Source: Saprospirales bacterium (GTDB taxonomy: Bacteria > Bacteroidota > Bacteroidia > Chitinophagales > Saprospiraceae). Taken from it: a stretch of DNA of 64,000 bases. The notes under the pieces are model-generated. The model worked only from the letters and a program-made list of their open reading frames with translations. It was not told the origin of the DNA and ran no database searches. This document shows, piece after piece, positions 1-64,000 of this stretch. Both the position numbers and the translations under genes were made by a program. Numbering within the stretch: position 1 is the first letter of the stretch; the number at the start of each line of letters is the position of its first letter. The stretch is from positions 1-64,000 of the forward strand of contig REEI01000128.1 in NCBI GenBank assembly GCA_007695145.1. The letters run 5' to 3'.

Positions 1-295
1 ACGGAGATTAGGATATTGAGTAAGTGAAAAAAATAAGTAAATGAATACCAGTATTTTGAGGCAAGATACTCCTGGTAAATCTATTTTTTATCAATATCCT
101 TACTAGAAACCGAAAGTTAAAATTTAGATATATCTGGCGAATTTAAAAAAACCAATTCCAGTCACTATATTTGCCACTAAAGGGAGCGCAGTTTAGATGG
201 TTTTGAGGGATTATCTTCAGCTAAATGTATTTTTAAGATTGGAGGAAACCCGGAATGATTACTGTTTAGTATCTTAGGCAAATATCAAACGAGAA

Positions 296-3200
296 TTGGA
301 AGAGTTTTTTAACAGATATGCATATGATATAGCGTTGGATCGCCTCGGTAGCGGTGCTTTTGGCACGGTTTACAGGGCGTATGACAACTATCTCAATGTA
401 TTCAAAGCCCTCAAGATTGCCGAAGTCAAATATATTGACGGAAGGGAGTTTTCTTTAAAATCGGAGTTTGAAGCTTCCCAAAAAGTACCCACCCACCGAA
501 ATATTGCCCATTACGAAAGCGTGATCCAAATGAGGATGCCCAACGGCCTTTTTGATTATGCTGTCATGCAATATTACGAAGAGGGCAGTTTAAAGGTTTT
601 GCTGGAGAACAAAATTTTAACCCCAGAACAGAAGGTAAAAATCGTTAAAGGAATTTTGACGGGAATTACTGTGCTTCATAAAAACAAGGTGATCCACAGA
701 GACATCAAACCGAGCAACATCCTTATAGCCAAAGATTTTAACGGCAATTATGTACCGAAGATTTCAGATTTTGGACTCAGTAAATTAGTGGACCCCGGGA
801 AAGACCAAAGTTTTTCAGGTAGCTTTGCCGGTGGAACTCTCGATTATTCCTCCCCCGAACAACTCTATGGACAACGATTGAAGTTCAATTCCGACCTGTG
901 GTCCTTTGGAGTGATTGCCTATGAGGTCTTTACCGGCAAAAAACCATTTGATGTATCTGATTTTTCGGGTAGCCCTGACCTCAAACGAAAGAAGGTCCTG
1001 GCCAATATTCTTTCGGGTGGTATTCCGGACAATATCATTGAGTGTCCCAAACCTTATGATACGGTTATAAAACTTTGTTTACTCAGAGATCCCTCTCAAA
1101 GGGTGCAAAGTGGAGATGATCTTCTGTCTTATATAAGCAAACCCTTCCCGATAGAGATTGAAAAAGAGCAAGAGGATGAATTCGATGAAACTTTTCTGTT
1201 CCAAAAGGATAGTGAAGATAAAAAAAGTAAAGACATTTTTAGCTTCTGGAAGAAAAAACTGATTCAGAAGGACAAAGAAAAATCGGCCCCAAATCTTACT
1301 CCAAATGAATTGGAACTGGCAAAAATTCGCAGGAAAGAAAAGCAGGATGCTCTGTTGGAAGAGCAATTTGAGGAGAAAATTTCTAAAATTGTTATCCCCC
1401 TGATTGAGTCCGGAAACCTGGTCGATGCCATTGGTAAATTGAAGGAAATAGCAGAATCATTTCCGGACGAAATTTTTTTGCGGAAAAAGGTTGAAGAAAG
1501 AGAAGATCAAATCCTCGAGATAAACCGCCGGCGAGAAGAGGAAAAGAGAAAGCTGCAGCTCAAAGACAAGGAAAATCGGGAGTTGAAATCCATGGTCAGG
1601 GATGCTGAAAGGGCGGTCGAAGAAGAAGAGTTTGATCGTGCTCTAAACCTTTTTAAACAGGCGTTGAAATTGGATCCGGAAAATCAAGATATTCTGATTA
1701 AGGTAAAGGATACTGAATCATTACTGCTTCGGAAAAGAGAAAAAGAAGAAGCTGAGAGAAGGGCTGCCGAAGAAAAGAAAAAGATCGATGCTAAATTTAA
1801 TCTTTTCTTTGCTCAGGGTATCAGCCTGATGAATTCCAATAATTTAACCTCTGCCCTGGGTATGTTCGAGCAATGCCTTGAAATAAAGCTCAACGACCCA
1901 TCTGCTCTGGAAAAGAAACAGGCCGTAACCAAACTGATAGAAAAAGCCGAACTGGAGAGGAGACAACAACAAAGGGATGCCCTGCTTTCAGATGCTGAGC
2001 AGGCCCTGGAAAAGAAGGATTTTGACGAGGCCCTCAAGTTGTGCGAAAAAGCTGAAAGGGTTGATAGTGAAAACAAGGAAGTACGGCTGAAAAAGGAGAA
2101 AGTACTTCAAAGAAAAAATGAACACGAAAGACGACTGGAGGAAGAAAGACGGAGACAACTCGAAGAGGAGCGACAGCAGAAGTTCGAATTGACTGTTGCA
2201 GAGGCGGAAAAGGCTGTTGAGCAGAAGCAGTATGAAAAAGCCCTGGTTTTATTCGGTCAAGCGCTGGAATTGCGGCCAAAGGAGGAAGGGGTTCTCCAAA
2301 AAATTGCCCGAACGGAGTCTTTACTGCGGCAAAAGAGAGAAAGGGAAGAAGCTGAGAAAAGGGCTGCCGAGGAAAGGAAGAGACTCGATGCAAAGTTTGA
2401 TCTGTTCTTCTCCCAGGGACTCAGTTTATTGAATTCCAAAAAATTGGCCGATGCCCTGGGTATGTTTGAGCAATGCCTTGAAATAAAACCCAACGACCCA
2501 TCTGCCCTGGAAAAGAAACAGGCTGTAACCCGGCTGATAGAAAAAGCGGAACTCGAAAAAAGGCAAAAACAACTGCTTGCTCTACTATCGGATGCTGAGC
2601 AGGCTCTGAAAAATAAGGATTTTGATAAAGCCCTGGACTTGTGCGAAAAGGCTGAGAAAATTGACAATCAGAACAAAGAACTCCGGCAGATAAAGGATCG
2701 GGTACTTCAGAAAAAAAAAGATCATCAAAAGCAACTGGAGGAAGAGAGGCAAAGAAGAGCAGAATACAGCAAACTCCTCAGCGAAGCCAATCTTCTGGCT
2801 GAAAAGGAGGAGTTCGAAAAGGCTCTTATAGTGCTGGACAAAGCCGCCCTTATCTTTCCAGATGAAGATAACCTCCAGGCACAAATCAAAGAAACAAAGG
2901 CCTTACAGGAGGCGAAGGCAAAGCAGATTGAAGAAGAAAAAAGACGGAGACAACTCGAAGAGGAGCGACAGCAGAAGTTCGAATTGACTGTTGGAGAGGC
3001 GGAAAAGGCGGTTGAGCAGAAGCAGTATGAGAAAGCCCTGGTTTTATTCGGTCAAGCGCTGGAATTGCGGCCAAAGGAGGAAGGGGTTCTCCAAAAAATT
3101 GCCCGAACGGAGTCTTTACTGCGGCAAAAGAGAGAAAGGGAAGAAGCTGAGAAAAGGGCTGCCGAGGAAAGGAAGAGACTCGATGCAAAGTTTGATCTGT

Positions 3201-5719
3201 TCTTCTCCCAGGGACTCAGTTTATTGAATTCCAAAAAATTGGCCGATGCCCTGGGTATGTTTGAGCAATGTCTGGAATTAAAACCCAACGACCCATCTGC
3301 CCTGGAAAAGATAGAGGCTGTAACCAAACTATTAGAAAAGGCAGAACAGGAAAGAAGGCGACAACAACTGAATGTTCTGCTTTTAGATGCAGTGCAGGCA
3401 ATGGAAAATAGGGATTTTGACAAAGCGCTGAATCTGTGCGAGAAGGCCGAAAAAGTTGACAGTCAAAGCAAAGAATTACGACAGATAAAAGAACGGGTAG
3501 TTCAAGGAAAAAAAGAGCACCAAAGGAAGTTGGAGGAAGAGAGGCAAAGAAGAGCAGAATACAGCAAACTCCTCAGCGAAGCCAATCTCCTGGCTGAAAA
3601 GGAGGAGTTCAGCAAGGCGATGGCTATATTCAATAAAGCCGCTCTCATTTTTCCTGAAGACGATTATCCCCCAAGGCGCCTTAAGGAAATAACAATCCTC
3701 ATAAAAACCAAAGCCATTGAGGATGAAAAGCTTCAGCGGTTACAGAAAAAGGCGGAAGGACATGAAGTCAAGGGCGATCAACTCTTTCAAAATGGGGACT
3801 TTGAATCGGCAATGACCGCTTATATCAAGGGTCTTGAGTATTTGCCCACCAGTCCAACTTTAAAAAGAAAAGTTGCTATTGCGAAAAGGGAAATCCGCAA
3901 AAAGAAAAGAAGGCTTTTTATTTGGTGGCTGACCGGTAAAGGCAACAATAAACTGCTCTTTCGGAACATTGCGGTGGCGGGATCGTTGCTGCTGGTGATT
4001 GGCTTTGGACTTATGAGAATAGCCGGAGGTGCCGGTGAAACAAGCATTATCCAAAAGGATGGACGGTCCTTCCTCGTCTACAACAATACAGAATTTCCCG
4101 AAGATTTTGATTTTATCTTTTTTCAAAACGACTCCATTATTGGTCTTTTGGGAAAAGAGCCTTATCTATTCACCGGAAGTGGATTTGAACTTCTGGTGGG
4201 AGGGGTGTTTTTCAACGGTAGAGTCATTTTTCCCGATGCAGATTACCTTGCAGATATTTCCGGCATTGATGAACTAAGAGCACTAAAAAACAGCACTTCA
4301 GAGCCCGAAATCATTGCGCTGATAGATGCTGCTATTGAAACGATGGCAGAGAGGAGATTTCGCTCCATTATGCGCACACCCGATATAGAATCTCTTGAGG
4401 AGTTTGCCAAAGAATTCCCTGAAAGCAGGAGAGTTCATGAGGCAGTTGAGCAGATTTCCACCCTTATTGACAGAATGGCTGCAACCAGGTCTGAGGAAGA
4501 ACTTTTTCATGATATAAGAGAGCGGAGTTCGAGGAGGCTGGCAGAGGAGTATCTGAGACGGTATCCGGCCGGTACATATAAACGGGATGTAGAGGAAATC
4601 CTTAAGCAAATGGACCTATTGGATGAGGAGGATATGTGGGAAGATTTTCGCCTTTCACCTTCGCTGGAGGGAGCCGCTGAGTACTTGAATAAGTACCCGG
4701 AGGGCAGATTCCGCTCACAGATCCATCAACTGAGAGATCGGCTCATAAGAGAACTTATAGGAGAATGGGAGTCAATAAAAAACAGGCGAAATGACGGTGA
4801 GATCAGCCGATTTTTAGAAAGAGAACTGCCGGCCGAACTTTCCGATGAAGCCGGAAAGCTACTGAATCAACTGGAGGTAGAAAGACAGCAATGGGAACTC
4901 GTTCGAGGATCAGAGGATTTAAACCAATTGCGCCGGTATATTGCGGAGCACCCTGAAAGTCCATATGTGGAAGATGCTGAAAGGATAATTAAATCGCTTG
5001 AAGAGAAAAAGGAGAGTACACATGAGGTAGAGGTTTCAGAGGAAAAACTCGAACTATCAGCCATAATCATGGAGTTAGAAGCTGACTTCATTAGAATTCC
5101 CGGCGGCACCCATATCCTGGGCTGCGATCAACCCGACAGGGGCTGCAATCCGAATGACGGTAAAAAAACAGTACAATTAGAACCCTATTACATGAGTCGA
5201 TTTGAGATGACTCAGGGACTTTTTCAAAGGATAATGGGGAGTAACCCCAGTCAATATACCGACTGTGCTCGCTGTCCGATCGAAAATATTAGTTTTGAAG
5301 AAGTGAAAAATTTTATCGACAAGTTAAATAATTTGCCCGGAAATCCATACTTTTACAGGCTACCTACTGAAGCAGAATGGGAATACGCGGCAGCCGGAGG
5401 TAGGAATGATTTATTTGCAGGGGGAAATGACGCACAAAGACTTGCAGTGATCAATAGCAGAGGCGGTACTGAGCAGGTGGGAAGCAAAGCTCCGAATGCT
5501 TTCGGTCTTTATGATATGTCCGGCAATGTGGCCGAATTTTGTATGGACCATTACGCACCGTATTCGAATCCCACTCAAAGTTCGGGACTCAGGGTGGTTC
5601 GGGGTGGAAGCTGGGATGACAGAGAAGACGGAGCACTAATCAAAAAAAGAGAAAAGATAGACAGTCGGACCGCTCTCCCATTTGTCGGGTTCAGGTTGGT
5701 GAGAGACCCGATTGATTGA
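296..5719 (+). CDS. Ser/Thr protein kinase with long TPR/coiled-coil repeat region, one TM segment and C-terminal FGE-sulfatase (SUMF1-like) domain
   Basis: Kinase motifs GSGAFGTVY, HRDIKPSN, DFG; repeated TPR-like units; TM segment IAVAGSLLLVIGFGLMRIAG; C-term MSRFEMTQGLFQ...RLPTEAEWEYAAAGG...GLYDMSGNVAEFC...RGGSWD...GFRLVRD. TTG start at 296. Confidence 0.93.
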   Translation: MEEFFNRYAYDIALDRLGSGAFGTVYRAYDNYLNVFKALKIAEVKYIDGREFSLKSEFEASQKVPTHRNIAHYESVIQMRMPNGLFDYAVMQYYEEGSLKVLLENKILTPEQKVKIVKGILTGITVLHKNKVIHRDIKPSNILIAKDFNGNYVPKISDFGLSKLVDPGKDQSFSGSFAGGTLDYSSPEQLYGQRLKFNSDLWSFGVIAYEVFTGKKPFDVSDFSGSPDLKRKKVLANILSGGIPDNIIECPKPYDTVIKLCLLRDPSQRVQSGDDLLSYISKPFPIEIEKEQEDEFDETFLFQKDSEDKKSKDIFSFWKKKLIQKDKEKSAPNLTPNELELAKIRRKEKQDALLEEQFEEKISKIVIPLIESGNLVDAIGKLKEIAESFPDEIFLRKKVEEREDQILEINRRREEEKRKLQLKDKENRELKSMVRDAERAVEEEEFDRALNLFKQALKLDPENQDILIKVKDTESLLLRKREKEEAERRAAEEKKKIDAKFNLFFAQGISLMNSNNLTSALGMFEQCLEIKLNDPSALEKKQAVTKLIEKAELERRQQQRDALLSDAEQALEKKDFDEALKLCEKAERVDSENKEVRLKKEKVLQRKNEHERRLEEERRRQLEEERQQKFELTVAEAEKAVEQKQYEKALVLFGQALELRPKEEGVLQKIARTESLLRQKREREEAEKRAAEERKRLDAKFDLFFSQGLSLLNSKKLADALGMFEQCLEIKPNDPSALEKKQAVTRLIEKAELEKRQKQLLALLSDAEQALKNKDFDKALDLCEKAEKIDNQNKELRQIKDRVLQKKKDHQKQLEEERQRRAEYSKLLSEANLLAEKEEFEKALIVLDKAALIFPDEDNLQAQIKETKALQEAKAKQIEEEKRRRQLEEERQQKFELTVGEAEKAVEQKQYEKALVLFGQALELRPKEEGVLQKIARTESLLRQKREREEAEKRAAEERKRLDAKFDLFFSQGLSLLNSKKLADALGMFEQCLELKPNDPSALEKIEAVTKLLEKAEQERRRQQLNVLLLDAVQAMENRDFDKALNLCEKAEKVDSQSKELRQIKERVVQGKKEHQRKLEEERQRRAEYSKLLSEANLLAEKEEFSKAMAIFNKAALIFPEDDYPPRRLKEITILIKTKAIEDEKLQRLQKKAEGHEVKGDQLFQNGDFESAMTAYIKGLEYLPTSPTLKRKVAIAKREIRKKKRRLFIWWLTGKGNNKLLFRNIAVAGSLLLVIGFGLMRIAGGAGETSIIQKDGRSFLVYNNTEFPEDFDFIFFQNDSIIGLLGKEPYLFTGSGFELLVGGVFFNGRVIFPDADYLADISGIDELRALKNSTSEPEIIALIDAAIETMAERRFRSIMRTPDIESLEEFAKEFPESRRVHEAVEQISTLIDRMAATRSEEELFHDIRERSSRRLAEEYLRRYPAGTYKRDVEEILKQMDLLDEEDMWEDFRLSPSLEGAAEYLNKYPEGRFRSQIHQLRDRLIRELIGEWESIKNRRNDGEISRFLERELPAELSDEAGKLLNQLEVERQQWELVRGSEDLNQLRRYIAEHPESPYVEDAERIIKSLEEKKESTHEVEVSEEKLELSAIIMELEADFIRIPGGTHILGCDQPDRGCNPNDGKKTVQLEPYYMSRFEMTQGLFQRIMGSNPSQYTDCARCPIENISFEEVKNFIDKLNNLPGNPYFYRLPTEAEWEYAAAGGRNDLFAGGNDAQRLAVINSRGGTEQVGSKAPNAFGLYDMSGNVAEFCMDHYAPYSNPTQSSGLRVVRGGSWDDREDGALIKKREKIDSRTALPFVGFRLVRDPID
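2146..3270 (+). repeat. Intragenic direct repeat: about 330 bp (2146-2475 vs 2941-3270), offset 795 bp, in the kinase TPR region
   Basis: By-eye alignment shows about 3 mismatches over 330 bp; the same 795-bp offset also relates 2746.. to 3541.. (gaggcaaagaagagcagaatacagcaaactcctcagcgaagccaatct). Confidence 0.9.
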
Positions 5720-5748
5720 CATAATCTTACAATTGTAAAAACAACCGC

Positions 5749-6741
5749 ATGAAAAAGCTAATTTTTCTTATTTTCGGATTCACTCCACTATTCCTTTGGG
5801 GACAGCAACTGCCTTCCTGGAGCAGCTATTACGAGACGGGTTTTGTGTGGAATCCTGCACTTACTGCAAAGTGGAACGCCACAGAACTCTCCATCATACA
5901 CAGAGAGGACTGGATGGGATTTGAAAACGCCCCGCAATACACCAATTTATCCTTTCAATATCCATTCTTCAAGGGTCGTTTTCTGGAAACCAAAGCTGCT
6001 ATTGGTGGATTTTTGGAGCGCGATGCCGTTGGACCCCTTGAGAAAATTGCCGGTGCTATCACTTACAACTACCGCTTCAGACCGCAAATACTGGGAAACC
6101 GTAGTGATGTTTTAGGAATTGGCCTGGTGGCTTCCTATTCCAGATTTCAGGTTGATCTGTCAAAAGCAGTTGCTTTTGATCAAAACTCGCTGACTGTTGA
6201 TCTCTCGGAAGCCTCTGAAAAGGGAGCTCCAAATGCAGGGGTTGGTCTTTTTTATAAAAGTGTGAGCGATAAAGAGGGTTATACAAGAAGTCACTACTAC
6301 CTTGGTTTTTCAGTAAACAACCTCATACCGACGAATATGGCTGAATTCAACAGCCGCGGAGATTTTACCGGTCTCACTGCCATACAGTCATCCCTGCATG
6401 CTACCATGCATCTGGGGTACCGCTCTGTACCGTCCAGAGCCGGTTACTTTCTGGAACCCAACCTGATGATGATCTACTCGGCGAGGAAAGGAATCCATGC
6501 CATGGCCTCTTTTCGCTACGAGATGATAGATGCCTTCTGGGGGGCGGCAGGTATTTCTACCGTGGGGGAGGCCTTTGCACAGTTTGGATATATCTTCGAT
6601 CGCAACAGTATCCTGAAAAATATCGTCCGGGACGGCAGCCTAAGGATGGGTGTCAAAGTATCCTATAATGTGGGAAGCTTTCGCACTGTTGCCGGTACAG
6701 GCCTTGAATTTTACAGCGCTTATGTATTCGAGTTGCGGTAA
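5749..6741 (+). CDS. PorP/SprF family type IX secretion-associated outer membrane protein
   Basis: Signal peptide, then QQLPSWSSYYETGFVWNPALTAKWNATELSIIHREDWMGFENAPQYTNLSFQYPF, typical of the PorP/SprF N-terminus; beta-rich, about 330 aa. Confidence 0.88.
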   Translation: MKKLIFLIFGFTPLFLWGQQLPSWSSYYETGFVWNPALTAKWNATELSIIHREDWMGFENAPQYTNLSFQYPFFKGRFLETKAAIGGFLERDAVGPLEKIAGAITYNYRFRPQILGNRSDVLGIGLVASYSRFQVDLSKAVAFDQNSLTVDLSEASEKGAPNAGVGLFYKSVSDKEGYTRSHYYLGFSVNNLIPTNMAEFNSRGDFTGLTAIQSSLHATMHLGYRSVPSRAGYFLEPNLMMIYSARKGIHAMASFRYEMIDAFWGAAGISTVGEAFAQFGYIFDRNSILKNIVRDGSLRMGVKVSYNVGSFRTVAGTGLEFYSAYVFELR

Positions 6742-6765
6742 ATTTCTGCCAATCGGCTGAGTGTC

Positions 6766-9570
6766 TCACCTGATCACCGTCAGCGAACTCTTAATAGTCA
6801 ACCCGTACACCCTGAAAACATAAAAATAAACTCCTCCGGGATAGCCCTTTGCATCCCAGTCGTTTTGGTAATTCCTGCTGTGGTATATCTGCTCGCCCCA
6901 GCGATTGTAAATCCAAAGCTCTGAGCCCTCTACCGGCTCATCCGAAAACTGAAGAAACCGATTGGTAGGTTGATCCGGTGTGATCACACTGGTTGGTATG
7001 ATGTCCTGAAGTTCGCTGTTGCTCAAGTAAATGAATGCCTCCCTACAATTATCACAATTGGGATAGCATATGCGGTATCTTATGGGCAGCACTTCCACAA
7101 AGTTACCACTGACCGCAAAGGATATGTTGCCGCTCTCATCGTATTCCAAACCCACAATCAGTTCTGAATTCGAGCTGACCGCACTGAGAAAGTAGGGTGC
7201 TGAGAGCTGATTGTGCTGCAATACATTCACTGTCTGACGTTCGTATCTCTGCAATTCAAGATAAATGTCTTCGAGCATATACTCGCAGTCTTCCTCACAG
7301 GGCGGACCTTCCTGAAGCACTACCGAGGGAATGTCTTCATTGGTGCAGCCCCTTGTATCGCGTACCCGCAGTAGATAGACCCCTGGAGATAAGGGGCCGG
7401 CCAGTGGATTGCCGGAAAAGTTCCCCTCCTGATCAAAGGAGTACGTATAAGGCGGCATCCCTCCGGTGACATTGGTGATTTCGATAAATCCCTGCTCTCC
7501 TTCACACAATATGGAGTCCACTACAAAATCAAAAGACGGCAGTGGAAAGATATTCACCTCTACTTCTGTGCGGAATTCACAACCACCCAGAGTGGCCAGT
7601 AGCTCGTAAGTGCCGGAGTACTCCACACCCGCACTTTCTATCAGGGGATTTTTTTCTTCGCTGTAAAAACCAGCCGGGCCATACCATATGTAAGTTTCCA
7701 GGCTGTCGGGTCCGGCCGTGAGTTGCAGTTCGCCGCCGGCGCAGAAGCCACTTTGGGCAGTGGCGGTCAATTCCAGATCAGGAGATTCCTGCTCTACCAG
7801 TACAGAATCAATAGAAGCACAGCCATTTTCACTATTGGTTATTTCCAGGAAATACCAACCTGCGGCATCTACTTCGATGGAGGTGCTGTCCGGTGGGGAC
7901 AGTATGTTGCCATCTGGGGTTGACCATAGGTAGTTGTAAGAAGGGCCCTGGGAGGAGGAGCTGCCGTCTAGCCAAACGGAGGCTTGATCACACCCGATCT
8001 CCGAATCTACCTCAATGACTATCTCTGGCAATTCTTCATCGCTTTCAACAAAAAGGGAGTCAAAAGCTGCACAACCATTCTGCATATTGATCACTTCTAA
8101 AAAATACCAGCCCTCCGCATTCACTTCTATTGCCGAGCTGTCGGTTGCACTCAGGATATTTCCTTCACTTGTACTCCAGTGATATTCAAATTCTGAACCT
8201 AGGGAAGAGGAGCTGCCGTCTAACCAAACTGTGGTCTGATTACATCCAATAATCGACTCTACTTCAAGGACCAATTCATGTACGTCTTCATGTTTTTTAA
8301 CAAAAACCGAGTCCAATCCCCAACATCCGTTTTCTTCATTGAGTACCTCAAAAAAATACCAGCCCTCAGTATTAACCTCAATCGCAGTGCTGTCTGGAGC
8401 ACTTAATATATTTCCTTCTATTGTACTCCAATTGTATGTAAGGTCTGAGCTTTGGGGTGAAATACTCTCATCTAACCATATACTGCCTTCTCCACAAAGT
8501 GGGGCAGACTGAGATAATAATACATCAATTATGGCATTGATTTCTATTATAGTATCTATAGTAATGCACTCAGCATCAATAAGTATAGTGTGAATTCCCG
8601 GTTGCATAACACTGAAAAAGGGTAAACTGTCCCAGTTTTCACCGCTATCTCTTGAAAACCTAACAGGACCTGAAGAACTGGTATCGACATGTATGCTTAC
8701 CGTAACATCCCCATTGTCTTTACATAAGTGTCCATTTATTTCAATGCTATCCAGTTTAATTTCATAGTTGCTAAGAAAGGGATCTACGTAATCTCCATAG
8801 AGAACTTTAACCTCATCAGGGGATAGGGCATAATCGAAAATATCCAAGTCGTCTATTGCACCATAAAATGGATACCAACTAGCAGTGCTTGTTCGACTGC
8901 CCATGATTCCGATATACATATCCTCCTGATTGGCTCTTGTGAAGTCCACTTGATCAATTACTCTCTTCTCAAACAAACGCGAATTGAGATAGAATTTCAT
9001 TTTGGTATTTTCTACGATAAACACATAATGAATCCACTCGCATTGGTCCACGCATCGGACGATAAAGTTTTCACTAAAGTTTGTTGCATGACTTGCAATT
9101 TGATTGGTGTTTGCAAATCTACTCCTAGTACTCCCTTCTTCTGTTAATCTTCTATTTAGCCAGATACCAGGTGGTACAGAAATTCCATCACCCGCTTTGG
9201 AGAAAAAAACATGATTCCCAGTTTGCGATAGTCTGCCTGAGCCGTCCATTCCATCAAAATCACATTGTTTTAACCAAACAGATATCGAAAATGCGGTATC
9301 GAGCTGTAGTGAAGAATGATTGGGTACTCTTATCCAATTCCTGTTGAGGAACCCACCAAACTCATACGCACTATTCGGATTCCCAAAGCGATCCTCAGTC
9401 AATACCGGAGGGTTATTCCCTTCGAGTATCCCATGATTGCCATTGCCGCTTGCATCCTCTGCATTTCCATTGAAAGGATAGGATGCTATTGGGTTTTGGG
9501 AGTTTAAACTTCCACAAAACAGTAAAATTACTAAATAAAATAAAACCAATTTCATAACATAATTTTTCAT
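6766..9570 (-). CDS. LamG (ConA-like) domain surface protein with three Ig/PKD-like repeats and T9SS type B (gliding motility-associated) C-terminal domain
   Basis: N-term IASYPFNGNAEDASGNGNHGILEG...AFSISVWLKQ (LamG); three GCxQxxVWLDGSSSSxGxxxxYxWST repeats; C-term WIYNRWGEQIYHSRNYQNDWDAKGYPGGVYFYVFRVYGLTIKSSLTVIR. Confidence 0.9.
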   Translation of the reverse strand: MKNYVMKLVLFYLVILLFCGSLNSQNPIASYPFNGNAEDASGNGNHGILEGNNPPVLTEDRFGNPNSAYEFGGFLNRNWIRVPNHSSLQLDTAFSISVWLKQCDFDGMDGSGRLSQTGNHVFFSKAGDGISVPPGIWLNRRLTEEGSTRSRFANTNQIASHATNFSENFIVRCVDQCEWIHYVFIVENTKMKFYLNSRLFEKRVIDQVDFTRANQEDMYIGIMGSRTSTASWYPFYGAIDDLDIFDYALSPDEVKVLYGDYVDPFLSNYEIKLDSIEINGHLCKDNGDVTVSIHVDTSSSGPVRFSRDSGENWDSLPFFSVMQPGIHTILIDAECITIDTIIEINAIIDVLLSQSAPLCGEGSIWLDESISPQSSDLTYNWSTIEGNILSAPDSTAIEVNTEGWYFFEVLNEENGCWGLDSVFVKKHEDVHELVLEVESIIGCNQTTVWLDGSSSSLGSEFEYHWSTSEGNILSATDSSAIEVNAEGWYFLEVINMQNGCAAFDSLFVESDEELPEIVIEVDSEIGCDQASVWLDGSSSSQGPSYNYLWSTPDGNILSPPDSTSIEVDAAGWYFLEITNSENGCASIDSVLVEQESPDLELTATAQSGFCAGGELQLTAGPDSLETYIWYGPAGFYSEEKNPLIESAGVEYSGTYELLATLGGCEFRTEVEVNIFPLPSFDFVVDSILCEGEQGFIEITNVTGGMPPYTYSFDQEGNFSGNPLAGPLSPGVYLLRVRDTRGCTNEDIPSVVLQEGPPCEEDCEYMLEDIYLELQRYERQTVNVLQHNQLSAPYFLSAVSSNSELIVGLEYDESGNISFAVSGNFVEVLPIRYRICYPNCDNCREAFIYLSNSELQDIIPTSVITPDQPTNRFLQFSDEPVEGSELWIYNRWGEQIYHSRNYQNDWDAKGYPGGVYFYVFRVYGLTIKSSLTVIR

Positions 9571-9573
9571 ATC

Positions 9574-11189
9574 CTACCCCCTCCTCAAATCTATCGTCCC
9601 CTGTTTAATAATTCCGTATTGCCTGTATTCCAACACTACAAAATAGGTGCCCTGCGGAAGTCCTTCGCCATTGCTGCTTTGGCCGCGCCAGTTGTTTTCG
9701 ATGTCCCTCTGTGGATAGACCTTGTTTCCCAAGCGGTTGAAGACGATGAGTTCAGCCGGACCGCAGTATTCCAGGCCTTGTTTGTGTTCGCTGTCGTTGA
9801 TTCCGTCGTTGTTGGGGGTAAAGGCGTTGTGCAGGTCTGCGTTGATCGCTTCGCAGGGAATAATGACTTCCAGTTGTAAGGTGTGGTAACCTGGCAGCCC
9901 GTGCTATCGGTCACCCAAGCTTTGTAGTTGAAGGTCCCGCGAAAGGTGATTTCGACCTCAGGACAATCTGCATAGTTGAACAAAAGAGCAGGTTCCCATT
10001 GGGAATTGGAATAGGTAGGAGACAAGTTGGGTTGGATGTTTTCCCCCTCCATGGCAGAGTATAAACCCTGAAGCTCGATCAGCGGTAATTGATACACCCT
10101 CAAATCCAGGTAGTTGGTGCTGTCGCAGTCGTCTTGATTGATGAAATCGTAAAAGTAAAATCCGATCTCGGAGAGTTGGTTGTTCAAAAAGTCGTAAGTT
10201 TCTCCCCAGGAGATATGAACCTTTTTCTCTATCTCGTATAGGGGAATAAGTCTAAGATAAATGCAGTCTATCTGAAAGGGTTCTCCAGCCAGTTGGGTGC
10301 TGTTGCAGTATTTTCCTACTTCGCTGACATAAAAACTGAAAAGCTCATCTTCCTCTCCTTCGCATATCATAAGTGAGGATTCATTTAATAGTGTATCGCG
10401 GGTGCCGAACAAGGTGGTGGAGGTTATTGAGAGACAACCTTTATCATTGCGGGTTTGGACACCTAGCTGCCACTGCTCAAAATCGATCGGTATGATCAGG
10501 TTTCCCCCTTCCTGATTCACACAAAATTCGCTTATATTTTCAGACCAGTCATAATTTTTCCCACCGCTGAAGTTCAAAAGGATGGTATCTCCTACGCAGA
10601 CTTCCACGCTTTCCGGCAGCCCTCCTATTTCAAAAGTGGTTAAAAAGTTGACCTCAATTTCGGAGACGGGGCGGCAAACTGGATTTTCTGCTAAGAGAAT
10701 GAAGGTGAATGGCACTTCGATCAGCATCTCCGGATTGGTGATGTCTGTTGCACTCAATCGATCCTCACTGTTTTGCCATTCGTATCTCAATCCCAATTCC
10801 AATTGAATATCGATAATGGATGTGCTCCCATTGCATTGATGCACTTCAACGGGAAACTGATCGGTTTGATATTCGGGATCGTGATGGACAGTACCTGGTG
10901 GATAGGTATCTGTGAAATTGATTGCGCCTATACAAACACTGTAACAGCCATCTCTGCTCCAGCACTCCATGCAGTTTTTATCTAAATTGCCCATTGTAAG
11001 CCCCGGTTGGGGAGAGGCGTTGGTATTGCGTTGAGCGGAAGTCATCCTCGGAGGTACAAATCCCTTTTCTGTAGATTTTACTTCCAGCATGGCAGAGGAT
11101 TCAGGGGTGGTGGTTCCTAATCCAACTTGGGTCTTTACGGTCTCTGCTACTAGGAAATAAATTGCCAATTCTGTTACAATCTTTTTCAT
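9574..11189 (-). pseudogene. Frameshifted surface protein; T9SS type B C-terminal domain is intact in another frame
   Basis: N-term VGLGTTTPESSAMLEVKSTEKGFVPPRMTSAQRN. Annotated ORF ends in out-of-frame low-complexity sequence (KRSTQTCTTPLPPTTTESTTANTNKAW). The alternative minus-strand frame from about 9882 to stop 9574 reads TLQLEVIIPCEAINADLHNAFTPNNDGINDSEHKQGLEYCGPAELIVFNRLGNKVYPQRDIENNWRGQSSNGEGLPQGTYFVVLEYRQYGIIKQGTIDLRRG*. Confidence 0.82.
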
Positions 11190-11282
11190 TGTCCTTGCTT
11201 CTTTTACCGCTTCATTCTCTTTGAGGCGAAGGTGGTCTTAATTGTTTTGACCAGTCTAACGCCTATTAAAACAATGTGTCAT

Positions 11283-11290
11283 CAAATATA
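11283..11290 (-). promoter_or_regulatory. Putative Bacteroidota -7 element TATATTTG upstream of the 9574-11189 gene
   Basis: caaatata on + strand = TATATTTG on -, about 94 nt upstream of the start; same octamer in the paralogous region at 19514-19521. Confidence 0.45.
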
Positions 11291-11525
11291 CAACTTCCTA
11301 TAAATCCCCTAACAACCAAAGCCACGAAACACTAGATAAAAACCATTAAAAACTGCAATGTACACATGAAACCCGAAAAAAAGGAAAATGTACGAGCCCC
11401 AACACGATCAATCCGAAAATTCTATAAACAGGTCCTCACTAGCATAATAAAAATACATAAGAGGGGTGATTTACAGGCATTACTCTGCTTTATACACCGA
11501 ATCCTGCGATTCGTACAGATAGGGT

Positions 11526-11555
11526 GTTTAGGTAGAAGGGCTGCGGTTACATTTG
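11526..11555 (+). promoter_or_regulatory. Putative promoter of MORN gene 1 (TTTA...TACATTTG)
   Basis: TACATTTG at 11548-11555 fits TAnnTTTG; spacing and flanks are conserved with 20124-20151 upstream of the paralogous MORN gene. Confidence 0.5.
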
Positions 11556-11586
11556 TAACATCATTTAACAATTAAAACTAAATATC

Positions 11587-12027
11587 ATGAAAACTTTAAG
11601 CATTCTTTTTTTGACCATCACCCTTTTCTTTTCTCTACAAAATCTAAACGCTCAATGTTTGGAGGGAAACTGTTATAACGGCAAAGGAGTGTTCCTTGAA
11701 GAGGAGGGCCAGTTTATACATTCCGGATACTATAAAGATGGTGTTCCTCATGGTAAAGGAATATCTATATTTATGGACGGTACGATGTTATACGCCAACT
11801 ACCAAAAGGGGATGATAAGCGGGAAAGCTGTATTATTATTTCCGGATGGTGCCAAATGGTATTTCACCCTTGAATACGGACAAGTAGGAGGTGAAACTTA
11901 CATTATGGATGTCAACGGGAAACTTGTAGCAATTAAATACTACGAGTATGGAGAATGGACAGACCTATGGATAGCGCACAGACAGGAAGAATATTTTAAT
12001 AGTGAAATTTTGCCTTACTTTTTCTGA
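11587..12027 (+). CDS. Secreted MORN-repeat protein (copy 1)
   Basis: Signal peptide; CLEGNCYNGKGVFL, YKDGVPHGKGISIFMDGTMLYANYQKGMISGKAVLLFPDGAKW repeats; paralogous to 20183-20689. Confidence 0.85.
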   Translation: MKTLSILFLTITLFFSLQNLNAQCLEGNCYNGKGVFLEEEGQFIHSGYYKDGVPHGKGISIFMDGTMLYANYQKGMISGKAVLLFPDGAKWYFTLEYGQVGGETYIMDVNGKLVAIKYYEYGEWTDLWIAHRQEEYFNSEILPYFF

Positions 12028-12095
12028 TCCTACCAGAAATGGTAACCCTATTGCCGGGCATCCAATCCCTCAATAGAATACCCTACTAAATTTTA

Positions 12096-12131
12096 AGCAC
12101 TTCCCAATATATCCCGGGAAGTGCTTTTTTA
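12096..12131 (+). terminator. Rho-independent terminator
   Basis: 10-bp perfect stem agcacttccc/gggaagtgct followed by a T run. Confidence 0.8.
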
Positions 12132-12475
12132 GTGGATGCAGAGTGCTTCATATACTCAACCAACATCAAGACATGGTTCAATTCCCGGTTTTGCAAATGG
12201 AATTGGCCTTAAAAGAACGGTGCTGCTTGTGGAGGTAGAATTGCCCATTAGCTTGAATTCCCGATGTCGTATTACCGACGAAATCGACTCGTACAATATA
12301 CGGTGCAATTGATACAGAATTCCCTGTTTTCGGGGATTCAGCCCTTAGCTTTACATCAGAATTAAGACTTACTCATAAGCTGAAATTGTATAGGGTAGCA
12401 GAATATAGAAGTCATTGGATTTGGTCATGTAAAAAGTAAACCAATAAAATTATTTAACCATTAAACTTATTAGTC

Positions 12476-13570
12476 ATGTTGAAAAATCTATTTATCGTTT
12501 TAGGTCTGTTGGTAGTAACATCCTTCATTTTTTCATGTAAACCAACTTACGAGGTCGATACCTTTGAAATCATCCGACCCGGCTGGGATATGATCAATAT
12601 CAACACATCCTATAAAAAGTCCACCACTTTTGGGGAGGAGTTTTCATACCCCAAAAGCGAGAAGGTGATTATCCGGGATAGCCGGAGTCAAATCCTCTAT
12701 GAAGGACCTGCTATTTCTAATATTGCCATACCGGATAAAGAACTTTTGAGCGAGGAGAAAATAAGTGTTCGATTGATCGCATTTTTTGACGATGCTCAAG
12801 TCTCTTCCGAGAAACACTTTTTCGCTTCCCCCAAGAGATTTACCATGAACCACAATGTAAAGTATCCCAATGGTGGATTGAACCACCTGGACTATGAAAT
12901 CAACTTCAATATTTACCGAAAAAAAATCAATTCAACAGAGGAAGAGAAAATTTTATCAGGGGCTGCCCTTCCCTTTAACATAAATATGTCAGTTAATGGT
13001 GGAAGTAACATTTCATTTGCCTCTGATAGAAGGAGAGACCGGATGGATTTAAGGAGGTCCTCCGCAGGAAGCCAATTTGTAAGTTCACTGGTGTCAGAAC
13101 TGGAGAAGAATAACAAAGCGGATGTTCATTTTGCGGTTGAAATGGACTATCGGGGGAGAAAAATCAAGTTCCAACCCATTGAAAAAACCATCCAAAACAA
13201 AAGCGACTCAGAAAAGAGAATGGAAGCTGAAAGACTTGCAGGTCAATTGGGCGCTCAAAAAATGAATTCCATTTCACCAAATACGGGCAATTCTCTTCAG
13301 GTAGTTGTCGATCACATTAATGTTGAGTATGATCTGATAGAGCACAGGTACTCAATTCCAATGGAAATACAGTGGCGAGCTCGCACCTGGATTGCTGGTC
13401 CGACTAGTGATATGATTATACGGGGAACCCTGAATGTAAATGAAGATGGCAGTAATCCGGCATTTGATATCGACTGGCATAGTCCTGCAGTAGGGCAGGC
13501 GGCCCAAAACAATTCGGTTTTTAATTCCTCTATGAAGGTACTTGAGAATGTTCTGCAAAGTGGATTGTAG
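12476..13570 (+). CDS. Predicted lipoprotein of unknown function
   Basis: N-terminal hydrophobic segment with lipobox-like SFIFSC; no family recognised. Confidence 0.75.
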   Translation: MLKNLFIVLGLLVVTSFIFSCKPTYEVDTFEIIRPGWDMININTSYKKSTTFGEEFSYPKSEKVIIRDSRSQILYEGPAISNIAIPDKELLSEEKISVRLIAFFDDAQVSSEKHFFASPKRFTMNHNVKYPNGGLNHLDYEINFNIYRKKINSTEEEKILSGAALPFNINMSVNGGSNISFASDRRRDRMDLRRSSAGSQFVSSLVSELEKNNKADVHFAVEMDYRGRKIKFQPIEKTIQNKSDSEKRMEAERLAGQLGAQKMNSISPNTGNSLQVVVDHINVEYDLIEHRYSIPMEIQWRARTWIAGPTSDMIIRGTLNVNEDGSNPAFDIDWHSPAVGQAAQNNSVFNSSMKVLENVLQSGL

Positions 13571-13598
13571 AAAGCTGTAATATGTTGAATCCAACTAT

Positions 13599-13638
13599 CC
13601 CGGAATGGAACTTTTGGTTCTGTTCCGGGTCTCTTTTT
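13599..13638 (+). terminator. Rho-independent terminator
   Basis: Stem cccggaatggaac/gttctgttccggg with internal mismatch, then tctcttttttta. Confidence 0.7.
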
Positions 13639-14126
13639 TAAATGAAGTCCATCCATTATGGTGGCTTCGCTATAATAACCACATAAGCGTATTAGTGGAG
13701 TATCTGTAATTCAATCCTATCTTTGATAAAATTGCGATAACGGGGGCATTAGATTGTCGCTTGGTGAAACCGTTCCTGACCAAATTTAATATTCAGCATT
13801 AAGTTTCCCAGGCTTGATATAGTGTTAGCAATGACACTGGAGGGAAGGGGTTCATTTGCAATCATTACATTTAGTTCTTTCCCGGTTCAATCCATCTAAA
13901 AAGCGGAAAGAGAAGTGTTTCCTTGGTGGTTAGTCTGGATGTTTGTTTTGTCATTGCAAATTAGTGAGAAGGAAGGCCGTATTTGTTCAATGTGGATTGC
14001 ACCGGACTCATTCATTTTAAGTCAAATAGAAGGTCAAAAATTGGGGTTAATTCTTTAAATGAAGAGGTTGGTACAAAAAAATACCCTTTTCATACATACT
14101 TTAAAGGGTCTAATAGATAAACAGCC

Positions 14127-14134
14127 TACTTTTG
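14127..14134 (+). promoter_or_regulatory. Putative -7 element TACTTTTG upstream of GPGG protein 1
   Basis: Matches TAnnTTTG, about 27 nt upstream of the ATG. Confidence 0.4.
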
Positions 14135-14160
14135 AATCATAATCAATAAAAAATAATATT

Positions 14161-15132
14161 ATGACAAATTCAGATCAAACAAGTGTAAGCGTAAAGCCAA
14201 ATGACAAAAAAATCCATGTGCCTGTAACAAAAAGTCTGGCAGAATCCCTAAAGGAGAATAGAGGCAAAGTCGGTCTGGCAGCCGGCGTCCTGGCTACCGT
14301 TGGATTTCTCTCAGCCCAAAAAGTGGTTGGTCAAAATTTAACTGCAGATGATGCCAATGCAGAGGTTATTGAGGCCTCAGAAAAGGTAATGGTAAGCAAT
14401 GAGGGTTCATATCTCAGTATCGACCCCGGTGACAGTATTCTACAATCCCCCGAGGGAGCTAGTTTCAGCGAGGCATTTAAGCACGCAAGGGAAGAACTCG
14501 GGCCAGGCGGAATATTTGAGTGGAAAGGCAAACACTACAATACCTTTTATGCTGAAGAGTATTCCGCTCTGACTACCGATCAAAAAAAGGATTATGCTGC
14601 CAGGGTGAGCGAGGCTTTAAAAGAGGAAAACTCTTCCATAATTGAAAGCAAGGAGGGACAATTGGTAGAGGTTGAATACAACGCTGACAATATCCTTTCC
14701 ATAAAGGTTATTGATCAGGAGGTGATTGACAATATGCAGGGAATACAAGTGGATCTGACCGGTGATGGAGAAGCCAACATCAGCTTCCAAAACTCTGGTA
14801 AAAAGGAAGAAGAAAATACTGAAAAAGTTGAAGAAATTGCTGAAACCGCCACAGAAGTCACCTCCGATGAAAACGACATAAAGATCGAAAATGGTGACGA
14901 GTCAAAAGCTGCAGACGAGTTGGAAACCAAAGATGAAATCAATGAGATTAAAATCGAATCTGAAGAAAAGGTCCTGAAAGAAGTAGAAGATACAGAGGAA
15001 GATGAAGTTGTAATGGATTTTGATGATCTACCGGACAGCGAGGAGGGTCACGATGTTTCTTACAGTGAAACCGACATAGAAGATTTCGAGGAATATCCCG
15101 ATATAGATGAATGGAATGAAGAACTGCTTTAA
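14161..15132 (+). CDS. Uncharacterised acidic protein with predicted N-terminal TM helix and GPGGIFEW domain (paralog 1)
   Basis: ENRGKVGLAAGVLATVGFL plus SFSEAFKHAREELGPGGIFEWKGKHYNTFYAEEYSALTTDQKKDYAARVSE; very acidic C-terminal tail; clear paralog at 22316-23221. Confidence 0.85.
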   Translation: MTNSDQTSVSVKPNDKKIHVPVTKSLAESLKENRGKVGLAAGVLATVGFLSAQKVVGQNLTADDANAEVIEASEKVMVSNEGSYLSIDPGDSILQSPEGASFSEAFKHAREELGPGGIFEWKGKHYNTFYAEEYSALTTDQKKDYAARVSEALKEENSSIIESKEGQLVEVEYNADNILSIKVIDQEVIDNMQGIQVDLTGDGEANISFQNSGKKEEENTEKVEEIAETATEVTSDENDIKIENGDESKAADELETKDEINEIKIESEEKVLKEVEDTEEDEVVMDFDDLPDSEEGHDVSYSETDIEDFEEYPDIDEWNEELL

Positions 15133-15160
15133 TGGAGAACAGTAGCATTAATTTTACAAT

Positions 15161-15192
15161 ACCCGAAGTGAGTAACCACTTCGGGTATTTTT
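15161..15192 (+). terminator. Rho-independent terminator
   Basis: 10-bp stem acccgaagtg/cacttcgggt followed by atttttgttt. Confidence 0.75.
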
Positions 15193-15255
15193 GTTTCCAC
15201 AATAACATCGAAAAGAATTTGCCAATTTTTGTCTTTATGTCGAAAATATCCATTC

Positions 15256-18200
15256 TCACCTAATCACTGTCAGCGAACTCTTAATGGTCAACCCATAAAC
15301 CCTGAAAACATAGAAATATACTCCTCCGGGGAAGCCCCCGGCCCCCCAGTCGTTTTGATAATCCCTACTGTGATAAATCTGCTCGCCCCAGCGATTGTAA
15401 ATCCAAAGCTCCGAACCCTCAACCGGCTCATCCGAAAACTGAAGGAAGCGATTGGTGAGTTGATCCGGGGTGATCATACTCGTTGGCACAATATTTTGAA
15501 GCTCGCGATTGCTGAGATAAATGGTGGCCTCCCCGCAATTGTCGCAATCGGAATGGCAGATGCGGTACCTGATCGACAGCTCCTCCACAAAGTTTCCTCT
15601 GACCGAAAAGGATATATTGCCGTACGCATCGTATTCCAGGCCCACAAGCAATTCGGAATTCGAGCTGACCGCGCTGAGATAGTAGGGAGAAGAGAGCTGA
15701 TTGTGCTGCAATACATTCACTTTCTGACGATCGTATCTCTGCAGTTCAATATAAATGTCTTCCGGCATGTAATCGCAGTATTCCTCACAGGGCGGTCCTT
15801 CATGAAGCACCACCGAGGGAATGTCTTCATTGGTACAGCCCCTTGTATCCCGCACCCGCAGTAGATAAACCCCGGGAAATAAAGGGCCGGCCAATGGATT
15901 GCCGGAAAAGTTGCCGGCCTGATCAAAGGAATACGTATAGGGTGGCAGTCCTCCGCTGACATTGGTGATTTCGATAAAACCCTGCTCCCCCTCGCACACA
16001 ATGGAGTCCACCACAAAATCAAAAGAGGGCAGAGGAAAGATTTCCACCTCCACTTCTGTGTGGAATTCACAAGTACCCAGGCTGGCCACCAGCTCATAGG
16101 TGCCGGAGTATTCCACACCCGCGCTTTCTATCAGGGGATTGATTTCTTCACTGTAAAAACCCGCCGGGCCGTGCCAAGTGTATGTGTCCAGGCTGTCGGG
16201 CCCGGCAGTAAGTTGTAGTTCACCTCCGGCGCAGAAGCCGCTTTGGGCAATGGCGGTCAATTCAAGATCGGGAGATTGCTGCGCTACCAGTACCGAATCC
16301 ATAGCGACACAGCCATTTTCACTATTGGTTATTTGCAGAAAATACCAGCCCGTGGCACCTACTTCGATGGTGGTGCTGTCCGGTGATGAGAGAATGCTTC
16401 CATCTGTGGTTGACCAGAGATAGGCGTAAGAAGGGCCCTGGGAGGAGGAGCTGCCGTCTAATTTTACAGAGGTTTGTTCGCACCCAAACTCCATACTTGC
16501 CTCAATAATTACTACAGGCACATCTACATCCCTATCAACAAATACAGAGTCAAAACCTGTACAACCATTATCCTGATTGATCACCTCAAAATAATACCAT
16601 CCCTTTGAATTTATCAAAATCCATATACTGTCCGGAGCACTCAAGATATTTCCTTCATTGGTACTCCAGTGGTATTCAAATTCTGAGCCCTGAGAAGAAG
16701 AACTGCCGTCCAACCAAATGGTTGTTTGTTCACAGTCGAGCTGCATACCTGCCTCAATTACCACTTCCGGCAATTCATCATTCTTTTCAACAAAAGCAGA
16801 ATCTAATCCCGTACACCCGTTCTGCTGATTGATCACCTCAAAAAAATACCAACCCGCGGCATTTACCTCTATTGCGATGCTGTCCGGAATACTCAAGATA
16901 TTTCCTTCATTGGTACTCCAGTGGTATTCAAATTCTGAGCCCTGAGAAGAAGAACTGCCGTCCAACCAAACGGTTGTTTGTTCACACCCAATCTCCGATT
17001 CCACCTCTATGATCACCTCAGGTAATTCTTCATTCCTTTCAACGAAAAAGGAGTCCAATCCTGTACACCCGTTTTGCTGATTGATTACTTCAAAAAAATA
17101 CCAGCCATCCGAATCCACCTCAATTGATAAGCTGTCCAGAGCACTCAGGATATTCCCTTCAATTGTACTCCAGTGATATTTAAATTCAGGACCTTGAGAG
17201 GAATTGCTCCCGTCCAACCAAATGGTGCCCTGTTCGCACCCGAGCTCCGATTCTACTTCAATTGTTATTTTCGGCAACGCATTATTTTTTTCAACAAACA
17301 CAGAGTCCAAACCCATACATCCGTTCTGCTGATTGAGCACTTCAAAAAAATACCAGCCACCTGAATCCACCTCAATTGCCGAGCTGTCCGGAGCACTCAA
17401 GATATTTCCTTCAATTGTACTCCAGTGATATTCAAATTCAGGACCTTGAGAGGAATTGCTCCCGTCCAACCAAATGGTGCCCTGTTCGCACCCGAGCTCC
17501 GATTCTACTTCAATTGTTATTTTCGGCAACGCATTATTTTTTTCAACAAACACAGAGTCCAAACCCATACATCCGTTCTGCTGATTGAGCACTTCAAAAA
17601 AATACCAGCCACCTGAATCCACCTCAATTGCCGAGCTGTCCGGAGCACTCAAGATATTTCCTTCATTCGTACTCCACTGGAATTCCAATTCAGGACCCTC
17701 AGAGGAAGGGCTCCCATCCAACCAAACTGTGGCCTGTTCGCATCCAAGAATGGATCCCGGCTCAATTGTAACTTCCGGCAATTCTTTATCTATTGCAACG
17801 AATACAGAGTCTAAATAAGCACAACCGTTTTCTTCATCATTCACCTCCAAATAATACCAGCCTGCTGTATCTACCTGTACGGATGAACTATCCGGGGAGG
17901 ATATAATACTTCCATTGACAGTGGTCCATAAATAACTGGATTGTAAATCTTGAGAGCCATTATCGCTATTTAACCAAATGGAATTTAAATTACAATCTAA
18001 AGTAGCCGACTCCTCAATAGTCACTATAGGAATGTCAAAATTCTCCTGAATAATTACAGAATCCATGACTACACAAAGTGTATTTTCATCGGTAACAGTT
18101 GCAAAATAAATCCCCCCTGCATTGATCCAAATTGACTCCAGGTCGGGAGGGCTAATTATATTTCCATCGGGGCTATACCAATCAACCTGAAAATTGTTAA

Positions 18201-19224
18201 TATTGGAAACTTCTACTATCAGTTCTATTTCTTCCTGTAAGCAATTTACAACTTCCTCACCAATAATTTCAATTTCAAAAGGGTCGCACCCACATTCTTC
18301 ATTAAAATAATCACCCAAAATTTCCCAACCAAAATTCTGCTCTAAAATATCCCTTGCAAATGACCCCAACAGTGAGTACTCCAGACCTTCGGCATGAAGA
18401 AATAGTCCGTTATTCAAAGAATTAAGGGAAGCCCAACCATCTAAGGTTGCACTATAATTTTCGCAACTGAGTCCAGAGAGCTCCAGCATGTGTTCTACCG
18501 TAATTACATTTTCAATGTTCCATAAACCTAAATTTTGGTCAAAGGATACCGCACCACTAAACATATACCTCATGTACACAACATTGCCTACATCCCAATT
18601 ACTAATATCGCCATTAAAACTTAGAGCATTCATAAACATTCTCGTCATCCATACGACATTGCTCATGTCCCAGGTGCCTATATCAGAATCAAATTCCTCG
18701 CACTCCAAAAACATATATGCAGTTGAGGTAACGTCGTTCAAATTGGGAATATCGGTTGCTGTAGAAGTCATATTCTTACAAAAAGAAAAGGCTCTTTCAA
18801 AATTACTCCATTGAATATCACCCCATTGATTTACTGATAGAAGTTTTTCAGGATCACCAAAAGAATTGAAAGCAGATTGTCCAAATTGAATCCTGTGAAA
18901 ATCACCACTAATACTTACCTGATAGATGCCCGGGTGAGGAAAAGTAATTGTAGTGAAGCCATTACCCGTGGCGGTGCCATTGTTGGAGGGATTGCCCACC
19001 TCTTCCCATTCGATAGTGTAGTTACTCCCGTGGCCGGGTATTGTGATTTGATTGTCTTCCGAGGGACCCGGGAGGTCGGTTTTCCAGGTGGTAATAAACG
19101 GTTGTTGGGAATGAACAGATAGCGGCATGGCCAATAAAAAAATGGATACAAGGAATAAGAACCCATGGTACGGCAGTCGATTAATCTGAGTATTTATTTT
19201 GAGATATAAGCAAGAAATCGGCAT
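15256..19224 (-). CDS. BspA-like (DUF285) surface protein with about eight Ig/PKD-like repeats and T9SS type B C-terminal domain
   Basis: DMSNVVWMTRMFMNALSFNGDISNWDVGNVVYMRYMFSGAVSFDQNLGLWNIENV (DUF285 pattern); tandem about 84-aa repeats; C-term nearly identical to that of 6766-9570. Confidence 0.9.
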   Translation of the reverse strand: MPISCLYLKINTQINRLPYHGFLFLVSIFLLAMPLSVHSQQPFITTWKTDLPGPSEDNQITIPGHGSNYTIEWEEVGNPSNNGTATGNGFTTITFPHPGIYQVSISGDFHRIQFGQSAFNSFGDPEKLLSVNQWGDIQWSNFERAFSFCKNMTSTATDIPNLNDVTSTAYMFLECEEFDSDIGTWDMSNVVWMTRMFMNALSFNGDISNWDVGNVVYMRYMFSGAVSFDQNLGLWNIENVITVEHMLELSGLSCENYSATLDGWASLNSLNNGLFLHAEGLEYSLLGSFARDILEQNFGWEILGDYFNEECGCDPFEIEIIGEEVVNCLQEEIELIVEVSNINNFQVDWYSPDGNIISPPDLESIWINAGGIYFATVTDENTLCVVMDSVIIQENFDIPIVTIEESATLDCNLNSIWLNSDNGSQDLQSSYLWTTVNGSIISSPDSSSVQVDTAGWYYLEVNDEENGCAYLDSVFVAIDKELPEVTIEPGSILGCEQATVWLDGSPSSEGPELEFQWSTNEGNILSAPDSSAIEVDSGGWYFFEVLNQQNGCMGLDSVFVEKNNALPKITIEVESELGCEQGTIWLDGSNSSQGPEFEYHWSTIEGNILSAPDSSAIEVDSGGWYFFEVLNQQNGCMGLDSVFVEKNNALPKITIEVESELGCEQGTIWLDGSNSSQGPEFKYHWSTIEGNILSALDSLSIEVDSDGWYFFEVINQQNGCTGLDSFFVERNEELPEVIIEVESEIGCEQTTVWLDGSSSSQGSEFEYHWSTNEGNILSIPDSIAIEVNAAGWYFFEVINQQNGCTGLDSAFVEKNDELPEVVIEAGMQLDCEQTTIWLDGSSSSQGSEFEYHWSTNEGNILSAPDSIWILINSKGWYYFEVINQDNGCTGFDSVFVDRDVDVPVVIIEASMEFGCEQTSVKLDGSSSSQGPSYAYLWSTTDGSILSSPDSTTIEVGATGWYFLQITNSENGCVAMDSVLVAQQSPDLELTAIAQSGFCAGGELQLTAGPDSLDTYTWHGPAGFYSEEINPLIESAGVEYSGTYELVASLGTCEFHTEVEVEIFPLPSFDFVVDSIVCEGEQGFIEITNVSGGLPPYTYSFDQAGNFSGNPLAGPLFPGVYLLRVRDTRGCTNEDIPSVVLHEGPPCEEYCDYMPEDIYIELQRYDRQKVNVLQHNQLSSPYYLSAVSSNSELLVGLEYDAYGNISFSVRGNFVEELSIRYRICHSDCDNCGEATIYLSNRELQNIVPTSMITPDQLTNRFLQFSDEPVEGSELWIYNRWGEQIYHSRDYQNDWGAGGFPGGVYFYVFRVYGLTIKSSLTVIR
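17182..17665 (-). repeat. Tandem 252-bp repeat units with a 232-bp identical block (17182-17413 = 17434-17665)
   Basis: Direct comparison; reflected in identical antisense ORF translations at 17173-17364 and 17425-17616. Confidence 0.95.
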
Positions 19225-19513
19225 GGCCCTGATACTTGTTTTTTGGCAGCATTTATGGTTGTATCAACCGAGATGCTGTCTTTTTAAAGACGTTCACTAA
19301 GTATTTTATCCTATATTGGTCCATTTCGACTTTCACATTCTATTGGAAATGACAACAAAATTCAATTCTCTGGTTACTTGGGAAAACAATGCTATACGTA
19401 GCTACCGAATCAGCTTACAGAAACCTGTCCACTGTCGCAGTTTCTTAGGTCCCGGCATTGAAGAATTATTGCTATTTCTCATGACAGCACCTACTTATTT
19501 ATAATTATGAAGT

Positions 19514-19544
19514 CAAATATACAACTTTCATTTCCATTGCCAAA
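19514..19544 (-). promoter_or_regulatory. Putative Bacteroidota promoter TTTG-N19-TATATTTG upstream of 15256-19224
   Basis: On + strand, caaatata (19514-19521) and caaa (19541-19544) with 19-nt spacing. Confidence 0.5.
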
Positions 19545-19670
19545 ATTGTCAACCATGAAATGTTCATTCAGACCCATGAAAAGCTGCTTTTAAAGTACGA
19601 AACCCGAAAAGTAGAATATGTGCAATCTTGACCATTAAATTCTACCAATATCCACATCAAACCTAAGGGA

Positions 19671-19820
19671 TTGCTCAATAATAAGTTCCTTAGAATAGCC
19701 GAAGATGTTTAGTGTGCTAATAAGGCAAAAGACGCAAGCATAGTGGAGCTACGGCGAGGCCTTTTAATGCAGTTAGCGTGCAAAAGAACGAAGCTAAATG
19801 AGTAAGTTATTGTTGAGCAA
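19671..19820. mobile_element. Possible MITE or IS-end remnant with imperfect 22-bp terminal inverted repeats
   Basis: ttgctcaataataagttcctta (19671-19692) vs reverse complement of 19799-19820 ttgctcaacaataacttactca, 18/22 identical; no ORF inside. Confidence 0.45.
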
Positions 19821-20123
19821 GACCTAAAATTAGGTTCCAAGTATTTACAATGTATTATTTACCGTTTGTTTAGTCGGGATTGCCTCATAGGATCGAACCC
19901 ATGTAATTACTATTTTTTCGTTACCGAAAAACGCGGTATTGGCTATTTGATTGCTGAGCGAAGCCCTGGAGGCTAGCTAGGTAGTATCAAAGCAAAGTTA
20001 CATGACACTTATGCAGATAGTGTAAAAAAGAGAGATAAGGGCTTTTGTCCTCGAAAGAAGGCTTGACTTGATACTTGCATCGCATTTATACATCGAATCC
20101 TTCGACCCATACATTTACGGTGA

Positions 20124-20151
20124 TTGGTAAAAAGAGCTACGGATACATTTG
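20124..20151 (+). promoter_or_regulatory. Putative promoter of MORN gene 2 (TTGG...TACATTTG)
   Basis: TACATTTG at 20144-20151; conserved with 11526-11555. Confidence 0.5.
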
Positions 20152-20182
20152 TAGTAACGTTTAACAATTAAAACAAAATTTC

Positions 20183-20689
20183 ATGAAAAACTTTAACATT
20201 ATTATTTTGGCTACAACCCTTATCTTTTACTGTCAAAATCTGACCGGCCAATGTTTGGAAGGGGATTGTCTAAACGGCAAGGGAGTTATGTTTGTGGAAA
20301 ACTCAATTGACGAATTCAGTTACCTGAATGATGACTTTAATATTGGGAAATTTAGGGAAAGGGAATCCTTGAAAGAATTATTTTTATATGCCGGATATTT
20401 TAGAAATGGGATTGCACATGGTAAGGGAATAATAATATATGAGAATGGAACGATGAATTACGGGTATTGGGTAGCTGGTTTCCAGCAGGGGAAAGCAATA
20501 TTTAAGAATCCGGATGGGACAAAGCTCTACTGCAATATTGAAAATGGAATACTTCAAGGGGAATCCTACCTCAAAGACTCGAGTGGAAATATAATTTCTT
20601 ATTTGTATTGGAAGGACGACGAATTGACCTATATTGAAGCAGCCTCAGGGTATGAAAGCCCAAACCAACAGAGAACCATTAGTTTGTAA
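20183..20689 (+). CDS. Secreted MORN-repeat protein (copy 2)
   Basis: CLEGDCLNGKGVMFVEN..., YFRNGIAHGKGIIIYENGTMNYGYWVAGFQQGKAIFKNPDGTKLY; paralog of 11587-12027. Confidence 0.85.
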   Translation: MKNFNIIILATTLIFYCQNLTGQCLEGDCLNGKGVMFVENSIDEFSYLNDDFNIGKFRERESLKELFLYAGYFRNGIAHGKGIIIYENGTMNYGYWVAGFQQGKAIFKNPDGTKLYCNIENGILQGESYLKDSSGNIISYLYWKDDELTYIEAASGYESPNQQRTISL

Positions 20690-20762
20690 TTCATAGGATA
20701 TCAAATGAGTTTTGGTCAATTCCTTTACATCCCGGGGTTATTGCTATGATTATTTAGTTCTG

Positions 20763-20792
20763 CCTCCTGAAACCATTCGGGAGGTTTTTTTT
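20763..20792 (+). terminator. Rho-independent terminator
   Basis: cctcctgaa/ttcgggagg stem followed by tttttttt. Confidence 0.75.
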
Positions 20793-20836
20793 ATTCAGAG
20801 ATTTAATTAATTTTACCCTTCATTTACCTTTACTCT

Positions 20837-21547
20837 TTGAATAAATTGAAGATGTTAAACCTTATATTTTACAAAGAAAGAGAAAGTCTAAAGCCAAAGA
20901 TTGCAGATATTCATTTCTCTACCCGAAAGAGACTCAAGTTGCTCTTTCCAACCCATCCGTTAGAGCTCGAAACCTTAATCCAGAAAAAAGAAACAAGAGG
21001 TTTGCTGTGTTATTTTGTTCCTGATCCTAGCAATGAACAGATTTCCTGGTTAAAGTATCACAGCCAATACGATCCTGATTTAAAGATTGCATTGTTTGCA
21101 AATGAGCAGTTTTCTCTAAAAGCCTGGCAGGCAGGCCTGATTCACTTTGAGCCTTATCCCATAATGTCTTCACGCATCATTTTTACGTTTAGAAAATTTT
21201 GTAAACAAACAGAAGAGTTGGGCTCCAGTTATTCTGTACGCAGTCCCGAGGGAGTGTTTAATCTCAAAACGCGCGATATTCATTACATACATGCAGCAGG
21301 GAATTACACCCTTATCCATATGCGAGACGATAAAACTATGGTGCTAACCCGTCAATTGGGAACTTATGCTGACCTCCTTGAGACCGCACCTATGTTTGAA
21401 AGGGTTCACCGCTCTTTAATTCTCAACAAATCAGCCGTACGGGAATGTAGGGATCAAAAATTGCACTTTTTCCACAGTAGAAAACCACTGGCAATCTCAG
21501 CTGCTTTAGAATCAAAATTGAAGAAAATATTGAGTTTTTATGGATGA
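20837..21547 (+). CDS. LytTR-family DNA-binding regulator with degenerate receiver-like N-terminus
   Basis: C-term FNLKTRDIHYIHAAGNYTLIHMRDDKTMVLTRQLGTYADLLE...FERVHRSLILNKSAV is LytTR-like. Confidence 0.85.
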   Translation: MNKLKMLNLIFYKERESLKPKIADIHFSTRKRLKLLFPTHPLELETLIQKKETRGLLCYFVPDPSNEQISWLKYHSQYDPDLKIALFANEQFSLKAWQAGLIHFEPYPIMSSRIIFTFRKFCKQTEELGSSYSVRSPEGVFNLKTRDIHYIHAAGNYTLIHMRDDKTMVLTRQLGTYADLLETAPMFERVHRSLILNKSAVRECRDQKLHFFHSRKPLAISAALESKLKKILSFYG

Positions 21548-22232
21548 AAAGATCAATTTAACCATCGGTCGGGCTGCAAACTGCGAGCTTGTTTTAACTG
21601 ATAAATCGATAAGTAGGATTCATGCCAAAGCCGAAATATACTACTACGATAAAATATTTTTGGTAGATCAGAATTCTGCCAATGGAACTTTCGTCAACAA
21701 TAAACGAATTAAGAAAGCGCAGATCAAAACAACCGATAAGCTGAAATTTGGAGAATACATTCCGGACAATAAGTCCTTTTTTAAAGAGCTCTTCAATCGC
21801 TATAAGAGTAACAAAAATGACTTTTCCAGAGAATACGATCACATGTTAGAGCAGTTCGCCAAATACCAGAAAAAACTCGACGCCTTGCAAGACAATCCCA
21901 AAGGTCCTCTTTATTTAAAACTGGGACTGCTCGCCGGTTTTATAGGTTTTATGATTTTTTTTAGCGATAGGATAGATCAGCGATTTTTCTATCCCATGAT
22001 CATTGGAATAAGCGGGTTGACTCTGTTGGGTGGAATCTTTACCGGTTCAAGAGGAAATCGCAACAAAAAGATAGCGGAACTTAAAATGGATTATGACAGG
22101 GTGCTTCGATGCCCTAAGTGCAATACACCTTTTATAAGTAAACATCTGGTAATGGTTGAGAGAATGTCTGAGTGCAGCAATGACAACTGCAATGCATTGT
22201 ATAAGAAGGATAGGGAGGTTCGTACATTATAA
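21540..22232 (+). CDS. FHA domain protein with TM segments and C-terminal zinc ribbon
   Basis: INLTIGRAANCELVLTDKSISRIHAKAEI...DQNSANGTFVNNKRI; TM helices around LLAGFIGFMIFF; CPKCNT...CSNDNC. Overlaps the upstream gene by 8 nt. Confidence 0.88.
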   Translation: MDEKINLTIGRAANCELVLTDKSISRIHAKAEIYYYDKIFLVDQNSANGTFVNNKRIKKAQIKTTDKLKFGEYIPDNKSFFKELFNRYKSNKNDFSREYDHMLEQFAKYQKKLDALQDNPKGPLYLKLGLLAGFIGFMIFFSDRIDQRFFYPMIIGISGLTLLGGIFTGSRGNRNKKIAELKMDYDRVLRCPKCNTPFISKHLVMVERMSECSNDNCNALYKKDREVRTL

Positions 22233-22277
22233 TCCCGGGTTCATACAAACTCCGGCAAGTGATGACACTCTTCATGC

Positions 22278-22285
22278 TACATTTG
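22278..22285 (+). promoter_or_regulatory. Putative -7 element TACATTTG upstream of GPGG protein 2
   Basis: Matches TAnnTTTG, about 30 nt upstream of the ATG. Confidence 0.4.
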
Positions 22286-22315
22286 GACCATTGAAACAGC
22301 GATAATTAAACTATT

Positions 22316-23221
22316 ATGGATAATCAAGTACAGTCGAAAGACAATTTAAGCAAGAGAAATATCAATGTGCCCATAAAGGGCAAGTTGAGCAAGTTTCTCA
22401 CGGAGAATAGGGGTAAAATTGGGCTTGCAGCCGGGGTCCTTGCCACTACAACCTTTGTATCTGCTAAGAACTTCCAACCAATAAAAAAAGTTGAAGACAT
22501 CAATCCTGAGCTCGCTGTCCTTTCTGATGAAGAAATGTTGGAAGAGGATGGTACTTATTTGAGTATTGAGGTGGGGGAGACTATTTACTTGCCATCCGAT
22601 GGTTTAAGTTTTTCTGATGCCTTTACAGAAGCCAGGGAGAAAATGGGACCTGGAGGAATATTTGAATGGGAAGGCAAGCATTTCAACACCTATTTCGCTG
22701 AAGAATGGGAAGTATTGTCAAAAGACCAAAAAATGGAATTTGCAACCAGGGTCAGTGAAACAATCAGTGAAAAGGACTCAGGCATAGTCGAGGTTGAGGA
22801 TGGTAAGTTAATGACAACTGAGTTTAGCAGTGAAAACATTTTGAAATTGACCTTAGAAAACCCTGAGGTTAGGGAGAGCCTGGAAGCGGTTGAAATTGAT
22901 ATTGAAAATGAGAGTGGTGAAGAAATCAGTATTGAGGTAGATTTTATGATTAAGGAACCCTCATCACCGGAGGAAATCATGAACGCTAAAGATATTTTAA
23001 TCGTCGATTCCCGGGAGGAATATACTGCTGAGGAGTATGAACTCGAAAGTCCTGATGATGATTTCGGTTCTGAAGCTTTATCTTTAAAAGAAGAGGCGAC
23101 CGGACTAGAGTTTGATGATATTCCTGAAAAAAAGGAAGAGAAGAATTCTGAAGAGACAGACAATGAACAATTAGATGATCATAAGGACATTGATGAGTAC
23201 GATGAAAATCCTTTTTTTTAA
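22316..23221 (+). CDS. Uncharacterised acidic protein with predicted N-terminal TM helix and GPGGIFEW domain (paralog 2)
   Basis: ENRGKIGLAAGVLATTTFV plus SFSDAFTEAREKMGPGGIFEWEGKHFNTYFAEEWEVLSKDQKMEFATRVSE; acidic tail. Confidence 0.85.
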   Translation: MDNQVQSKDNLSKRNINVPIKGKLSKFLTENRGKIGLAAGVLATTTFVSAKNFQPIKKVEDINPELAVLSDEEMLEEDGTYLSIEVGETIYLPSDGLSFSDAFTEAREKMGPGGIFEWEGKHFNTYFAEEWEVLSKDQKMEFATRVSETISEKDSGIVEVEDGKLMTTEFSSENILKLTLENPEVRESLEAVEIDIENESGEEISIEVDFMIKEPSSPEEIMNAKDILIVDSREEYTAEEYELESPDDDFGSEALSLKEEATGLEFDDIPEKKEEKNSEETDNEQLDDHKDIDEYDENPFF

Positions 23222-23230
23222 ATCGATAGA

Positions 23231-23788
23231 ATGAAAAAGATTAGGCTTATTTGCCCACATTGTAAAAAGTATTCAAAGCTCAGTAATCCTGAAAGATTTT
23301 TCGGGAAAACCGTGGAATTCACCTGCGCCAATCCGGGTTGCAAGAAAAAGTTTGATCATTTCTTTCAAGAAAAAATGGTTGATGATCCCACCTTTCTCAC
23401 TCTGCATTCGACTACAAAAGTCCAGATGCAGTTAAGAGTAATGGACAATCAAGGAGACCTTGTAAAGATTCTCAACTTAAAACCGATCAATTACGTCCTG
23501 GGGAGGCAGCATTATACTGACATGGATTGTGAGACTATATTATTTGAAGATTCCTTCATATCGAGAAAACACTGTTTATTGCGTTACATAAAATCTTTGG
23601 CAAAGGATGACTTTAGGTTTGCCATTTCGGATCTAAACAGCACCAATAAAACATTTTTAAACAAAACCGAATTAAACCCGGAGGAAGAAATATATCTGGA
23701 TGATGGAGACATCATTAATATAGGGAGGCTGGAGATAGTCTACCGGGAGGTTTCGAATAATTTAAGCGATGAAAGTATTGAGTTTTAA
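23231..23788 (+). CDS. Zinc-ribbon plus FHA domain protein
   Basis: N-term CPHCKK...CANPGCKKKF; FHA-like YVLGRQHYTDMDCETILFEDSFISRKHCLLRY...DLNSTNKTFLNKTEL. Confidence 0.85.
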   Translation: MKKIRLICPHCKKYSKLSNPERFFGKTVEFTCANPGCKKKFDHFFQEKMVDDPTFLTLHSTTKVQMQLRVMDNQGDLVKILNLKPINYVLGRQHYTDMDCETILFEDSFISRKHCLLRYIKSLAKDDFRFAISDLNSTNKTFLNKTELNPEEEIYLDDGDIINIGRLEIVYREVSNNLSDESIEF

Positions 23789-24494
23789 CTTCCAAGGGAA
23801 GCGACCGAGTCAACAGGACCGGATCTGGATATCTGACACAAAGGACCTCTTTGTCATTTGCGATGGAGTAGGTGGAACAGGAGACGGAGCTGCTGCAAGT
23901 CAAATGGTGGTTGATTACTTTCAATTCCATATACAAAGTAATGCTTCCACTGATTTTCCCAGCCAGTTTCCCGGGTTTATGAGGCAATTATTGGAGATAT
24001 TGAGGGATCAGTCCGAAGTGAGGTACAAGAGCTTTTCTACAACTATAGCTCTCGCATATTTTGCGCAACCTTCGATCTATTTTTATCATCTTGGTGATTC
24101 GCGGATTTTCCACATGCAAAAATCGACCGGTCATTACTGGATTTCAAAAGATCATTCGGTCGTGCAGGATCTTTACGAAATCGGTGCTTTGAAAACTGAA
24201 GAGGAAATGAGGCAGCATCCTCTTAGAAACCGTATAACCAAAGCACTAAGCTCTGAACAGGTTCTCTCCGATGAGGAATTCGAATTCAGCAAAAGGACTG
24301 ATATTAAAGCGGGAGATCTGATTTTTATTTGTACTGATGGAGTGCTTGAAAATTACGACAATCAATCGATACTTGATTTATTTATGAGTTCTGGAAAGTC
24401 ACCTGAAGAGGCCTTTACAGGGATAGAGGAAACCAGCAAAACAAAAAGTAAAGATAACAGTAGCTGTGTATTGATAATGTTTGATGAAGAGTAA
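23769..24494 (+). CDS. PP2C-family Ser/Thr protein phosphatase
   Basis: FVICDGVGGTGDGAAAS, YFYHLGDSRIFHM, ISKDHSVVQDL, IFICTDGVLENYDN, KDNSSCVLIMF; overlaps the upstream FHA gene by 20 nt. Confidence 0.93.
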   Translation: MKVLSFNFQGKRPSQQDRIWISDTKDLFVICDGVGGTGDGAAASQMVVDYFQFHIQSNASTDFPSQFPGFMRQLLEILRDQSEVRYKSFSTTIALAYFAQPSIYFYHLGDSRIFHMQKSTGHYWISKDHSVVQDLYEIGALKTEEEMRQHPLRNRITKALSSEQVLSDEEFEFSKRTDIKAGDLIFICTDGVLENYDNQSILDLFMSSGKSPEEAFTGIEETSKTKSKDNSSCVLIMFDEE

Positions 24495-25038
24495 AAATGT
24501 ATTGAGAATAGAATAGCTGTGGCTTTAACAGTCTGATTAAATCTAATAATTATCGGGAATTGTATACTGGATTATTGGTTTTGTCATAAATGTAATAAGA
24601 TATAAAGCGTCAGGTAAATAACTTGTTACCGGCTTTGTAATTAGCTAAGGATCAACAAATTTTTCTGTAGAAATTGAAATTATCCACATGGCAATGAAGT
24701 CATCGGTAAGGGTAATCCTTATGGAGAAAATCTAACTGAAATTGAATAAATAGTTTCAAGGTGTAAAAATCTATGATTCTGCAGAGTAAAAAAATCGTGA
24801 GCGAAAACCAAGGTTTCATGTCTGCGATTAATGGTTTTCACAATGAAAGAAAAAGTAGCGATGGATTCTATCCATCTTTAGATGACCAGATATAGCGAAT
24901 TGTGGAAATTTTGCTGGTGAGGTTATAAAATATACTAAGGATTAACCAGCAAATGTAAATTAGTCCGATTTAGAGATACTTCGTCTCGTGGTAAACAGGA
25001 CATTTAAGTCTTATTGATAATATATAAAAAGGAAAAGC

Positions 25039-25134
25039 ATGAATGATTTTTTTAGAGGAATATTTCAGGGGTGTGGATGTGTTTTTGGGGTGATTATAGG
25101 ACTGATAATTATAGTTGCTATAATCCTCAGCTGA
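25039..25134 (+). CDS. Candidate 31-aa single-TM small protein MNDFFRGIFQGCGCVFGVIIGLIIIVAIILS
   Basis: ATG preceded by A/G-rich aaaaaggaaaagc; strongly hydrophobic; in a non-coding gap and below the ORF-track cutoff. Confidence 0.45.
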   Translation: MNDFFRGIFQGCGCVFGVIIGLIIIVAIILS

Positions 25135-25425
25135 AAGCCATCGGTAAAAGTAAATCACATTTATTAACATAAATAAATGACTATCCGCTTTTATAACTAT
25201 TGCCATACCAAGTAGTTGATAATGGGGCTACTAACAGCCTTTCAAATATGTTGCTCATATAACTTTTATTGAATTTAATGCAGAACTCATCTAGATAATT
25301 TTGGAGGTAGCTTGAATTTATAGAATGATGAATGCCCAAAAGCAATCGCTTAGAATTACTTATAGTTATATGGACCCAGGGAAAATGAATTTTCCGGGCA
25401 TTCAACATTCAACCTTCACCCCCCC

Positions 25426-26274
25426 TCAACAACACCCCCCTCCAGGAATACAAAACGGCTTATCCAGGGGCTTTTCGGCATAAATCGTAATACTGTAAAT
25501 CCCAGGATCGGACCTTTTAAAATTCTCAAGCTCCACGGAATCCAGGTAGCGCCCGAGAATATCGTCGGGAATTACAATTTTTTTCTCCTTTTGTATGCGA
25601 ATATTTTCAAATCCGGCAGCCTGAATGAGCTCCAGGTAATCCTCCCTCTTGATCGCTCCTGATACACAACCGGCATACATCTCAGCGGCCTTGCTGATTT
25701 TCTCCGGTAGAGAGCCTTCCAGTACAATATCAGAAATACTGAAGTGCCCACCGGGCTTCAATACTCTGAAAATCTCTCTGAACACATTGGCTTTGGAAGG
25801 AAGGAGATTCAGCACGCAATTACTCACTACCACGTCTGCTATCTCAGCGCCAACAGGCATATTTTCAATGTCCCCCTCTCGAAATTGTACATTTTTAAAT
25901 CCCAGGCGATCTGCATTTGCTCTCGCTCTATTTACCATCTCAGGAGTGAAATCAATGCCGATCACTTTGCCCTCAGCACCTGTTTGATGTCTTGCAACAA
26001 AACAGTCATTCCCAGCTCCGGAACCGAGATCAATGACTGTATCTCCGCGTTTAATCATAGCAAATTCGGTCGGAAGACCACAGCCAAGTCCCAAATCAGC
26101 CTCCGGTGCATACCCCTTCAAGCTGCCGTAATCATCGGTCATGATGCTGTATACTTCGCCCGAAGAAGTTCCCGCATTACAACAGGATGCTCCATCCATT
26201 TCACTATCATTTAGTGCAATTTCAGCGTACTTTTCCCTAACCATTTTCTTGGTTTCTAAATCCTTGTTTTTCAT
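25426..26274 (-). CDS. arsM: Arsenite S-adenosylmethionine methyltransferase
   Basis: VIDLGSGAGNDCFVARHQTGAEGKVIGIDFTPEMVNRAR..., VVSNCVLNLLPSK, MYAGCVSGA; ArsM-like conserved Cys. Confidence 0.92.
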   Translation of the reverse strand: MKNKDLETKKMVREKYAEIALNDSEMDGASCCNAGTSSGEVYSIMTDDYGSLKGYAPEADLGLGCGLPTEFAMIKRGDTVIDLGSGAGNDCFVARHQTGAEGKVIGIDFTPEMVNRARANADRLGFKNVQFREGDIENMPVGAEIADVVVSNCVLNLLPSKANVFREIFRVLKPGGHFSISDIVLEGSLPEKISKAAEMYAGCVSGAIKREDYLELIQAAGFENIRIQKEKKIVIPDDILGRYLDSVELENFKRSDPGIYSITIYAEKPLDKPFCIPGGGCC

Positions 26275-26295
26275 ATTGATGATTTTATCCAGTTT

Positions 26296-26631
26296 CTAAC
26301 AACAATTGAATCGATTGGCAATATCCTTGAAATAAGTCCTGATGGTCATTTCCCATTCTTCCCACTTTTCCGCATTGATGCAATAGCATACAGAAGTACC
26401 GGTAATTCTTCCTTGAACAATCCCCATCCCCTTTAGCACCTTCAGATGCTGAGAAATAGTGGGCTGCGCCAAACCGACTTCCTCAACAATTTCCCCCGTT
26501 ATGCAACCTTCAGACTTCAGCAGATACTTTAATATGGCAAGCCTGCCGGGATGTCCTAGAACGCGAAACATTTCCGCCAACTCCAACTCTTCCTTTTCAT
26601 ACAAATCAACTCTGGTGATTCCCATAATCAA
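26296..26631 (-). CDS. ArsR-family winged-helix repressor
   Basis: LGHPGRLAILKYLL...GCITGEIVEEVGLAQPTISQHLKVLKGMGIVQGRITG; adjacent to arsM. Confidence 0.9.
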   Translation of the reverse strand: MIMGITRVDLYEKEELELAEMFRVLGHPGRLAILKYLLKSEGCITGEIVEEVGLAQPTISQHLKVLKGMGIVQGRITGTSVCYCINAEKWEEWEMTIRTYFKDIANRFNCC

Positions 26632-27200
26632 TCGTCTTATTTAGTTATTGCAATATTACGATCAATAACACAAACGGAAATCAAATGGTTTTGCTTTAAC
26701 ATTTTATTAACCAGGGTTTATTTTTAAAATAATTGCCATAAAACCAGTTGTTTTTATAGCAATCCAATCCATAATCTTATTGTTTTAATTTGATTATCAG
26801 TGACTTGTACTCGTTCTTTTCATCATTTAAACCCTAATGATACTACAAATTAATTCGAATGGATTGGGTTTTCCCCTAATTTTTGTCATGATGCTTCGAT
26901 AAACGCACAAGTAAAAAAGTAACAAAAAAAATTAAGGCTGTCAAGTACTTGGCTAAATAATGGGATCCACACCTAAATTCTAGCAAACTCAGTTGGTAGC
27001 AGTTCCCTGGTAGTAGCATTTGACCTCATATTTAATCGATTAGCATTTCTTTACACCGTTTATGTTGGGCAGTTGAACTATTATCGCCCTCAGACACCAC
27101 TAATTTTTCAACCCGAAGTATTCATGAAGGTTATAATTGCAAGGCAAGATCGCATCACAAATGCGATGTATTGACCCTGCCGAGCTAGTTACTTGAAACA

Positions 27201-27232
27201 TTCGATTTATTTCATTCATGAAGTAAATCGAA
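27201..27232. repeat. Near-perfect inverted repeat (hairpin/operator-like)
   Basis: ttcgatttatttcat-tc-atgaagtaaatcgaa; 14/15 arm matches plus a G:T; no T-tract follows. Confidence 0.6.
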
Positions 27233-27478
27233 ACTTGATTTATAAACATTCATAAGTGTTGCTATTTCGCTGTGGGAATTTTGGGTACCTAATTCCATTC
27301 AGGCCACTTGATAGCCTTTAAATCACTCATACTGCTTCAAGCTGCGCTCTCCTTGGCAGGGTTGAAAATTTTAGAAAATGCCGAATGAAATAGATTCAAA
27401 CCAATGTGCATGTAGAGGCTTTTGGTGTATTTTTTAATCAGCAGAAATGTTGTAACTTTACAAAACACATTTAAAATT

Positions 27479-30022
27479 ATGATTACAAAAGCATTTCAAA
27501 TAAAGATTGTCCTATTTCTTCTAATTCCATTTAGCTCTTTTGCTACTGAGCGCTCACTTATTGAGTTTCCAATGGGGCAAACCGAAGAAGTCAAGAAAGA
27601 AGTAGGTCTCCAGGGAGGAAAAATAATGGTTGAATGGCCGGGTGGCATGTGGGTCAGATGGAATAATGGAAGCGACTTTGTACCAAAGGGCACATTGAAA
27701 CCCCTCATATCATCAGAGCTGAGCAATTACGGCGATTGGATCAATCAAAATCCTGAAATACTGGATGAGCCGCTTGAATGCGATATTGAAAAAGTTGAAG
27801 AATCCTTTTTTAGGTCTGCAAAAGGCACAAGCGACTCATTATCCGGACACACTGTTTGTGCCCTCTTCTTTGTCAATCAAATCAATTCTCCCAACCCATG
27901 GACCATCGGCCAACAGGATCAGGTAATGTCCAATGTAGCATTAAATCTCGCCTGGTGGGCTGAGCAAGCCTTACTTTACGAAAAGGAGGTAAGCTTTGAA
28001 ATAAAGCCATACTATTTTGATGACCCCGTTTGTCAGGTTACAGAAGACCCCACCACTGCGGCAGGTAGATCCTGGGCAATGGAGATAATGACTGCTTTAG
28101 GCTACACCCGCGGAACCTTAAATGAGCGCCAATTGGATTACACATCTGACCTGATTGAAGAAAAAGAAAGCGACTGGGGCTTTATCGCCTATATTATCAG
28201 GGGTGCGGGCAGCTATAGAAGCAATGCTCAAATTTTTGGACCTTCCACTACTGTGCATTTTCCGGCAGCGCGCTCAAGTCTGGTGTTTGCTCACGAAGTA
28301 GGCCATATCTTTGGACTAAGGGATGAATACGAGGAGCTCGCATATGGCACCCTCAACTGGACCCTTCACGGTCTGGAAAACCTGAATGCTGATTTTCGCA
28401 ACCTCATCAATGCACCCTGCATAATGAAAACAGCTTCCTTACCAATTGGACTGTGCTGCTACAATGCCGTTCATTTGGCCTGGACACAGGAAGTGGAAGA
28501 GTTGCACATCCTCACCGAACCGGAGGACGCTATATTTAAGGTGCAGTACCTCAATACTTCTACCAATGCAGTTTTCCAGGAACGACTTCATCAGGGCCAT
28601 ACTATACTGCCTCTCGGCAGAGGACAAAAAGTAAAATTGACCGGCCTCGACTCCATTCGTGTCAGCTCAGGCGTTTACACTCAACCCATATGGGATATGA
28701 GTGGAAGTCATTTGGTGGAACTGACCGCTGATGGCACCATAGATCAGATTGAAGTCCAATACTTGAGGATGGGAGATGCCCAATCATTTGTGGAATTTGG
28801 TGATGTTAGCACCTTTATTCCATCCAGAAAAATTCAAGGTCTGGCAGAGGATCAATCCGGTGGAATTTACATTTTGAGCAATCAGGGGATAGGATATTTT
28901 GACGGAACGCAGTTGATGACTTTTGATATTGAAATAGAGGTTAGACCAGGCGAATACATCACTCGATATCTTGGTGGAAATTCCATCCTGCCGGTACTCC
29001 ACAGGGAAAACAGCAAAGTAATTGGAGGGTCACTGCTCGCAAACCGCCCCATGGCCGTTATTATTGAGAATGGACAAATTGCAGAATTCTACGAAAGTCC
29101 ACAAAATTTCCGACAGCAGGGTGTTTATACCTCTGCAGTACTCACCGAATCGGATGTTTTAGTGGCTTCCTTCAGCGATGGTGGCCTTCATTTTTATCAC
29201 CCGGATGGAACTTTTCAAATAGTGACCACAGCTGATGGGCTTCCTCACAATGAGGTGGCCTCCTTAAACCAGACCAGCGATGGAGAATTATTGCTGGCCT
29301 ATGACGGAGGTAGAACCGGTATGAGCTTTTCGGGCTTGTTCGTAATGGATCCTCAAACCTTTTTGGTAGAGCCATATAGTGGAGTTCCCTCATACTTGCA
29401 AAGTCGACCCATTCAAAAAATCAAATTCTTCCGGGAGCACACCACCATGGCTGTTATCACTGAAAACCAGATACATGAGAACAGCAGTGGGGAATGGATG
29501 ATCCACACGGTACCCGCTCCGGCTGTTTTTGATATCGACTTGTTCGGAAATGGTCAATGGTTGGCAGGCACTTCTACCGGTATTCACTTTCAGGATGAGA
29601 CAGGCAGGTGGATGCAGAGAAATGTCGAAAGTGGGGATTTTCAGGAAAATTTCGTCAGGGCTGTGCTGTCAAGCCAACAAGGTCTTTTTCTGGCTGGTCA
29701 CCAAAATTATGGCTTGACTGCCTATTTCCCGGGCACGATTCCGACATCCGCTGATGTTGAAACCCCGAAACTAGGCACCCTTTCCATATATCCCAACCCA
29801 ACAAAAAATTCAACCATCAGCATCAGAGGTTTGAAGGAGGATGGCAATTATCAATTGAGAATCTTTGACAGCCAGGGAAAGATGAAACATCAAACCTCTG
29901 TAAATTTTCAATCATCCGAAAGTAATTTAAGCCTGGATATCAACCTAAACGCCGGGCTGTATTTCATTGAAATTGGTAGAGAAAACCGGATGTACAGCGG
30001 GGCTTTTTTAGTTGTGGAATAA
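27479..30022 (+). CDS. Secreted zinc metalloprotease with beta-propeller-like region and T9SS type A sorting domain
   Basis: Signal peptide from ATG 27479; HEVGHIFGLRDEYEE zinc motif; C-term LSIYPNPTKNSTISIRGL...LNAGLYFIEIGRENRMYSGAFLVVE. The ORF track starts at a TTG at 27422. Confidence 0.88.
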   Translation: MITKAFQIKIVLFLLIPFSSFATERSLIEFPMGQTEEVKKEVGLQGGKIMVEWPGGMWVRWNNGSDFVPKGTLKPLISSELSNYGDWINQNPEILDEPLECDIEKVEESFFRSAKGTSDSLSGHTVCALFFVNQINSPNPWTIGQQDQVMSNVALNLAWWAEQALLYEKEVSFEIKPYYFDDPVCQVTEDPTTAAGRSWAMEIMTALGYTRGTLNERQLDYTSDLIEEKESDWGFIAYIIRGAGSYRSNAQIFGPSTTVHFPAARSSLVFAHEVGHIFGLRDEYEELAYGTLNWTLHGLENLNADFRNLINAPCIMKTASLPIGLCCYNAVHLAWTQEVEELHILTEPEDAIFKVQYLNTSTNAVFQERLHQGHTILPLGRGQKVKLTGLDSIRVSSGVYTQPIWDMSGSHLVELTADGTIDQIEVQYLRMGDAQSFVEFGDVSTFIPSRKIQGLAEDQSGGIYILSNQGIGYFDGTQLMTFDIEIEVRPGEYITRYLGGNSILPVLHRENSKVIGGSLLANRPMAVIIENGQIAEFYESPQNFRQQGVYTSAVLTESDVLVASFSDGGLHFYHPDGTFQIVTTADGLPHNEVASLNQTSDGELLLAYDGGRTGMSFSGLFVMDPQTFLVEPYSGVPSYLQSRPIQKIKFFREHTTMAVITENQIHENSSGEWMIHTVPAPAVFDIDLFGNGQWLAGTSTGIHFQDETGRWMQRNVESGDFQENFVRAVLSSQQGLFLAGHQNYGLTAYFPGTIPTSADVETPKLGTLSIYPNPTKNSTISIRGLKEDGNYQLRIFDSQGKMKHQTSVNFQSSESNLSLDINLNAGLYFIEIGRENRMYSGAFLVVE

Positions 30023-30347
30023 TGTTCCATCAGGCCCCTACTGCGATGAAAGTCAAAGGATGTTTTTCAGTCTGGAAAATGGAGAATTGGGTGATTACTG
30101 AGCCTTTCTATTCGAAGCCGGCTACCTATGGCTTTTTCCACTGAGAAAAAGGAGACATAATAGAAAACTCGCATACCAAAAGTAAGCAAAATAGGGCACT
30201 AGTTTACGGTTAGCCGCTGAATTAAAATTTCGGCAGAAAACAACTATCTTTACTCCAGAATAATAAGGAGGAGGCTAAAGGAAGTTGGAGCATGCAATTT
30301 GCCTAAGAAAAATAACATTCGAAATATAACAATAAAATCATTCATGA

Positions 30348-30701
30348 ATGAAGGCTTTAATAATCATCAATGACGCACCTTATGGATCAGAAAAAGCATT
30401 TAACGCTTTGAGGATAGCCAATCAACTCAACAAGGATCATCCAAAAACAGAGGTCGCAATATTCCTTATGGCAGATGCTGTAAATTGTGCCATACCCAAT
30501 CAAACTACTCCAAATGGGTATTACAATATTGAACGCATGCTCAAAATTTCTACAAGGAATGGTTCAAGACTGCTCCTTTGCGGAAGCTGCCTTGAGGCAA
30601 GAGGCTTGAAAGGCATCGAACTTTTAAGCAATTCCCAGATCAGTACAATGGCCGAGCTGACCCGGGAAATTATGGAGAGCGATAAGGTTTTAACCTTTTA
30701 A
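30348..30701 (+). CDS. DsrE/DsrF-like family protein
   Basis: MKALIIINDAPYGSEKAFNALRIANQL...EVAIFLMADAVNCAIPNQ...LLCGSCLEARGL. Confidence 0.85.
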   Translation: MKALIIINDAPYGSEKAFNALRIANQLNKDHPKTEVAIFLMADAVNCAIPNQTTPNGYYNIERMLKISTRNGSRLLLCGSCLEARGLKGIELLSNSQISTMAELTREIMESDKVLTF

Positions 30702-30722
30702 AATGGTCGTAAAAACCGCCTG

Positions 30723-31283
30723 GTGGATCTATTTTCCTTTTTTGAAAGTACATACAAGATTACAGAGCAGTCAAAGAAGGCTTTGAATGAGATAATTCAC
30801 ATAAAAGACTATGGCAAAAACGACCTTATTCAGGAAGTTGGAAGCAGATGCAGGACCTTTTATTTTGTAACAAAGGGCAGTGCTCGCATTTTTTATTACA
30901 AAGATGGAATTGATATTACGGAGCATTTTGCTTTTGAAAAAGACCTCATCGTCAGAGCTGAGAGTTTGTTTACCGGAAAACCAACTTCAAAAGGAATACA
31001 ATCTTTAGACACCACATCAATTATTGGCATCGATTCCCATTCCCTTTTCAAGCTTTACGACAAGCATCGCGACATTGAGAGATTATTTCGACTGCTTATT
31101 GAACAAGAATACGTTAATACTGTCAAGAGGATTGAAAGTCTTCAATTTAAATCTGCTACTGAAAGATATCTTGAACTTTTAGAAACCACAGACTACATAC
31201 AAAAGATTCCATTAAAATACATCTCAAGCTATCTGGGGATTACTCAAGTATCCCTTAGCAGAATAAGGTCTGAAATTCGCTGA
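30723..31283 (+). CDS. Crp/Fnr-family transcriptional regulator
   Basis: cNMP-binding-like N-term and C-term HTH (IPLKYISSYLGITQVSLSRIRSEIR); GTG start. Confidence 0.85.
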   Translation: MDLFSFFESTYKITEQSKKALNEIIHIKDYGKNDLIQEVGSRCRTFYFVTKGSARIFYYKDGIDITEHFAFEKDLIVRAESLFTGKPTSKGIQSLDTTSIIGIDSHSLFKLYDKHRDIERLFRLLIEQEYVNTVKRIESLQFKSATERYLELLETTDYIQKIPLKYISSYLGITQVSLSRIRSEIR

Positions 31284-31509
31284 CAAAAGATACCAATTGT
31301 CAACCTTACAATTTTCATTTTGAAAATGACAGGTACCTTTTTTACCCCTTCAGTCCAGTGGGACAAGGAGAGCACCTTTCGAATCTGGAAAAAGAGGCTA
31401 GGAATTAGAAAACTACTCTTATGGAGCCAAAGGAGTGCCCTTTATTTAACATTTGTTAATTGCGGCAACGATTTTAAGCCAGACCTTTGCACTATCAAAA
31501 TAGTAACAA

Positions 31510-32760
31510 ATGAATACCGAAAAGGTCAGACTTGGGCTCACTGAAAATTGGAAGCAATTTACCATACTGGTCCTGGTGAATGCATTTGTTGGGGGTATGA
31601 TCGGAATGGAGAGGACAATTATTCCACAGTACGCAGAATTGGAGTTTGGAATTGCATCAAAGACAGCCATTTTATCTTTCATTACCGCATTTGGAATCAC
31701 AAAAGCAATTGCGAACTACTATACAGGTCGCCTTGCCAACAAATTCGGTCGCAAGAATTTACTCTTAGTTGGTTGGTTGCTTGCAATCCCAATCCCATTT
31801 ATCCTCATTTATGCCCCAAATTGGAATTGGGTGATTTTTGCGAATGTATTGTTAGGAATCAGTCAGGGATTGAGCTGGAGCAGCACGGTAATTATGAAAA
31901 TTGACCTTGTGGGGGAGAAAAACCGGGGTCTTGCGATGGGACTCAATGAATTTGCAGGGTATTTTGCAGTTGGCATGGTAGCTTTTTTTACAGGATATAT
32001 TGCCAATAGATATGGCATAACCCCTTACCCATTCTATATTGGAATTTTTCTGTCCATTGCCGGCTTTATCCTCACGTTTTTTTGGGTAAAAGACACTACT
32101 GCTTTTGTTAAAGAGGAAAGCAAATCCGACAACACAATTCAGCTTGACAATGTATTTTGGGATACCACCCTAAAAAATAGGACTCTAAGCTCGGTAACTC
32201 AGGCCGGAGTGATTAACAACCTAAATGACGGAATGATTTGGGGTCTTCTACCCATAGTTTTGATTTCCCTTAATTTCAATAACGAGAATATCGGTATTAT
32301 CACGGCAATTTACCCTACTGTTTGGGGAATTGGACAACTATTTACAGGTAAGATGTCTGATCACTATTCCAAAAAGCAAATGCTTTTTTGGGGCATGTTA
32401 TTACAGGGTTTTGCAATTATGTTCATTCCTTTCCTTTCCAACTTTTATGCATTAGCAAGCATGTCTGCAATACTGGGTTTAGGTACTGCATTGGTTTACC
32501 CCACCTTTTTAGCAACCTTAGCGGAGGCGACAAGCCCCAGGCAACGAGCAGAGAGTTTAGGAACTTTCCGGCTATGGAGAGACCTGGGATATGCTTTGGG
32601 GGCGATCATTTCAGGGATAACAGCTGATCTATTTGGCATAGAGTATGCAATTTTACTAATAGGGGGCCTGACAATTATTTCATCTGTAATTATAAAGTTT
32701 CGTATGCCCGAGCAAATTAAAATCACTGCTGACAACATGGTGAAAAACACGTCAAATTAG
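31510..32760 (+). CDS. MFS transporter
   Basis: 12-TM-like hydrophobicity; GRLANKFGRKNLLLVGW motif; 416 aa. Confidence 0.9.
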   Translation: MNTEKVRLGLTENWKQFTILVLVNAFVGGMIGMERTIIPQYAELEFGIASKTAILSFITAFGITKAIANYYTGRLANKFGRKNLLLVGWLLAIPIPFILIYAPNWNWVIFANVLLGISQGLSWSSTVIMKIDLVGEKNRGLAMGLNEFAGYFAVGMVAFFTGYIANRYGITPYPFYIGIFLSIAGFILTFFWVKDTTAFVKEESKSDNTIQLDNVFWDTTLKNRTLSSVTQAGVINNLNDGMIWGLLPIVLISLNFNNENIGIITAIYPTVWGIGQLFTGKMSDHYSKKQMLFWGMLLQGFAIMFIPFLSNFYALASMSAILGLGTALVYPTFLATLAEATSPRQRAESLGTFRLWRDLGYALGAIISGITADLFGIEYAILLIGGLTIISSVIIKFRMPEQIKITADNMVKNTSN

Positions 32761-33098
32761 CGGCATGTACTTTTCTGAAATCCGAAATTTATTGAGAGTC
32801 TGCCGGAATAATTGACTTTTCAGGGTCGCAACCGAAAAATTTACTCAAAAAAATACCATCCCTTCAAACTTGCTACTGGTCGGTTAAATCACATGCTACT
32901 ATCATTTCATTGCTTCGGGACTTGTTCCGACTAAAAGAGAATGAAAACTGAATCTTCAATTTGCTACAAATCAGCCAAAAAGCCCGATAGCCTCCTACTT
33001 ATCGCTGGGGAATAGTCCATGATTGCAATTTTCGCAGGGAGATAACCATTGCGAAGGAGGCACTTTTGGCAAATCTAAATCGCAATAAATCCTCACTC

Positions 33099-34469
33099 TC
33101 AAACAAACAATTGCACATACAACTCATCCACCTTCCCAATGGGAATCAGCTCTAACTCATGCTCTCTTTTGATCGCCTTCACATTGTTATAGCGGGAGTA
33201 GTACATGTATTTGAACCCGAGGCGGGCTGCCTCCTGAATGCGCTGTTCTATTCTGGCCACCGCTCTGATTTCTCCCGACAATCCAATCTCGCCGCAAAAG
33301 CAGATATTTTCTGGCACAGGTATGTCTTCCAGGGAACTCAAAAGAGCCGCAGCTACTGAGAGATCCATTGCAGGGTCTATTATCTTTATTCCACCTGCCA
33401 GATTTAAAAACACATCCCTGGTGGCAAATTGATGCCCACCCTTTTTTTCTAAAACAGCGAGCAGCATACTGAGCCTGCGAAGATCAAATCCGGTAGGGGA
33501 TCGCTGGGGATTGCCATAAATGGCAGGAGAGACCAATGCCTGAGTTTCGATCAGTAAGGGGCGAATTCCCTCGATGGCTGCTGCTATTGTACTGCCCGAC
33601 AGTTCGTCCTCGCTTTGCCGGAGCATGAACTTAGAGGGGTTCTCGACTGGCTCTAAACCAGTGGAATTCATTTCATATATTCCCAGCTCATCGGTTGAGC
33701 CAAAGCGATTTTTTTGAGTGCGGAGAATCCGATACATGTAATTGCGATCCCCTTCAAAATTAAGAACGGTATCTACAATATGCTCCAGCACTTTTGGACC
33801 GGCAATCGCTCCCTCTTTAGTGATATGCCCAACCAAAATAACTGGAATCCCCTTTGATTTAGCATATTGCTGGAGAGCAGAGGCACATTCACGCACCTGA
33901 GAGACTGTGCCTGCAGCTGATTCGAGATAACTACTCGTCACGGTTTGAATTGAATCTATAACAAGCAATCCCGGCTTAAGCTTATTTGCTGATTTTATAA
34001 TACTATCAAGGCGAGTTTCCGGCAGAATCCATCCATCCCGCTCTGTCAAACCCATTCTGCTGGCCCGCATTTTAATCTGTTCGGCACTTTCCTCCCCGGA
34101 TACATACAGCACCCGGTTCTTAAAAGCACCACTAAAGGCCACTTTTAGCAATAAAGTGGACTTCCCGATTCCGGGCTCTCCTCCTAATAAAACTATGGAC
34201 CCGGGAACTACTCCCCCGCCCAGCACCCGGTCAAATTCACTGTCCCCGGTGCCGACTCTTTTCATCTCACCCATCTCAATGTCCGAAAGCTTGACCGGTG
34301 TAGAACTCATTTTAGAGCTGTCATATCGCTCCAATACTTCGGGCTTGCCACCTGATATAACTTCCTCAACAATCGTGTTCCAGCTTCCACAACCGCTGCA
34401 CTTCCCTACCCACTTTGGATGCATGGTTCCACAATCATTACAAACAAATACCTTCTTTGATTTGGCCAT
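33099..34469 (-). CDS. radA: DNA repair protein RadA
   Basis: N-term CNDCGTMHPKWVGKCSGCGSWNT zinc finger, GGEPGIGKSTLLL, KNRFGS, C-term Lon-like region. Confidence 0.97.
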   Translation of the reverse strand: MAKSKKVFVCNDCGTMHPKWVGKCSGCGSWNTIVEEVISGGKPEVLERYDSSKMSSTPVKLSDIEMGEMKRVGTGDSEFDRVLGGGVVPGSIVLLGGEPGIGKSTLLLKVAFSGAFKNRVLYVSGEESAEQIKMRASRMGLTERDGWILPETRLDSIIKSANKLKPGLLVIDSIQTVTSSYLESAAGTVSQVRECASALQQYAKSKGIPVILVGHITKEGAIAGPKVLEHIVDTVLNFEGDRNYMYRILRTQKNRFGSTDELGIYEMNSTGLEPVENPSKFMLRQSEDELSGSTIAAAIEGIRPLLIETQALVSPAIYGNPQRSPTGFDLRRLSMLLAVLEKKGGHQFATRDVFLNLAGGIKIIDPAMDLSVAAALLSSLEDIPVPENICFCGEIGLSGEIRAVARIEQRIQEAARLGFKYMYYSRYNNVKAIKREHELELIPIGKVDELYVQLFV

Positions 34470-34475
34470 ATAATA

Positions 34476-34814
34476 CTATTTTGCGCAGTGGATACAGTAG
34501 TCACTTTCGGGCATATACATCAATCTGGGAAGGGCGATCGGATTCTTACAGCGGTCACATATTCCAAAGCTCTCTTCGTTTAATTTACCAAGTGCTGTTT
34601 TCAGTTTCACAAGTTTAGCCATCCGGCTCCTCAGTGCTGCTTCAGCAACTCCTTTATTGTTGATAGCGTCCATTCTACTCACTCTTCCAATTGAATTTTC
34701 AGGGCTGATGGGCTGGGTATTTTCCTTTAGCTGGGCAATTTGCTGCTCCAGTTCCAGAGTAACCTTTCTGATTTTATTTGCTATGGACTTCCTCTCCTGA
34801 TCACTTAATTTCAT
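34476..34814 (-). CDS. DksA/TraR-family C4 zinc finger protein
   Basis: CDRCKNPIALPRLMYMPESDYCIHCAK; likely start MKLSDQERKS at 34814. Confidence 0.85.
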   Translation of the reverse strand: MKLSDQERKSIANKIRKVTLELEQQIAQLKENTQPISPENSIGRVSRMDAINNKGVAEAALRSRMAKLVKLKTALGKLNEESFGICDRCKNPIALPRLMYMPESDYCIHCAK

Positions 34815-35684
34815 AAAAGGTAAATTTACTGTATTGAAGAACATCAACACTATCCAGGCCCAATAGTTACAAGGCGACACAATCACTGCACTAGATTAAA
34901 ACAGCACAAGGTCACGATAAAAAGCCTCAGCATTTATTTTGTCCAAAATACACAAAAGCATATCAAAGGTAGGAATTTTACCTTACTCAATTTTCACATT
35001 TCTTTGTGAAGGTAGTAAATCGAATGACCCATGGCATCTGGTGGAAATTCTGAAGCCAATCTTAAAGGGTGCGGATAACAAATATGAATGAAATGATCCA
35101 GAGGGGTGTAGTCTCCTAAAATTTTACTGATACTGAATACAACCTATCAGCGCCTTCTTTCGCAACCCTTCAACCAGTATTATTTTTGCCTTCAAGGATT
35201 TGGCGTTGTGAAAAATGGGTGCCCATCGTTTACCCGGAGTATTCATGAGGGTTTGAGAAGATTCTCCTCCAGAGATGCAGCCTCAGTTACTGAGCTTTCG
35301 GCCGAAGTATGGGTACAGAGGGGACAGAAAATCGAGCAAGTTACAATTTCGAATTGCTTCTGGAAAGTCATTCCAATGAATTGGCTGATGCCGTACTTTC
35401 AATTCCACGTTAAATAAGGGGTCCTTACAATCATTTCTGTAGGAATATTTGAAACTATATGGGATTCTACACAGAAAATCACTGGTTGCCTTTGATCACT
35501 CCAATTCTCATGAATTTCCAAAGTCCCTGTAGGAATCAACGATCTCCACCGAAAAAAAGGGCTTGATTTTCAACTTCAATAACTCTGCAGCACCTTACAC
35601 CAAAAAAATTACTGGTAAAAAATAGATGCAATCAGCCATACTTTTAAAGGCTTCTTTCGGGCAAAGCACACAGGGAAAATGGAC

Positions 35685-36434
35685 TTATTCTTCGGTCTGC
35701 AGCAAGTCCTCATCGACCAAAATTCTACCGCAGTTTTCGCAAACTATGATTTTCTTGGCCAAACCCACTTCAATCTGCAATTGTGGTGGAACTAAATTAT
35801 AACAACCTCCACAAGCATCCCTTTTGATGGTTACCACCGCAAGCCCATTGCGGTAGCTCTTTCGGATTTTGTCATAAGCCCTCATTAGGCGCTCATCGAT
35901 CTGTTTTCTGGCTTTTTCAGACTCTTTGAGCAACTGAGTTTCCTCTTTCTCAGTTTTTTTGATAATTTCCTTCAGCTCTTTTTGCTTTACCTCAAGATTA
36001 TTCAATCTCTTATCCCTCTTCTCTTCAGCAGTATCAAGGCTCGCCTGCTTAATCTCAATTTGTCCGGTAGCCTCGCGAATTTTCTTCTCTGAGAGTTGGA
36101 TCTCCAACTTCTGGTACTCGATTTCTTTATTCAGCGCATCGAATTCCCTGTTGTTCTTCACCTGCTTTAGTTGCTCGAGGTATCTCTCAATCAAGGCGTT
36201 ACTATCAGCTATATTTCCCTGATGGCGTGAAACTTGCTGTTCTATCTCACTAATGGCGTCCTTGATCTTGTTGATTCTTGTCTCAAGACCGGCTACTTCA
36301 TCCTCTAAATCACTCACTTCAGCAGGCAGCTCTCCTTTCAAGACATGTATCTTATCTATCTCGCTATCAACAAGTTGAAGCTGGTAGAGGCTCTTGAGTT
36401 TATCCGCTATGCTCACTTCTTTTTTAGTCGCCAT
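35685..36434 (-). CDS. Coiled-coil protein with C4-type zinc ribbon
   Basis: Long coiled coil, then CGGCYNLVPPQLQIEV...IIVCENCGRILVDEDL. Confidence 0.88.
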   Translation of the reverse strand: MATKKEVSIADKLKSLYQLQLVDSEIDKIHVLKGELPAEVSDLEDEVAGLETRINKIKDAISEIEQQVSRHQGNIADSNALIERYLEQLKQVKNNREFDALNKEIEYQKLEIQLSEKKIREATGQIEIKQASLDTAEEKRDKRLNNLEVKQKELKEIIKKTEKEETQLLKESEKARKQIDERLMRAYDKIRKSYRNGLAVVTIKRDACGGCYNLVPPQLQIEVGLAKKIIVCENCGRILVDEDLLQTEE

Positions 36435-36435
36435 A

Positions 36436-37461
36436 TCAAAAATAATTTATGGGATTGGTATTAACTTTTGTACAATGGAGCGCAAAGGTACTAAAATTCT
36501 TGCTAATAATATCAAATAATAATTCTGAGGTAAATTGTTCGGATTCATAATGACCAATATCTGCAATAACAATTTGGTCATCCGCTTCAAAAAAATCGTG
36601 ATACTTAAAATCTCCGCTGATATAGACATCTGCACCTGCTGCAATAGATGCCCCCAGAAAAGTAGAGCCGGAACCTCCGCAAACCGCTACCCTACTCACC
36701 GATTTTCCCATCAGAGCAGTATGTCTGATAATCTGTGTATTCATCTTTTCCTTCAAAAATTCTAAAAAACTCCGCTCCGGCATGGGAAGTTCCAATTCCC
36801 CTAAAACTCCGGAACCCCAATGAGGGTGATAACCATCCGTTTTATTGAAAAACACCTTCAAATTATACTGTTGAGCAATTTTTCCAACAGCATTTTTTTT
36901 GTGCGGACGGATCACTCCTTCGATCTTAAATCCCGGCTTAGCTCCGGAAGCAGGTAAAGCAGGACGAATGTCCGACTCAATCAACTCCATGGGTTCAAGG
37001 GCAGCAATCGCAGCGAGAACATCATTTCTCAAGAGGGCTGGTGCTACTATTTCAAAACTCAACAGGCCGCTTTTGGGTACCAAAACCGAAGTCCCTTTTA
37101 ACCCGATTTGATCTGCAATTTTTCCGTTAACACCACTGCCGAGCACATTGTCGAGATTGGTGTGGATGGCGTATATGGCCAACTCATTTTTAATAGCGGA
37201 TCTGGTACATCTCTGAACCCAATGATTGCCGGATAGCCGTTTAAGGCCTTTAAAAATCAAGGGGTGGTGAGCCACTATTAAATTACATTCCAATTCTAAG
37301 GCCTCCTCTATCACCTCTTCTGTAACATCCAGCGTAATGAGTGCACCCTTAACCTCAGCATGGGGATTCCCGATCAACAAACCTGAATTGTCGTAGCTCT
37401 CCTGATATTCCGTAGGAGCAATCAGCTCCAGCACTTCAATTACTTCACTGACTTTAGTCAT
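36436..37461 (-). CDS. Nif3-like dinuclear metal center protein
   Basis: YQESYDNSGLLIGNP, LIVAHHPLIFKGLKRL, IHTNLDNV, CGGSGSTFL, DIGHYESE. Confidence 0.93.
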   Translation of the reverse strand: MTKVSEVIEVLELIAPTEYQESYDNSGLLIGNPHAEVKGALITLDVTEEVIEEALELECNLIVAHHPLIFKGLKRLSGNHWVQRCTRSAIKNELAIYAIHTNLDNVLGSGVNGKIADQIGLKGTSVLVPKSGLLSFEIVAPALLRNDVLAAIAALEPMELIESDIRPALPASGAKPGFKIEGVIRPHKKNAVGKIAQQYNLKVFFNKTDGYHPHWGSGVLGELELPMPERSFLEFLKEKMNTQIIRHTALMGKSVSRVAVCGGSGSTFLGASIAAGADVYISGDFKYHDFFEADDQIVIADIGHYESEQFTSELLFDIISKNFSTFALHCTKVNTNPINYF

Positions 37462-37978
37462 CTCTAATATTTCTTATTTTCTCAACGGTTTTAGAAGTAG
37501 AAAAGCCCTCAGTAAAACCCAGAGAGAAGACCTTGCCACCCTTACTTAACAGGTATTTCGCGCCAGCGATCTCTTCGATCTTGTAGTCACCTCCTTTGAC
37601 CAAGATATCCGGATCAATGGCCTTAATCAATTGCTCTGGTGTATCCTGATCAAAAGCCACGATCAAATCCGTCCAATCAAGGGCTGCAAGCATTAGCATT
37701 CTATTGTTCAGGCTATTTATGGGGCGACCGCGTCCTTTCAAGCCTTCCACTGATTTATCGGTATTGATTCCAATTACCAAACGATCCCCTAAACTAGCAG
37801 CTTCCATTATGTAATGTATGTGGCCCGGATGAAGAAGGTCAAAACATCCATTGGTAAATACGATATTTTCACCATTCCCTTTCCATATCTTCACTTGAGT
37901 AGTTGCTGACTCCCAATCTTCGACCGACTTTTCATTGAGTTGTTTTCTAAGGAATTTCAACTTATCATTGACCATCAT
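37454..37978 (-). CDS. rfaE2: D-glycero-beta-D-manno-heptose 1-phosphate adenylyltransferase
   Basis: VFTNGCFDLLHPGHIHYI, GINTDKSV, VKGGDY, GFSTSKTVEKI. Confidence 0.93.
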   Translation of the reverse strand: MMVNDKLKFLRKQLNEKSVEDWESATTQVKIWKGNGENIVFTNGCFDLLHPGHIHYIMEAASLGDRLVIGINTDKSVEGLKGRGRPINSLNNRMLMLAALDWTDLIVAFDQDTPEQLIKAIDPDILVKGGDYKIEEIAGAKYLLSKGGKVFSLGFTEGFSTSKTVEKIRNIRDD

Positions 37979-39078
37979 TCGGCTAGTTTAATCGGCTTTT
38001 TATTGATAATGGGCAACAAAATAAGTGCCAAAAGACCGAGGGTGATGTTACAGCCAATTTGAACGCTAAAGAAGAGTACATTGGCAAAGGAAAAACCATC
38101 CGCAGCACTCAATCCATACAAACCCAGTCCTATAACTGCCAGATAGTGAAAGCTACCCATGCCCCCGGGTGTGGGTATCAGCATTCCCAGAGTGCCCAAA
38201 GTAAAAACCATCAATGCTGCAGGCAATCCAAGCTCGGAAGTTGGTGCAAATGAGAAGAAAGCGAGGTAGGTCATGAAGAAATACATCAACCAGATAAAGA
38301 AGGAATGAAAGATGAACAATCCCGGTGACCTCAGCTTCTTTATACTCTTTATACCTTCCAAAAATCCTCTGCCCAGGGCAATTATTTTATCCGCAAAGTC
38401 GGGATTGTACAACTTGAGAATCCGGAAGGAAAACCACATTACCAGAACTAGAACGACCAGAGCAAAAAGAATGAAAAATAGTCCCGTGGGCGTCAGTGCA
38501 AACTCTGCATTTTCTTGTAAAAAACCCACAAGGAGTTCATACTGCATCCCCAGGGTGATCAATACCAACAAAAACATCATGATCATATCAGTGGCCCTGT
38601 CCATAAACACCGTGCCCATCACCTTCTCCAGCGGCACTTTTTCATATCTTGCCAGCACCCCACATCTGACCACCTCGCCCATTCTAGGAATACCGAGATT
38701 GGCAAAATAACCAAGCATTATAGATAGAAATCCATTGGCAGTGCTCACGCGGTATCCCATGGGCTCCAGGAGCATTTTCCACTTCAGGGTTCGGCTGACA
38801 TTGCTCAATATAAAAGCAACGAACACCAGGAGTATCCAAAAGTAATTGACCGTAGTAAAGTCAGTAATGACCTTTCTTATTAAATCGCATTCCTCAGGGG
38901 GGATGCCGTCCAGCTCACATTGAGCTTGATAGGATTCATTGAAATTGAGATACACAAGATAGAGAACCAGGAGACCTGCCCCAAGAAAGAGAATGACTTT
39001 GATCAGATTACGGAATAGAGGGTTCAACTCAGGATGGCAGTTTATTGTCTTTTTCCGGGAACACTGTTTTAGGCTCAA
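37975..39078 (-). CDS. Lysylphosphatidylglycerol synthase TM region/UPF0104-family membrane protein
   Basis: Multi-[58 protein letters not shown]. Confidence 0.85.
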
Positions 39079-39379
39079 AAGTTTTGGCTTCTTCAGGGGT
39101 CATGAGTGCATATCCAATGATAATTAGGACATCGCCCACTTCTGCTTTCCTCGCAGCAGCGCCGTTGAGACAAATAGTACCACTATTGCGTTCGCCCTTT
39201 ATGATGTAGGTTTCGAGACGCTCACCATTATTGTTATTGACTATCTGTACCTTTTCGCCTTCAATAAATCCCGCTGCCTCCATAAGGGCCTCATCAATCG
39301 TAATACTACCCACGTAATTGAGATTGGCCTCTGTTACAACAGCGCGATGAATCTTTGATTTAAAAACCTGTATCCACAT
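39029..39379 (-). CDS. panD: Aspartate 1-decarboxylase
   Basis: [31 protein letters not shown] with GS self-cleavage site; [20 protein letters not shown]. Confidence 0.96.
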
Positions 39380-39719
39380 AAGCGGCGCAAATTTACAAAC
39401 TTTTCAATTAATGGTTAATAGCTTACTCAGCTTTTCCAAACGAATATTCAGCACCAAAGTTTCAATAAGGAACTCAAAACAGATGATTCAATGGGCCAAT
39501 TGAAGCAAATCTAAATGAGTACAAAAGCATGCGTCCCTTGCTCAGCCACAGACATCTCAGATGCGCAAATAGAACTCAACCGACCCAATGACCGAAGCCT
39601 GTTTTGAATTTCACCGGCTTAGCTCAACATCGACACAAAGCGTCATCTTGTTCCATTTTTTTGGTAAGAGAAAGTCAGCAAAACTTTACACAAAGCAAAT
39701 AGGTTACAAAACCATACTT

Positions 39720-40583
39720 TTACCCTATTCTCATATTATCAATCAGCCGCACACTACCGGCATATGCAGCTACACATGCCACTACCGGCCCTTCAACCCT
39801 GCCTGGAGTAAGAATGCTCAGCGTCACCGGGTCGACCAATTCAAAGTATTCCGGCTTTAGCCCCCCCTGACTGAGTTTCTTTAATGCAAGATCCCTGATT
39901 TCCTCAACAGTGTATTCATTTACCCATTCCCTGCATTTAATCAGCGTATCGTATATAGCACCAGCCTCCTTTCTGGCTTTGGTGTCCAGACGAAGGTTGC
40001 GACTACTCATGGCAAGTCCATCCGGCTCTCTCACTGTTTCACAGCGAACCAGGACAACCTCCAGACCCGTATCCCTAATCAATTTTTCCACCACTGCAAG
40101 CTGCTGAAAATCCTTTTCGCCCATAAAAACTCTGTCCGCTTGCACCAATTCCAACAAGCGATAGACTACCTGTGCCACCCCTTTGAAATGACCCGGTCTA
40201 AACTCCCCTTCTAAAATATTCTCAAGGTACCCTGCATCGAAATTCAAATGGTACCCCATACCCCGGGGGTAGATTTCTTCAACCTCCGGCAAAAAGAGCA
40301 TGTCGCATCCCTCATTCTCAAGGAGAACAATGTCAGTCTCCAAAGTTCTCGGGTATTCTTTAAGATCCTTGGGGTCGTTGAACTGCGTAGGATTTACAAA
40401 AATTGAACAAATGGTAAAGTCCGACTGCAAAACAGACTCACGAACCAGGGACAAGTGGCCCTTGTGCAACGCCCCCATAGTAGGGACAAAGCCAATGCAC
40501 ATCCCTTTATTTCGAAGCTCCCCGGTGAACGCCAAAAGTTCAGCAGCTTTAGTAAATACATTCATACGAGCAAATTTATGCAA
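39720..40583 (-). CDS. panC: Pantoate-beta-alanine ligase
   Basis: IGFVPTMGALHKGHLSLVRES, NPTQFNDPKDLKEYPRT, FMGEKDFQQL, MSSRN. Confidence 0.97.
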   Translation of the reverse strand: MHKFARMNVFTKAAELLAFTGELRNKGMCIGFVPTMGALHKGHLSLVRESVLQSDFTICSIFVNPTQFNDPKDLKEYPRTLETDIVLLENEGCDMLFLPEVEEIYPRGMGYHLNFDAGYLENILEGEFRPGHFKGVAQVVYRLLELVQADRVFMGEKDFQQLAVVEKLIRDTGLEVVLVRCETVREPDGLAMSSRNLRLDTKARKEAGAIYDTLIKCREWVNEYTVEEIRDLALKKLSQGGLKPEYFELVDPVTLSILTPGRVEGPVVACVAAYAGSVRLIDNMRIG

Positions 40584-40747
40584 TCAGTCCCTAATCGATG
40601 GTTGAAAAACAGAAGCAAAGTTAAGGAATAAGCCGAAATGAATAAACCGGCAATGATTGATTGGGTTAATCGAGTTAGAAATAAGGAAAGACTGTCCGCA
40701 TCAATTGTTATTACCTCAATTTTTTACCTTTACGGAAAAAACATTGG

Positions 40748-41470
40748 TTGATGAATATTCTAAACCATAAAGCCTCCAGGATTCAGGAAAAAAAATGCCA
40801 ATATTTAAAAGCCGTTAAATGGGCAGTGTGCTCATTGATGGCTTTATCCCCCATGCTCTTTTTCTCTTGCAATCAACCCACCTTTAGAATTTTTGAAAAA
40901 CCGGTTATTTTTGACGAAAAGCGGGAACAACTCACTATTGAATACCTCAATGATCGCCATGGAATTATGACGAATAGTCCGGTTATAGTCCCTGAAATGA
41001 TCATAGTACATTGGTCCCCAAGACCGGTGCTTGAGGAAAATTTCGAACTTTTTAAATATCCGGACTTGTCTGCCAGGCCTGATATCGCCGGTGCTAGTAG
41101 GCTCAATGTATCTGTCCATTTTCTTGTAGACCGGGACGGTACTATTTTCAGGCTTTTACCCGATAGCATTATGGGTCGACATACGATTGGCTTGAATTAC
41201 ATGTCTCTTCGCATCGAAAACATTGGAAGCGCGTCTGCTCCCCTGACCAGGGCACAAGTAAGATCTAACGTAGCCCTCATCCGACACCTTGCATCAAAGC
41301 ACAATATCAAGTGGTTGATTGGCCATCATGAGTATTCCAGCTTTCAGGACTCTGACTTGTGGAAGGAAACAGATCCGGATTACATAACTCACCGAACAGG
41401 TCCGGGAGATCGCTTTATGAATCGGCTGAGAAAAAGACTGAGTGACCTGGAATTGAAGGCAAAACCCTAA
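40748..41470 (+). CDS. N-acetylmuramoyl-L-alanine amidase (amidase_2), predicted lipoprotein
   Basis: LFFSC lipobox-like; MIIVHWSPRP...VSVHFLVDRDGTIFRLLPD...HTIGLNYMSLRIENIG...WLIGHHEYSS. Confidence 0.88.
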   Translation: MMNILNHKASRIQEKKCQYLKAVKWAVCSLMALSPMLFFSCNQPTFRIFEKPVIFDEKREQLTIEYLNDRHGIMTNSPVIVPEMIIVHWSPRPVLEENFELFKYPDLSARPDIAGASRLNVSVHFLVDRDGTIFRLLPDSIMGRHTIGLNYMSLRIENIGSASAPLTRAQVRSNVALIRHLASKHNIKWLIGHHEYSSFQDSDLWKETDPDYITHRTGPGDRFMNRLRKRLSDLELKAKP

Positions 41471-41611
41471 CTATAGCTTCTAAACTCGTGAATTATCCAT
41501 TCAATGGACGAGAAATACCCGGGAATTCTCTTTCTGTTTTCAGAATGCAGCCATAACCCCCATTGGGACCTTTTGAACAATAATTAAATTCTATAATACC
41601 TTAAAAATTCA

Positions 41612-41619
41612 TAATTTTG
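41612..41619 (+). promoter_or_regulatory. Putative -7 element TAATTTTG upstream of trhO
   Basis: Matches TAnnTTTG, about 22 nt upstream of the ATG. Confidence 0.35.
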
Positions 41620-41640
41620 CACCCACAAAAGTGAATTTTT

Positions 41641-42690
41641 ATGGGAAAACTACTTTTCAACAGGGTCAACAGGGATCTTTTAAAAAAGAGGCTTTCAGAG
41701 GACAAAAAGCCCAGAATGACCCTATCTTTTTATCATTACTTCAAAATAAGTGAACCCGCTGCATTTCGCAATGAAATGTTTATGAAAATGGATCAATTGG
41801 AGGTGTTGGGGAGGATATATGTGGCTGAGGAAGGTATAAATGCCCAGATATCTGTTCCTCAGGATAGATTTGAAGAGCTGCGCAACCTAATCTACAGTTA
41901 CGAACCAATGAATGGCATACGCCTCAATACAGCCATTGAGGACGACGGCAAGTCATTCTTCAAGTTGACCATAAAGGTTAGGGAAAAAATTGTGGCTGAC
42001 GGTTTAAATGATGACACTTTCGACCCATCCAATAGGGGGAAACACCTCTCTGCCGAGGAATTCAATCAATTGGCAGAAGATCCTGATACTGTCATTGTAG
42101 ATATGAGAAACCACTACGAGAGTGAAGTAGGACACTTCAAAGGTGCCATTTGCCCTGATGTAGAGACCTTTAGGGAAGCACTTCCCAAAGTCGAAGCAAT
42201 ACTTCAGGACAAAAAAGACAAGAATATTGTGATGTATTGCACAGGAGGAATCAGGTGTGAAAAAGCCAGTGCTTACTACAAACACAGAGGATTCAAAAAG
42301 GTGCACCAATTGGAGGGCGGAATCATTGAATACACCCGTCAGGTTGAAAAGAAGGGTCTTGAAAATAAATTTACCGGGAAAAACTTCGTGTTTGACGAGC
42401 GGCTGGGAGAGCGAATTACGGGGGAAGTTATTGCCCGTTGCCACCAATGCGGAAAGCCTTGCGACAACCACCTAAATTGCGCAAATGATGCCTGCCATAT
42501 TTTATTTATACAGTGCAGTGAATGTGCTGAAAAATACAACTACTGTTGCTCAGTAAAATGTAGAGAATTCGCAGCACTTCCCTCTGATCAGCAAAGAGAA
42601 CTCAGAAAGTCCATGGAGTTCAATGGCACTAAATTTGGCAAGGGACGATACAAGGCCCACAAGGCAAATTCTGAAATAGATCTGGCATAG
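41641..42690 (+). CDS. trhO: tRNA uridine(34) hydroxylase, rhodanese-like
   Basis: GRIYVAEEGINAQISVP, VDMRNHYESEVGHFKGAI, MYCTGGIRCEKASAY, C-term Cys clusters. Confidence 0.94.
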   Translation: MGKLLFNRVNRDLLKKRLSEDKKPRMTLSFYHYFKISEPAAFRNEMFMKMDQLEVLGRIYVAEEGINAQISVPQDRFEELRNLIYSYEPMNGIRLNTAIEDDGKSFFKLTIKVREKIVADGLNDDTFDPSNRGKHLSAEEFNQLAEDPDTVIVDMRNHYESEVGHFKGAICPDVETFREALPKVEAILQDKKDKNIVMYCTGGIRCEKASAYYKHRGFKKVHQLEGGIIEYTRQVEKKGLENKFTGKNFVFDERLGERITGEVIARCHQCGKPCDNHLNCANDACHILFIQCSECAEKYNYCCSVKCREFAALPSDQQRELRKSMEFNGTKFGKGRYKAHKANSEIDLA

Positions 42691-43090
42691 GAAAGAATGG
42701 CATCTAGCTACTAGCTTTAGCCACTGTCTCGAATACTGAAGGATTGATTGACGAGGATTTTTATTCGAGACTGCTTTAGCTTCTAGCATGACCAGATATG
42801 GCTGATTTTTACAAAATTTAGTGCTCGAAACTATTTGAGTTTTGAGGCATGGTTTTGAGACCTGCTGCCATCTATTTAGTTCATTTACCGGCTTGGCTTA
42901 AATTGATTCTTTAAGTCTGGAATTACTTAGGAGCGAATAGCTTTCAGATTTCTAGGAGGGCCTTACATTTTTAGAGATGCATCTACAATTGCATATGAGA
43001 TCATTCAGCTGCATGCTTTGTACAGAGAAAAAAGGGGCTTCAGAGCCAATTCAACAATTAAAGCAACTCGTAAAGTGTATATGGTACAAA

Positions 43091-43609
43091 TTAGTCCAGT
43101 CCTAGCTTATCTCTTACGAGATCAGCAACATCCATGGCGGGATCCTGATAAAGAACCGTGCCGGCACTTGTATCGAGAATATACTGAAAGTTGTTCTCCC
43201 GGGCAACATCCTCTATGGCCTTCTGCACCTTATCTATGATTGGAGAGAGGAGTTCTTCTCTTTTCCTCATCAGTGTAGACTGAATATTTTGATCTTCCAT
43301 CTGCAATTCCATCTCTTTCTCCCTGAGGCGGTTTTGCTCTTCCTGGAGTTGTCTTGGAGACAGATCTCCTTGCTGTTCTTTTCTCACCAACTCCTGATAA
43401 TCTCTTTGAAGTGCTTCCACTTTTCTCTGAGCCTGGTTGACCAATTGCTGCTGGAGGGTTTCCAACTCTGCATCCGCGGCCAGCACTTCAGGCATTTCAG
43501 AGAGAATTAGAGCAGAATTAAGGTGCCCCACTTTTTGAGCTTCTAACTTTGAAGTTGTGAAGCCCGAAGCCAATAGGAATAAGAAAGTAAGAACAAAAAT
43601 ATTTTTCAT
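43091..43609 (-). CDS. OmpH/Skp-family periplasmic chaperone (copy 1)
   Basis: Signal peptide; KVGHLNSALILSEMPEV, coiled coil, IIDKVQKAIEDVARENNFQYILDTSAGTVLYQDPAMDVADLV. Confidence 0.9.
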   Translation of the reverse strand: MKNIFVLTFLFLLASGFTTSKLEAQKVGHLNSALILSEMPEVLAADAELETLQQQLVNQAQRKVEALQRDYQELVRKEQQGDLSPRQLQEEQNRLREKEMELQMEDQNIQSTLMRKREELLSPIIDKVQKAIEDVARENNFQYILDTSAGTVLYQDPAMDVADLVRDKLGLD

Positions 43610-43767
43610 GATATTGTATTTTCAGGGTCTGGCCCCTTATTAGTTTTAAAATTGGACGCAAAGGTAATAAAATCAGATGAATCTCTACCCACCTTATCTA
43701 TTAACGTACTGCAATGAAAATTGGATTGGAATTCTCAGCAAAATCAATCGACTGAAGTGAATTTACT

Positions 43768-44274
43768 TTATTTCACTCTTCTCAAGATATCTTCTGTCTT
43801 GTCAAACCTCTCACTTACATAAATCAAACCCGCTTCGCTACTCTTGTCAAAAATAATATCAAAGCCTCGAGTAGATGCATATTCCTGAATAACCTCAAAA
43901 ACCCTATCCTGAATAGGTGCGACCAACTCCTGCCGCTTTCGGAACAACTCTCCTTCAGGGCCGAATCTGGATCGCTGCAATTCTCTCACTTCTCTTTCCT
44001 TTTCCATGATCTCATTTTCCCGCTCAGCTCTCTGCTCTTCAGACAATAGGACCTGCTCGGCCTGATAACGATTGTACATACTCCTGATCTGGTCGTATTG
44101 CTCTGCAATTTCCTGCTGCCAAACTGCAGCTGTGTTGTCTAGCTCACGCTGAGCCTGTCTGTATTCAGATACATTCTCCAGAACTTTTGTAATGTCCACG
44201 ACAGCCACCTGTTGTGCATTCATTTGCAGACCTAGAAGGATGGCTGCAAAAATCATAAAAAATATCCTTTGCAT
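43768..44274 (-). CDS. OmpH/Skp-family periplasmic chaperone (copy 2)
   Basis: Signal peptide; QQVAVVDITKVLENVSEYRQAQREL, coiled coil, VIQEYASTRGFDIIFDKSSEAGLIYVSERFDKTEDIL. Confidence 0.9.
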   Translation of the reverse strand: MQRIFFMIFAAILLGLQMNAQQVAVVDITKVLENVSEYRQAQRELDNTAAVWQQEIAEQYDQIRSMYNRYQAEQVLLSEEQRAERENEIMEKEREVRELQRSRFGPEGELFRKRQELVAPIQDRVFEVIQEYASTRGFDIIFDKSSEAGLIYVSERFDKTEDILRRVK

Positions 44275-44616
44275 AATTCGTTTTGTTTGAAGCCCAAATT
44301 TAATTCAATTTGTAGAAATGAGAGACCCGATAGAGCAATTTGTCTGTGCAGGTTATTCCCAAAAGTCGCTAATCGACCTTACAGTCGTATAAACTTTGCT
44401 AAACATAATAATATTATTCCCAATCGAAAACAATCGACCAATCCCCGGCCATCGAAGATGAAAATGTAACTTTTTGTATCTTCGGCCACGGAAAACCAGA
44501 CTGCTTGCAGGGATGCGTAAAATCGCTGAATTTTTCACCAATTCCAGTTATTTCCCTCAAGAAAGACTTATTTCCAATCACTATTTTCACGACAAATACT
44601 TTTTTAAGCAAAAAAT

Positions 44617-46131
44617 ATGGGCCATACAAATCTGACAATTGATAAAAATCCTTTAAATCCGGAAGAAATAATAAAGAACCTACTCAGTAATGGTAAGCTT
44701 TTTTTGGGAGAAGAAGCGAGAAAAAAAGTGAGAAGCTGTCGCCAATTTTTAGAAAATACCACAAGCCGTGGAGCCATTCACTATGGAATTAATACCGGAT
44801 TTGGTCACTTGTGTGACGTACTGATCAAACCTGATCAACTTGAGCAATTACAAGAGAATTTGTTGATTTCTCATGCTTGCGGTACAGGCGACTTTATTCC
44901 CGATCACATCAGCAGAATAATGTTGTTACTGAAAATCAAGAACTTGAGTTTGGGCCACTCAGGGGTCAGAGAGGAGTTGCTTGATTTTATGGTTGATATG
45001 TTCAATTCCGCTGCTGCACCGGAGGTTTACGAGCAGGGATCTCTCGGAGCATCGGGTGACCTTGCACCTTTGGCCCACCTCTGCCTGCCCCTTATTGGGA
45101 AGGGCAGGCTCAACTGGAAAGGTGCAAAATGGGAAGCTTCAAAATGGTTGTCAAAAATAGGCCGGGAGCCAATCAGACTAGCTTCAAAAGAAGGACTTGC
45201 GCTGATCAATGGCACACAATTTTCCTCAGGATTCGGGTTGGATGCAGTTGTAAGGAGCAAATTGTTGCTAAAACTTGCCAATCTGAATGCCGCTCTTAGC
45301 ATGGAAGCTTTTAATTCTCACCTCAGCCCCTTCCATCCACAAATTCATCAACTCAGACCACACGAAGGTCAGATGGTTGTTTCAGCAGAAATCCTCAATT
45401 GGCTTACGGGCTCCGATATTGGATCTAGGAAAAAGTACAGCGTTCAGGACCCTTACTCCTTTAGATGTATACCTCAGGTACATGGTGCGTCTTACGACAA
45501 TATCAAGTACGTTTACTCTATAATCGAAACTGAGATCAATTCTGTTTCAGATAATCCCCTTATCTTCCCCGAGGAGGGACTCATCCTATCCGGTGGCAAC
45601 TTTCACGCCCAACCGGTTGGTATGGCCATGGACCATCTGGCTCTTGCTGTATGTGAACTGGCCTCTATTTCAGAACGTAGAATCTACCAACTCATCAACG
45701 GGCACAGGGAATTGCCGATCTGCCTAATCGAAGATGCGGGAATGAATTCAGGCCTGATGATACTTCAGTATTCTGCAGCCTCCGTAGTTAGTCTAAACAA
45801 ACAACTCGCTAGCCCATCAACAGTGGATAGCATTATTTCAAGCATGGGACAGGAAGACCATGTTAGCATGGCTGCCAATGCCGCCACCAAAAGTTGGAAA
45901 ATTGTAAATAATTCATTCAATGTTTTGGCAATGGAATTTTTAACCGCAATGCAGGCTTTGGATTTTCGCAAGGACTGCGAATTGTCAAATGAACTCAGGC
46001 GAATAAAAAAAGATTACAGAGAGATTATTCCATATATGAAGGCCGATCGGGTCATATCGGAAGACCTTGAAAAGACAAAGGTATTCCTTAATCGACTTCT
46101 GGAAAATTGGCTGATGAATGATGCCATTTAG
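44617..46131 (+). CDS. hutH: Histidine ammonia-lyase
   Basis: YGINTGFGHL, LLISHACGTGD, GSLGASGDLAPLAHL (MIO motif), QDPYSFRCIPQVHGA. Confidence 0.93.
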   Translation: MGHTNLTIDKNPLNPEEIIKNLLSNGKLFLGEEARKKVRSCRQFLENTTSRGAIHYGINTGFGHLCDVLIKPDQLEQLQENLLISHACGTGDFIPDHISRIMLLLKIKNLSLGHSGVREELLDFMVDMFNSAAAPEVYEQGSLGASGDLAPLAHLCLPLIGKGRLNWKGAKWEASKWLSKIGREPIRLASKEGLALINGTQFSSGFGLDAVVRSKLLLKLANLNAALSMEAFNSHLSPFHPQIHQLRPHEGQMVVSAEILNWLTGSDIGSRKKYSVQDPYSFRCIPQVHGASYDNIKYVYSIIETEINSVSDNPLIFPEEGLILSGGNFHAQPVGMAMDHLALAVCELASISERRIYQLINGHRELPICLIEDAGMNSGLMILQYSAASVVSLNKQLASPSTVDSIISSMGQEDHVSMAANAATKSWKIVNNSFNVLAMEFLTAMQALDFRKDCELSNELRRIKKDYREIIPYMKADRVISEDLEKTKVFLNRLLENWLMNDAI

Positions 46132-46140
46132 CATTAATTA

Positions 46141-47502
46141 TCAGGTCTTTTTAGATCCTAAATCTACAGGGTTTTTTATCCATAGGTCCCTTTGAGGGAA
46201 TGGAATGGTCACTCCATGCTGCCTGAACTTGTCATCAACGGAAAACCTAATCTCACTTTTTGTTTTCTCAATAATCAAATAGTCCCTTGACCAAAAGAAT
46301 AAGTAGAAAACCAATGAAGAGTCACCAAAGTCACGAAATTGGACCATGGGCAGAGGTTCACTCAGTACAAGGGGGTGTTCTTCCGCTGCTTCCAATAGAA
46401 GTTTCTCAACCAATCTCGTATCTGAGCCATAAGCTACACCCACTTCAATATAAAATCTGGCCTTGTCATCGAAATGGCTCCAATTGATCACCTTTTGAGT
46501 GATCAGGTGAGAATTGGGAATAACCACCATTATATTGTCCCTGGTTTGGACCAAAGAAGTTCGAATTCCAATCCGCTCAACAGCCCCTATCATTCCATCA
46601 AACTCCACTACATCGCCAACCTCAATGCTTCTTTCGAAGAGCAAGATGATGCCTGAAATCAGATCATTGAAGGTTTGTTGAAGTCCCAGACCAATACCTA
46701 CCAGTAATGCAGCAAGTCCACCTAGCAGCACGGTAAACTGAATTCCCAGTGCTTCTATCAGGATAAAAATGGCGATCACATAAATAAAGTAGGTCAGTAT
46801 CTGGTTGATCGAGTATTGGAGACCCTGATTCAGTTCACGGCTGCGGTAGTACCCCACTAATACAAACTGGGTGAGAACCCATGAAAAAAGGCGTGCCGAA
46901 AACAAGATAAAGAGAATGATAAAAATATTCGAGATACGAAAAATCAAGTCCGGTGCTCTTTCTCCGGTGGGTATTTCAAATAGTTTAAAGTCAAACTGAA
47001 AAGCCTCAATCAGCATGAGAATCACCAGCGTAATGACCACATTCTGGACAATGCGGGCGGCCGATTCGGGACGCTTTTTCAATCCTATGGGTGCTCGATC
47101 CAGTCGGTCCAGCCGTTGATTTTCCAGGTATCTGTCAGTGAGAATTTTATTTAAAACCTTATCCAGTATCTGCGCAAAAATGATAATCAAAGCAGCCTGC
47201 AATATGGTGCCAAACGATATAATGATACCATCAGAAGGATATAAAACAAAGTTCAGGTCAAAACTCAGCAGAAATATCCACAACAAAGAAATTGCCCAGC
47301 TGATATACAAGGCATTTTTTATCCTTCTATGCTCCTCCCAACCTTTCCAACCTTTCGTATTTACAAGCCTTTTTCCGTATCGGATCAAAAAAAACAAAGC
47401 AATGGTGACTAACAATGCACCAAGACTAAAATACACCAATTGAGACAGGTAAAGCGACCACTCTCCTAACCTAAGAATTTCAACTTGCAGAACTTCTTCC
47501 AT
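46141..47502 (-). CDS. MscS-family mechanosensitive ion channel
   Basis: GLAALLVGIGLGLQQTFNDLISGIILLFERSIEVGDVVEFDGMIGAVERIGIRTSLVQTRDNIMVVIPNSHLI. Confidence 0.94.
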   Translation of the reverse strand: MEEVLQVEILRLGEWSLYLSQLVYFSLGALLVTIALFFLIRYGKRLVNTKGWKGWEEHRRIKNALYISWAISLLWIFLLSFDLNFVLYPSDGIIISFGTILQAALIIIFAQILDKVLNKILTDRYLENQRLDRLDRAPIGLKKRPESAARIVQNVVITLVILMLIEAFQFDFKLFEIPTGERAPDLIFRISNIFIILFILFSARLFSWVLTQFVLVGYYRSRELNQGLQYSINQILTYFIYVIAIFILIEALGIQFTVLLGGLAALLVGIGLGLQQTFNDLISGIILLFERSIEVGDVVEFDGMIGAVERIGIRTSLVQTRDNIMVVIPNSHLITQKVINWSHFDDKARFYIEVGVAYGSDTRLVEKLLLEAAEEHPLVLSEPLPMVQFRDFGDSSLVFYLFFWSRDYLIIEKTKSEIRFSVDDKFRQHGVTIPFPQRDLWIKNPVDLGSKKT

Positions 47503-47587
47503 ATTCTTCCGGATGCTTTCTGTGTCAAATGTATCAAATTGTTTTAATTTGGCGTCATAATTATCATCAAATTAAACCTACCTGCTT

Positions 47588-49234
47588 ATGGAAACCATCA
47601 AAATTAAGGCCAATCTCATAGATATACACCAGAGCAGCACCTATCCCGCAGAACTTACCATTGAAAATGGCATTATAGCATCTATAAAAAGAATCGAGGA
47701 ACCGCAGCAAAGGTATGTACTTCCGGGACTTGTGGATTCCCATGTTCACATTGAAAGCTCAATGCTCACCCCTGTGGAATTTTCCAGGCTTTCCGTGATT
47801 CACGGTACGGTCGCCACGGTATCCGACCCGCACGAAATAGCCAATGTACTTGGATTGGAAGGGGTGCGATACATGATAGAAAACGCAGCACATTCTCCCT
47901 TAAAATTTCACTTTGGGGCGCCCTCTTGCGTTCCGGCTACCTCCTTTGAAACTGCCGGTGCTGTACTTGGACCCAAAGAAGTCAAAGAAATGCTGGAATG
48001 GCCGGAGATAAGCTATCTCTCCGAAATGATGAACTTTCCCGCTGTGATACACGAGGATAAAGAAGTGATGGAAAAGATCAAAATTGCCCGTGAAATGGGG
48101 CTTCCCATTGATGGTCATGCACCTCAACTCAGAGGGGATAAGCTGCGAAAATACGTCAATAGCGGAATCAGTACTGACCATGAGTGCACCACTTACGAGG
48201 AAGCCCTGGAAAAAATTCAGGCGGGAATGAAAATATCCATCCGGCAGGGCAGTGCTGCAAAAAACTTTGATGCACTCATTCCCCTGATAAAAAAGTACCC
48301 TGAAATGATTATGTTTTGCACCGACGACAAACATCCCGATGAACTCATCCTCCACCACATTGATTGGCACGTCAAAACAGCCATCAAAAAAGGTTATGAT
48401 CTCTACGATGTATTGCGGTCAGCCACTTTAATCCCCTCAAAACACTATGGATTGGGTTGTGGGTTGTTGAGAGAATCCGACCCTGCGGACTTCATCATTA
48501 TCGATCACCCCCATCAATTCAATATTTTGGAAACCTGGATAGATGGGAAAAAGGTGGCCTCCAATGGGCGTTCCGTCATACCTTCCATACCCTTCAAAAT
48601 TGTCAATAGGTTTGATGCCCGTCCCACGAAAGCTAATGACTTCAGCTTAAGTCCACTTGGTGACTACATCAAAGTGATCAGGGCTATAGATGGCTCACTG
48701 ATTACGGATCACTTTGCGGCAGAAGCAAAAAATGCGGGTGGATTCACCGAGCCTGATATTGAGCGCGACCTTCTGATGATTGCAGTTGTCAACCGCTACA
48801 GCCCAGACTCGCCCTCCATCGCCTTTATCAATGGTTTTGGACTTAAGGGGGGTGCATTGGCATCAACCGTAGCTCACGATTCTCACAATATAGTTGCGGT
48901 GGGTTCTGACAGGGAATCCCTTGCCCGGGCAGTAAATGCTCTGATTGATTGCAAAGGGGGTATATGTGCAACAGATGGAGAGATCACTAAAGTTTTACCT
49001 CTGCCAATTGCTGGTTTGCTTGCCGATTCAGCAGCTGAAGTGGTCGCATCTAAATATAAGGAAATCGATCATTTTGCCAAGGAAAAACTAGGTTCGACCC
49101 TATCCGCTCCCTTTATGACCCTCTCCTTTATGGCCCTATTGGTAATACCTAGTTTGAAGCTGAGCGATAAGGGCCTATTCGATGGAAACCGCTTTGAGTT
49201 TGTAAACCTATTTAATAATGGCAGGGAGAAATAA
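47588..49234 (+). CDS. ade: Adenine deaminase
   Basis: VLPGLVDSHVHIESSMLTPVEF, DPHEIANVLG, GHAPQLRG, ISTDHECTTYEEA, CTDDKHPDEL. Confidence 0.96.
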   Translation: METIKIKANLIDIHQSSTYPAELTIENGIIASIKRIEEPQQRYVLPGLVDSHVHIESSMLTPVEFSRLSVIHGTVATVSDPHEIANVLGLEGVRYMIENAAHSPLKFHFGAPSCVPATSFETAGAVLGPKEVKEMLEWPEISYLSEMMNFPAVIHEDKEVMEKIKIAREMGLPIDGHAPQLRGDKLRKYVNSGISTDHECTTYEEALEKIQAGMKISIRQGSAAKNFDALIPLIKKYPEMIMFCTDDKHPDELILHHIDWHVKTAIKKGYDLYDVLRSATLIPSKHYGLGCGLLRESDPADFIIIDHPHQFNILETWIDGKKVASNGRSVIPSIPFKIVNRFDARPTKANDFSLSPLGDYIKVIRAIDGSLITDHFAAEAKNAGGFTEPDIERDLLMIAVVNRYSPDSPSIAFINGFGLKGGALASTVAHDSHNIVAVGSDRESLARAVNALIDCKGGICATDGEITKVLPLPIAGLLADSAAEVVASKYKEIDHFAKEKLGSTLSAPFMTLSFMALLVIPSLKLSDKGLFDGNRFEFVNLFNNGREK

Positions 49235-49332
49235 AGCTCTTTATCTCTACCCTGCAGGAAAACCGCCTAAATTTATCGGGAAGGTCGGGCGATAATAGTC
49301 ATGCTGATCGAGACCTGCCAGACTTACTTGAT

Positions 49333-49863
49333 CTAGGGCTTCCGACCCCTTGCGGTTCTTGAGTTCACCCTTTGTTTTTCAAGGGCTTTCAACTCTACCA
49401 TCAATCCAATACTTCCGGCACCTGCCTGTGTTCGATACTTTTTGCCCCCATAGGTGACAACTGCAGAGTTTCGAACCCACTCGCTGGCAAACAACATGTA
49501 TTGTCCCCTCATGCGGGGATTTGGGCCAAACATAAGAAACTCACCCTCATTTTCATCAAAACTAATGGCCAGCCGCTTCCCATCAGGTGAAAAAACCATC
49601 ACTCCACGAGTCCTGGCGGGTATGCGAACCCTTTCAACTTCCCGGTCCTTACTTAAGGTGATCCTTCCATCGCTAATTTCTGCTTGCTCCAAATCACCTG
49701 CCCGCTCCAAAATCAATTCATCACTTAGAAAAAATTGAACTTGCTGTAGCTCAGACTCGGAAAATCCAAGCGAATTGTGTAAGTCCTCCGTGTAAAAAGA
49801 TAGATTGGGAGAACAGGACGACAGCACAGCAGTAGCGATTAAAAATAAAACAAGGTTTTTCAT
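49333..49863 (-). CDS. Predicted lipoprotein of unknown function
   Basis: MKNLVLFLIATAVLSSCSPN lipobox; start taken at 49863. Confidence 0.8.
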   Translation of the reverse strand: MKNLVLFLIATAVLSSCSPNLSFYTEDLHNSLGFSESELQQVQFFLSDELILERAGDLEQAEISDGRITLSKDREVERVRIPARTRGVMVFSPDGKRLAISFDENEGEFLMFGPNPRMRGQYMLFASEWVRNSAVVTYGGKKYRTQAGAGSIGLMVELKALEKQRVNSRTARGRKP

Positions 49864-50112
49864 GAGCAGAGATTTAGGCTGTAACGGACAACTCACTATA
49901 AATGGAATAACCGACTGCTCTAATTATGGATTCCTTAACATTTTGAAGAGATAGAATCCATAACTGCTTACCCCACCTTTAATAGAAAAATCAATGGAAT
50001 TTGGATGCAAATATTTTCTAGAGCTAGCTGTTATAGCCAACGTAAATCATCAAAAACAACTATGTTATTAGGAGGGAGATTTTTATCCCATCACAGCGAT
50101 ACAAAAACTCTA

Positions 50113-52773
50113 TTACTGACCAATTAGGTTTTGAATCATATTTTGCATTCTCGGGCTTTGCTGGCTTTCTTTAATTTCCAGCATCCCTTGTTGAAGTTTG
50201 GCAATTGACTCTTCCAGTAATTCGCTCTGATCGTCACCTGATTCCAATCGATTTTCAAATTCATCCAGAAGGTTTTTAATTGCAGAAGCGGCACCATATC
50301 TCGCAAATGAACCCTCAGAAGGATCCGTTGCGACACTTAGCAGCCAATCAAATTCCTCCATGGCGGTTCCAGTGGGCAGCTGCTTTAAAAGGTCGGACAA
50401 TCTCGTAAAGTAGTTGGTTATGGCAAATCCTCTTGGCTTGTGATAGTTGTTGCGAAAAAAAGATAGGTTGTCCGACGAGCCAAAGTCTGCATAAATGGAT
50501 GCCAGGGACATTAAAACCGTAAGGCTCAATGTCTCCTCGTACTCCCGTGCATGCTCAATGGCTTTTTGGGGAGCGCGGTAGTACAACACATCCAAAGCAG
50601 CACTTATGCAAGCAGCCGACCAACCTTCCTGCAGAGTCTTCTCAGCTACAGGTATAATCCCAGGATAGCCAAACATCTCCAATACTCTTAGCGCATTGGC
50701 CCTGACCAGGGAATTCTCATCGCTTAAGGCAACCTCTTTAAGTCTTTCAACATGATAATCCGTATACCACCCTCCATAATTGTCCAGGGCAATATTTCTG
50801 ATTCTGGCAGAGCCATCTTCAATTAGCATTTTAATGTACTCTTCCGGAACGTCCATGCCGTAAACCCTGAGCTCCTGCACAGCCTCATATCTTCCCTCAA
50901 AACTTGGAGAAAGCTGATACTGTGCGAGATAGCTGTCTTTATCTCCATCCATAAACACCTCGGCCAGAAGGTATTTTTCAACATCAAAGTCCAACCATAA
51001 AGGAGGCGCCTTGCAATCTACCAGAAGTTGAGTTTTGCGTTTGTTGACCAGAAGGTCAACCTCGATTTTCCAACCACCCTCCAAATGAACATCAATCGAA
51101 ACGGGAAATTCAAAAACAGGAAACCATTCGGTGGGATTTTGTACTTGTTCTACAGTCAAAAGCAGAGTGCGTGAAGTTGAATCGTAATGGTAACTAACAT
51201 TCAACCTGGGATGACCTTTTTCAAAAAACCATTGGTCGAAGAACCAGTTCATATCCTTTCCGGTCACTTCCTCTACTGCTAACCTGAAATGGTGAATCTC
51301 AACAGGGGCGAACATATTGTCAGACAAATATCGGTTCCACGACTTAAAAAAGGCATCATCACCAATAAGTCGTCTCAGCATTTGCAACACCAGACCGGCC
51401 TTGTTGTAACTGTGGCGGTCAAACATCTCCTCATTGTCATCGTAGTAAAAGTTTAATATGGGCCTTACAAAGTTTGATGCTTCGTTAAAATAAGCTGCAC
51501 GCTTATCTGCTCTGTCTTCACCGGCGGCATCCGGTCCATACCTGTACTCCTGCCAAAGTGATTCGGTAAAACTGGCAAACCCCTCATTCAGGGCCAGACT
51601 CGCCCAATTTTCGCAGGTGACAATGTTGCCAAACCAATGGTGAATGAGTTCATGAGCAACTATCCCATCATTATTCCTATCGACCAAATCAATGGCAGGT
51701 CGCTGTACTTGCTCACCAAAGATAACAGCCGTAGTGTTTTCCATGGCCCCGGCTACGAAATCGCGCACCACAATCTGACTGTATTTAGGCCAGGGAAAAT
51801 CCACGCCGGTTAAGTCTGTAAAAAAATCTAACATTTCCTTAGTATGGCCAAAAATGTCGGCTGCATACTCCTCAAATGGTTCTTCGACAATATACTCCAG
51901 AGGAATTCCATTCCACTCATCGTGAACAACTGTATAATTATCGCCTATGGCTAACATAAACAGGTAAGGCGGGTGATCCACATCCAGTAAAAAATGGTCC
52001 CTTCTCATTCCATTGTCTAAAACTTTGGATTCAATCAGCAAACCGTTGGTCAGAGTATAAAATCGGTCCTCAACCGTAATGAACATCTCCTGGCTTGTTC
52101 GAACATTGGGTTTGTCAATAGTTGGAAACCAGTTGGAGTTATATTCTGTTTGACCTTGAGTCCAAATTTGCATGGGTTTATGCCGGTCCTCTTGTAGATG
52201 ATTGATAAAATAAATGCCCCTTTGTATGGGAGCCGGCTGAAATCCGTCTGCACGCTGCCTGTATGGAAATGCTTCATATTCAATATAGAGCTCAAAAGTG
52301 TCGCCCCTGGAATAGGTTCTTCCAAGATTGACAAATAGCTCGACTCCATCATAGCTGTACTCCAGGTCAACACCTTCTTCACCTTTAGATATTCTAAACA
52401 GGTCAAAGTTTTTAGCATCGAGACGCAACTGATCTATATCGTAAAAAAATGGGGTGAAAGTAAGCCTTGCCACGCCCGGTATAGTTCTCTCTTCCCAATT
52501 GAAAGAAATATCCAAAACCGTGTGTATCAGGCGCGCTCTTTTTTCATAGGTGCCCTGATATGACCTGCCCTCCAACTCCGCAATCATTTTTTCTACAGAT
52601 TCAGGGTAACTGACAGGAGGAGCCGTTACTCTAAGGGTATCCAGCTGCCTGAATTCATAATCAAATTCTTCCGCCACTATCACCTCTGCCGGCCTTGGAG
52701 AACATCCCTGCCCAAATAGCCATCCGAAAATAACCGAGAAAAGGAAGAGTTTAAATAATGTTGTTTGACCCAT
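50113..52773 (-). CDS. M1-family (aminopeptidase N-like) metallopeptidase, lipoprotein
   Basis: GAMENTTAVIFGE, VAHELIHHWFGNIVTCENWASLALNEGFASF; lipobox FGQGC. Confidence 0.95.
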   Translation of the reverse strand: MGQTTLFKLFLFSVIFGWLFGQGCSPRPAEVIVAEEFDYEFRQLDTLRVTAPPVSYPESVEKMIAELEGRSYQGTYEKRARLIHTVLDISFNWEERTIPGVARLTFTPFFYDIDQLRLDAKNFDLFRISKGEEGVDLEYSYDGVELFVNLGRTYSRGDTFELYIEYEAFPYRQRADGFQPAPIQRGIYFINHLQEDRHKPMQIWTQGQTEYNSNWFPTIDKPNVRTSQEMFITVEDRFYTLTNGLLIESKVLDNGMRRDHFLLDVDHPPYLFMLAIGDNYTVVHDEWNGIPLEYIVEEPFEEYAADIFGHTKEMLDFFTDLTGVDFPWPKYSQIVVRDFVAGAMENTTAVIFGEQVQRPAIDLVDRNNDGIVAHELIHHWFGNIVTCENWASLALNEGFASFTESLWQEYRYGPDAAGEDRADKRAAYFNEASNFVRPILNFYYDDNEEMFDRHSYNKAGLVLQMLRRLIGDDAFFKSWNRYLSDNMFAPVEIHHFRLAVEEVTGKDMNWFFDQWFFEKGHPRLNVSYHYDSTSRTLLLTVEQVQNPTEWFPVFEFPVSIDVHLEGGWKIEVDLLVNKRKTQLLVDCKAPPLWLDFDVEKYLLAEVFMDGDKDSYLAQYQLSPSFEGRYEAVQELRVYGMDVPEEYIKMLIEDGSARIRNIALDNYGGWYTDYHVERLKEVALSDENSLVRANALRVLEMFGYPGIIPVAEKTLQEGWSAACISAALDVLYYRAPQKAIEHAREYEETLSLTVLMSLASIYADFGSSDNLSFFRNNYHKPRGFAITNYFTRLSDLLKQLPTGTAMEEFDWLLSVATDPSEGSFARYGAASAIKNLLDEFENRLESGDDQSELLEESIAKLQQGMLEIKESQQSPRMQNMIQNLIGQ

Positions 52774-52800
52774 GCGTTTGTTTTTTCCTGTTTCAACAGT

Positions 52801-53922
52801 CTAATAATGCGCAACGGGCATAACCAGTAATGTTATTTCCTGACCCTCCATTTTTTCTTCAGGAAAGACAAGTGTTGCGCGCTTCTCGTCCAGCAACTCA
52901 AAACGCACTTGATCAGAATCAAGTACGCCCAGCATTTCAATAATAAACCTGCCGTTGAAGCCAACGGTCATTGCTTCCCCCTCATAAGTGCAGGGAAACT
53001 GCTCATCACCGGATCGATTGAAGTCAAAATCCTTGGAGGAAATGGTCAGACTTTGAGGCTTGAGATCCATCACTATCATATAAGTCGCCTGATTGGAAAA
53101 AAGGGAAACCCTTTTGACTGTATTGATAAAATCCAGTCGGTCCACAAATAGTTTGTTCGGATTATTGGTGGGTATCACCCCGTCATAATTGGGGAAAGTG
53201 CCTTCAACAAGTCGAGATGAAAAAATTCCTCTTGATGACACTATAAATATGTACTCTTTAGAGAAATACAGCTTAATATTTTCACCCTGGACCAAAAGCG
53301 GTCTAAGGGCGGCTAAGAAACCCTTTTTTGATAAAATTACTGACTTGCTAAGGTCTGCTGTGTCACAATAGAAGAGATTCTTAATAAGTCTGTGGCCGTC
53401 TGTGGCAGCAAAAACCAACTTGCCATCCTCGATTTTCAGGGAAACTCCGGACATGGCTTTTGAGGCATCCTCATTAAAGGTGGCAATTGAAGCCTGATTA
53501 AAACCAAGCTCAAATTTGTCAGCAGAAAATTCAAGAAACTCACCTTCCGGTAGTTCCTGAATTTGAGGAAAATCATAAGAAGCAAAACCTGCGAGAGCAT
53601 ACTTCCCGTATTCAGAGGTCACTTCTACTTTTTTGGACTCTTCATCGAGTTTAAAAGTAATGGGATTATCAGGCATGCTCTTAAGTGCCTCCAACAAGAT
53701 ATTGCCGGGAACTACGATGGCACCTTCACCGTTACTTTCTACCACATCGATCTCAGTTTGAATGCTGATATCCATAGTGGTAGCAGATACAGTCAACTGC
53801 TTTCCTATGAGTTCTAAATGAAAGTTTTCGGTTATGGGGATGAGCTTTGCATTGGGATTAAGAGCTCCACTAGCTCTTTGCAAGGCAGAAAGAAAATTTC
53901 GGGAAGAGATGACAAAATCCAT
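52801..53922 (-). CDS. dnaN: DNA polymerase III subunit beta
   Basis: MDFVISSRNFLSALQRASG...; C-term VRFELLDEKRATLVFPEEKMEGQEITLLVMPVAHY. Confidence 0.95.
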   Translation of the reverse strand: MDFVISSRNFLSALQRASGALNPNAKLIPITENFHLELIGKQLTVSATTMDISIQTEIDVVESNGEGAIVVPGNILLEALKSMPDNPITFKLDEESKKVEVTSEYGKYALAGFASYDFPQIQELPEGEFLEFSADKFELGFNQASIATFNEDASKAMSGVSLKIEDGKLVFAATDGHRLIKNLFYCDTADLSKSVILSKKGFLAALRPLLVQGENIKLYFSKEYIFIVSSRGIFSSRLVEGTFPNYDGVIPTNNPNKLFVDRLDFINTVKRVSLFSNQATYMIVMDLKPQSLTISSKDFDFNRSGDEQFPCTYEGEAMTVGFNGRFIIEMLGVLDSDQVRFELLDEKRATLVFPEEKMEGQEITLLVMPVAHY

Positions 53923-54577
53923 ATGTATTGATTTTTTTATGAGCAATATTCATTTTGCCGGTCTTGTAATCTTTATAAGCCGACCATAAAATTTGATTGA
54001 AAAAAGGAATAAGTAACCTTTGATCAACTTGATTCAGGATGCGACAACCTCAAAAAATTAAGGAGATTACTCTCCATCCGGGCAGCAAAATTAAATATTG
54101 CTGCCCAATAATTTAGCCTGAGACGGGCATTTATTATAAAAAGCGGGTATTGGCCCAATTTTTTCAACAAACATTCGCGCCTTTTCAGTATAGTTGTCAA
54201 CGCCATTCAGACCGCTGTTTTTCCACCTGACAATGGTCTCCAGAAGGAATATCCCTTCGGGTGGATCACAGCTCAGCTGTTAAACCCGAATCCTCCTCGT
54301 TTTCCAGACGTAAAAAAAAGAAAATTCTTTAGCTGCTCAAAGCTTGAAAGTCCGGAAAAAGGAAGTGAGTTCTTGACTTGGTCGCGCTTACCTACAATTG
54401 TACTTTCATAAACGATATAAATTGAATTGGGCTCTTCATATAATTTCACTCAAAAAAACCGGGAAGTAGGCGCAAAACAATGATAATGTTGCGATTGGAC
54501 TGACTTTTTACCAAAGTAAAATATCTTTTGAAAGCCACTCTTTGATTCAATTCTCAATCCTGCTATCAAAAATAATG

Positions 54578-54585
54578 TAATTTTG
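54578..54585 (+). promoter_or_regulatory. Putative -7 element TAATTTTG upstream of the M16 peptidase
   Basis: Matches TAnnTTTG. Confidence 0.35.
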
Positions 54586-54673
54586 CCCGCTACAAAACAG
54601 AGAAAGAACTTTGGGGAACAAGGAGAACAAACTGCATGCCAGGCCGGAAGAACGAAAAAGTGGCCCAAAAATA

Positions 54674-55909
54674 ATGGAGATACGGCAGATCGATCTGCCG
54701 ATAGTGGGAAAGGCTACATTGAGCGGAGGCTCCGAAGTTTATCACCTGCAGACACCCCATGCAGCTGTAATTCGCCTGGAAATTTTAATTAATGCCGGTA
54801 GACTCAAAGAAACTCAACCACTGGTATCCAGAGCTGCAGCAGCCATGCTTAAAGATGGGTCTATGCACTATTCAAGGGAAGAAATTTCCCGGATTGCAGA
54901 CGAAACAGGTGGCTCTATCAGTATCAATGCCGGGCTTGAGTACGCTTCGATTCAATTGTATTGCCTGGAAGAACATATTGACACCATGCTTCATCTAATC
55001 AGGGATATGCTGGTCAATCCTCTTTACAGCAATAAAGGCCTAAAGAGATACATCCAAAAGAAGAAGAACCAATTGCTTCAAGACCTTAGCATCAATGAAA
55101 TACTGGCTTACCGAAAGCTTACCGAAATGCTCTTTGGACCTCGACATCCCTACGGTTACAATTCGACTCGTGCCATGTATGACAATATCGACCCCACTGT
55201 CCTTGAGGAGTTTCATCAGACCCATTACAAGACAGGAAATATGCAACTCTATTTATGTTGCAGAAAGCCTGAATTTATCATAGAAAAACTAGAACGAGTG
55301 TGGAGGGAATTGCCCGGAGGAGCCACCTCAGATCTCGACTTCAAACTCTGTCCCTCTGAGGAAAAATACGCCATTGTACCTGCAGCCAATCACAGCCAGT
55401 CATCTGTAAGGATTGGAAAAAGGCTCTTTGCCCGTGACAATCCCAATTTTGCGGGAATGTATTTTGTAAACACATTACTCGGTGGCTTTTTTGGCTCCCG
55501 GCTTGTACACCAAATAAGAGAAAAAAGAGGTTTAACTTACAATATCTACTCCTCAGTAGAAACCTTTAGAAAGGACGGATTCTTTATAGCTGGATGTGAG
55601 ACCAGTCCTCACAGAACAGATCAAGTGGCGGAACTCATTCTACTGGAAATTGAAAAACTGAGAGTAGGACTCATCCCTGAGGCAGAAATTCTATTGGTCA
55701 AAAACTATCTCTTTGGCTTTTTTATCTCCACTCTCGACGGCCCTCTGAACACCATTGAAATGATCAAAGTCCTAACCACCGAAGGCGGGGGGCTTCCGTC
55801 CTTCTACCAAATGATCACAGAATTTAAAAATATGGATATTGACAGGGTGCGGGAAATCACCGGAATGTATCTGAAAAGTACAGATATGACCCTTGTAAAG
55901 GTGCAGTAA
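54674..55909 (+). CDS. M16-family (pitrilysin-like) protein, probably non-catalytic
   Basis: LRDMLVNPLY..., FGPRHPYGYNS, LLGGFFGSRLVHQIREKRGLTYNIYSSVETF; no HXXEH visible. Start taken at ATG 54674. Confidence 0.85.
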   Translation: MEIRQIDLPIVGKATLSGGSEVYHLQTPHAAVIRLEILINAGRLKETQPLVSRAAAAMLKDGSMHYSREEISRIADETGGSISINAGLEYASIQLYCLEEHIDTMLHLIRDMLVNPLYSNKGLKRYIQKKKNQLLQDLSINEILAYRKLTEMLFGPRHPYGYNSTRAMYDNIDPTVLEEFHQTHYKTGNMQLYLCCRKPEFIIEKLERVWRELPGGATSDLDFKLCPSEEKYAIVPAANHSQSSVRIGKRLFARDNPNFAGMYFVNTLLGGFFGSRLVHQIREKRGLTYNIYSSVETFRKDGFFIAGCETSPHRTDQVAELILLEIEKLRVGLIPEAEILLVKNYLFGFFISTLDGPLNTIEMIKVLTTEGGGLPSFYQMITEFKNMDIDRVREITGMYLKSTDMTLVKVQ

Positions 55910-56169
55910 AGGTCTATCGGGCGGAGTCTAAAATGGGATAGTAGACCAATGGGGTTGAAAACCTACAAGAACATAGTGAACCTGCAATATCAAGCCAGGG
56001 TCGATATTTTCCAAAAATAACCCAGCATTAGTATAATTTAACTAATTTAGCCTTTTAATTGCTCATTGCCGGATTCATGTTTCAGATAGAGGAGAATGAT
56101 TTCTTGAATTAGAAGATCATTTTAAAAGTTGGGAGAAAAAATATTTTACACACATAAGAAATCAGGTCG

Positions 56170-56177
56170 TATTTTTG
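56170..56177 (+). promoter_or_regulatory. Putative -7 element TATTTTTG upstream of mreB
   Basis: Matches TAnnTTTG, about 75 nt upstream of the ATG. Confidence 0.35.
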
Positions 56178-56250
56178 CACGATAGTTCCTCCAAAATTAC
56201 CGGTGAGGAATAGTACGTAGCGGGTTTCATTATTCAAACAGACAGACAAG

Positions 56251-57282
56251 ATGAAGTTTTTTAGTTTTTTCAGACAAGAACTCGCGATAGATTTGGGCAC
56301 TGCCAATACACTCATCATTCAAGATGGGCAAATAGTAGTAGATGAGCCTTCAATCGTTGCCATAAACCGAAAAACCGGCGAGACCATAGCCGTCGGTCAC
56401 AAGGCCATGCAAATGCATGAGAAAACCCACGAAAACATAAAAACCATAAGGCCCCTAAAGGATGGAGTTATCGCAGACTTTCAAGCTGCTGAAAGCATGA
56501 TAGAAGGGATGATCAATATGATCGGGACCCGCCGGCGATTTTTCTCCCATCTTAAAATGGTCATATGCATCCCCTCAGGAATTACCGAGGTAGAGAAAAG
56601 GGCAGTTTTTGACTCTGCCGATCACGTGGACAGCAAAGAGACTTATCTCATACACGAACCCATGGCCGCTGCCCTCGGAATTGGACTTGATGTTGAGGAG
56701 CCGATAGGGAACATGATCGTTGACATAGGAGGAGGAACCACAGAAATTGCCGTTATTGCACTTTCAGGAATCGTAGGTGAGCAGTCAATCAGAACTGCCG
56801 GGGATGAGTTCACGGCGGACATCATGGACTTTATGAAGCGCCAATACAACATTCTAATTGGTGAGAGAACAGCAGAGCAGATCAAGATCAATGTTGGTTC
56901 TGCGCTCATTGAATTAGACGATCCGCCTGCTGACTTTGCAGTCAATGGACGCGACCTGATGACCGGTATCCCCAAACAGGTAACCATAGGTTATTCTGAA
57001 ATTTCGGAAGCCCTGGATAATTCCATCTCAAAAATTGAGGAAGCCATACTGAAGGCTCTTGAAAACACTCCTCCCGAATTGGCCTCTGACATCTATAAAA
57101 CAGGGATTTACCTAACCGGTGGGGGTGCACTTTTGAGAGGTCTGGACAAGCGAATTGCTGAAAAGACAAAATTATTTGTCCATATAGCCGAAGATCCGTT
57201 GAGGGCGGTAGTCAGGGGAACCGGATTGGCACTTAAATACTCAGACCGGTTTTCTTTTCTGATTGACCGAAAAAGCATATAA
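56251..57282 (+). CDS. mreB: Rod shape-determining protein MreB
   Basis: IDLGTANTLI, VVDEPSIVAINRKTG, MIVDIGGGTTEIAVIALSGIV, YLTGGGALLRGLD. Confidence 0.98.
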   Translation: MKFFSFFRQELAIDLGTANTLIIQDGQIVVDEPSIVAINRKTGETIAVGHKAMQMHEKTHENIKTIRPLKDGVIADFQAAESMIEGMINMIGTRRRFFSHLKMVICIPSGITEVEKRAVFDSADHVDSKETYLIHEPMAAALGIGLDVEEPIGNMIVDIGGGTTEIAVIALSGIVGEQSIRTAGDEFTADIMDFMKRQYNILIGERTAEQIKINVGSALIELDDPPADFAVNGRDLMTGIPKQVTIGYSEISEALDNSISKIEEAILKALENTPPELASDIYKTGIYLTGGGALLRGLDKRIAEKTKLFVHIAEDPLRAVVRGTGLALKYSDRFSFLIDRKSI

Positions 57283-57304
57283 AACCAATTAAGCAGCGGA
57301 GCTT

Positions 57305-58132
57305 ATGCTCAATCTTCTAAGGTTTATTATAAAAAATGGGGCTGTCTTCCTGTTTTTTCTGCTACAGGTCATTTGCTTCTGGATGATTGTTACATTCAAT
57401 GAATCCCAGAGAACGATCTTCCTGCACACTACTGTATTACTTACCTCTGGAGTCCAGGAGAAAATCAGCAACTTTTACGACTACTGGAACCTGTACCACG
57501 TTTCTGACAGCCTTGCTGCAGAAAATGCCCTATTACTGGAGAAGGTGATGAACCAAACCGGAGCGAATCCGGATACATTGTTGATCCCTTTTGAAGGTGA
57601 ACATTTTTTCTCTGTCATTCCGGCCAAGGTGATTTACAATTCCATATCGGGCAGGAACAATCAGTTGCTTATCAACAGGGGGAAAAGCGCCGGATTGGAT
57701 CGGGGAATGGGAGTAATAGATAAGCAAAATGGAATCGTGGGAATTACCAGGGACTGCACCCAAAATTACTGCAGGCTGATTTCAATTCTGCATACACAGT
57801 CAATGATCAGCGCAAGAATAAAAGATCGCAATTACTTTGGATCTGCAGTCTGGAGGAACACCAACCCCCAATTACTGCAACTGGAAGCCATTCCGGTACA
57901 TGCCGTATTTGAATCTGGAGACACCGTTGTAACCAGTGGTTACTCCACCGTTTTCCCCGCGGGTATCCCCATAGGCATAATTGAGGATTATCACCTACCA
58001 CCCGGCAGCAATTTTTATCAGATTGACCTGCGTTTAATCAACGACCTTGCAAGGGTAAAATATGTTTACATCGTCAATGATCTCATGGCAGAAGAGAAAA
58101 TGTACCATTTAAATCTGATAGAGAATGAATGA
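57305..58132 (+). CDS. mreC: Rod shape-determining protein MreC
   Basis: Position after mreB; FSVIPAKVIYNSISGRNNQLLINRGKSAGLDRGMGVIDKQNGIVG, GDTVVTSGYSTVFPAGIPIG. Confidence 0.95.
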   Translation: MLNLLRFIIKNGAVFLFFLLQVICFWMIVTFNESQRTIFLHTTVLLTSGVQEKISNFYDYWNLYHVSDSLAAENALLLEKVMNQTGANPDTLLIPFEGEHFFSVIPAKVIYNSISGRNNQLLINRGKSAGLDRGMGVIDKQNGIVGITRDCTQNYCRLISILHTQSMISARIKDRNYFGSAVWRNTNPQLLQLEAIPVHAVFESGDTVVTSGYSTVFPAGIPIGIIEDYHLPPGSNFYQIDLRLINDLARVKYVYIVNDLMAEEKMYHLNLIENE

Positions 58133-58646
58133 GCGGGTATCAAAATATGTAGCATGGGGACTGGTATTGGCCCTTTTACAAATATTTATCTTCAGGGGAA
58201 TCAATTTTGGCTGGGGAGACTTTTACTACGTGCACATCCTGGTTTATCCGGTTTTCATTATGATATTGCCGATCAACACCCCCAGGACTTACGTCCTTTT
58301 AATTGCCTTTTTTCTGGGACTCTTGCTGGATATCTTTTATTTGACGCCCGGCATCCACAGTTCGGCTCTTGTCTTTATGGCATTTATCAGAACTCCCTTA
58401 CTGAACCTGTTAGAGCCACGTGGAGGCTACAAGGTCAACTCAAGCCCTACACCCTACCACCTCAAGTTCAATTGGTTTTTGGGTTATGCTTCCCTAATGT
58501 TGTTTGCCCATCACTTATTTTACTTCTCTGTAGAGTTTTTCTCCATAGCACACCTGCTTCACATTTGGATGAAAACCATCTTCAGTTTTTTCTTTTCAAT
58601 GTCGTTCCTTCTGGCTTTTTCCATTATCTTTAATCCCAAATACTAA
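58125..58646 (+). CDS. mreD: Rod shape-determining protein MreD
   Basis: Multi-TM, overlaps mreC; position between mreC and mrdA. Confidence 0.88.
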   Translation: MNERVSKYVAWGLVLALLQIFIFRGINFGWGDFYYVHILVYPVFIMILPINTPRTYVLLIAFFLGLLLDIFYLTPGIHSSALVFMAFIRTPLLNLLEPRGGYKVNSSPTPYHLKFNWFLGYASLMLFAHHLFYFSVEFFSIAHLLHIWMKTIFSFFFSMSFLLAFSIIFNPKY

Positions 58647-58660
58647 ACACACCAAGCAAA

Positions 58661-60520
58661 ATGGCCTACCAGCTCAAGGATGGTAATCAGAGGATGCGAG
58701 TCATTATCGGTGCGGTAATCCTCACTTCAATTGTCCTTATTTTTAAATTGGGGCAGCTCCAATTGTTGGATCAGGAATTTGTAGAGAGAGCTCGAGCCTC
58801 AGCAATTCAAGAGCGGGTGACCTATCCCTCCAGGGGGTTGATTTTTGACAGAAACCAGCAACTGCTCGTTCACAATGAAGCCATCTATGACCTTCAATTT
58901 ACTGCAAGCAGACTAGATCCAAATATGGACACCCTAAGGTTTTGCAATCTGCTCGGTATCGATCTGGAAACATTTGAGCGCAATATCACCAAAGACTGGT
59001 CGCGCCCGATGTTTAGTCGCCACGTCCCCACCACTTTCTTAAATCGAATTGACCCCTACACATTTGCAATATTCAAGGAGCACCTGCACGAGTTTCCGGG
59101 CTTTGAATTTGTCTTGAGGAATGTCAGATCATATCCCCACGAGAACGCAGCTCACATACTCGGCTACATCAGTGAAGTCAACCGCGAAATTATTAGCAGA
59201 AATCCCGACATATACGCCCCGGGAGACTATTATGGAGCAAGCGGGGTGGAATTGGTGTACGAACCCCTTTTGAGGGGCAAAAAAGGTCTCGAACTCGTGC
59301 TCAGAGACAATCTCGGTCGGTTCGTAGGTTCCTTTAGCGATGGGATCCTGGATACTCCGGCCGTTTCCGGTTATCATTTGCAAGCCACTATCGATATTGA
59401 GCTTCAGGCTTACATTGAAAAGTTAATGGCCAATAAAAAAGGCAGTGTTGTAGCCATAGAACCATCTACCGGTGAGATTCTCGCCATGGCCTCAAGTCCG
59501 ACTTTCGACCCAAACAAGCTCGTCATAAAAATGGGAAGGAGCGACTCTTTTTTAGAGTTGGTCAGAGACAGTTTACAACCCTTATTCAACAGATCGTTGC
59601 AGGCAAAATATCCTCCGGGCTCAATCTTCAAACCCATCCTGGCCCTCATAGCTTTGGAAGAGGGAATCCTAAACGTGCGCAGACATATTACTTGTCAGGG
59701 AGCGTATTACTACCGCAATTCAAGATGGGGTTGTGTGGCTGGGCCGGGCACTCGCAATGTAACGAGAGCAATCCAACAATCCTGCAACTCTTTTTTCTAC
59801 CAGATTTACAGAGAAATACTCGAAAGAGAGGGCTTTTCAAGGCCCGCCATTGGTCTTGAGAAATTAAACGACTACCTGACTCAGTTTGGCCTGGGAACCC
59901 GCCTTGAAGTTGATCTACCCGGTGAAGGACCGGGTCATGTTCCGAATGACGCATTTTACAAAAGACTTTACGCATCAGAAGGAGGTCGATGGTACTCTAC
60001 CTACACTCTTTCAAATGCCATCGGGCAGGGCGAGCTTGAACTGACCACCCTTCAAATGGCCAACCTTGTGAGCATCCTGGCCAACCGGGGCTACTATTTT
60101 CAACCACATCTGATACGCGGAAAAATTGGCCCTGGAAATGAAGCTGAAAAAATCATAAAGGATAAACGCAGAATAGATATCAGTCCTGAGCATTTTGATG
60201 TAGTTGTCGACGCAATGGAACTGGCAGTGAGCCAGGGTTCAGGACGACTGGCTGCCATTCCGGGTATTGAGGTGTGCGGGAAAACGGGCACCAGCGAAAA
60301 CCCCCACGGACCAAATCACTCCGTATTCTTTGCCTTCGCACCAAAAGACAACCCGCAAATTGCGGTAGCAGTTTATGTCGAAAATGCCGGCTGGGGGAGT
60401 GCCTATGCAGCCCCAATTGCAGGACTGCTGATTGAAAAGTATCTCAATGGAGAAATCCATCGCTCCCGCCAATGGATTGAAAACAGAATGCTGGATGCAG
60501 ACTTGCTGAATATTCCCTGA
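58661..60520 (+). CDS. mrdA: Penicillin-binding protein 2
   Basis: YPSRGLIFDRN, YPPGSIFKPI (SXXK), QSCNSFFYQ (SXN), CGKTGTSENPHG (KTG). Confidence 0.96.
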   Translation: MAYQLKDGNQRMRVIIGAVILTSIVLIFKLGQLQLLDQEFVERARASAIQERVTYPSRGLIFDRNQQLLVHNEAIYDLQFTASRLDPNMDTLRFCNLLGIDLETFERNITKDWSRPMFSRHVPTTFLNRIDPYTFAIFKEHLHEFPGFEFVLRNVRSYPHENAAHILGYISEVNREIISRNPDIYAPGDYYGASGVELVYEPLLRGKKGLELVLRDNLGRFVGSFSDGILDTPAVSGYHLQATIDIELQAYIEKLMANKKGSVVAIEPSTGEILAMASSPTFDPNKLVIKMGRSDSFLELVRDSLQPLFNRSLQAKYPPGSIFKPILALIALEEGILNVRRHITCQGAYYYRNSRWGCVAGPGTRNVTRAIQQSCNSFFYQIYREILEREGFSRPAIGLEKLNDYLTQFGLGTRLEVDLPGEGPGHVPNDAFYKRLYASEGGRWYSTYTLSNAIGQGELELTTLQMANLVSILANRGYYFQPHLIRGKIGPGNEAEKIIKDKRRIDISPEHFDVVVDAMELAVSQGSGRLAAIPGIEVCGKTGTSENPHGPNHSVFFAFAPKDNPQIAVAVYVENAGWGSAYAAPIAGLLIEKYLNGEIHRSRQWIENRMLDADLLNIP

Positions 60521-60549
60521 CCACTGCAATTAAAACCAAAGAAAGTCAA

Positions 60550-61044
60550 ATGCGAATAAGCACCATAGTAGCAGTTGCAGCCAATAATGTCATTGGGCAT
60601 GAAAACCAAATTCCCTGGTACTTGCCGGCTGATTTGAAATACTTCAAGCGAACAACGCTCAACCACCATATTCTAATGGGGAGAAAAAATTATCTATCCA
60701 TTGGCAGGCCACTTCCTAAAAGAGTGAATATTGTGGTCACCAGGGATGTCTTTTTCAATGCATCAGGCACAATAGTGGTACATTCCATTGAGGAGGGAAT
60801 TGAAATTGCACGACAGGCGAAAGAAACTGAATTATTCATCATAGGTGGGGGTGAAATCTATCGCCAATGTATGCCCATAACAGACAGAATCTACCTCACT
60901 GAAATTAAAACCGAGGCAGCAGGAGATGTCTATTTTCCCGAGATCGATGAACAATCCTGGGGCCTTGTTTCTGAAGAAAGACACGAGCCTGACGAAAAAA
61001 ATAAGTATGCTTATACTTTTAAAATCTATGACAGGAAAAAGTAA
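60550..61044 (+). CDS. folA: Dihydrofolate reductase
   Basis: ISTIVAVAANNVIGHENQIPWYLPADLKYFKRTTLNHHILMGRKNYLSIGRPLPKR. Confidence 0.96.
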   Translation: MRISTIVAVAANNVIGHENQIPWYLPADLKYFKRTTLNHHILMGRKNYLSIGRPLPKRVNIVVTRDVFFNASGTIVVHSIEEGIEIARQAKETELFIIGGGEIYRQCMPITDRIYLTEIKTEAAGDVYFPEIDEQSWGLVSEERHEPDEKNKYAYTFKIYDRKK

Positions 61045-61114
61045 CGATATTGAAAAAAATGGCATTTTGAATGGCTCATTACATCAAAAGCAACCCAATA
61101 ATTGTTGAACCGGT

Positions 61115-61552
61115 ATGTCTGGGAAAAAGAAGCACATTTTGTTGTACGATGGCCACTGTCTGATGTGTAGTTCTCTGGTCCGCAAGGTGATGAAAAGAGA
61201 TAAAAAAGGCCAAATCTATTTCGGTGCCTTACAAGATGAAAAAATGGTCACACTGATTAAACAGGCTCCTGATTATATGCAGAAAGCAGATAGTGTGCTT
61301 TTGTATTCAGAGGGGCGTTTTTTTTATCGCTCCTCAGCAGTGTTAAAACTTTACACTCTGCTGGGACTCCCATATTCCCTCCTGACTGTTTTTTTTATCG
61401 TGCCTACCTTCATCAGGGATTTTGTCTATCGCATCATAGCAAAGTACCGAAAAAAATGGTTCGGAAGTTCCAAATCCTGCTACCTGGTTCCCGCAGAAAA
61501 ACAGGCACTTTTTTTAACTGATCCGACAAAAAACTACAACATTGATGAGTAA
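61115..61552 (+). CDS. DCC-family thiol-disulfide oxidoreductase-like protein
   Basis: ILLYDGHCLMCSSLVRKVMKRDKKGQIYFGALQ; FYRSSAVL. Confidence 0.92.
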   Translation: MSGKKKHILLYDGHCLMCSSLVRKVMKRDKKGQIYFGALQDEKMVTLIKQAPDYMQKADSVLLYSEGRFFYRSSAVLKLYTLLGLPYSLLTVFFIVPTFIRDFVYRIIAKYRKKWFGSSKSCYLVPAEKQALFLTDPTKNYNIDE

Positions 61553-62390
61553 ATTTCTTCTCCTATTGTTTCCTGTTTGCGCAATGATCGGCTGCTCGCA
61601 ACCTTCCAGTGACAGAAAAGAAAAAGGTAAAACTGAGGATGGAAGCCCAAAGGTTGAGGAGTACATCGAACTCAATGAAGAGAAAAAACAGTGGCCTCTT
61701 GATTTCCTAATGGGAAAGTTCGATCCCGAAGAACATGAGGACTTTATTGAAATTCCGGAAAAGTATGCATCTCGAGCGGGAATGTTTCTCAAAAAGGAAG
61801 TATTTGATGCCTACCTAAAAATGTTTGAGGCGGCTCAAAAAGAGGGAATTGATCTCGTAATAAGATCTGCCACTAGAAATTTTGATGCTCAAAAAAGGAT
61901 ATGGGAAGAAAAGTGGCGAGGTGAGCGGCCTTCAGCGGGAAAAAATGCCAGGGAAACATATCCCGATCCGGTTGATCGCGCATTGAATATACTCCTTTAC
62001 AGTTCAATGCCTGGAACCTCACGCCACCATTGGGGCACTGATATTGATCTCAACTCCTTTGACAACTATTGGTTTGAGCATGGAGAGGGTCTGAAATTGT
62101 TTTTATGGCTGAAGGAAAATGGTCCAAATTTCGGCTTCTGCCGGCCCTACACTGCATTAAATGAGGATCGGCCCACAGGTTATCAGGAGGAAAAATGGCA
62201 TTGGTCTTATTATCCACTTTCATCTAAATTGACCAAACAGGCTGAAGAAAAGCTATCGGATGATATGATTTCAGGCTTTTTAGGCCATGAAACTGCCACA
62301 ATAATTGAGGTGGTAAAAAACTATGTTCTGGGTATTCACCCTTCCTGCCTTCAAAATCAACATTCAAAAAGAAGTCATGAGCAACATTAA
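61542..62390 (+). CDS. M15-family D-alanyl-D-alanine carboxypeptidase (VanY-like), lipoprotein
   Basis: CSQPSS lipobox-like; LVIRSATRNFDAQKRIWEEKW, PGTSRHHWGTDIDLNSF, EKWHWSYYP. Confidence 0.92.
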   Translation: MMSKFLLLLFPVCAMIGCSQPSSDRKEKGKTEDGSPKVEEYIELNEEKKQWPLDFLMGKFDPEEHEDFIEIPEKYASRAGMFLKKEVFDAYLKMFEAAQKEGIDLVIRSATRNFDAQKRIWEEKWRGERPSAGKNARETYPDPVDRALNILLYSSMPGTSRHHWGTDIDLNSFDNYWFEHGEGLKLFLWLKENGPNFGFCRPYTALNEDRPTGYQEEKWHWSYYPLSSKLTKQAEEKLSDDMISGFLGHETATIIEVVKNYVLGIHPSCLQNQHSKRSHEQH

Positions 62391-63195
62391 CGGAAGCAAC
62401 TTACTTATCACAGGAGGAGCACACGGAATAGGAAGACTCATGGGTGAGATTGCCTTGAGAAAAGGAGCAAATAAGCTGGTAATCTGGGATATTGATGAAT
62501 CAGCTATGAAGACTTTTCAAAGAGAGTCGGACTATTCAGACAGAATTATCCCTATGAGAGTAGATATGTCCGACCGGGATCAAATTATTTCAGCTTCCAA
62601 CCAATTAAAGGCTGAGGATATCTCGATAAACATCCTGATAAACAATGCCGGTATAATCGTAGGCAAGGAATTTTCAGATCATCAGCACGACGAAATCGAT
62701 CGAACCATTTCGATTAATTCCACCGCTCTTATGCATACCGCTCTTTGCTTTGTAAATGAAATGATTAAAGGGAAAAAGGGACATATTGTAAATATTGCCT
62801 CCGCAGCAGGAATGGTGGCCAACCCGGGAATGTCCGTCTATGTAGCTAGTAAATGGTCCGTTATTGGATGGTCTGAATCCCTGCGAATAGAGTTGGAGCG
62901 GTCCAATTCCCAGGTAAAAGTCACCACCGTCACTCCCTCTTATATTTCTACCGGAATGTTTGAGGGGGTAAAAACCCACTGGATTTCACCCGTGGTCTCA
63001 CCTGAAAAAGCAGCGTGGAAAATCATTCGTGGAATCGAAAGAGACAAGCTCTTTGTCAGAATGCCCTGGTCCGTCCATCTGATTCCGGCACTAAAAGGCC
63101 TCCTTCCTGTTCGTTGGTTCGACTTTGTAGTGGGCAAGGTTCTCCGGGTATACAGTTCAATGGATGGTTTCAAGGGGAAAGCTAAAAAGATATAG
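62377..63195 (+). CDS. Short-chain dehydrogenase/reductase
   Basis: LLITGGAHGIGRLMGEIAL, NNAGIIVGKEF, NIASAAGMVANPGMSVYVASKWSVIG; start taken at MSNINGSN. Confidence 0.93.
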   Translation: MSNINGSNLLITGGAHGIGRLMGEIALRKGANKLVIWDIDESAMKTFQRESDYSDRIIPMRVDMSDRDQIISASNQLKAEDISINILINNAGIIVGKEFSDHQHDEIDRTISINSTALMHTALCFVNEMIKGKKGHIVNIASAAGMVANPGMSVYVASKWSVIGWSESLRIELERSNSQVKVTTVTPSYISTGMFEGVKTHWISPVVSPEKAAWKIIRGIERDKLFVRMPWSVHLIPALKGLLPVRWFDFVVGKVLRVYSSMDGFKGKAKKI

Positions 63196-63396
63196 GGGTT
63201 GAAATTGCCAGAAATCATTTATTTGGTTGATCAGAAGAGACTTTATAAATCCACGCGCTATTCTCTATATCCATCGGGCGGATAATTCGATCTTTTTACA
63301 ACTCTTTATCCGATTATTTGGCAAATTGATATAAAAAAAGCAATTTGGCCTGCTGATATGGTTTAATATTGCAGTGTGGGTTAAACAAGAGTAATC

Positions 63397-64000
63397 ATGA
63401 ATCTAAACAAATCGCTAATTTTTCTTATCACATCACTTTGCTTTTCCGGTCTTGTTTTTGGACAAGAAGTATGGACCTTGCAAGAGTGTGTTCAGCATGC
63501 GGTACAAAATAACATCACTATAAAGAATTCATTGCTGAATGAAGAAATGGCAAAAATTGATCTGCAGCAAGCGCGACACAATCAATATCCATTTGTCAAT
63601 GCAAATACGAATTTTGGAAATAATTTCGGACGGACCATTGATCCGGCCACCAATCAATTCAGATCCCAGACCCTAACTTTTAACAGTTGGTCGGTTAATT
63701 TTGGAATGCCAATTTTTAACGGATTTGCCATTAAAAACCGAATACAGCAAGCTGAGTATCAATTGGAGTCCCGCCAATTTGATACCCAACAAACGCTGGA
63801 TGACATCCAGCTAAATGTGGTGACATTTTACCTCAACGTGCTCTTTGCAGAGGACAATCTTGAAAATGCACTCAATCAACTGGAAATCAGCACGAGGCAA
63901 TTGGACCGGGTCAATTCACTTATTAGAGCTGGTTCCCTTCCCGCAAGTGATCGCTACGACCTGCAAGTGCAGGTAGCCATAGATGAGGAGCGCGTTATTC
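63397..64000 (+). CDS. TolC-family outer membrane efflux protein, truncated by window end
   Basis: Own translation, not in the track: MNLNKSLIFLITSLCFSGLVFGQEVWTLQECVQHAVQNNITIKNSLLNEEMAKIDLQQARHNQYPFVNANTNFGNNFGRTIDPATNQF... Confidence 0.93.
   Translation, partial: MNLNKSLIFLITSLCFSGLVFGQEVWTLQECVQHAVQNNITIKNSLLNEEMAKIDLQQARHNQYPFVNANTNFGNNFGRTIDPATNQFRSQTLTFNSWSVNFGMPIFNGFAIKNRIQQAEYQLESRQFDTQQTLDDIQLNVVTFYLNVLFAEDNLENALNQLEISTRQLDRVNSLIRAGSLPASDRYDLQVQVAIDEERVI

Follow-up and report, generated by a model that had tools for sequence, protein, structure and literature searches.

The window analyzed here, a stretch of 64,000 nt from a Saprospirales bacterium (GCA_007695145.1, contig REEI01000128.1, positions 1 to 64,000), encodes a Hanks-type kinase and, ~15 kb apart from it, a core operon for a LytTR regulator, two FHA proteins, a GPGG-domain membrane protein and a PP2C phosphatase (Table 1). 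The open reading frames named in an earlier note on this DNA were recovered with its coordinates and strands, except that the T9SS cargo at 9574–11189 is not one reading frame: an indel near 9880 puts its CHU_C C-terminus into a different frame.

Table 1. Genes and sequence features of the locus, in order of position.
Feature	Coordinates	Strand	Remarks
Hanks-type Ser/Thr kinase	296..5719	+	~1807 aa; Pfam
PorP/SprF-like outer-membrane protein	5749..6741	+	Pfam; 29 bp after kinase
T9SS type-B cargo	6766..9570	-	LamG, Ig-like repeats, CHU_C; Pfam; outside the interval of the earlier note
T9SS type-B cargo	9574..11189	-	Frameshift near 9880; CHU_C in second frame
MORN1 leader/promoter	11489..11586	+	78% identical to MORN2 leader
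MORN1	11587..12027	+	Signal-peptide-like N-terminus, MORN repeat; Pfam
Putative lipoprotein	12476..13570	+	Lipobox-like FSC
Terminator-like site	13599..13629		After lipoprotein gene
GPGG1	14161..15132	+	Predicted N-in TM protein; extracytoplasmic GPGG domain ~aa 99–150; acidic C-terminus
Terminator-like site	15158..15189		After GPGG1
T9SS type-B cargo	15256..19224	-	DUF285, Ig-like repeats, CHU_C; Pfam
MORN2 leader/promoter	20076..20182	+	Paralogous to MORN1 leader
MORN2	20183..20689	+	Pfam; paralogue of MORN1
Terminator-like hairpin	20762..20785		After MORN2
LytTR transcription regulator	20837..21547	+	First core-operon gene; in-frame ATG at 20852; Pfam
FHA - 2 TM - C-terminal zinc ribbon	21540..22232	+	Pfam; pThr-pocket residues kept
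GPGG2	22316..23221	+	GPGG protein of core operon
Zinc ribbon - linker with conserved Thr54 - FHA	23231..23788	+	Pfam
PP2C phosphatase	23769..24494	+	Pfam; 20 bp overlap with preceding gene

Scanning 85,488 species genomes for GPGG yielded 79 loci outside the genome of the window, almost all of them in Bacteroidota. Of the neighborhood co-occurrence that the earlier note proposed to check, the part with FHA and PP2C is strong in this set: FHA genes were present in 75 of the 79 loci, the kinase in 66 and PP2C in 64, followed by caspase (42), LytTR (35), SUMF1 (20), MORN (18) and LRR (17). The gene order is mostly constant and reads LytTR, FHA (2 TM, zinc ribbon), GPGG, an optional exported caspase, zinc-ribbon FHA, PP2C and Hanks kinase. 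When the window is counted among the 79 loci, the same-strand run contains FHA in 72, PP2C in 53, the kinase in 49 and caspase in 38. The GPGG protein is the signature of a conserved operon, a widespread Bacteroidota signaling operon that appears to be undescribed and includes a new GPGG-domain membrane protein. The copy in the window has no caspase.

The domains encoded are those of a kinase/PP2C/FHA phospho-threonine module: a catalytic Hanks kinase, a PP2C phosphatase and FHA proteins with pThr-binding residues. The window kinase has HRDI and DFG motifs in its kinase domain (Pkinase, E 5e-43), TPRs, a TM near 1219–1237 and a C-terminal SUMF1/FGE-sulfatase-like domain. Its N-terminus (RYAYDIALDRLGSGAF) resembles those of module kinases in other loci (RYKYDPTKDRLGEGGF in L032 and RYRYDPANDILGEGAF in L035), and the extra domain after the kinase part varies (SUMF1 in the window, MORN or TPR elsewhere). 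Large Pkinase proteins of relatives (1.1–2.1 kaa) were considered as counterparts encoded with PorP and rejected, none having PorP, SUMF1 or module neighbors. The phosphatase matches PP2C_2 (E 4e-12, Pfam), and the pThr-pocket residues (G-R, S-R-x-H and N-x-T) are conserved in both FHA families. Furthermore, of the 67 zinc-ribbon FHA proteins, 79% have T54, the only well-conserved position of an otherwise variable linker. The genome's sole full-strength Pkinase match, its sole GPGG genes and its sole close MORN relatives are all in the window; one more Pkinase match was sub-threshold (24.7 bits). Because this is the genome's only clear Ser/Thr-kinase locus, the pathway would have no obvious redundancy.

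The GPGG proteins are predicted to be inserted with the N-terminus inside and the GPGG domain outside the cytoplasm; in 85 of 89, the N-side is more positive than the C-side. An acidic-Thr-hydrophobic motif resembling FHA ligands is enriched in the cytoplasmic tails, with 36 sites against a mean of 3.4 and a maximum of 10 in 1000 shuffles, and a density of 8.9 per 1000 aa compared to 1.0–1.3 in other ORFs. The strict motif occurs in just 31 of the 89 proteins and is absent from both tails in the window; the GPGG1 tail has a loose version (SDQTSVSV) and the GPGG2 tail has none. A modest excess of the strict motif was also found in the zinc-ribbon FHA linker (22/67 versus a shuffle mean of 7.2). 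The GPGG domain had no significant match in Pfam, NCBIfam, PHROGs or PDB and only weak viral matches. Usable models of its core (core pLDDT ~90 in the first, mean 81 in the second) likewise gave no PDB match in a structure search, and the best BFVD match (A0A516LAI5, E 1.9e-3, 44% over 39 columns) is a lead only. A viral scan returned one match; MT838606.1, considered as phage evidence, was rejected as being, by content, a fragment of a bacterial module.

The earlier note also described two consecutive blocks with a common gene order and with paralogous MORN proteins, GPGG proteins and divergent upstream regions. Both protein pairs are indeed paralogous: MORN1 and MORN2 are 38% identical (E 2e-32), and GPGG1 and GPGG2 are 37% identical (E 1e-58) and group as sisters (support 100/92) when 75 domains are placed in a tree. 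The upstream regions of the MORN genes match over 159 bp (78.6%, E 3e-31), of which ~98 bp are non-coding; the divergent intergenic region has further, shorter and weak same-order matches (15/15 bp and 33 bp at 79%). Genome-wide, the MORN leader has two copies only, those of MORN1 and MORN2. In the MORN1 leader, TACATTTG fits TAnnTTTG, which we take to be the Bacteroidota -7 element; an exact scan for TTTG-spacer-TAnnTTTG was not above chance. The cargo genes are not a paralogous pair, and block 1 lacks LytTR, both FHA genes and PP2C. The blocks are therefore a partial duplication and not two copies of the module. The MORN leader, MORN and GPGG part is duplicated in this genome and sits among CHU_C cargo genes.

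What is conserved in the operon does not include the giant secreted surface proteins encoded beside it. Cargos 9574–11189 and 15256–19224, which had been paired as paralogues, are unrelated (best BLASTP E 0.32); the true paralogue of the latter is 6766–9570 (78% over 576 aa, BLASTP). Furthermore, CHU_C cargos were found in 0 of the 79 loci from other genomes, even with an iterated profile, and cargo was rejected as a module part on both grounds. A conserved module with a giant T9SS type-B surface protein as output, and MORN and GPGG as accessories, would account for the three CHU_C cargos and PorP/SprF among the module genes, the duplicated appearance of some stretches between the divergent cargo and MORN genes, the PorP adjoining the module in the relative L101 (73% identical to that of the window) and the type-A T9SS cargos after PP2C in Runella. 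The last two are the only other T9SS genes found beside the module. We nevertheless consider such a module very unlikely, also given that 41 CHU_C matches occur across the genome, several of them clustered away from the window, and that PorP adjoins CHU_C at other genome sites, a known pairing (PMC9143113). The claim of a conserved module thus survives for GPGG, FHA and PP2C, which MORN joins in a minority of the loci. As no recurrence is seen for the T9SS type-B cargo, the proposed link of the module to a giant secreted surface protein is unsupported; the reading as a phospho-signaling module around GPGG is supported.

The signaling operon may instead have been recruited in this lineage to control, by way of PorP/SprF, how T9SS type-B adhesins are displayed on the surface. 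Type-B CTD cargos are anchored by PorP-like proteins (PMC9143113), and the window PorP gene follows the kinase closely on the same strand. In L101, PorP also adjoins MORN and the core operon on a single strand without cargo (PorP-MORN-LytTR-FHA-GPGG-FHA-PP2C; LytTR orthologue 56%), on a contig that ends in PorP. As the cargos are encoded on the other strand and PorP was found in 0 of the 79 other loci with a profile that recovered most of the genome's PorP paralogues, we regard this recruitment as unlikely. The mixed strands, and a terminator-like site of its own behind each of the lipoprotein, GPGG1 and MORN2 genes, could also indicate that the signaling, MORN and T9SS genes are unrelated neighbors. 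Such co-location could apply to the cargos but is largely refuted for the core by the 79 loci. MORN adjoins the core in L101, a distant relative of the window lipoprotein adjoins MORN in the module locus L063, and both MORN copies have the same leader. In the 18 loci with MORN, it is mostly the C-terminal part of the kinase, once a caspase fusion and otherwise its own gene. Mere co-location is extremely improbable as an explanation of the whole locus.

The caspases of the module conserve the His motif (43/43) and the D-x-C motif (39/43), mostly have signal-peptide-like N-termini and in some loci (L047) are encoded by a gene overlapping that of GPGG. These features, and the recurrence of caspases in bacterial conflict systems (PMC7159879), are consistent with a biological-conflict or cell-death system in which kinase/FHA signaling frees an exported caspase-like protease. 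However, about half of the loci lack the caspase, as does the window module, and its export differs from the cytoplasmic location of abortive-infection effectors. PADLOC matched only generic kinase and PP2C domains and no catalogued anti-phage system. A conflict function is therefore quite unlikely.

We consider it slightly better than an even chance that the locus is a membrane-centered phospho-threonine signaling system of Bacteroidota, and we infer that a transmembrane phospho-threonine scaffold joins its kinase, PP2C and FHA signaling to envelope proteins. The kinase would sense an envelope signal and phosphorylate threonines of the GPGG tail and of the linker of the FHA protein. A membrane-located FHA protein and a soluble, self-inhibited one would bind these phosphosites and thereby build or release a scaffold that PP2C would reset. 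GPGG would relay this state over the inner membrane to envelope partners, which may be caspase or LRR proteins elsewhere and the MORN proteins, the lipoprotein and perhaps PorP in the window; LytTR could provide control of transcription. More tentatively, and possible rather than probable, GPGG itself may be the pThr scaffold, its phosphorylated tail recruiting both FHA proteins and its GPGG domain controlling exported caspase-like proteases or MORN/PorP surface proteins. If so, the GPGG scaffold would give Bacteroidota a kinase-to-envelope relay built on a fold without a PDB match.

GPGG is a domain family without annotation in a recurrent kinase-phosphatase-FHA operon, from a phylum in which Hanks-kinase signaling seems little described. 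The operon may connect cytoplasmic Thr phosphorylation with exported caspase-like proteins, and its carriers include gut Bacteroides and Prevotella and the culturable hosts Runella, Larkinella and Spirosoma. Among known systems, PppA is the PP2C phosphatase of the T6SS threonine-phosphorylation pathway, which controls an envelope machine. This pathway (PpkA kinase, Fha, PppA; cf. PMC12607579) likewise combines a Hanks kinase, an FHA reader and a PP2C phosphatase at a single locus; the GPGG module differs by its two zinc-ribbon FHA proteins, the GPGG membrane protein, LytTR and the exported caspase. No T6SS genes were recognized among the matches listed for the Pfam-scanned part of the neighbors. 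Kinase, PP2C, FHA and caspase domains also share gene neighborhoods in kinase/caspase conflict systems (Kaur et al., 2020, PMC7159879); the passages compared describe vWA-MoxR, GTPase and EACC1-caspase systems and no FHA-GPGG-FHA operon, and the paper makes no mention of MORN. The window PorP and CHU_C genes are ordinary members of the T9SS type-B cargo-PorP/SprF pairing (PMC9143113), which lies outside the conserved GPGG module. The zinc finger-FHA protein ArnA of Sulfolobus reads a phosphorylated partner, ArnB, with kinases, in a phospho-module that controls a surface structure (PMC6509490). That partner is a vWA protein, whereas the GPGG module has a transmembrane GPGG protein plus the FHA-2TM protein, and the zinc ribbons are likened by architecture. 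Lastly, the conserved Thr N-terminal to FHA is a candidate intramolecular switch like that of GarA/OdhI in Actinobacteria (PMC5448819, PMC2784874), from which the module FHA protein differs by the zinc ribbon in front and by its membrane partners.

The genes from LytTR to PP2C in the second block are a core operon, as indicated by the conserved order around the GPGG gene at other loci; in the window they overlap or lie 10–84 bp apart. The usual arrangement, on one strand, is LytTR, FHA (two transmembrane segments and a zinc ribbon), GPGG, an optional caspase, zinc-ribbon FHA, PP2C and kinase. Neighbor profiles built for this analysis placed FHA at 75 and PP2C at 64 of 79 GPGG loci, bearing out the co-occurrence proposed in the earlier note, together with kinase (66), caspase (42), LytTR (35), SUMF1 (20), MORN (18) and LRR (17). 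Most kinase-bearing relatives have, by rough estimate, ~1–3 such kinases per genome, so that chance would place one within 8 kb of GPGG in only ~1% of loci. The window kinase, with TPRs, one predicted transmembrane segment and a C-terminal SUMF1-like domain, is the sole match above the family cut-off in its genome (one more is sub-threshold) and carries an N-terminal signature also present in kinases from module loci. The proposed membership of MORN held only in part (18/79 loci); its enrichment is weaker and rests partly on a broadened profile. We found no report of this operon in open-licence papers, the only literature covered, and an earlier description is possible.

Coordinates of features in the window and in other records
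Feature	Record	Position	Strand
Kinase	window	296–5719	+
PorP/SprF-like gene (PorP)	window	5749–6741	+
Type-B cargo	window	6766–9570	-
Type-B cargo, frameshifted	window	9574–11189	-
TACATTTG in MORN leaders	window	11548; 20144	
MORN1	window	11587	
Putative lipoprotein	window	12476	
GPGG1	window	14161	
Type-B cargo	window	15256–19224	-
MORN2	window	20183	
LytTR to PP2C	window	20837–24494	
Methyltransferase	window	25426–26631	
MORN-caspase fusion	L023	5478–6701	
MORN-caspase fusion	L112	7050–8273	
vWA-FHA-GPGG-FHA-PP2C-caspase	NZ_CP030851.1 (L156)	1–6775	
GPGG-like protein	IMGVR_UViG_3300030329_003406 (L173)	4704–5132	
LytTR-FHA-GPGG-FHA	MT838606.1 (L174)	1617–4387	

A profile built on the whole GPGG protein detected it in 8 of 101 relatives. 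With a domain profile, 6 of the 399 genomes screened phylum-wide were positive, the window's genome being included in both counts, and the species collection yielded 79 loci. The domain had no significant match in Pfam, NCBIfam, PHROGs or PDB. Carriers are nearly all Bacteroidota; the exceptions, one record labeled Gammaproteobacteria and one Holophagaceae, are both metagenome bins and may be misassigned. A Runella rosea plasmid bears the module, which can thus be plasmid-borne. A record labeled 'Bacteriophage sp.' (MT838606.1) is by content a Bacteroidales fragment, with repeated GETQYV/GETRYV/DDTIL motifs in its zinc-ribbon FHA linker, and a GPGG-like domain stands alone in a 142-aa membrane protein encoded on a viral contig of 56 kb. 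In a module locus (L023; L112), MORN is fused to the caspase in a protein whose N-terminus resembles a signal peptide. A second recurrent set, unannotated cluster 9 and 10 proteins, follows the kinase or FHA in L032, L065, L084 and L087, where a PEGA-domain protein joins it, and in Prevotella-type L046, L074, L075 and L097. Bacteroides-like loci (L045, L047, L048, L052, L058, L067, L083 and others) have a BspA-type LRR and a small cluster 8 protein inserted.

The duplication described in the earlier note is real for MORN (38% identity, E 2e-32) and GPGG (37%, E 1e-58). GPGG1 and GPGG2 are sisters (100/92), separate from their nearest relative, L031 (99/93), in a tree of 75 GPGG domains whose few columns do not resolve deeper branching. 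This grouping places the duplication within the window's lineage. Tandem GPGG copies recur elsewhere (L027, L035–L038, L045, L047, L098). The upstream DNA is likewise paralogous: both MORN genes are preceded by ~98 bp of non-coding sequence that matches at 78% identity, is more conserved than the proteins and has no other copy in a genome-wide search; relative L101 keeps it in part. Both leaders contain TACATTTG, which we take to agree with the Bacteroidota -7 consensus. Block 1 contains only MORN1, a putative lipoprotein and GPGG1, with terminator-like hairpins 3' of the latter two. At L063, another module locus, MORN lies beside a distant relative of this lipoprotein (26% over 112 aa).

The proposed pairing of the cargos does not hold. 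All the named reading frames are present, except that cargo 9574–11189 is broken by a frameshift near 9880, its CHU_C (C-terminal domain) end being read in a different frame. It shows no similarity to its supposed paralogue, 15256–19224, whose actual paralogue is 6766–9570, so that the locus has three CHU_C cargos, one beyond the interval first described. Nor did the proposed conserved link of the module to type-B cargo survive, as CHU_C, like PorP, neighbors GPGG at 0/79 loci. PorP and CHU_C are a known anchor pairing (PMC9143113), and some of the 41 CHU_C matches genome-wide adjoin PorP. L101, from a different family of the same taxonomic order, has PorP (73% identical to the window's), MORN, LytTR, FHA, GPGG, FHA and PP2C contiguous on one strand and no cargo in between. 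On the simplest reading, the window's lineage gained the cargos and the second MORN/GPGG set in the interval from PorP to MORN2; the comparison covers L101 only as far as PorP, where its contig ends. The module genes of L101 and L113, a same-genus MAG, are 77–87% identical to each other and ~36–56% identical to the window's, reflecting either transfer or mis-binning. Downstream in the window, a methyltransferase (domain match) with an ArsR-like regulator upstream resembles, by eye, an arsenite methyltransferase unit.

GPGG proteins have a short N-terminal tail, one Gly-rich transmembrane segment (predicted positive side inside in 85/89), an acidic linker, the GPGG domain and an acidic C-terminus, with Asp-rich repeats after the domain in many members. 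The domain itself is predicted to fold as a helix, a beta-hairpin and two further helices. The motif [DEN]T[VILFYQRM][VILFY] is over-represented in the tails of these proteins (36 sites versus 3.4 in shuffles; 8.9 per 1000 aa versus ~1 in other ORFs); GPGG1 and GPGG2 lack this strict form. The zinc-ribbon FHA linker is variable apart from one Thr (79% of 67), and both FHA families retain the pThr-pocket residues. From the operon, predicted topology, motif enrichment and intact FHA pockets, we infer a transmembrane phospho-threonine scaffold, with putative kinase-substrate and FHA-ligand relations and putative envelope outputs. Such a system would be functionally analogous to ArnA/ArnB (PMC6509490), GarA/OdhI and the T6SS kinase-Fha pathway, without being a member of any of them.
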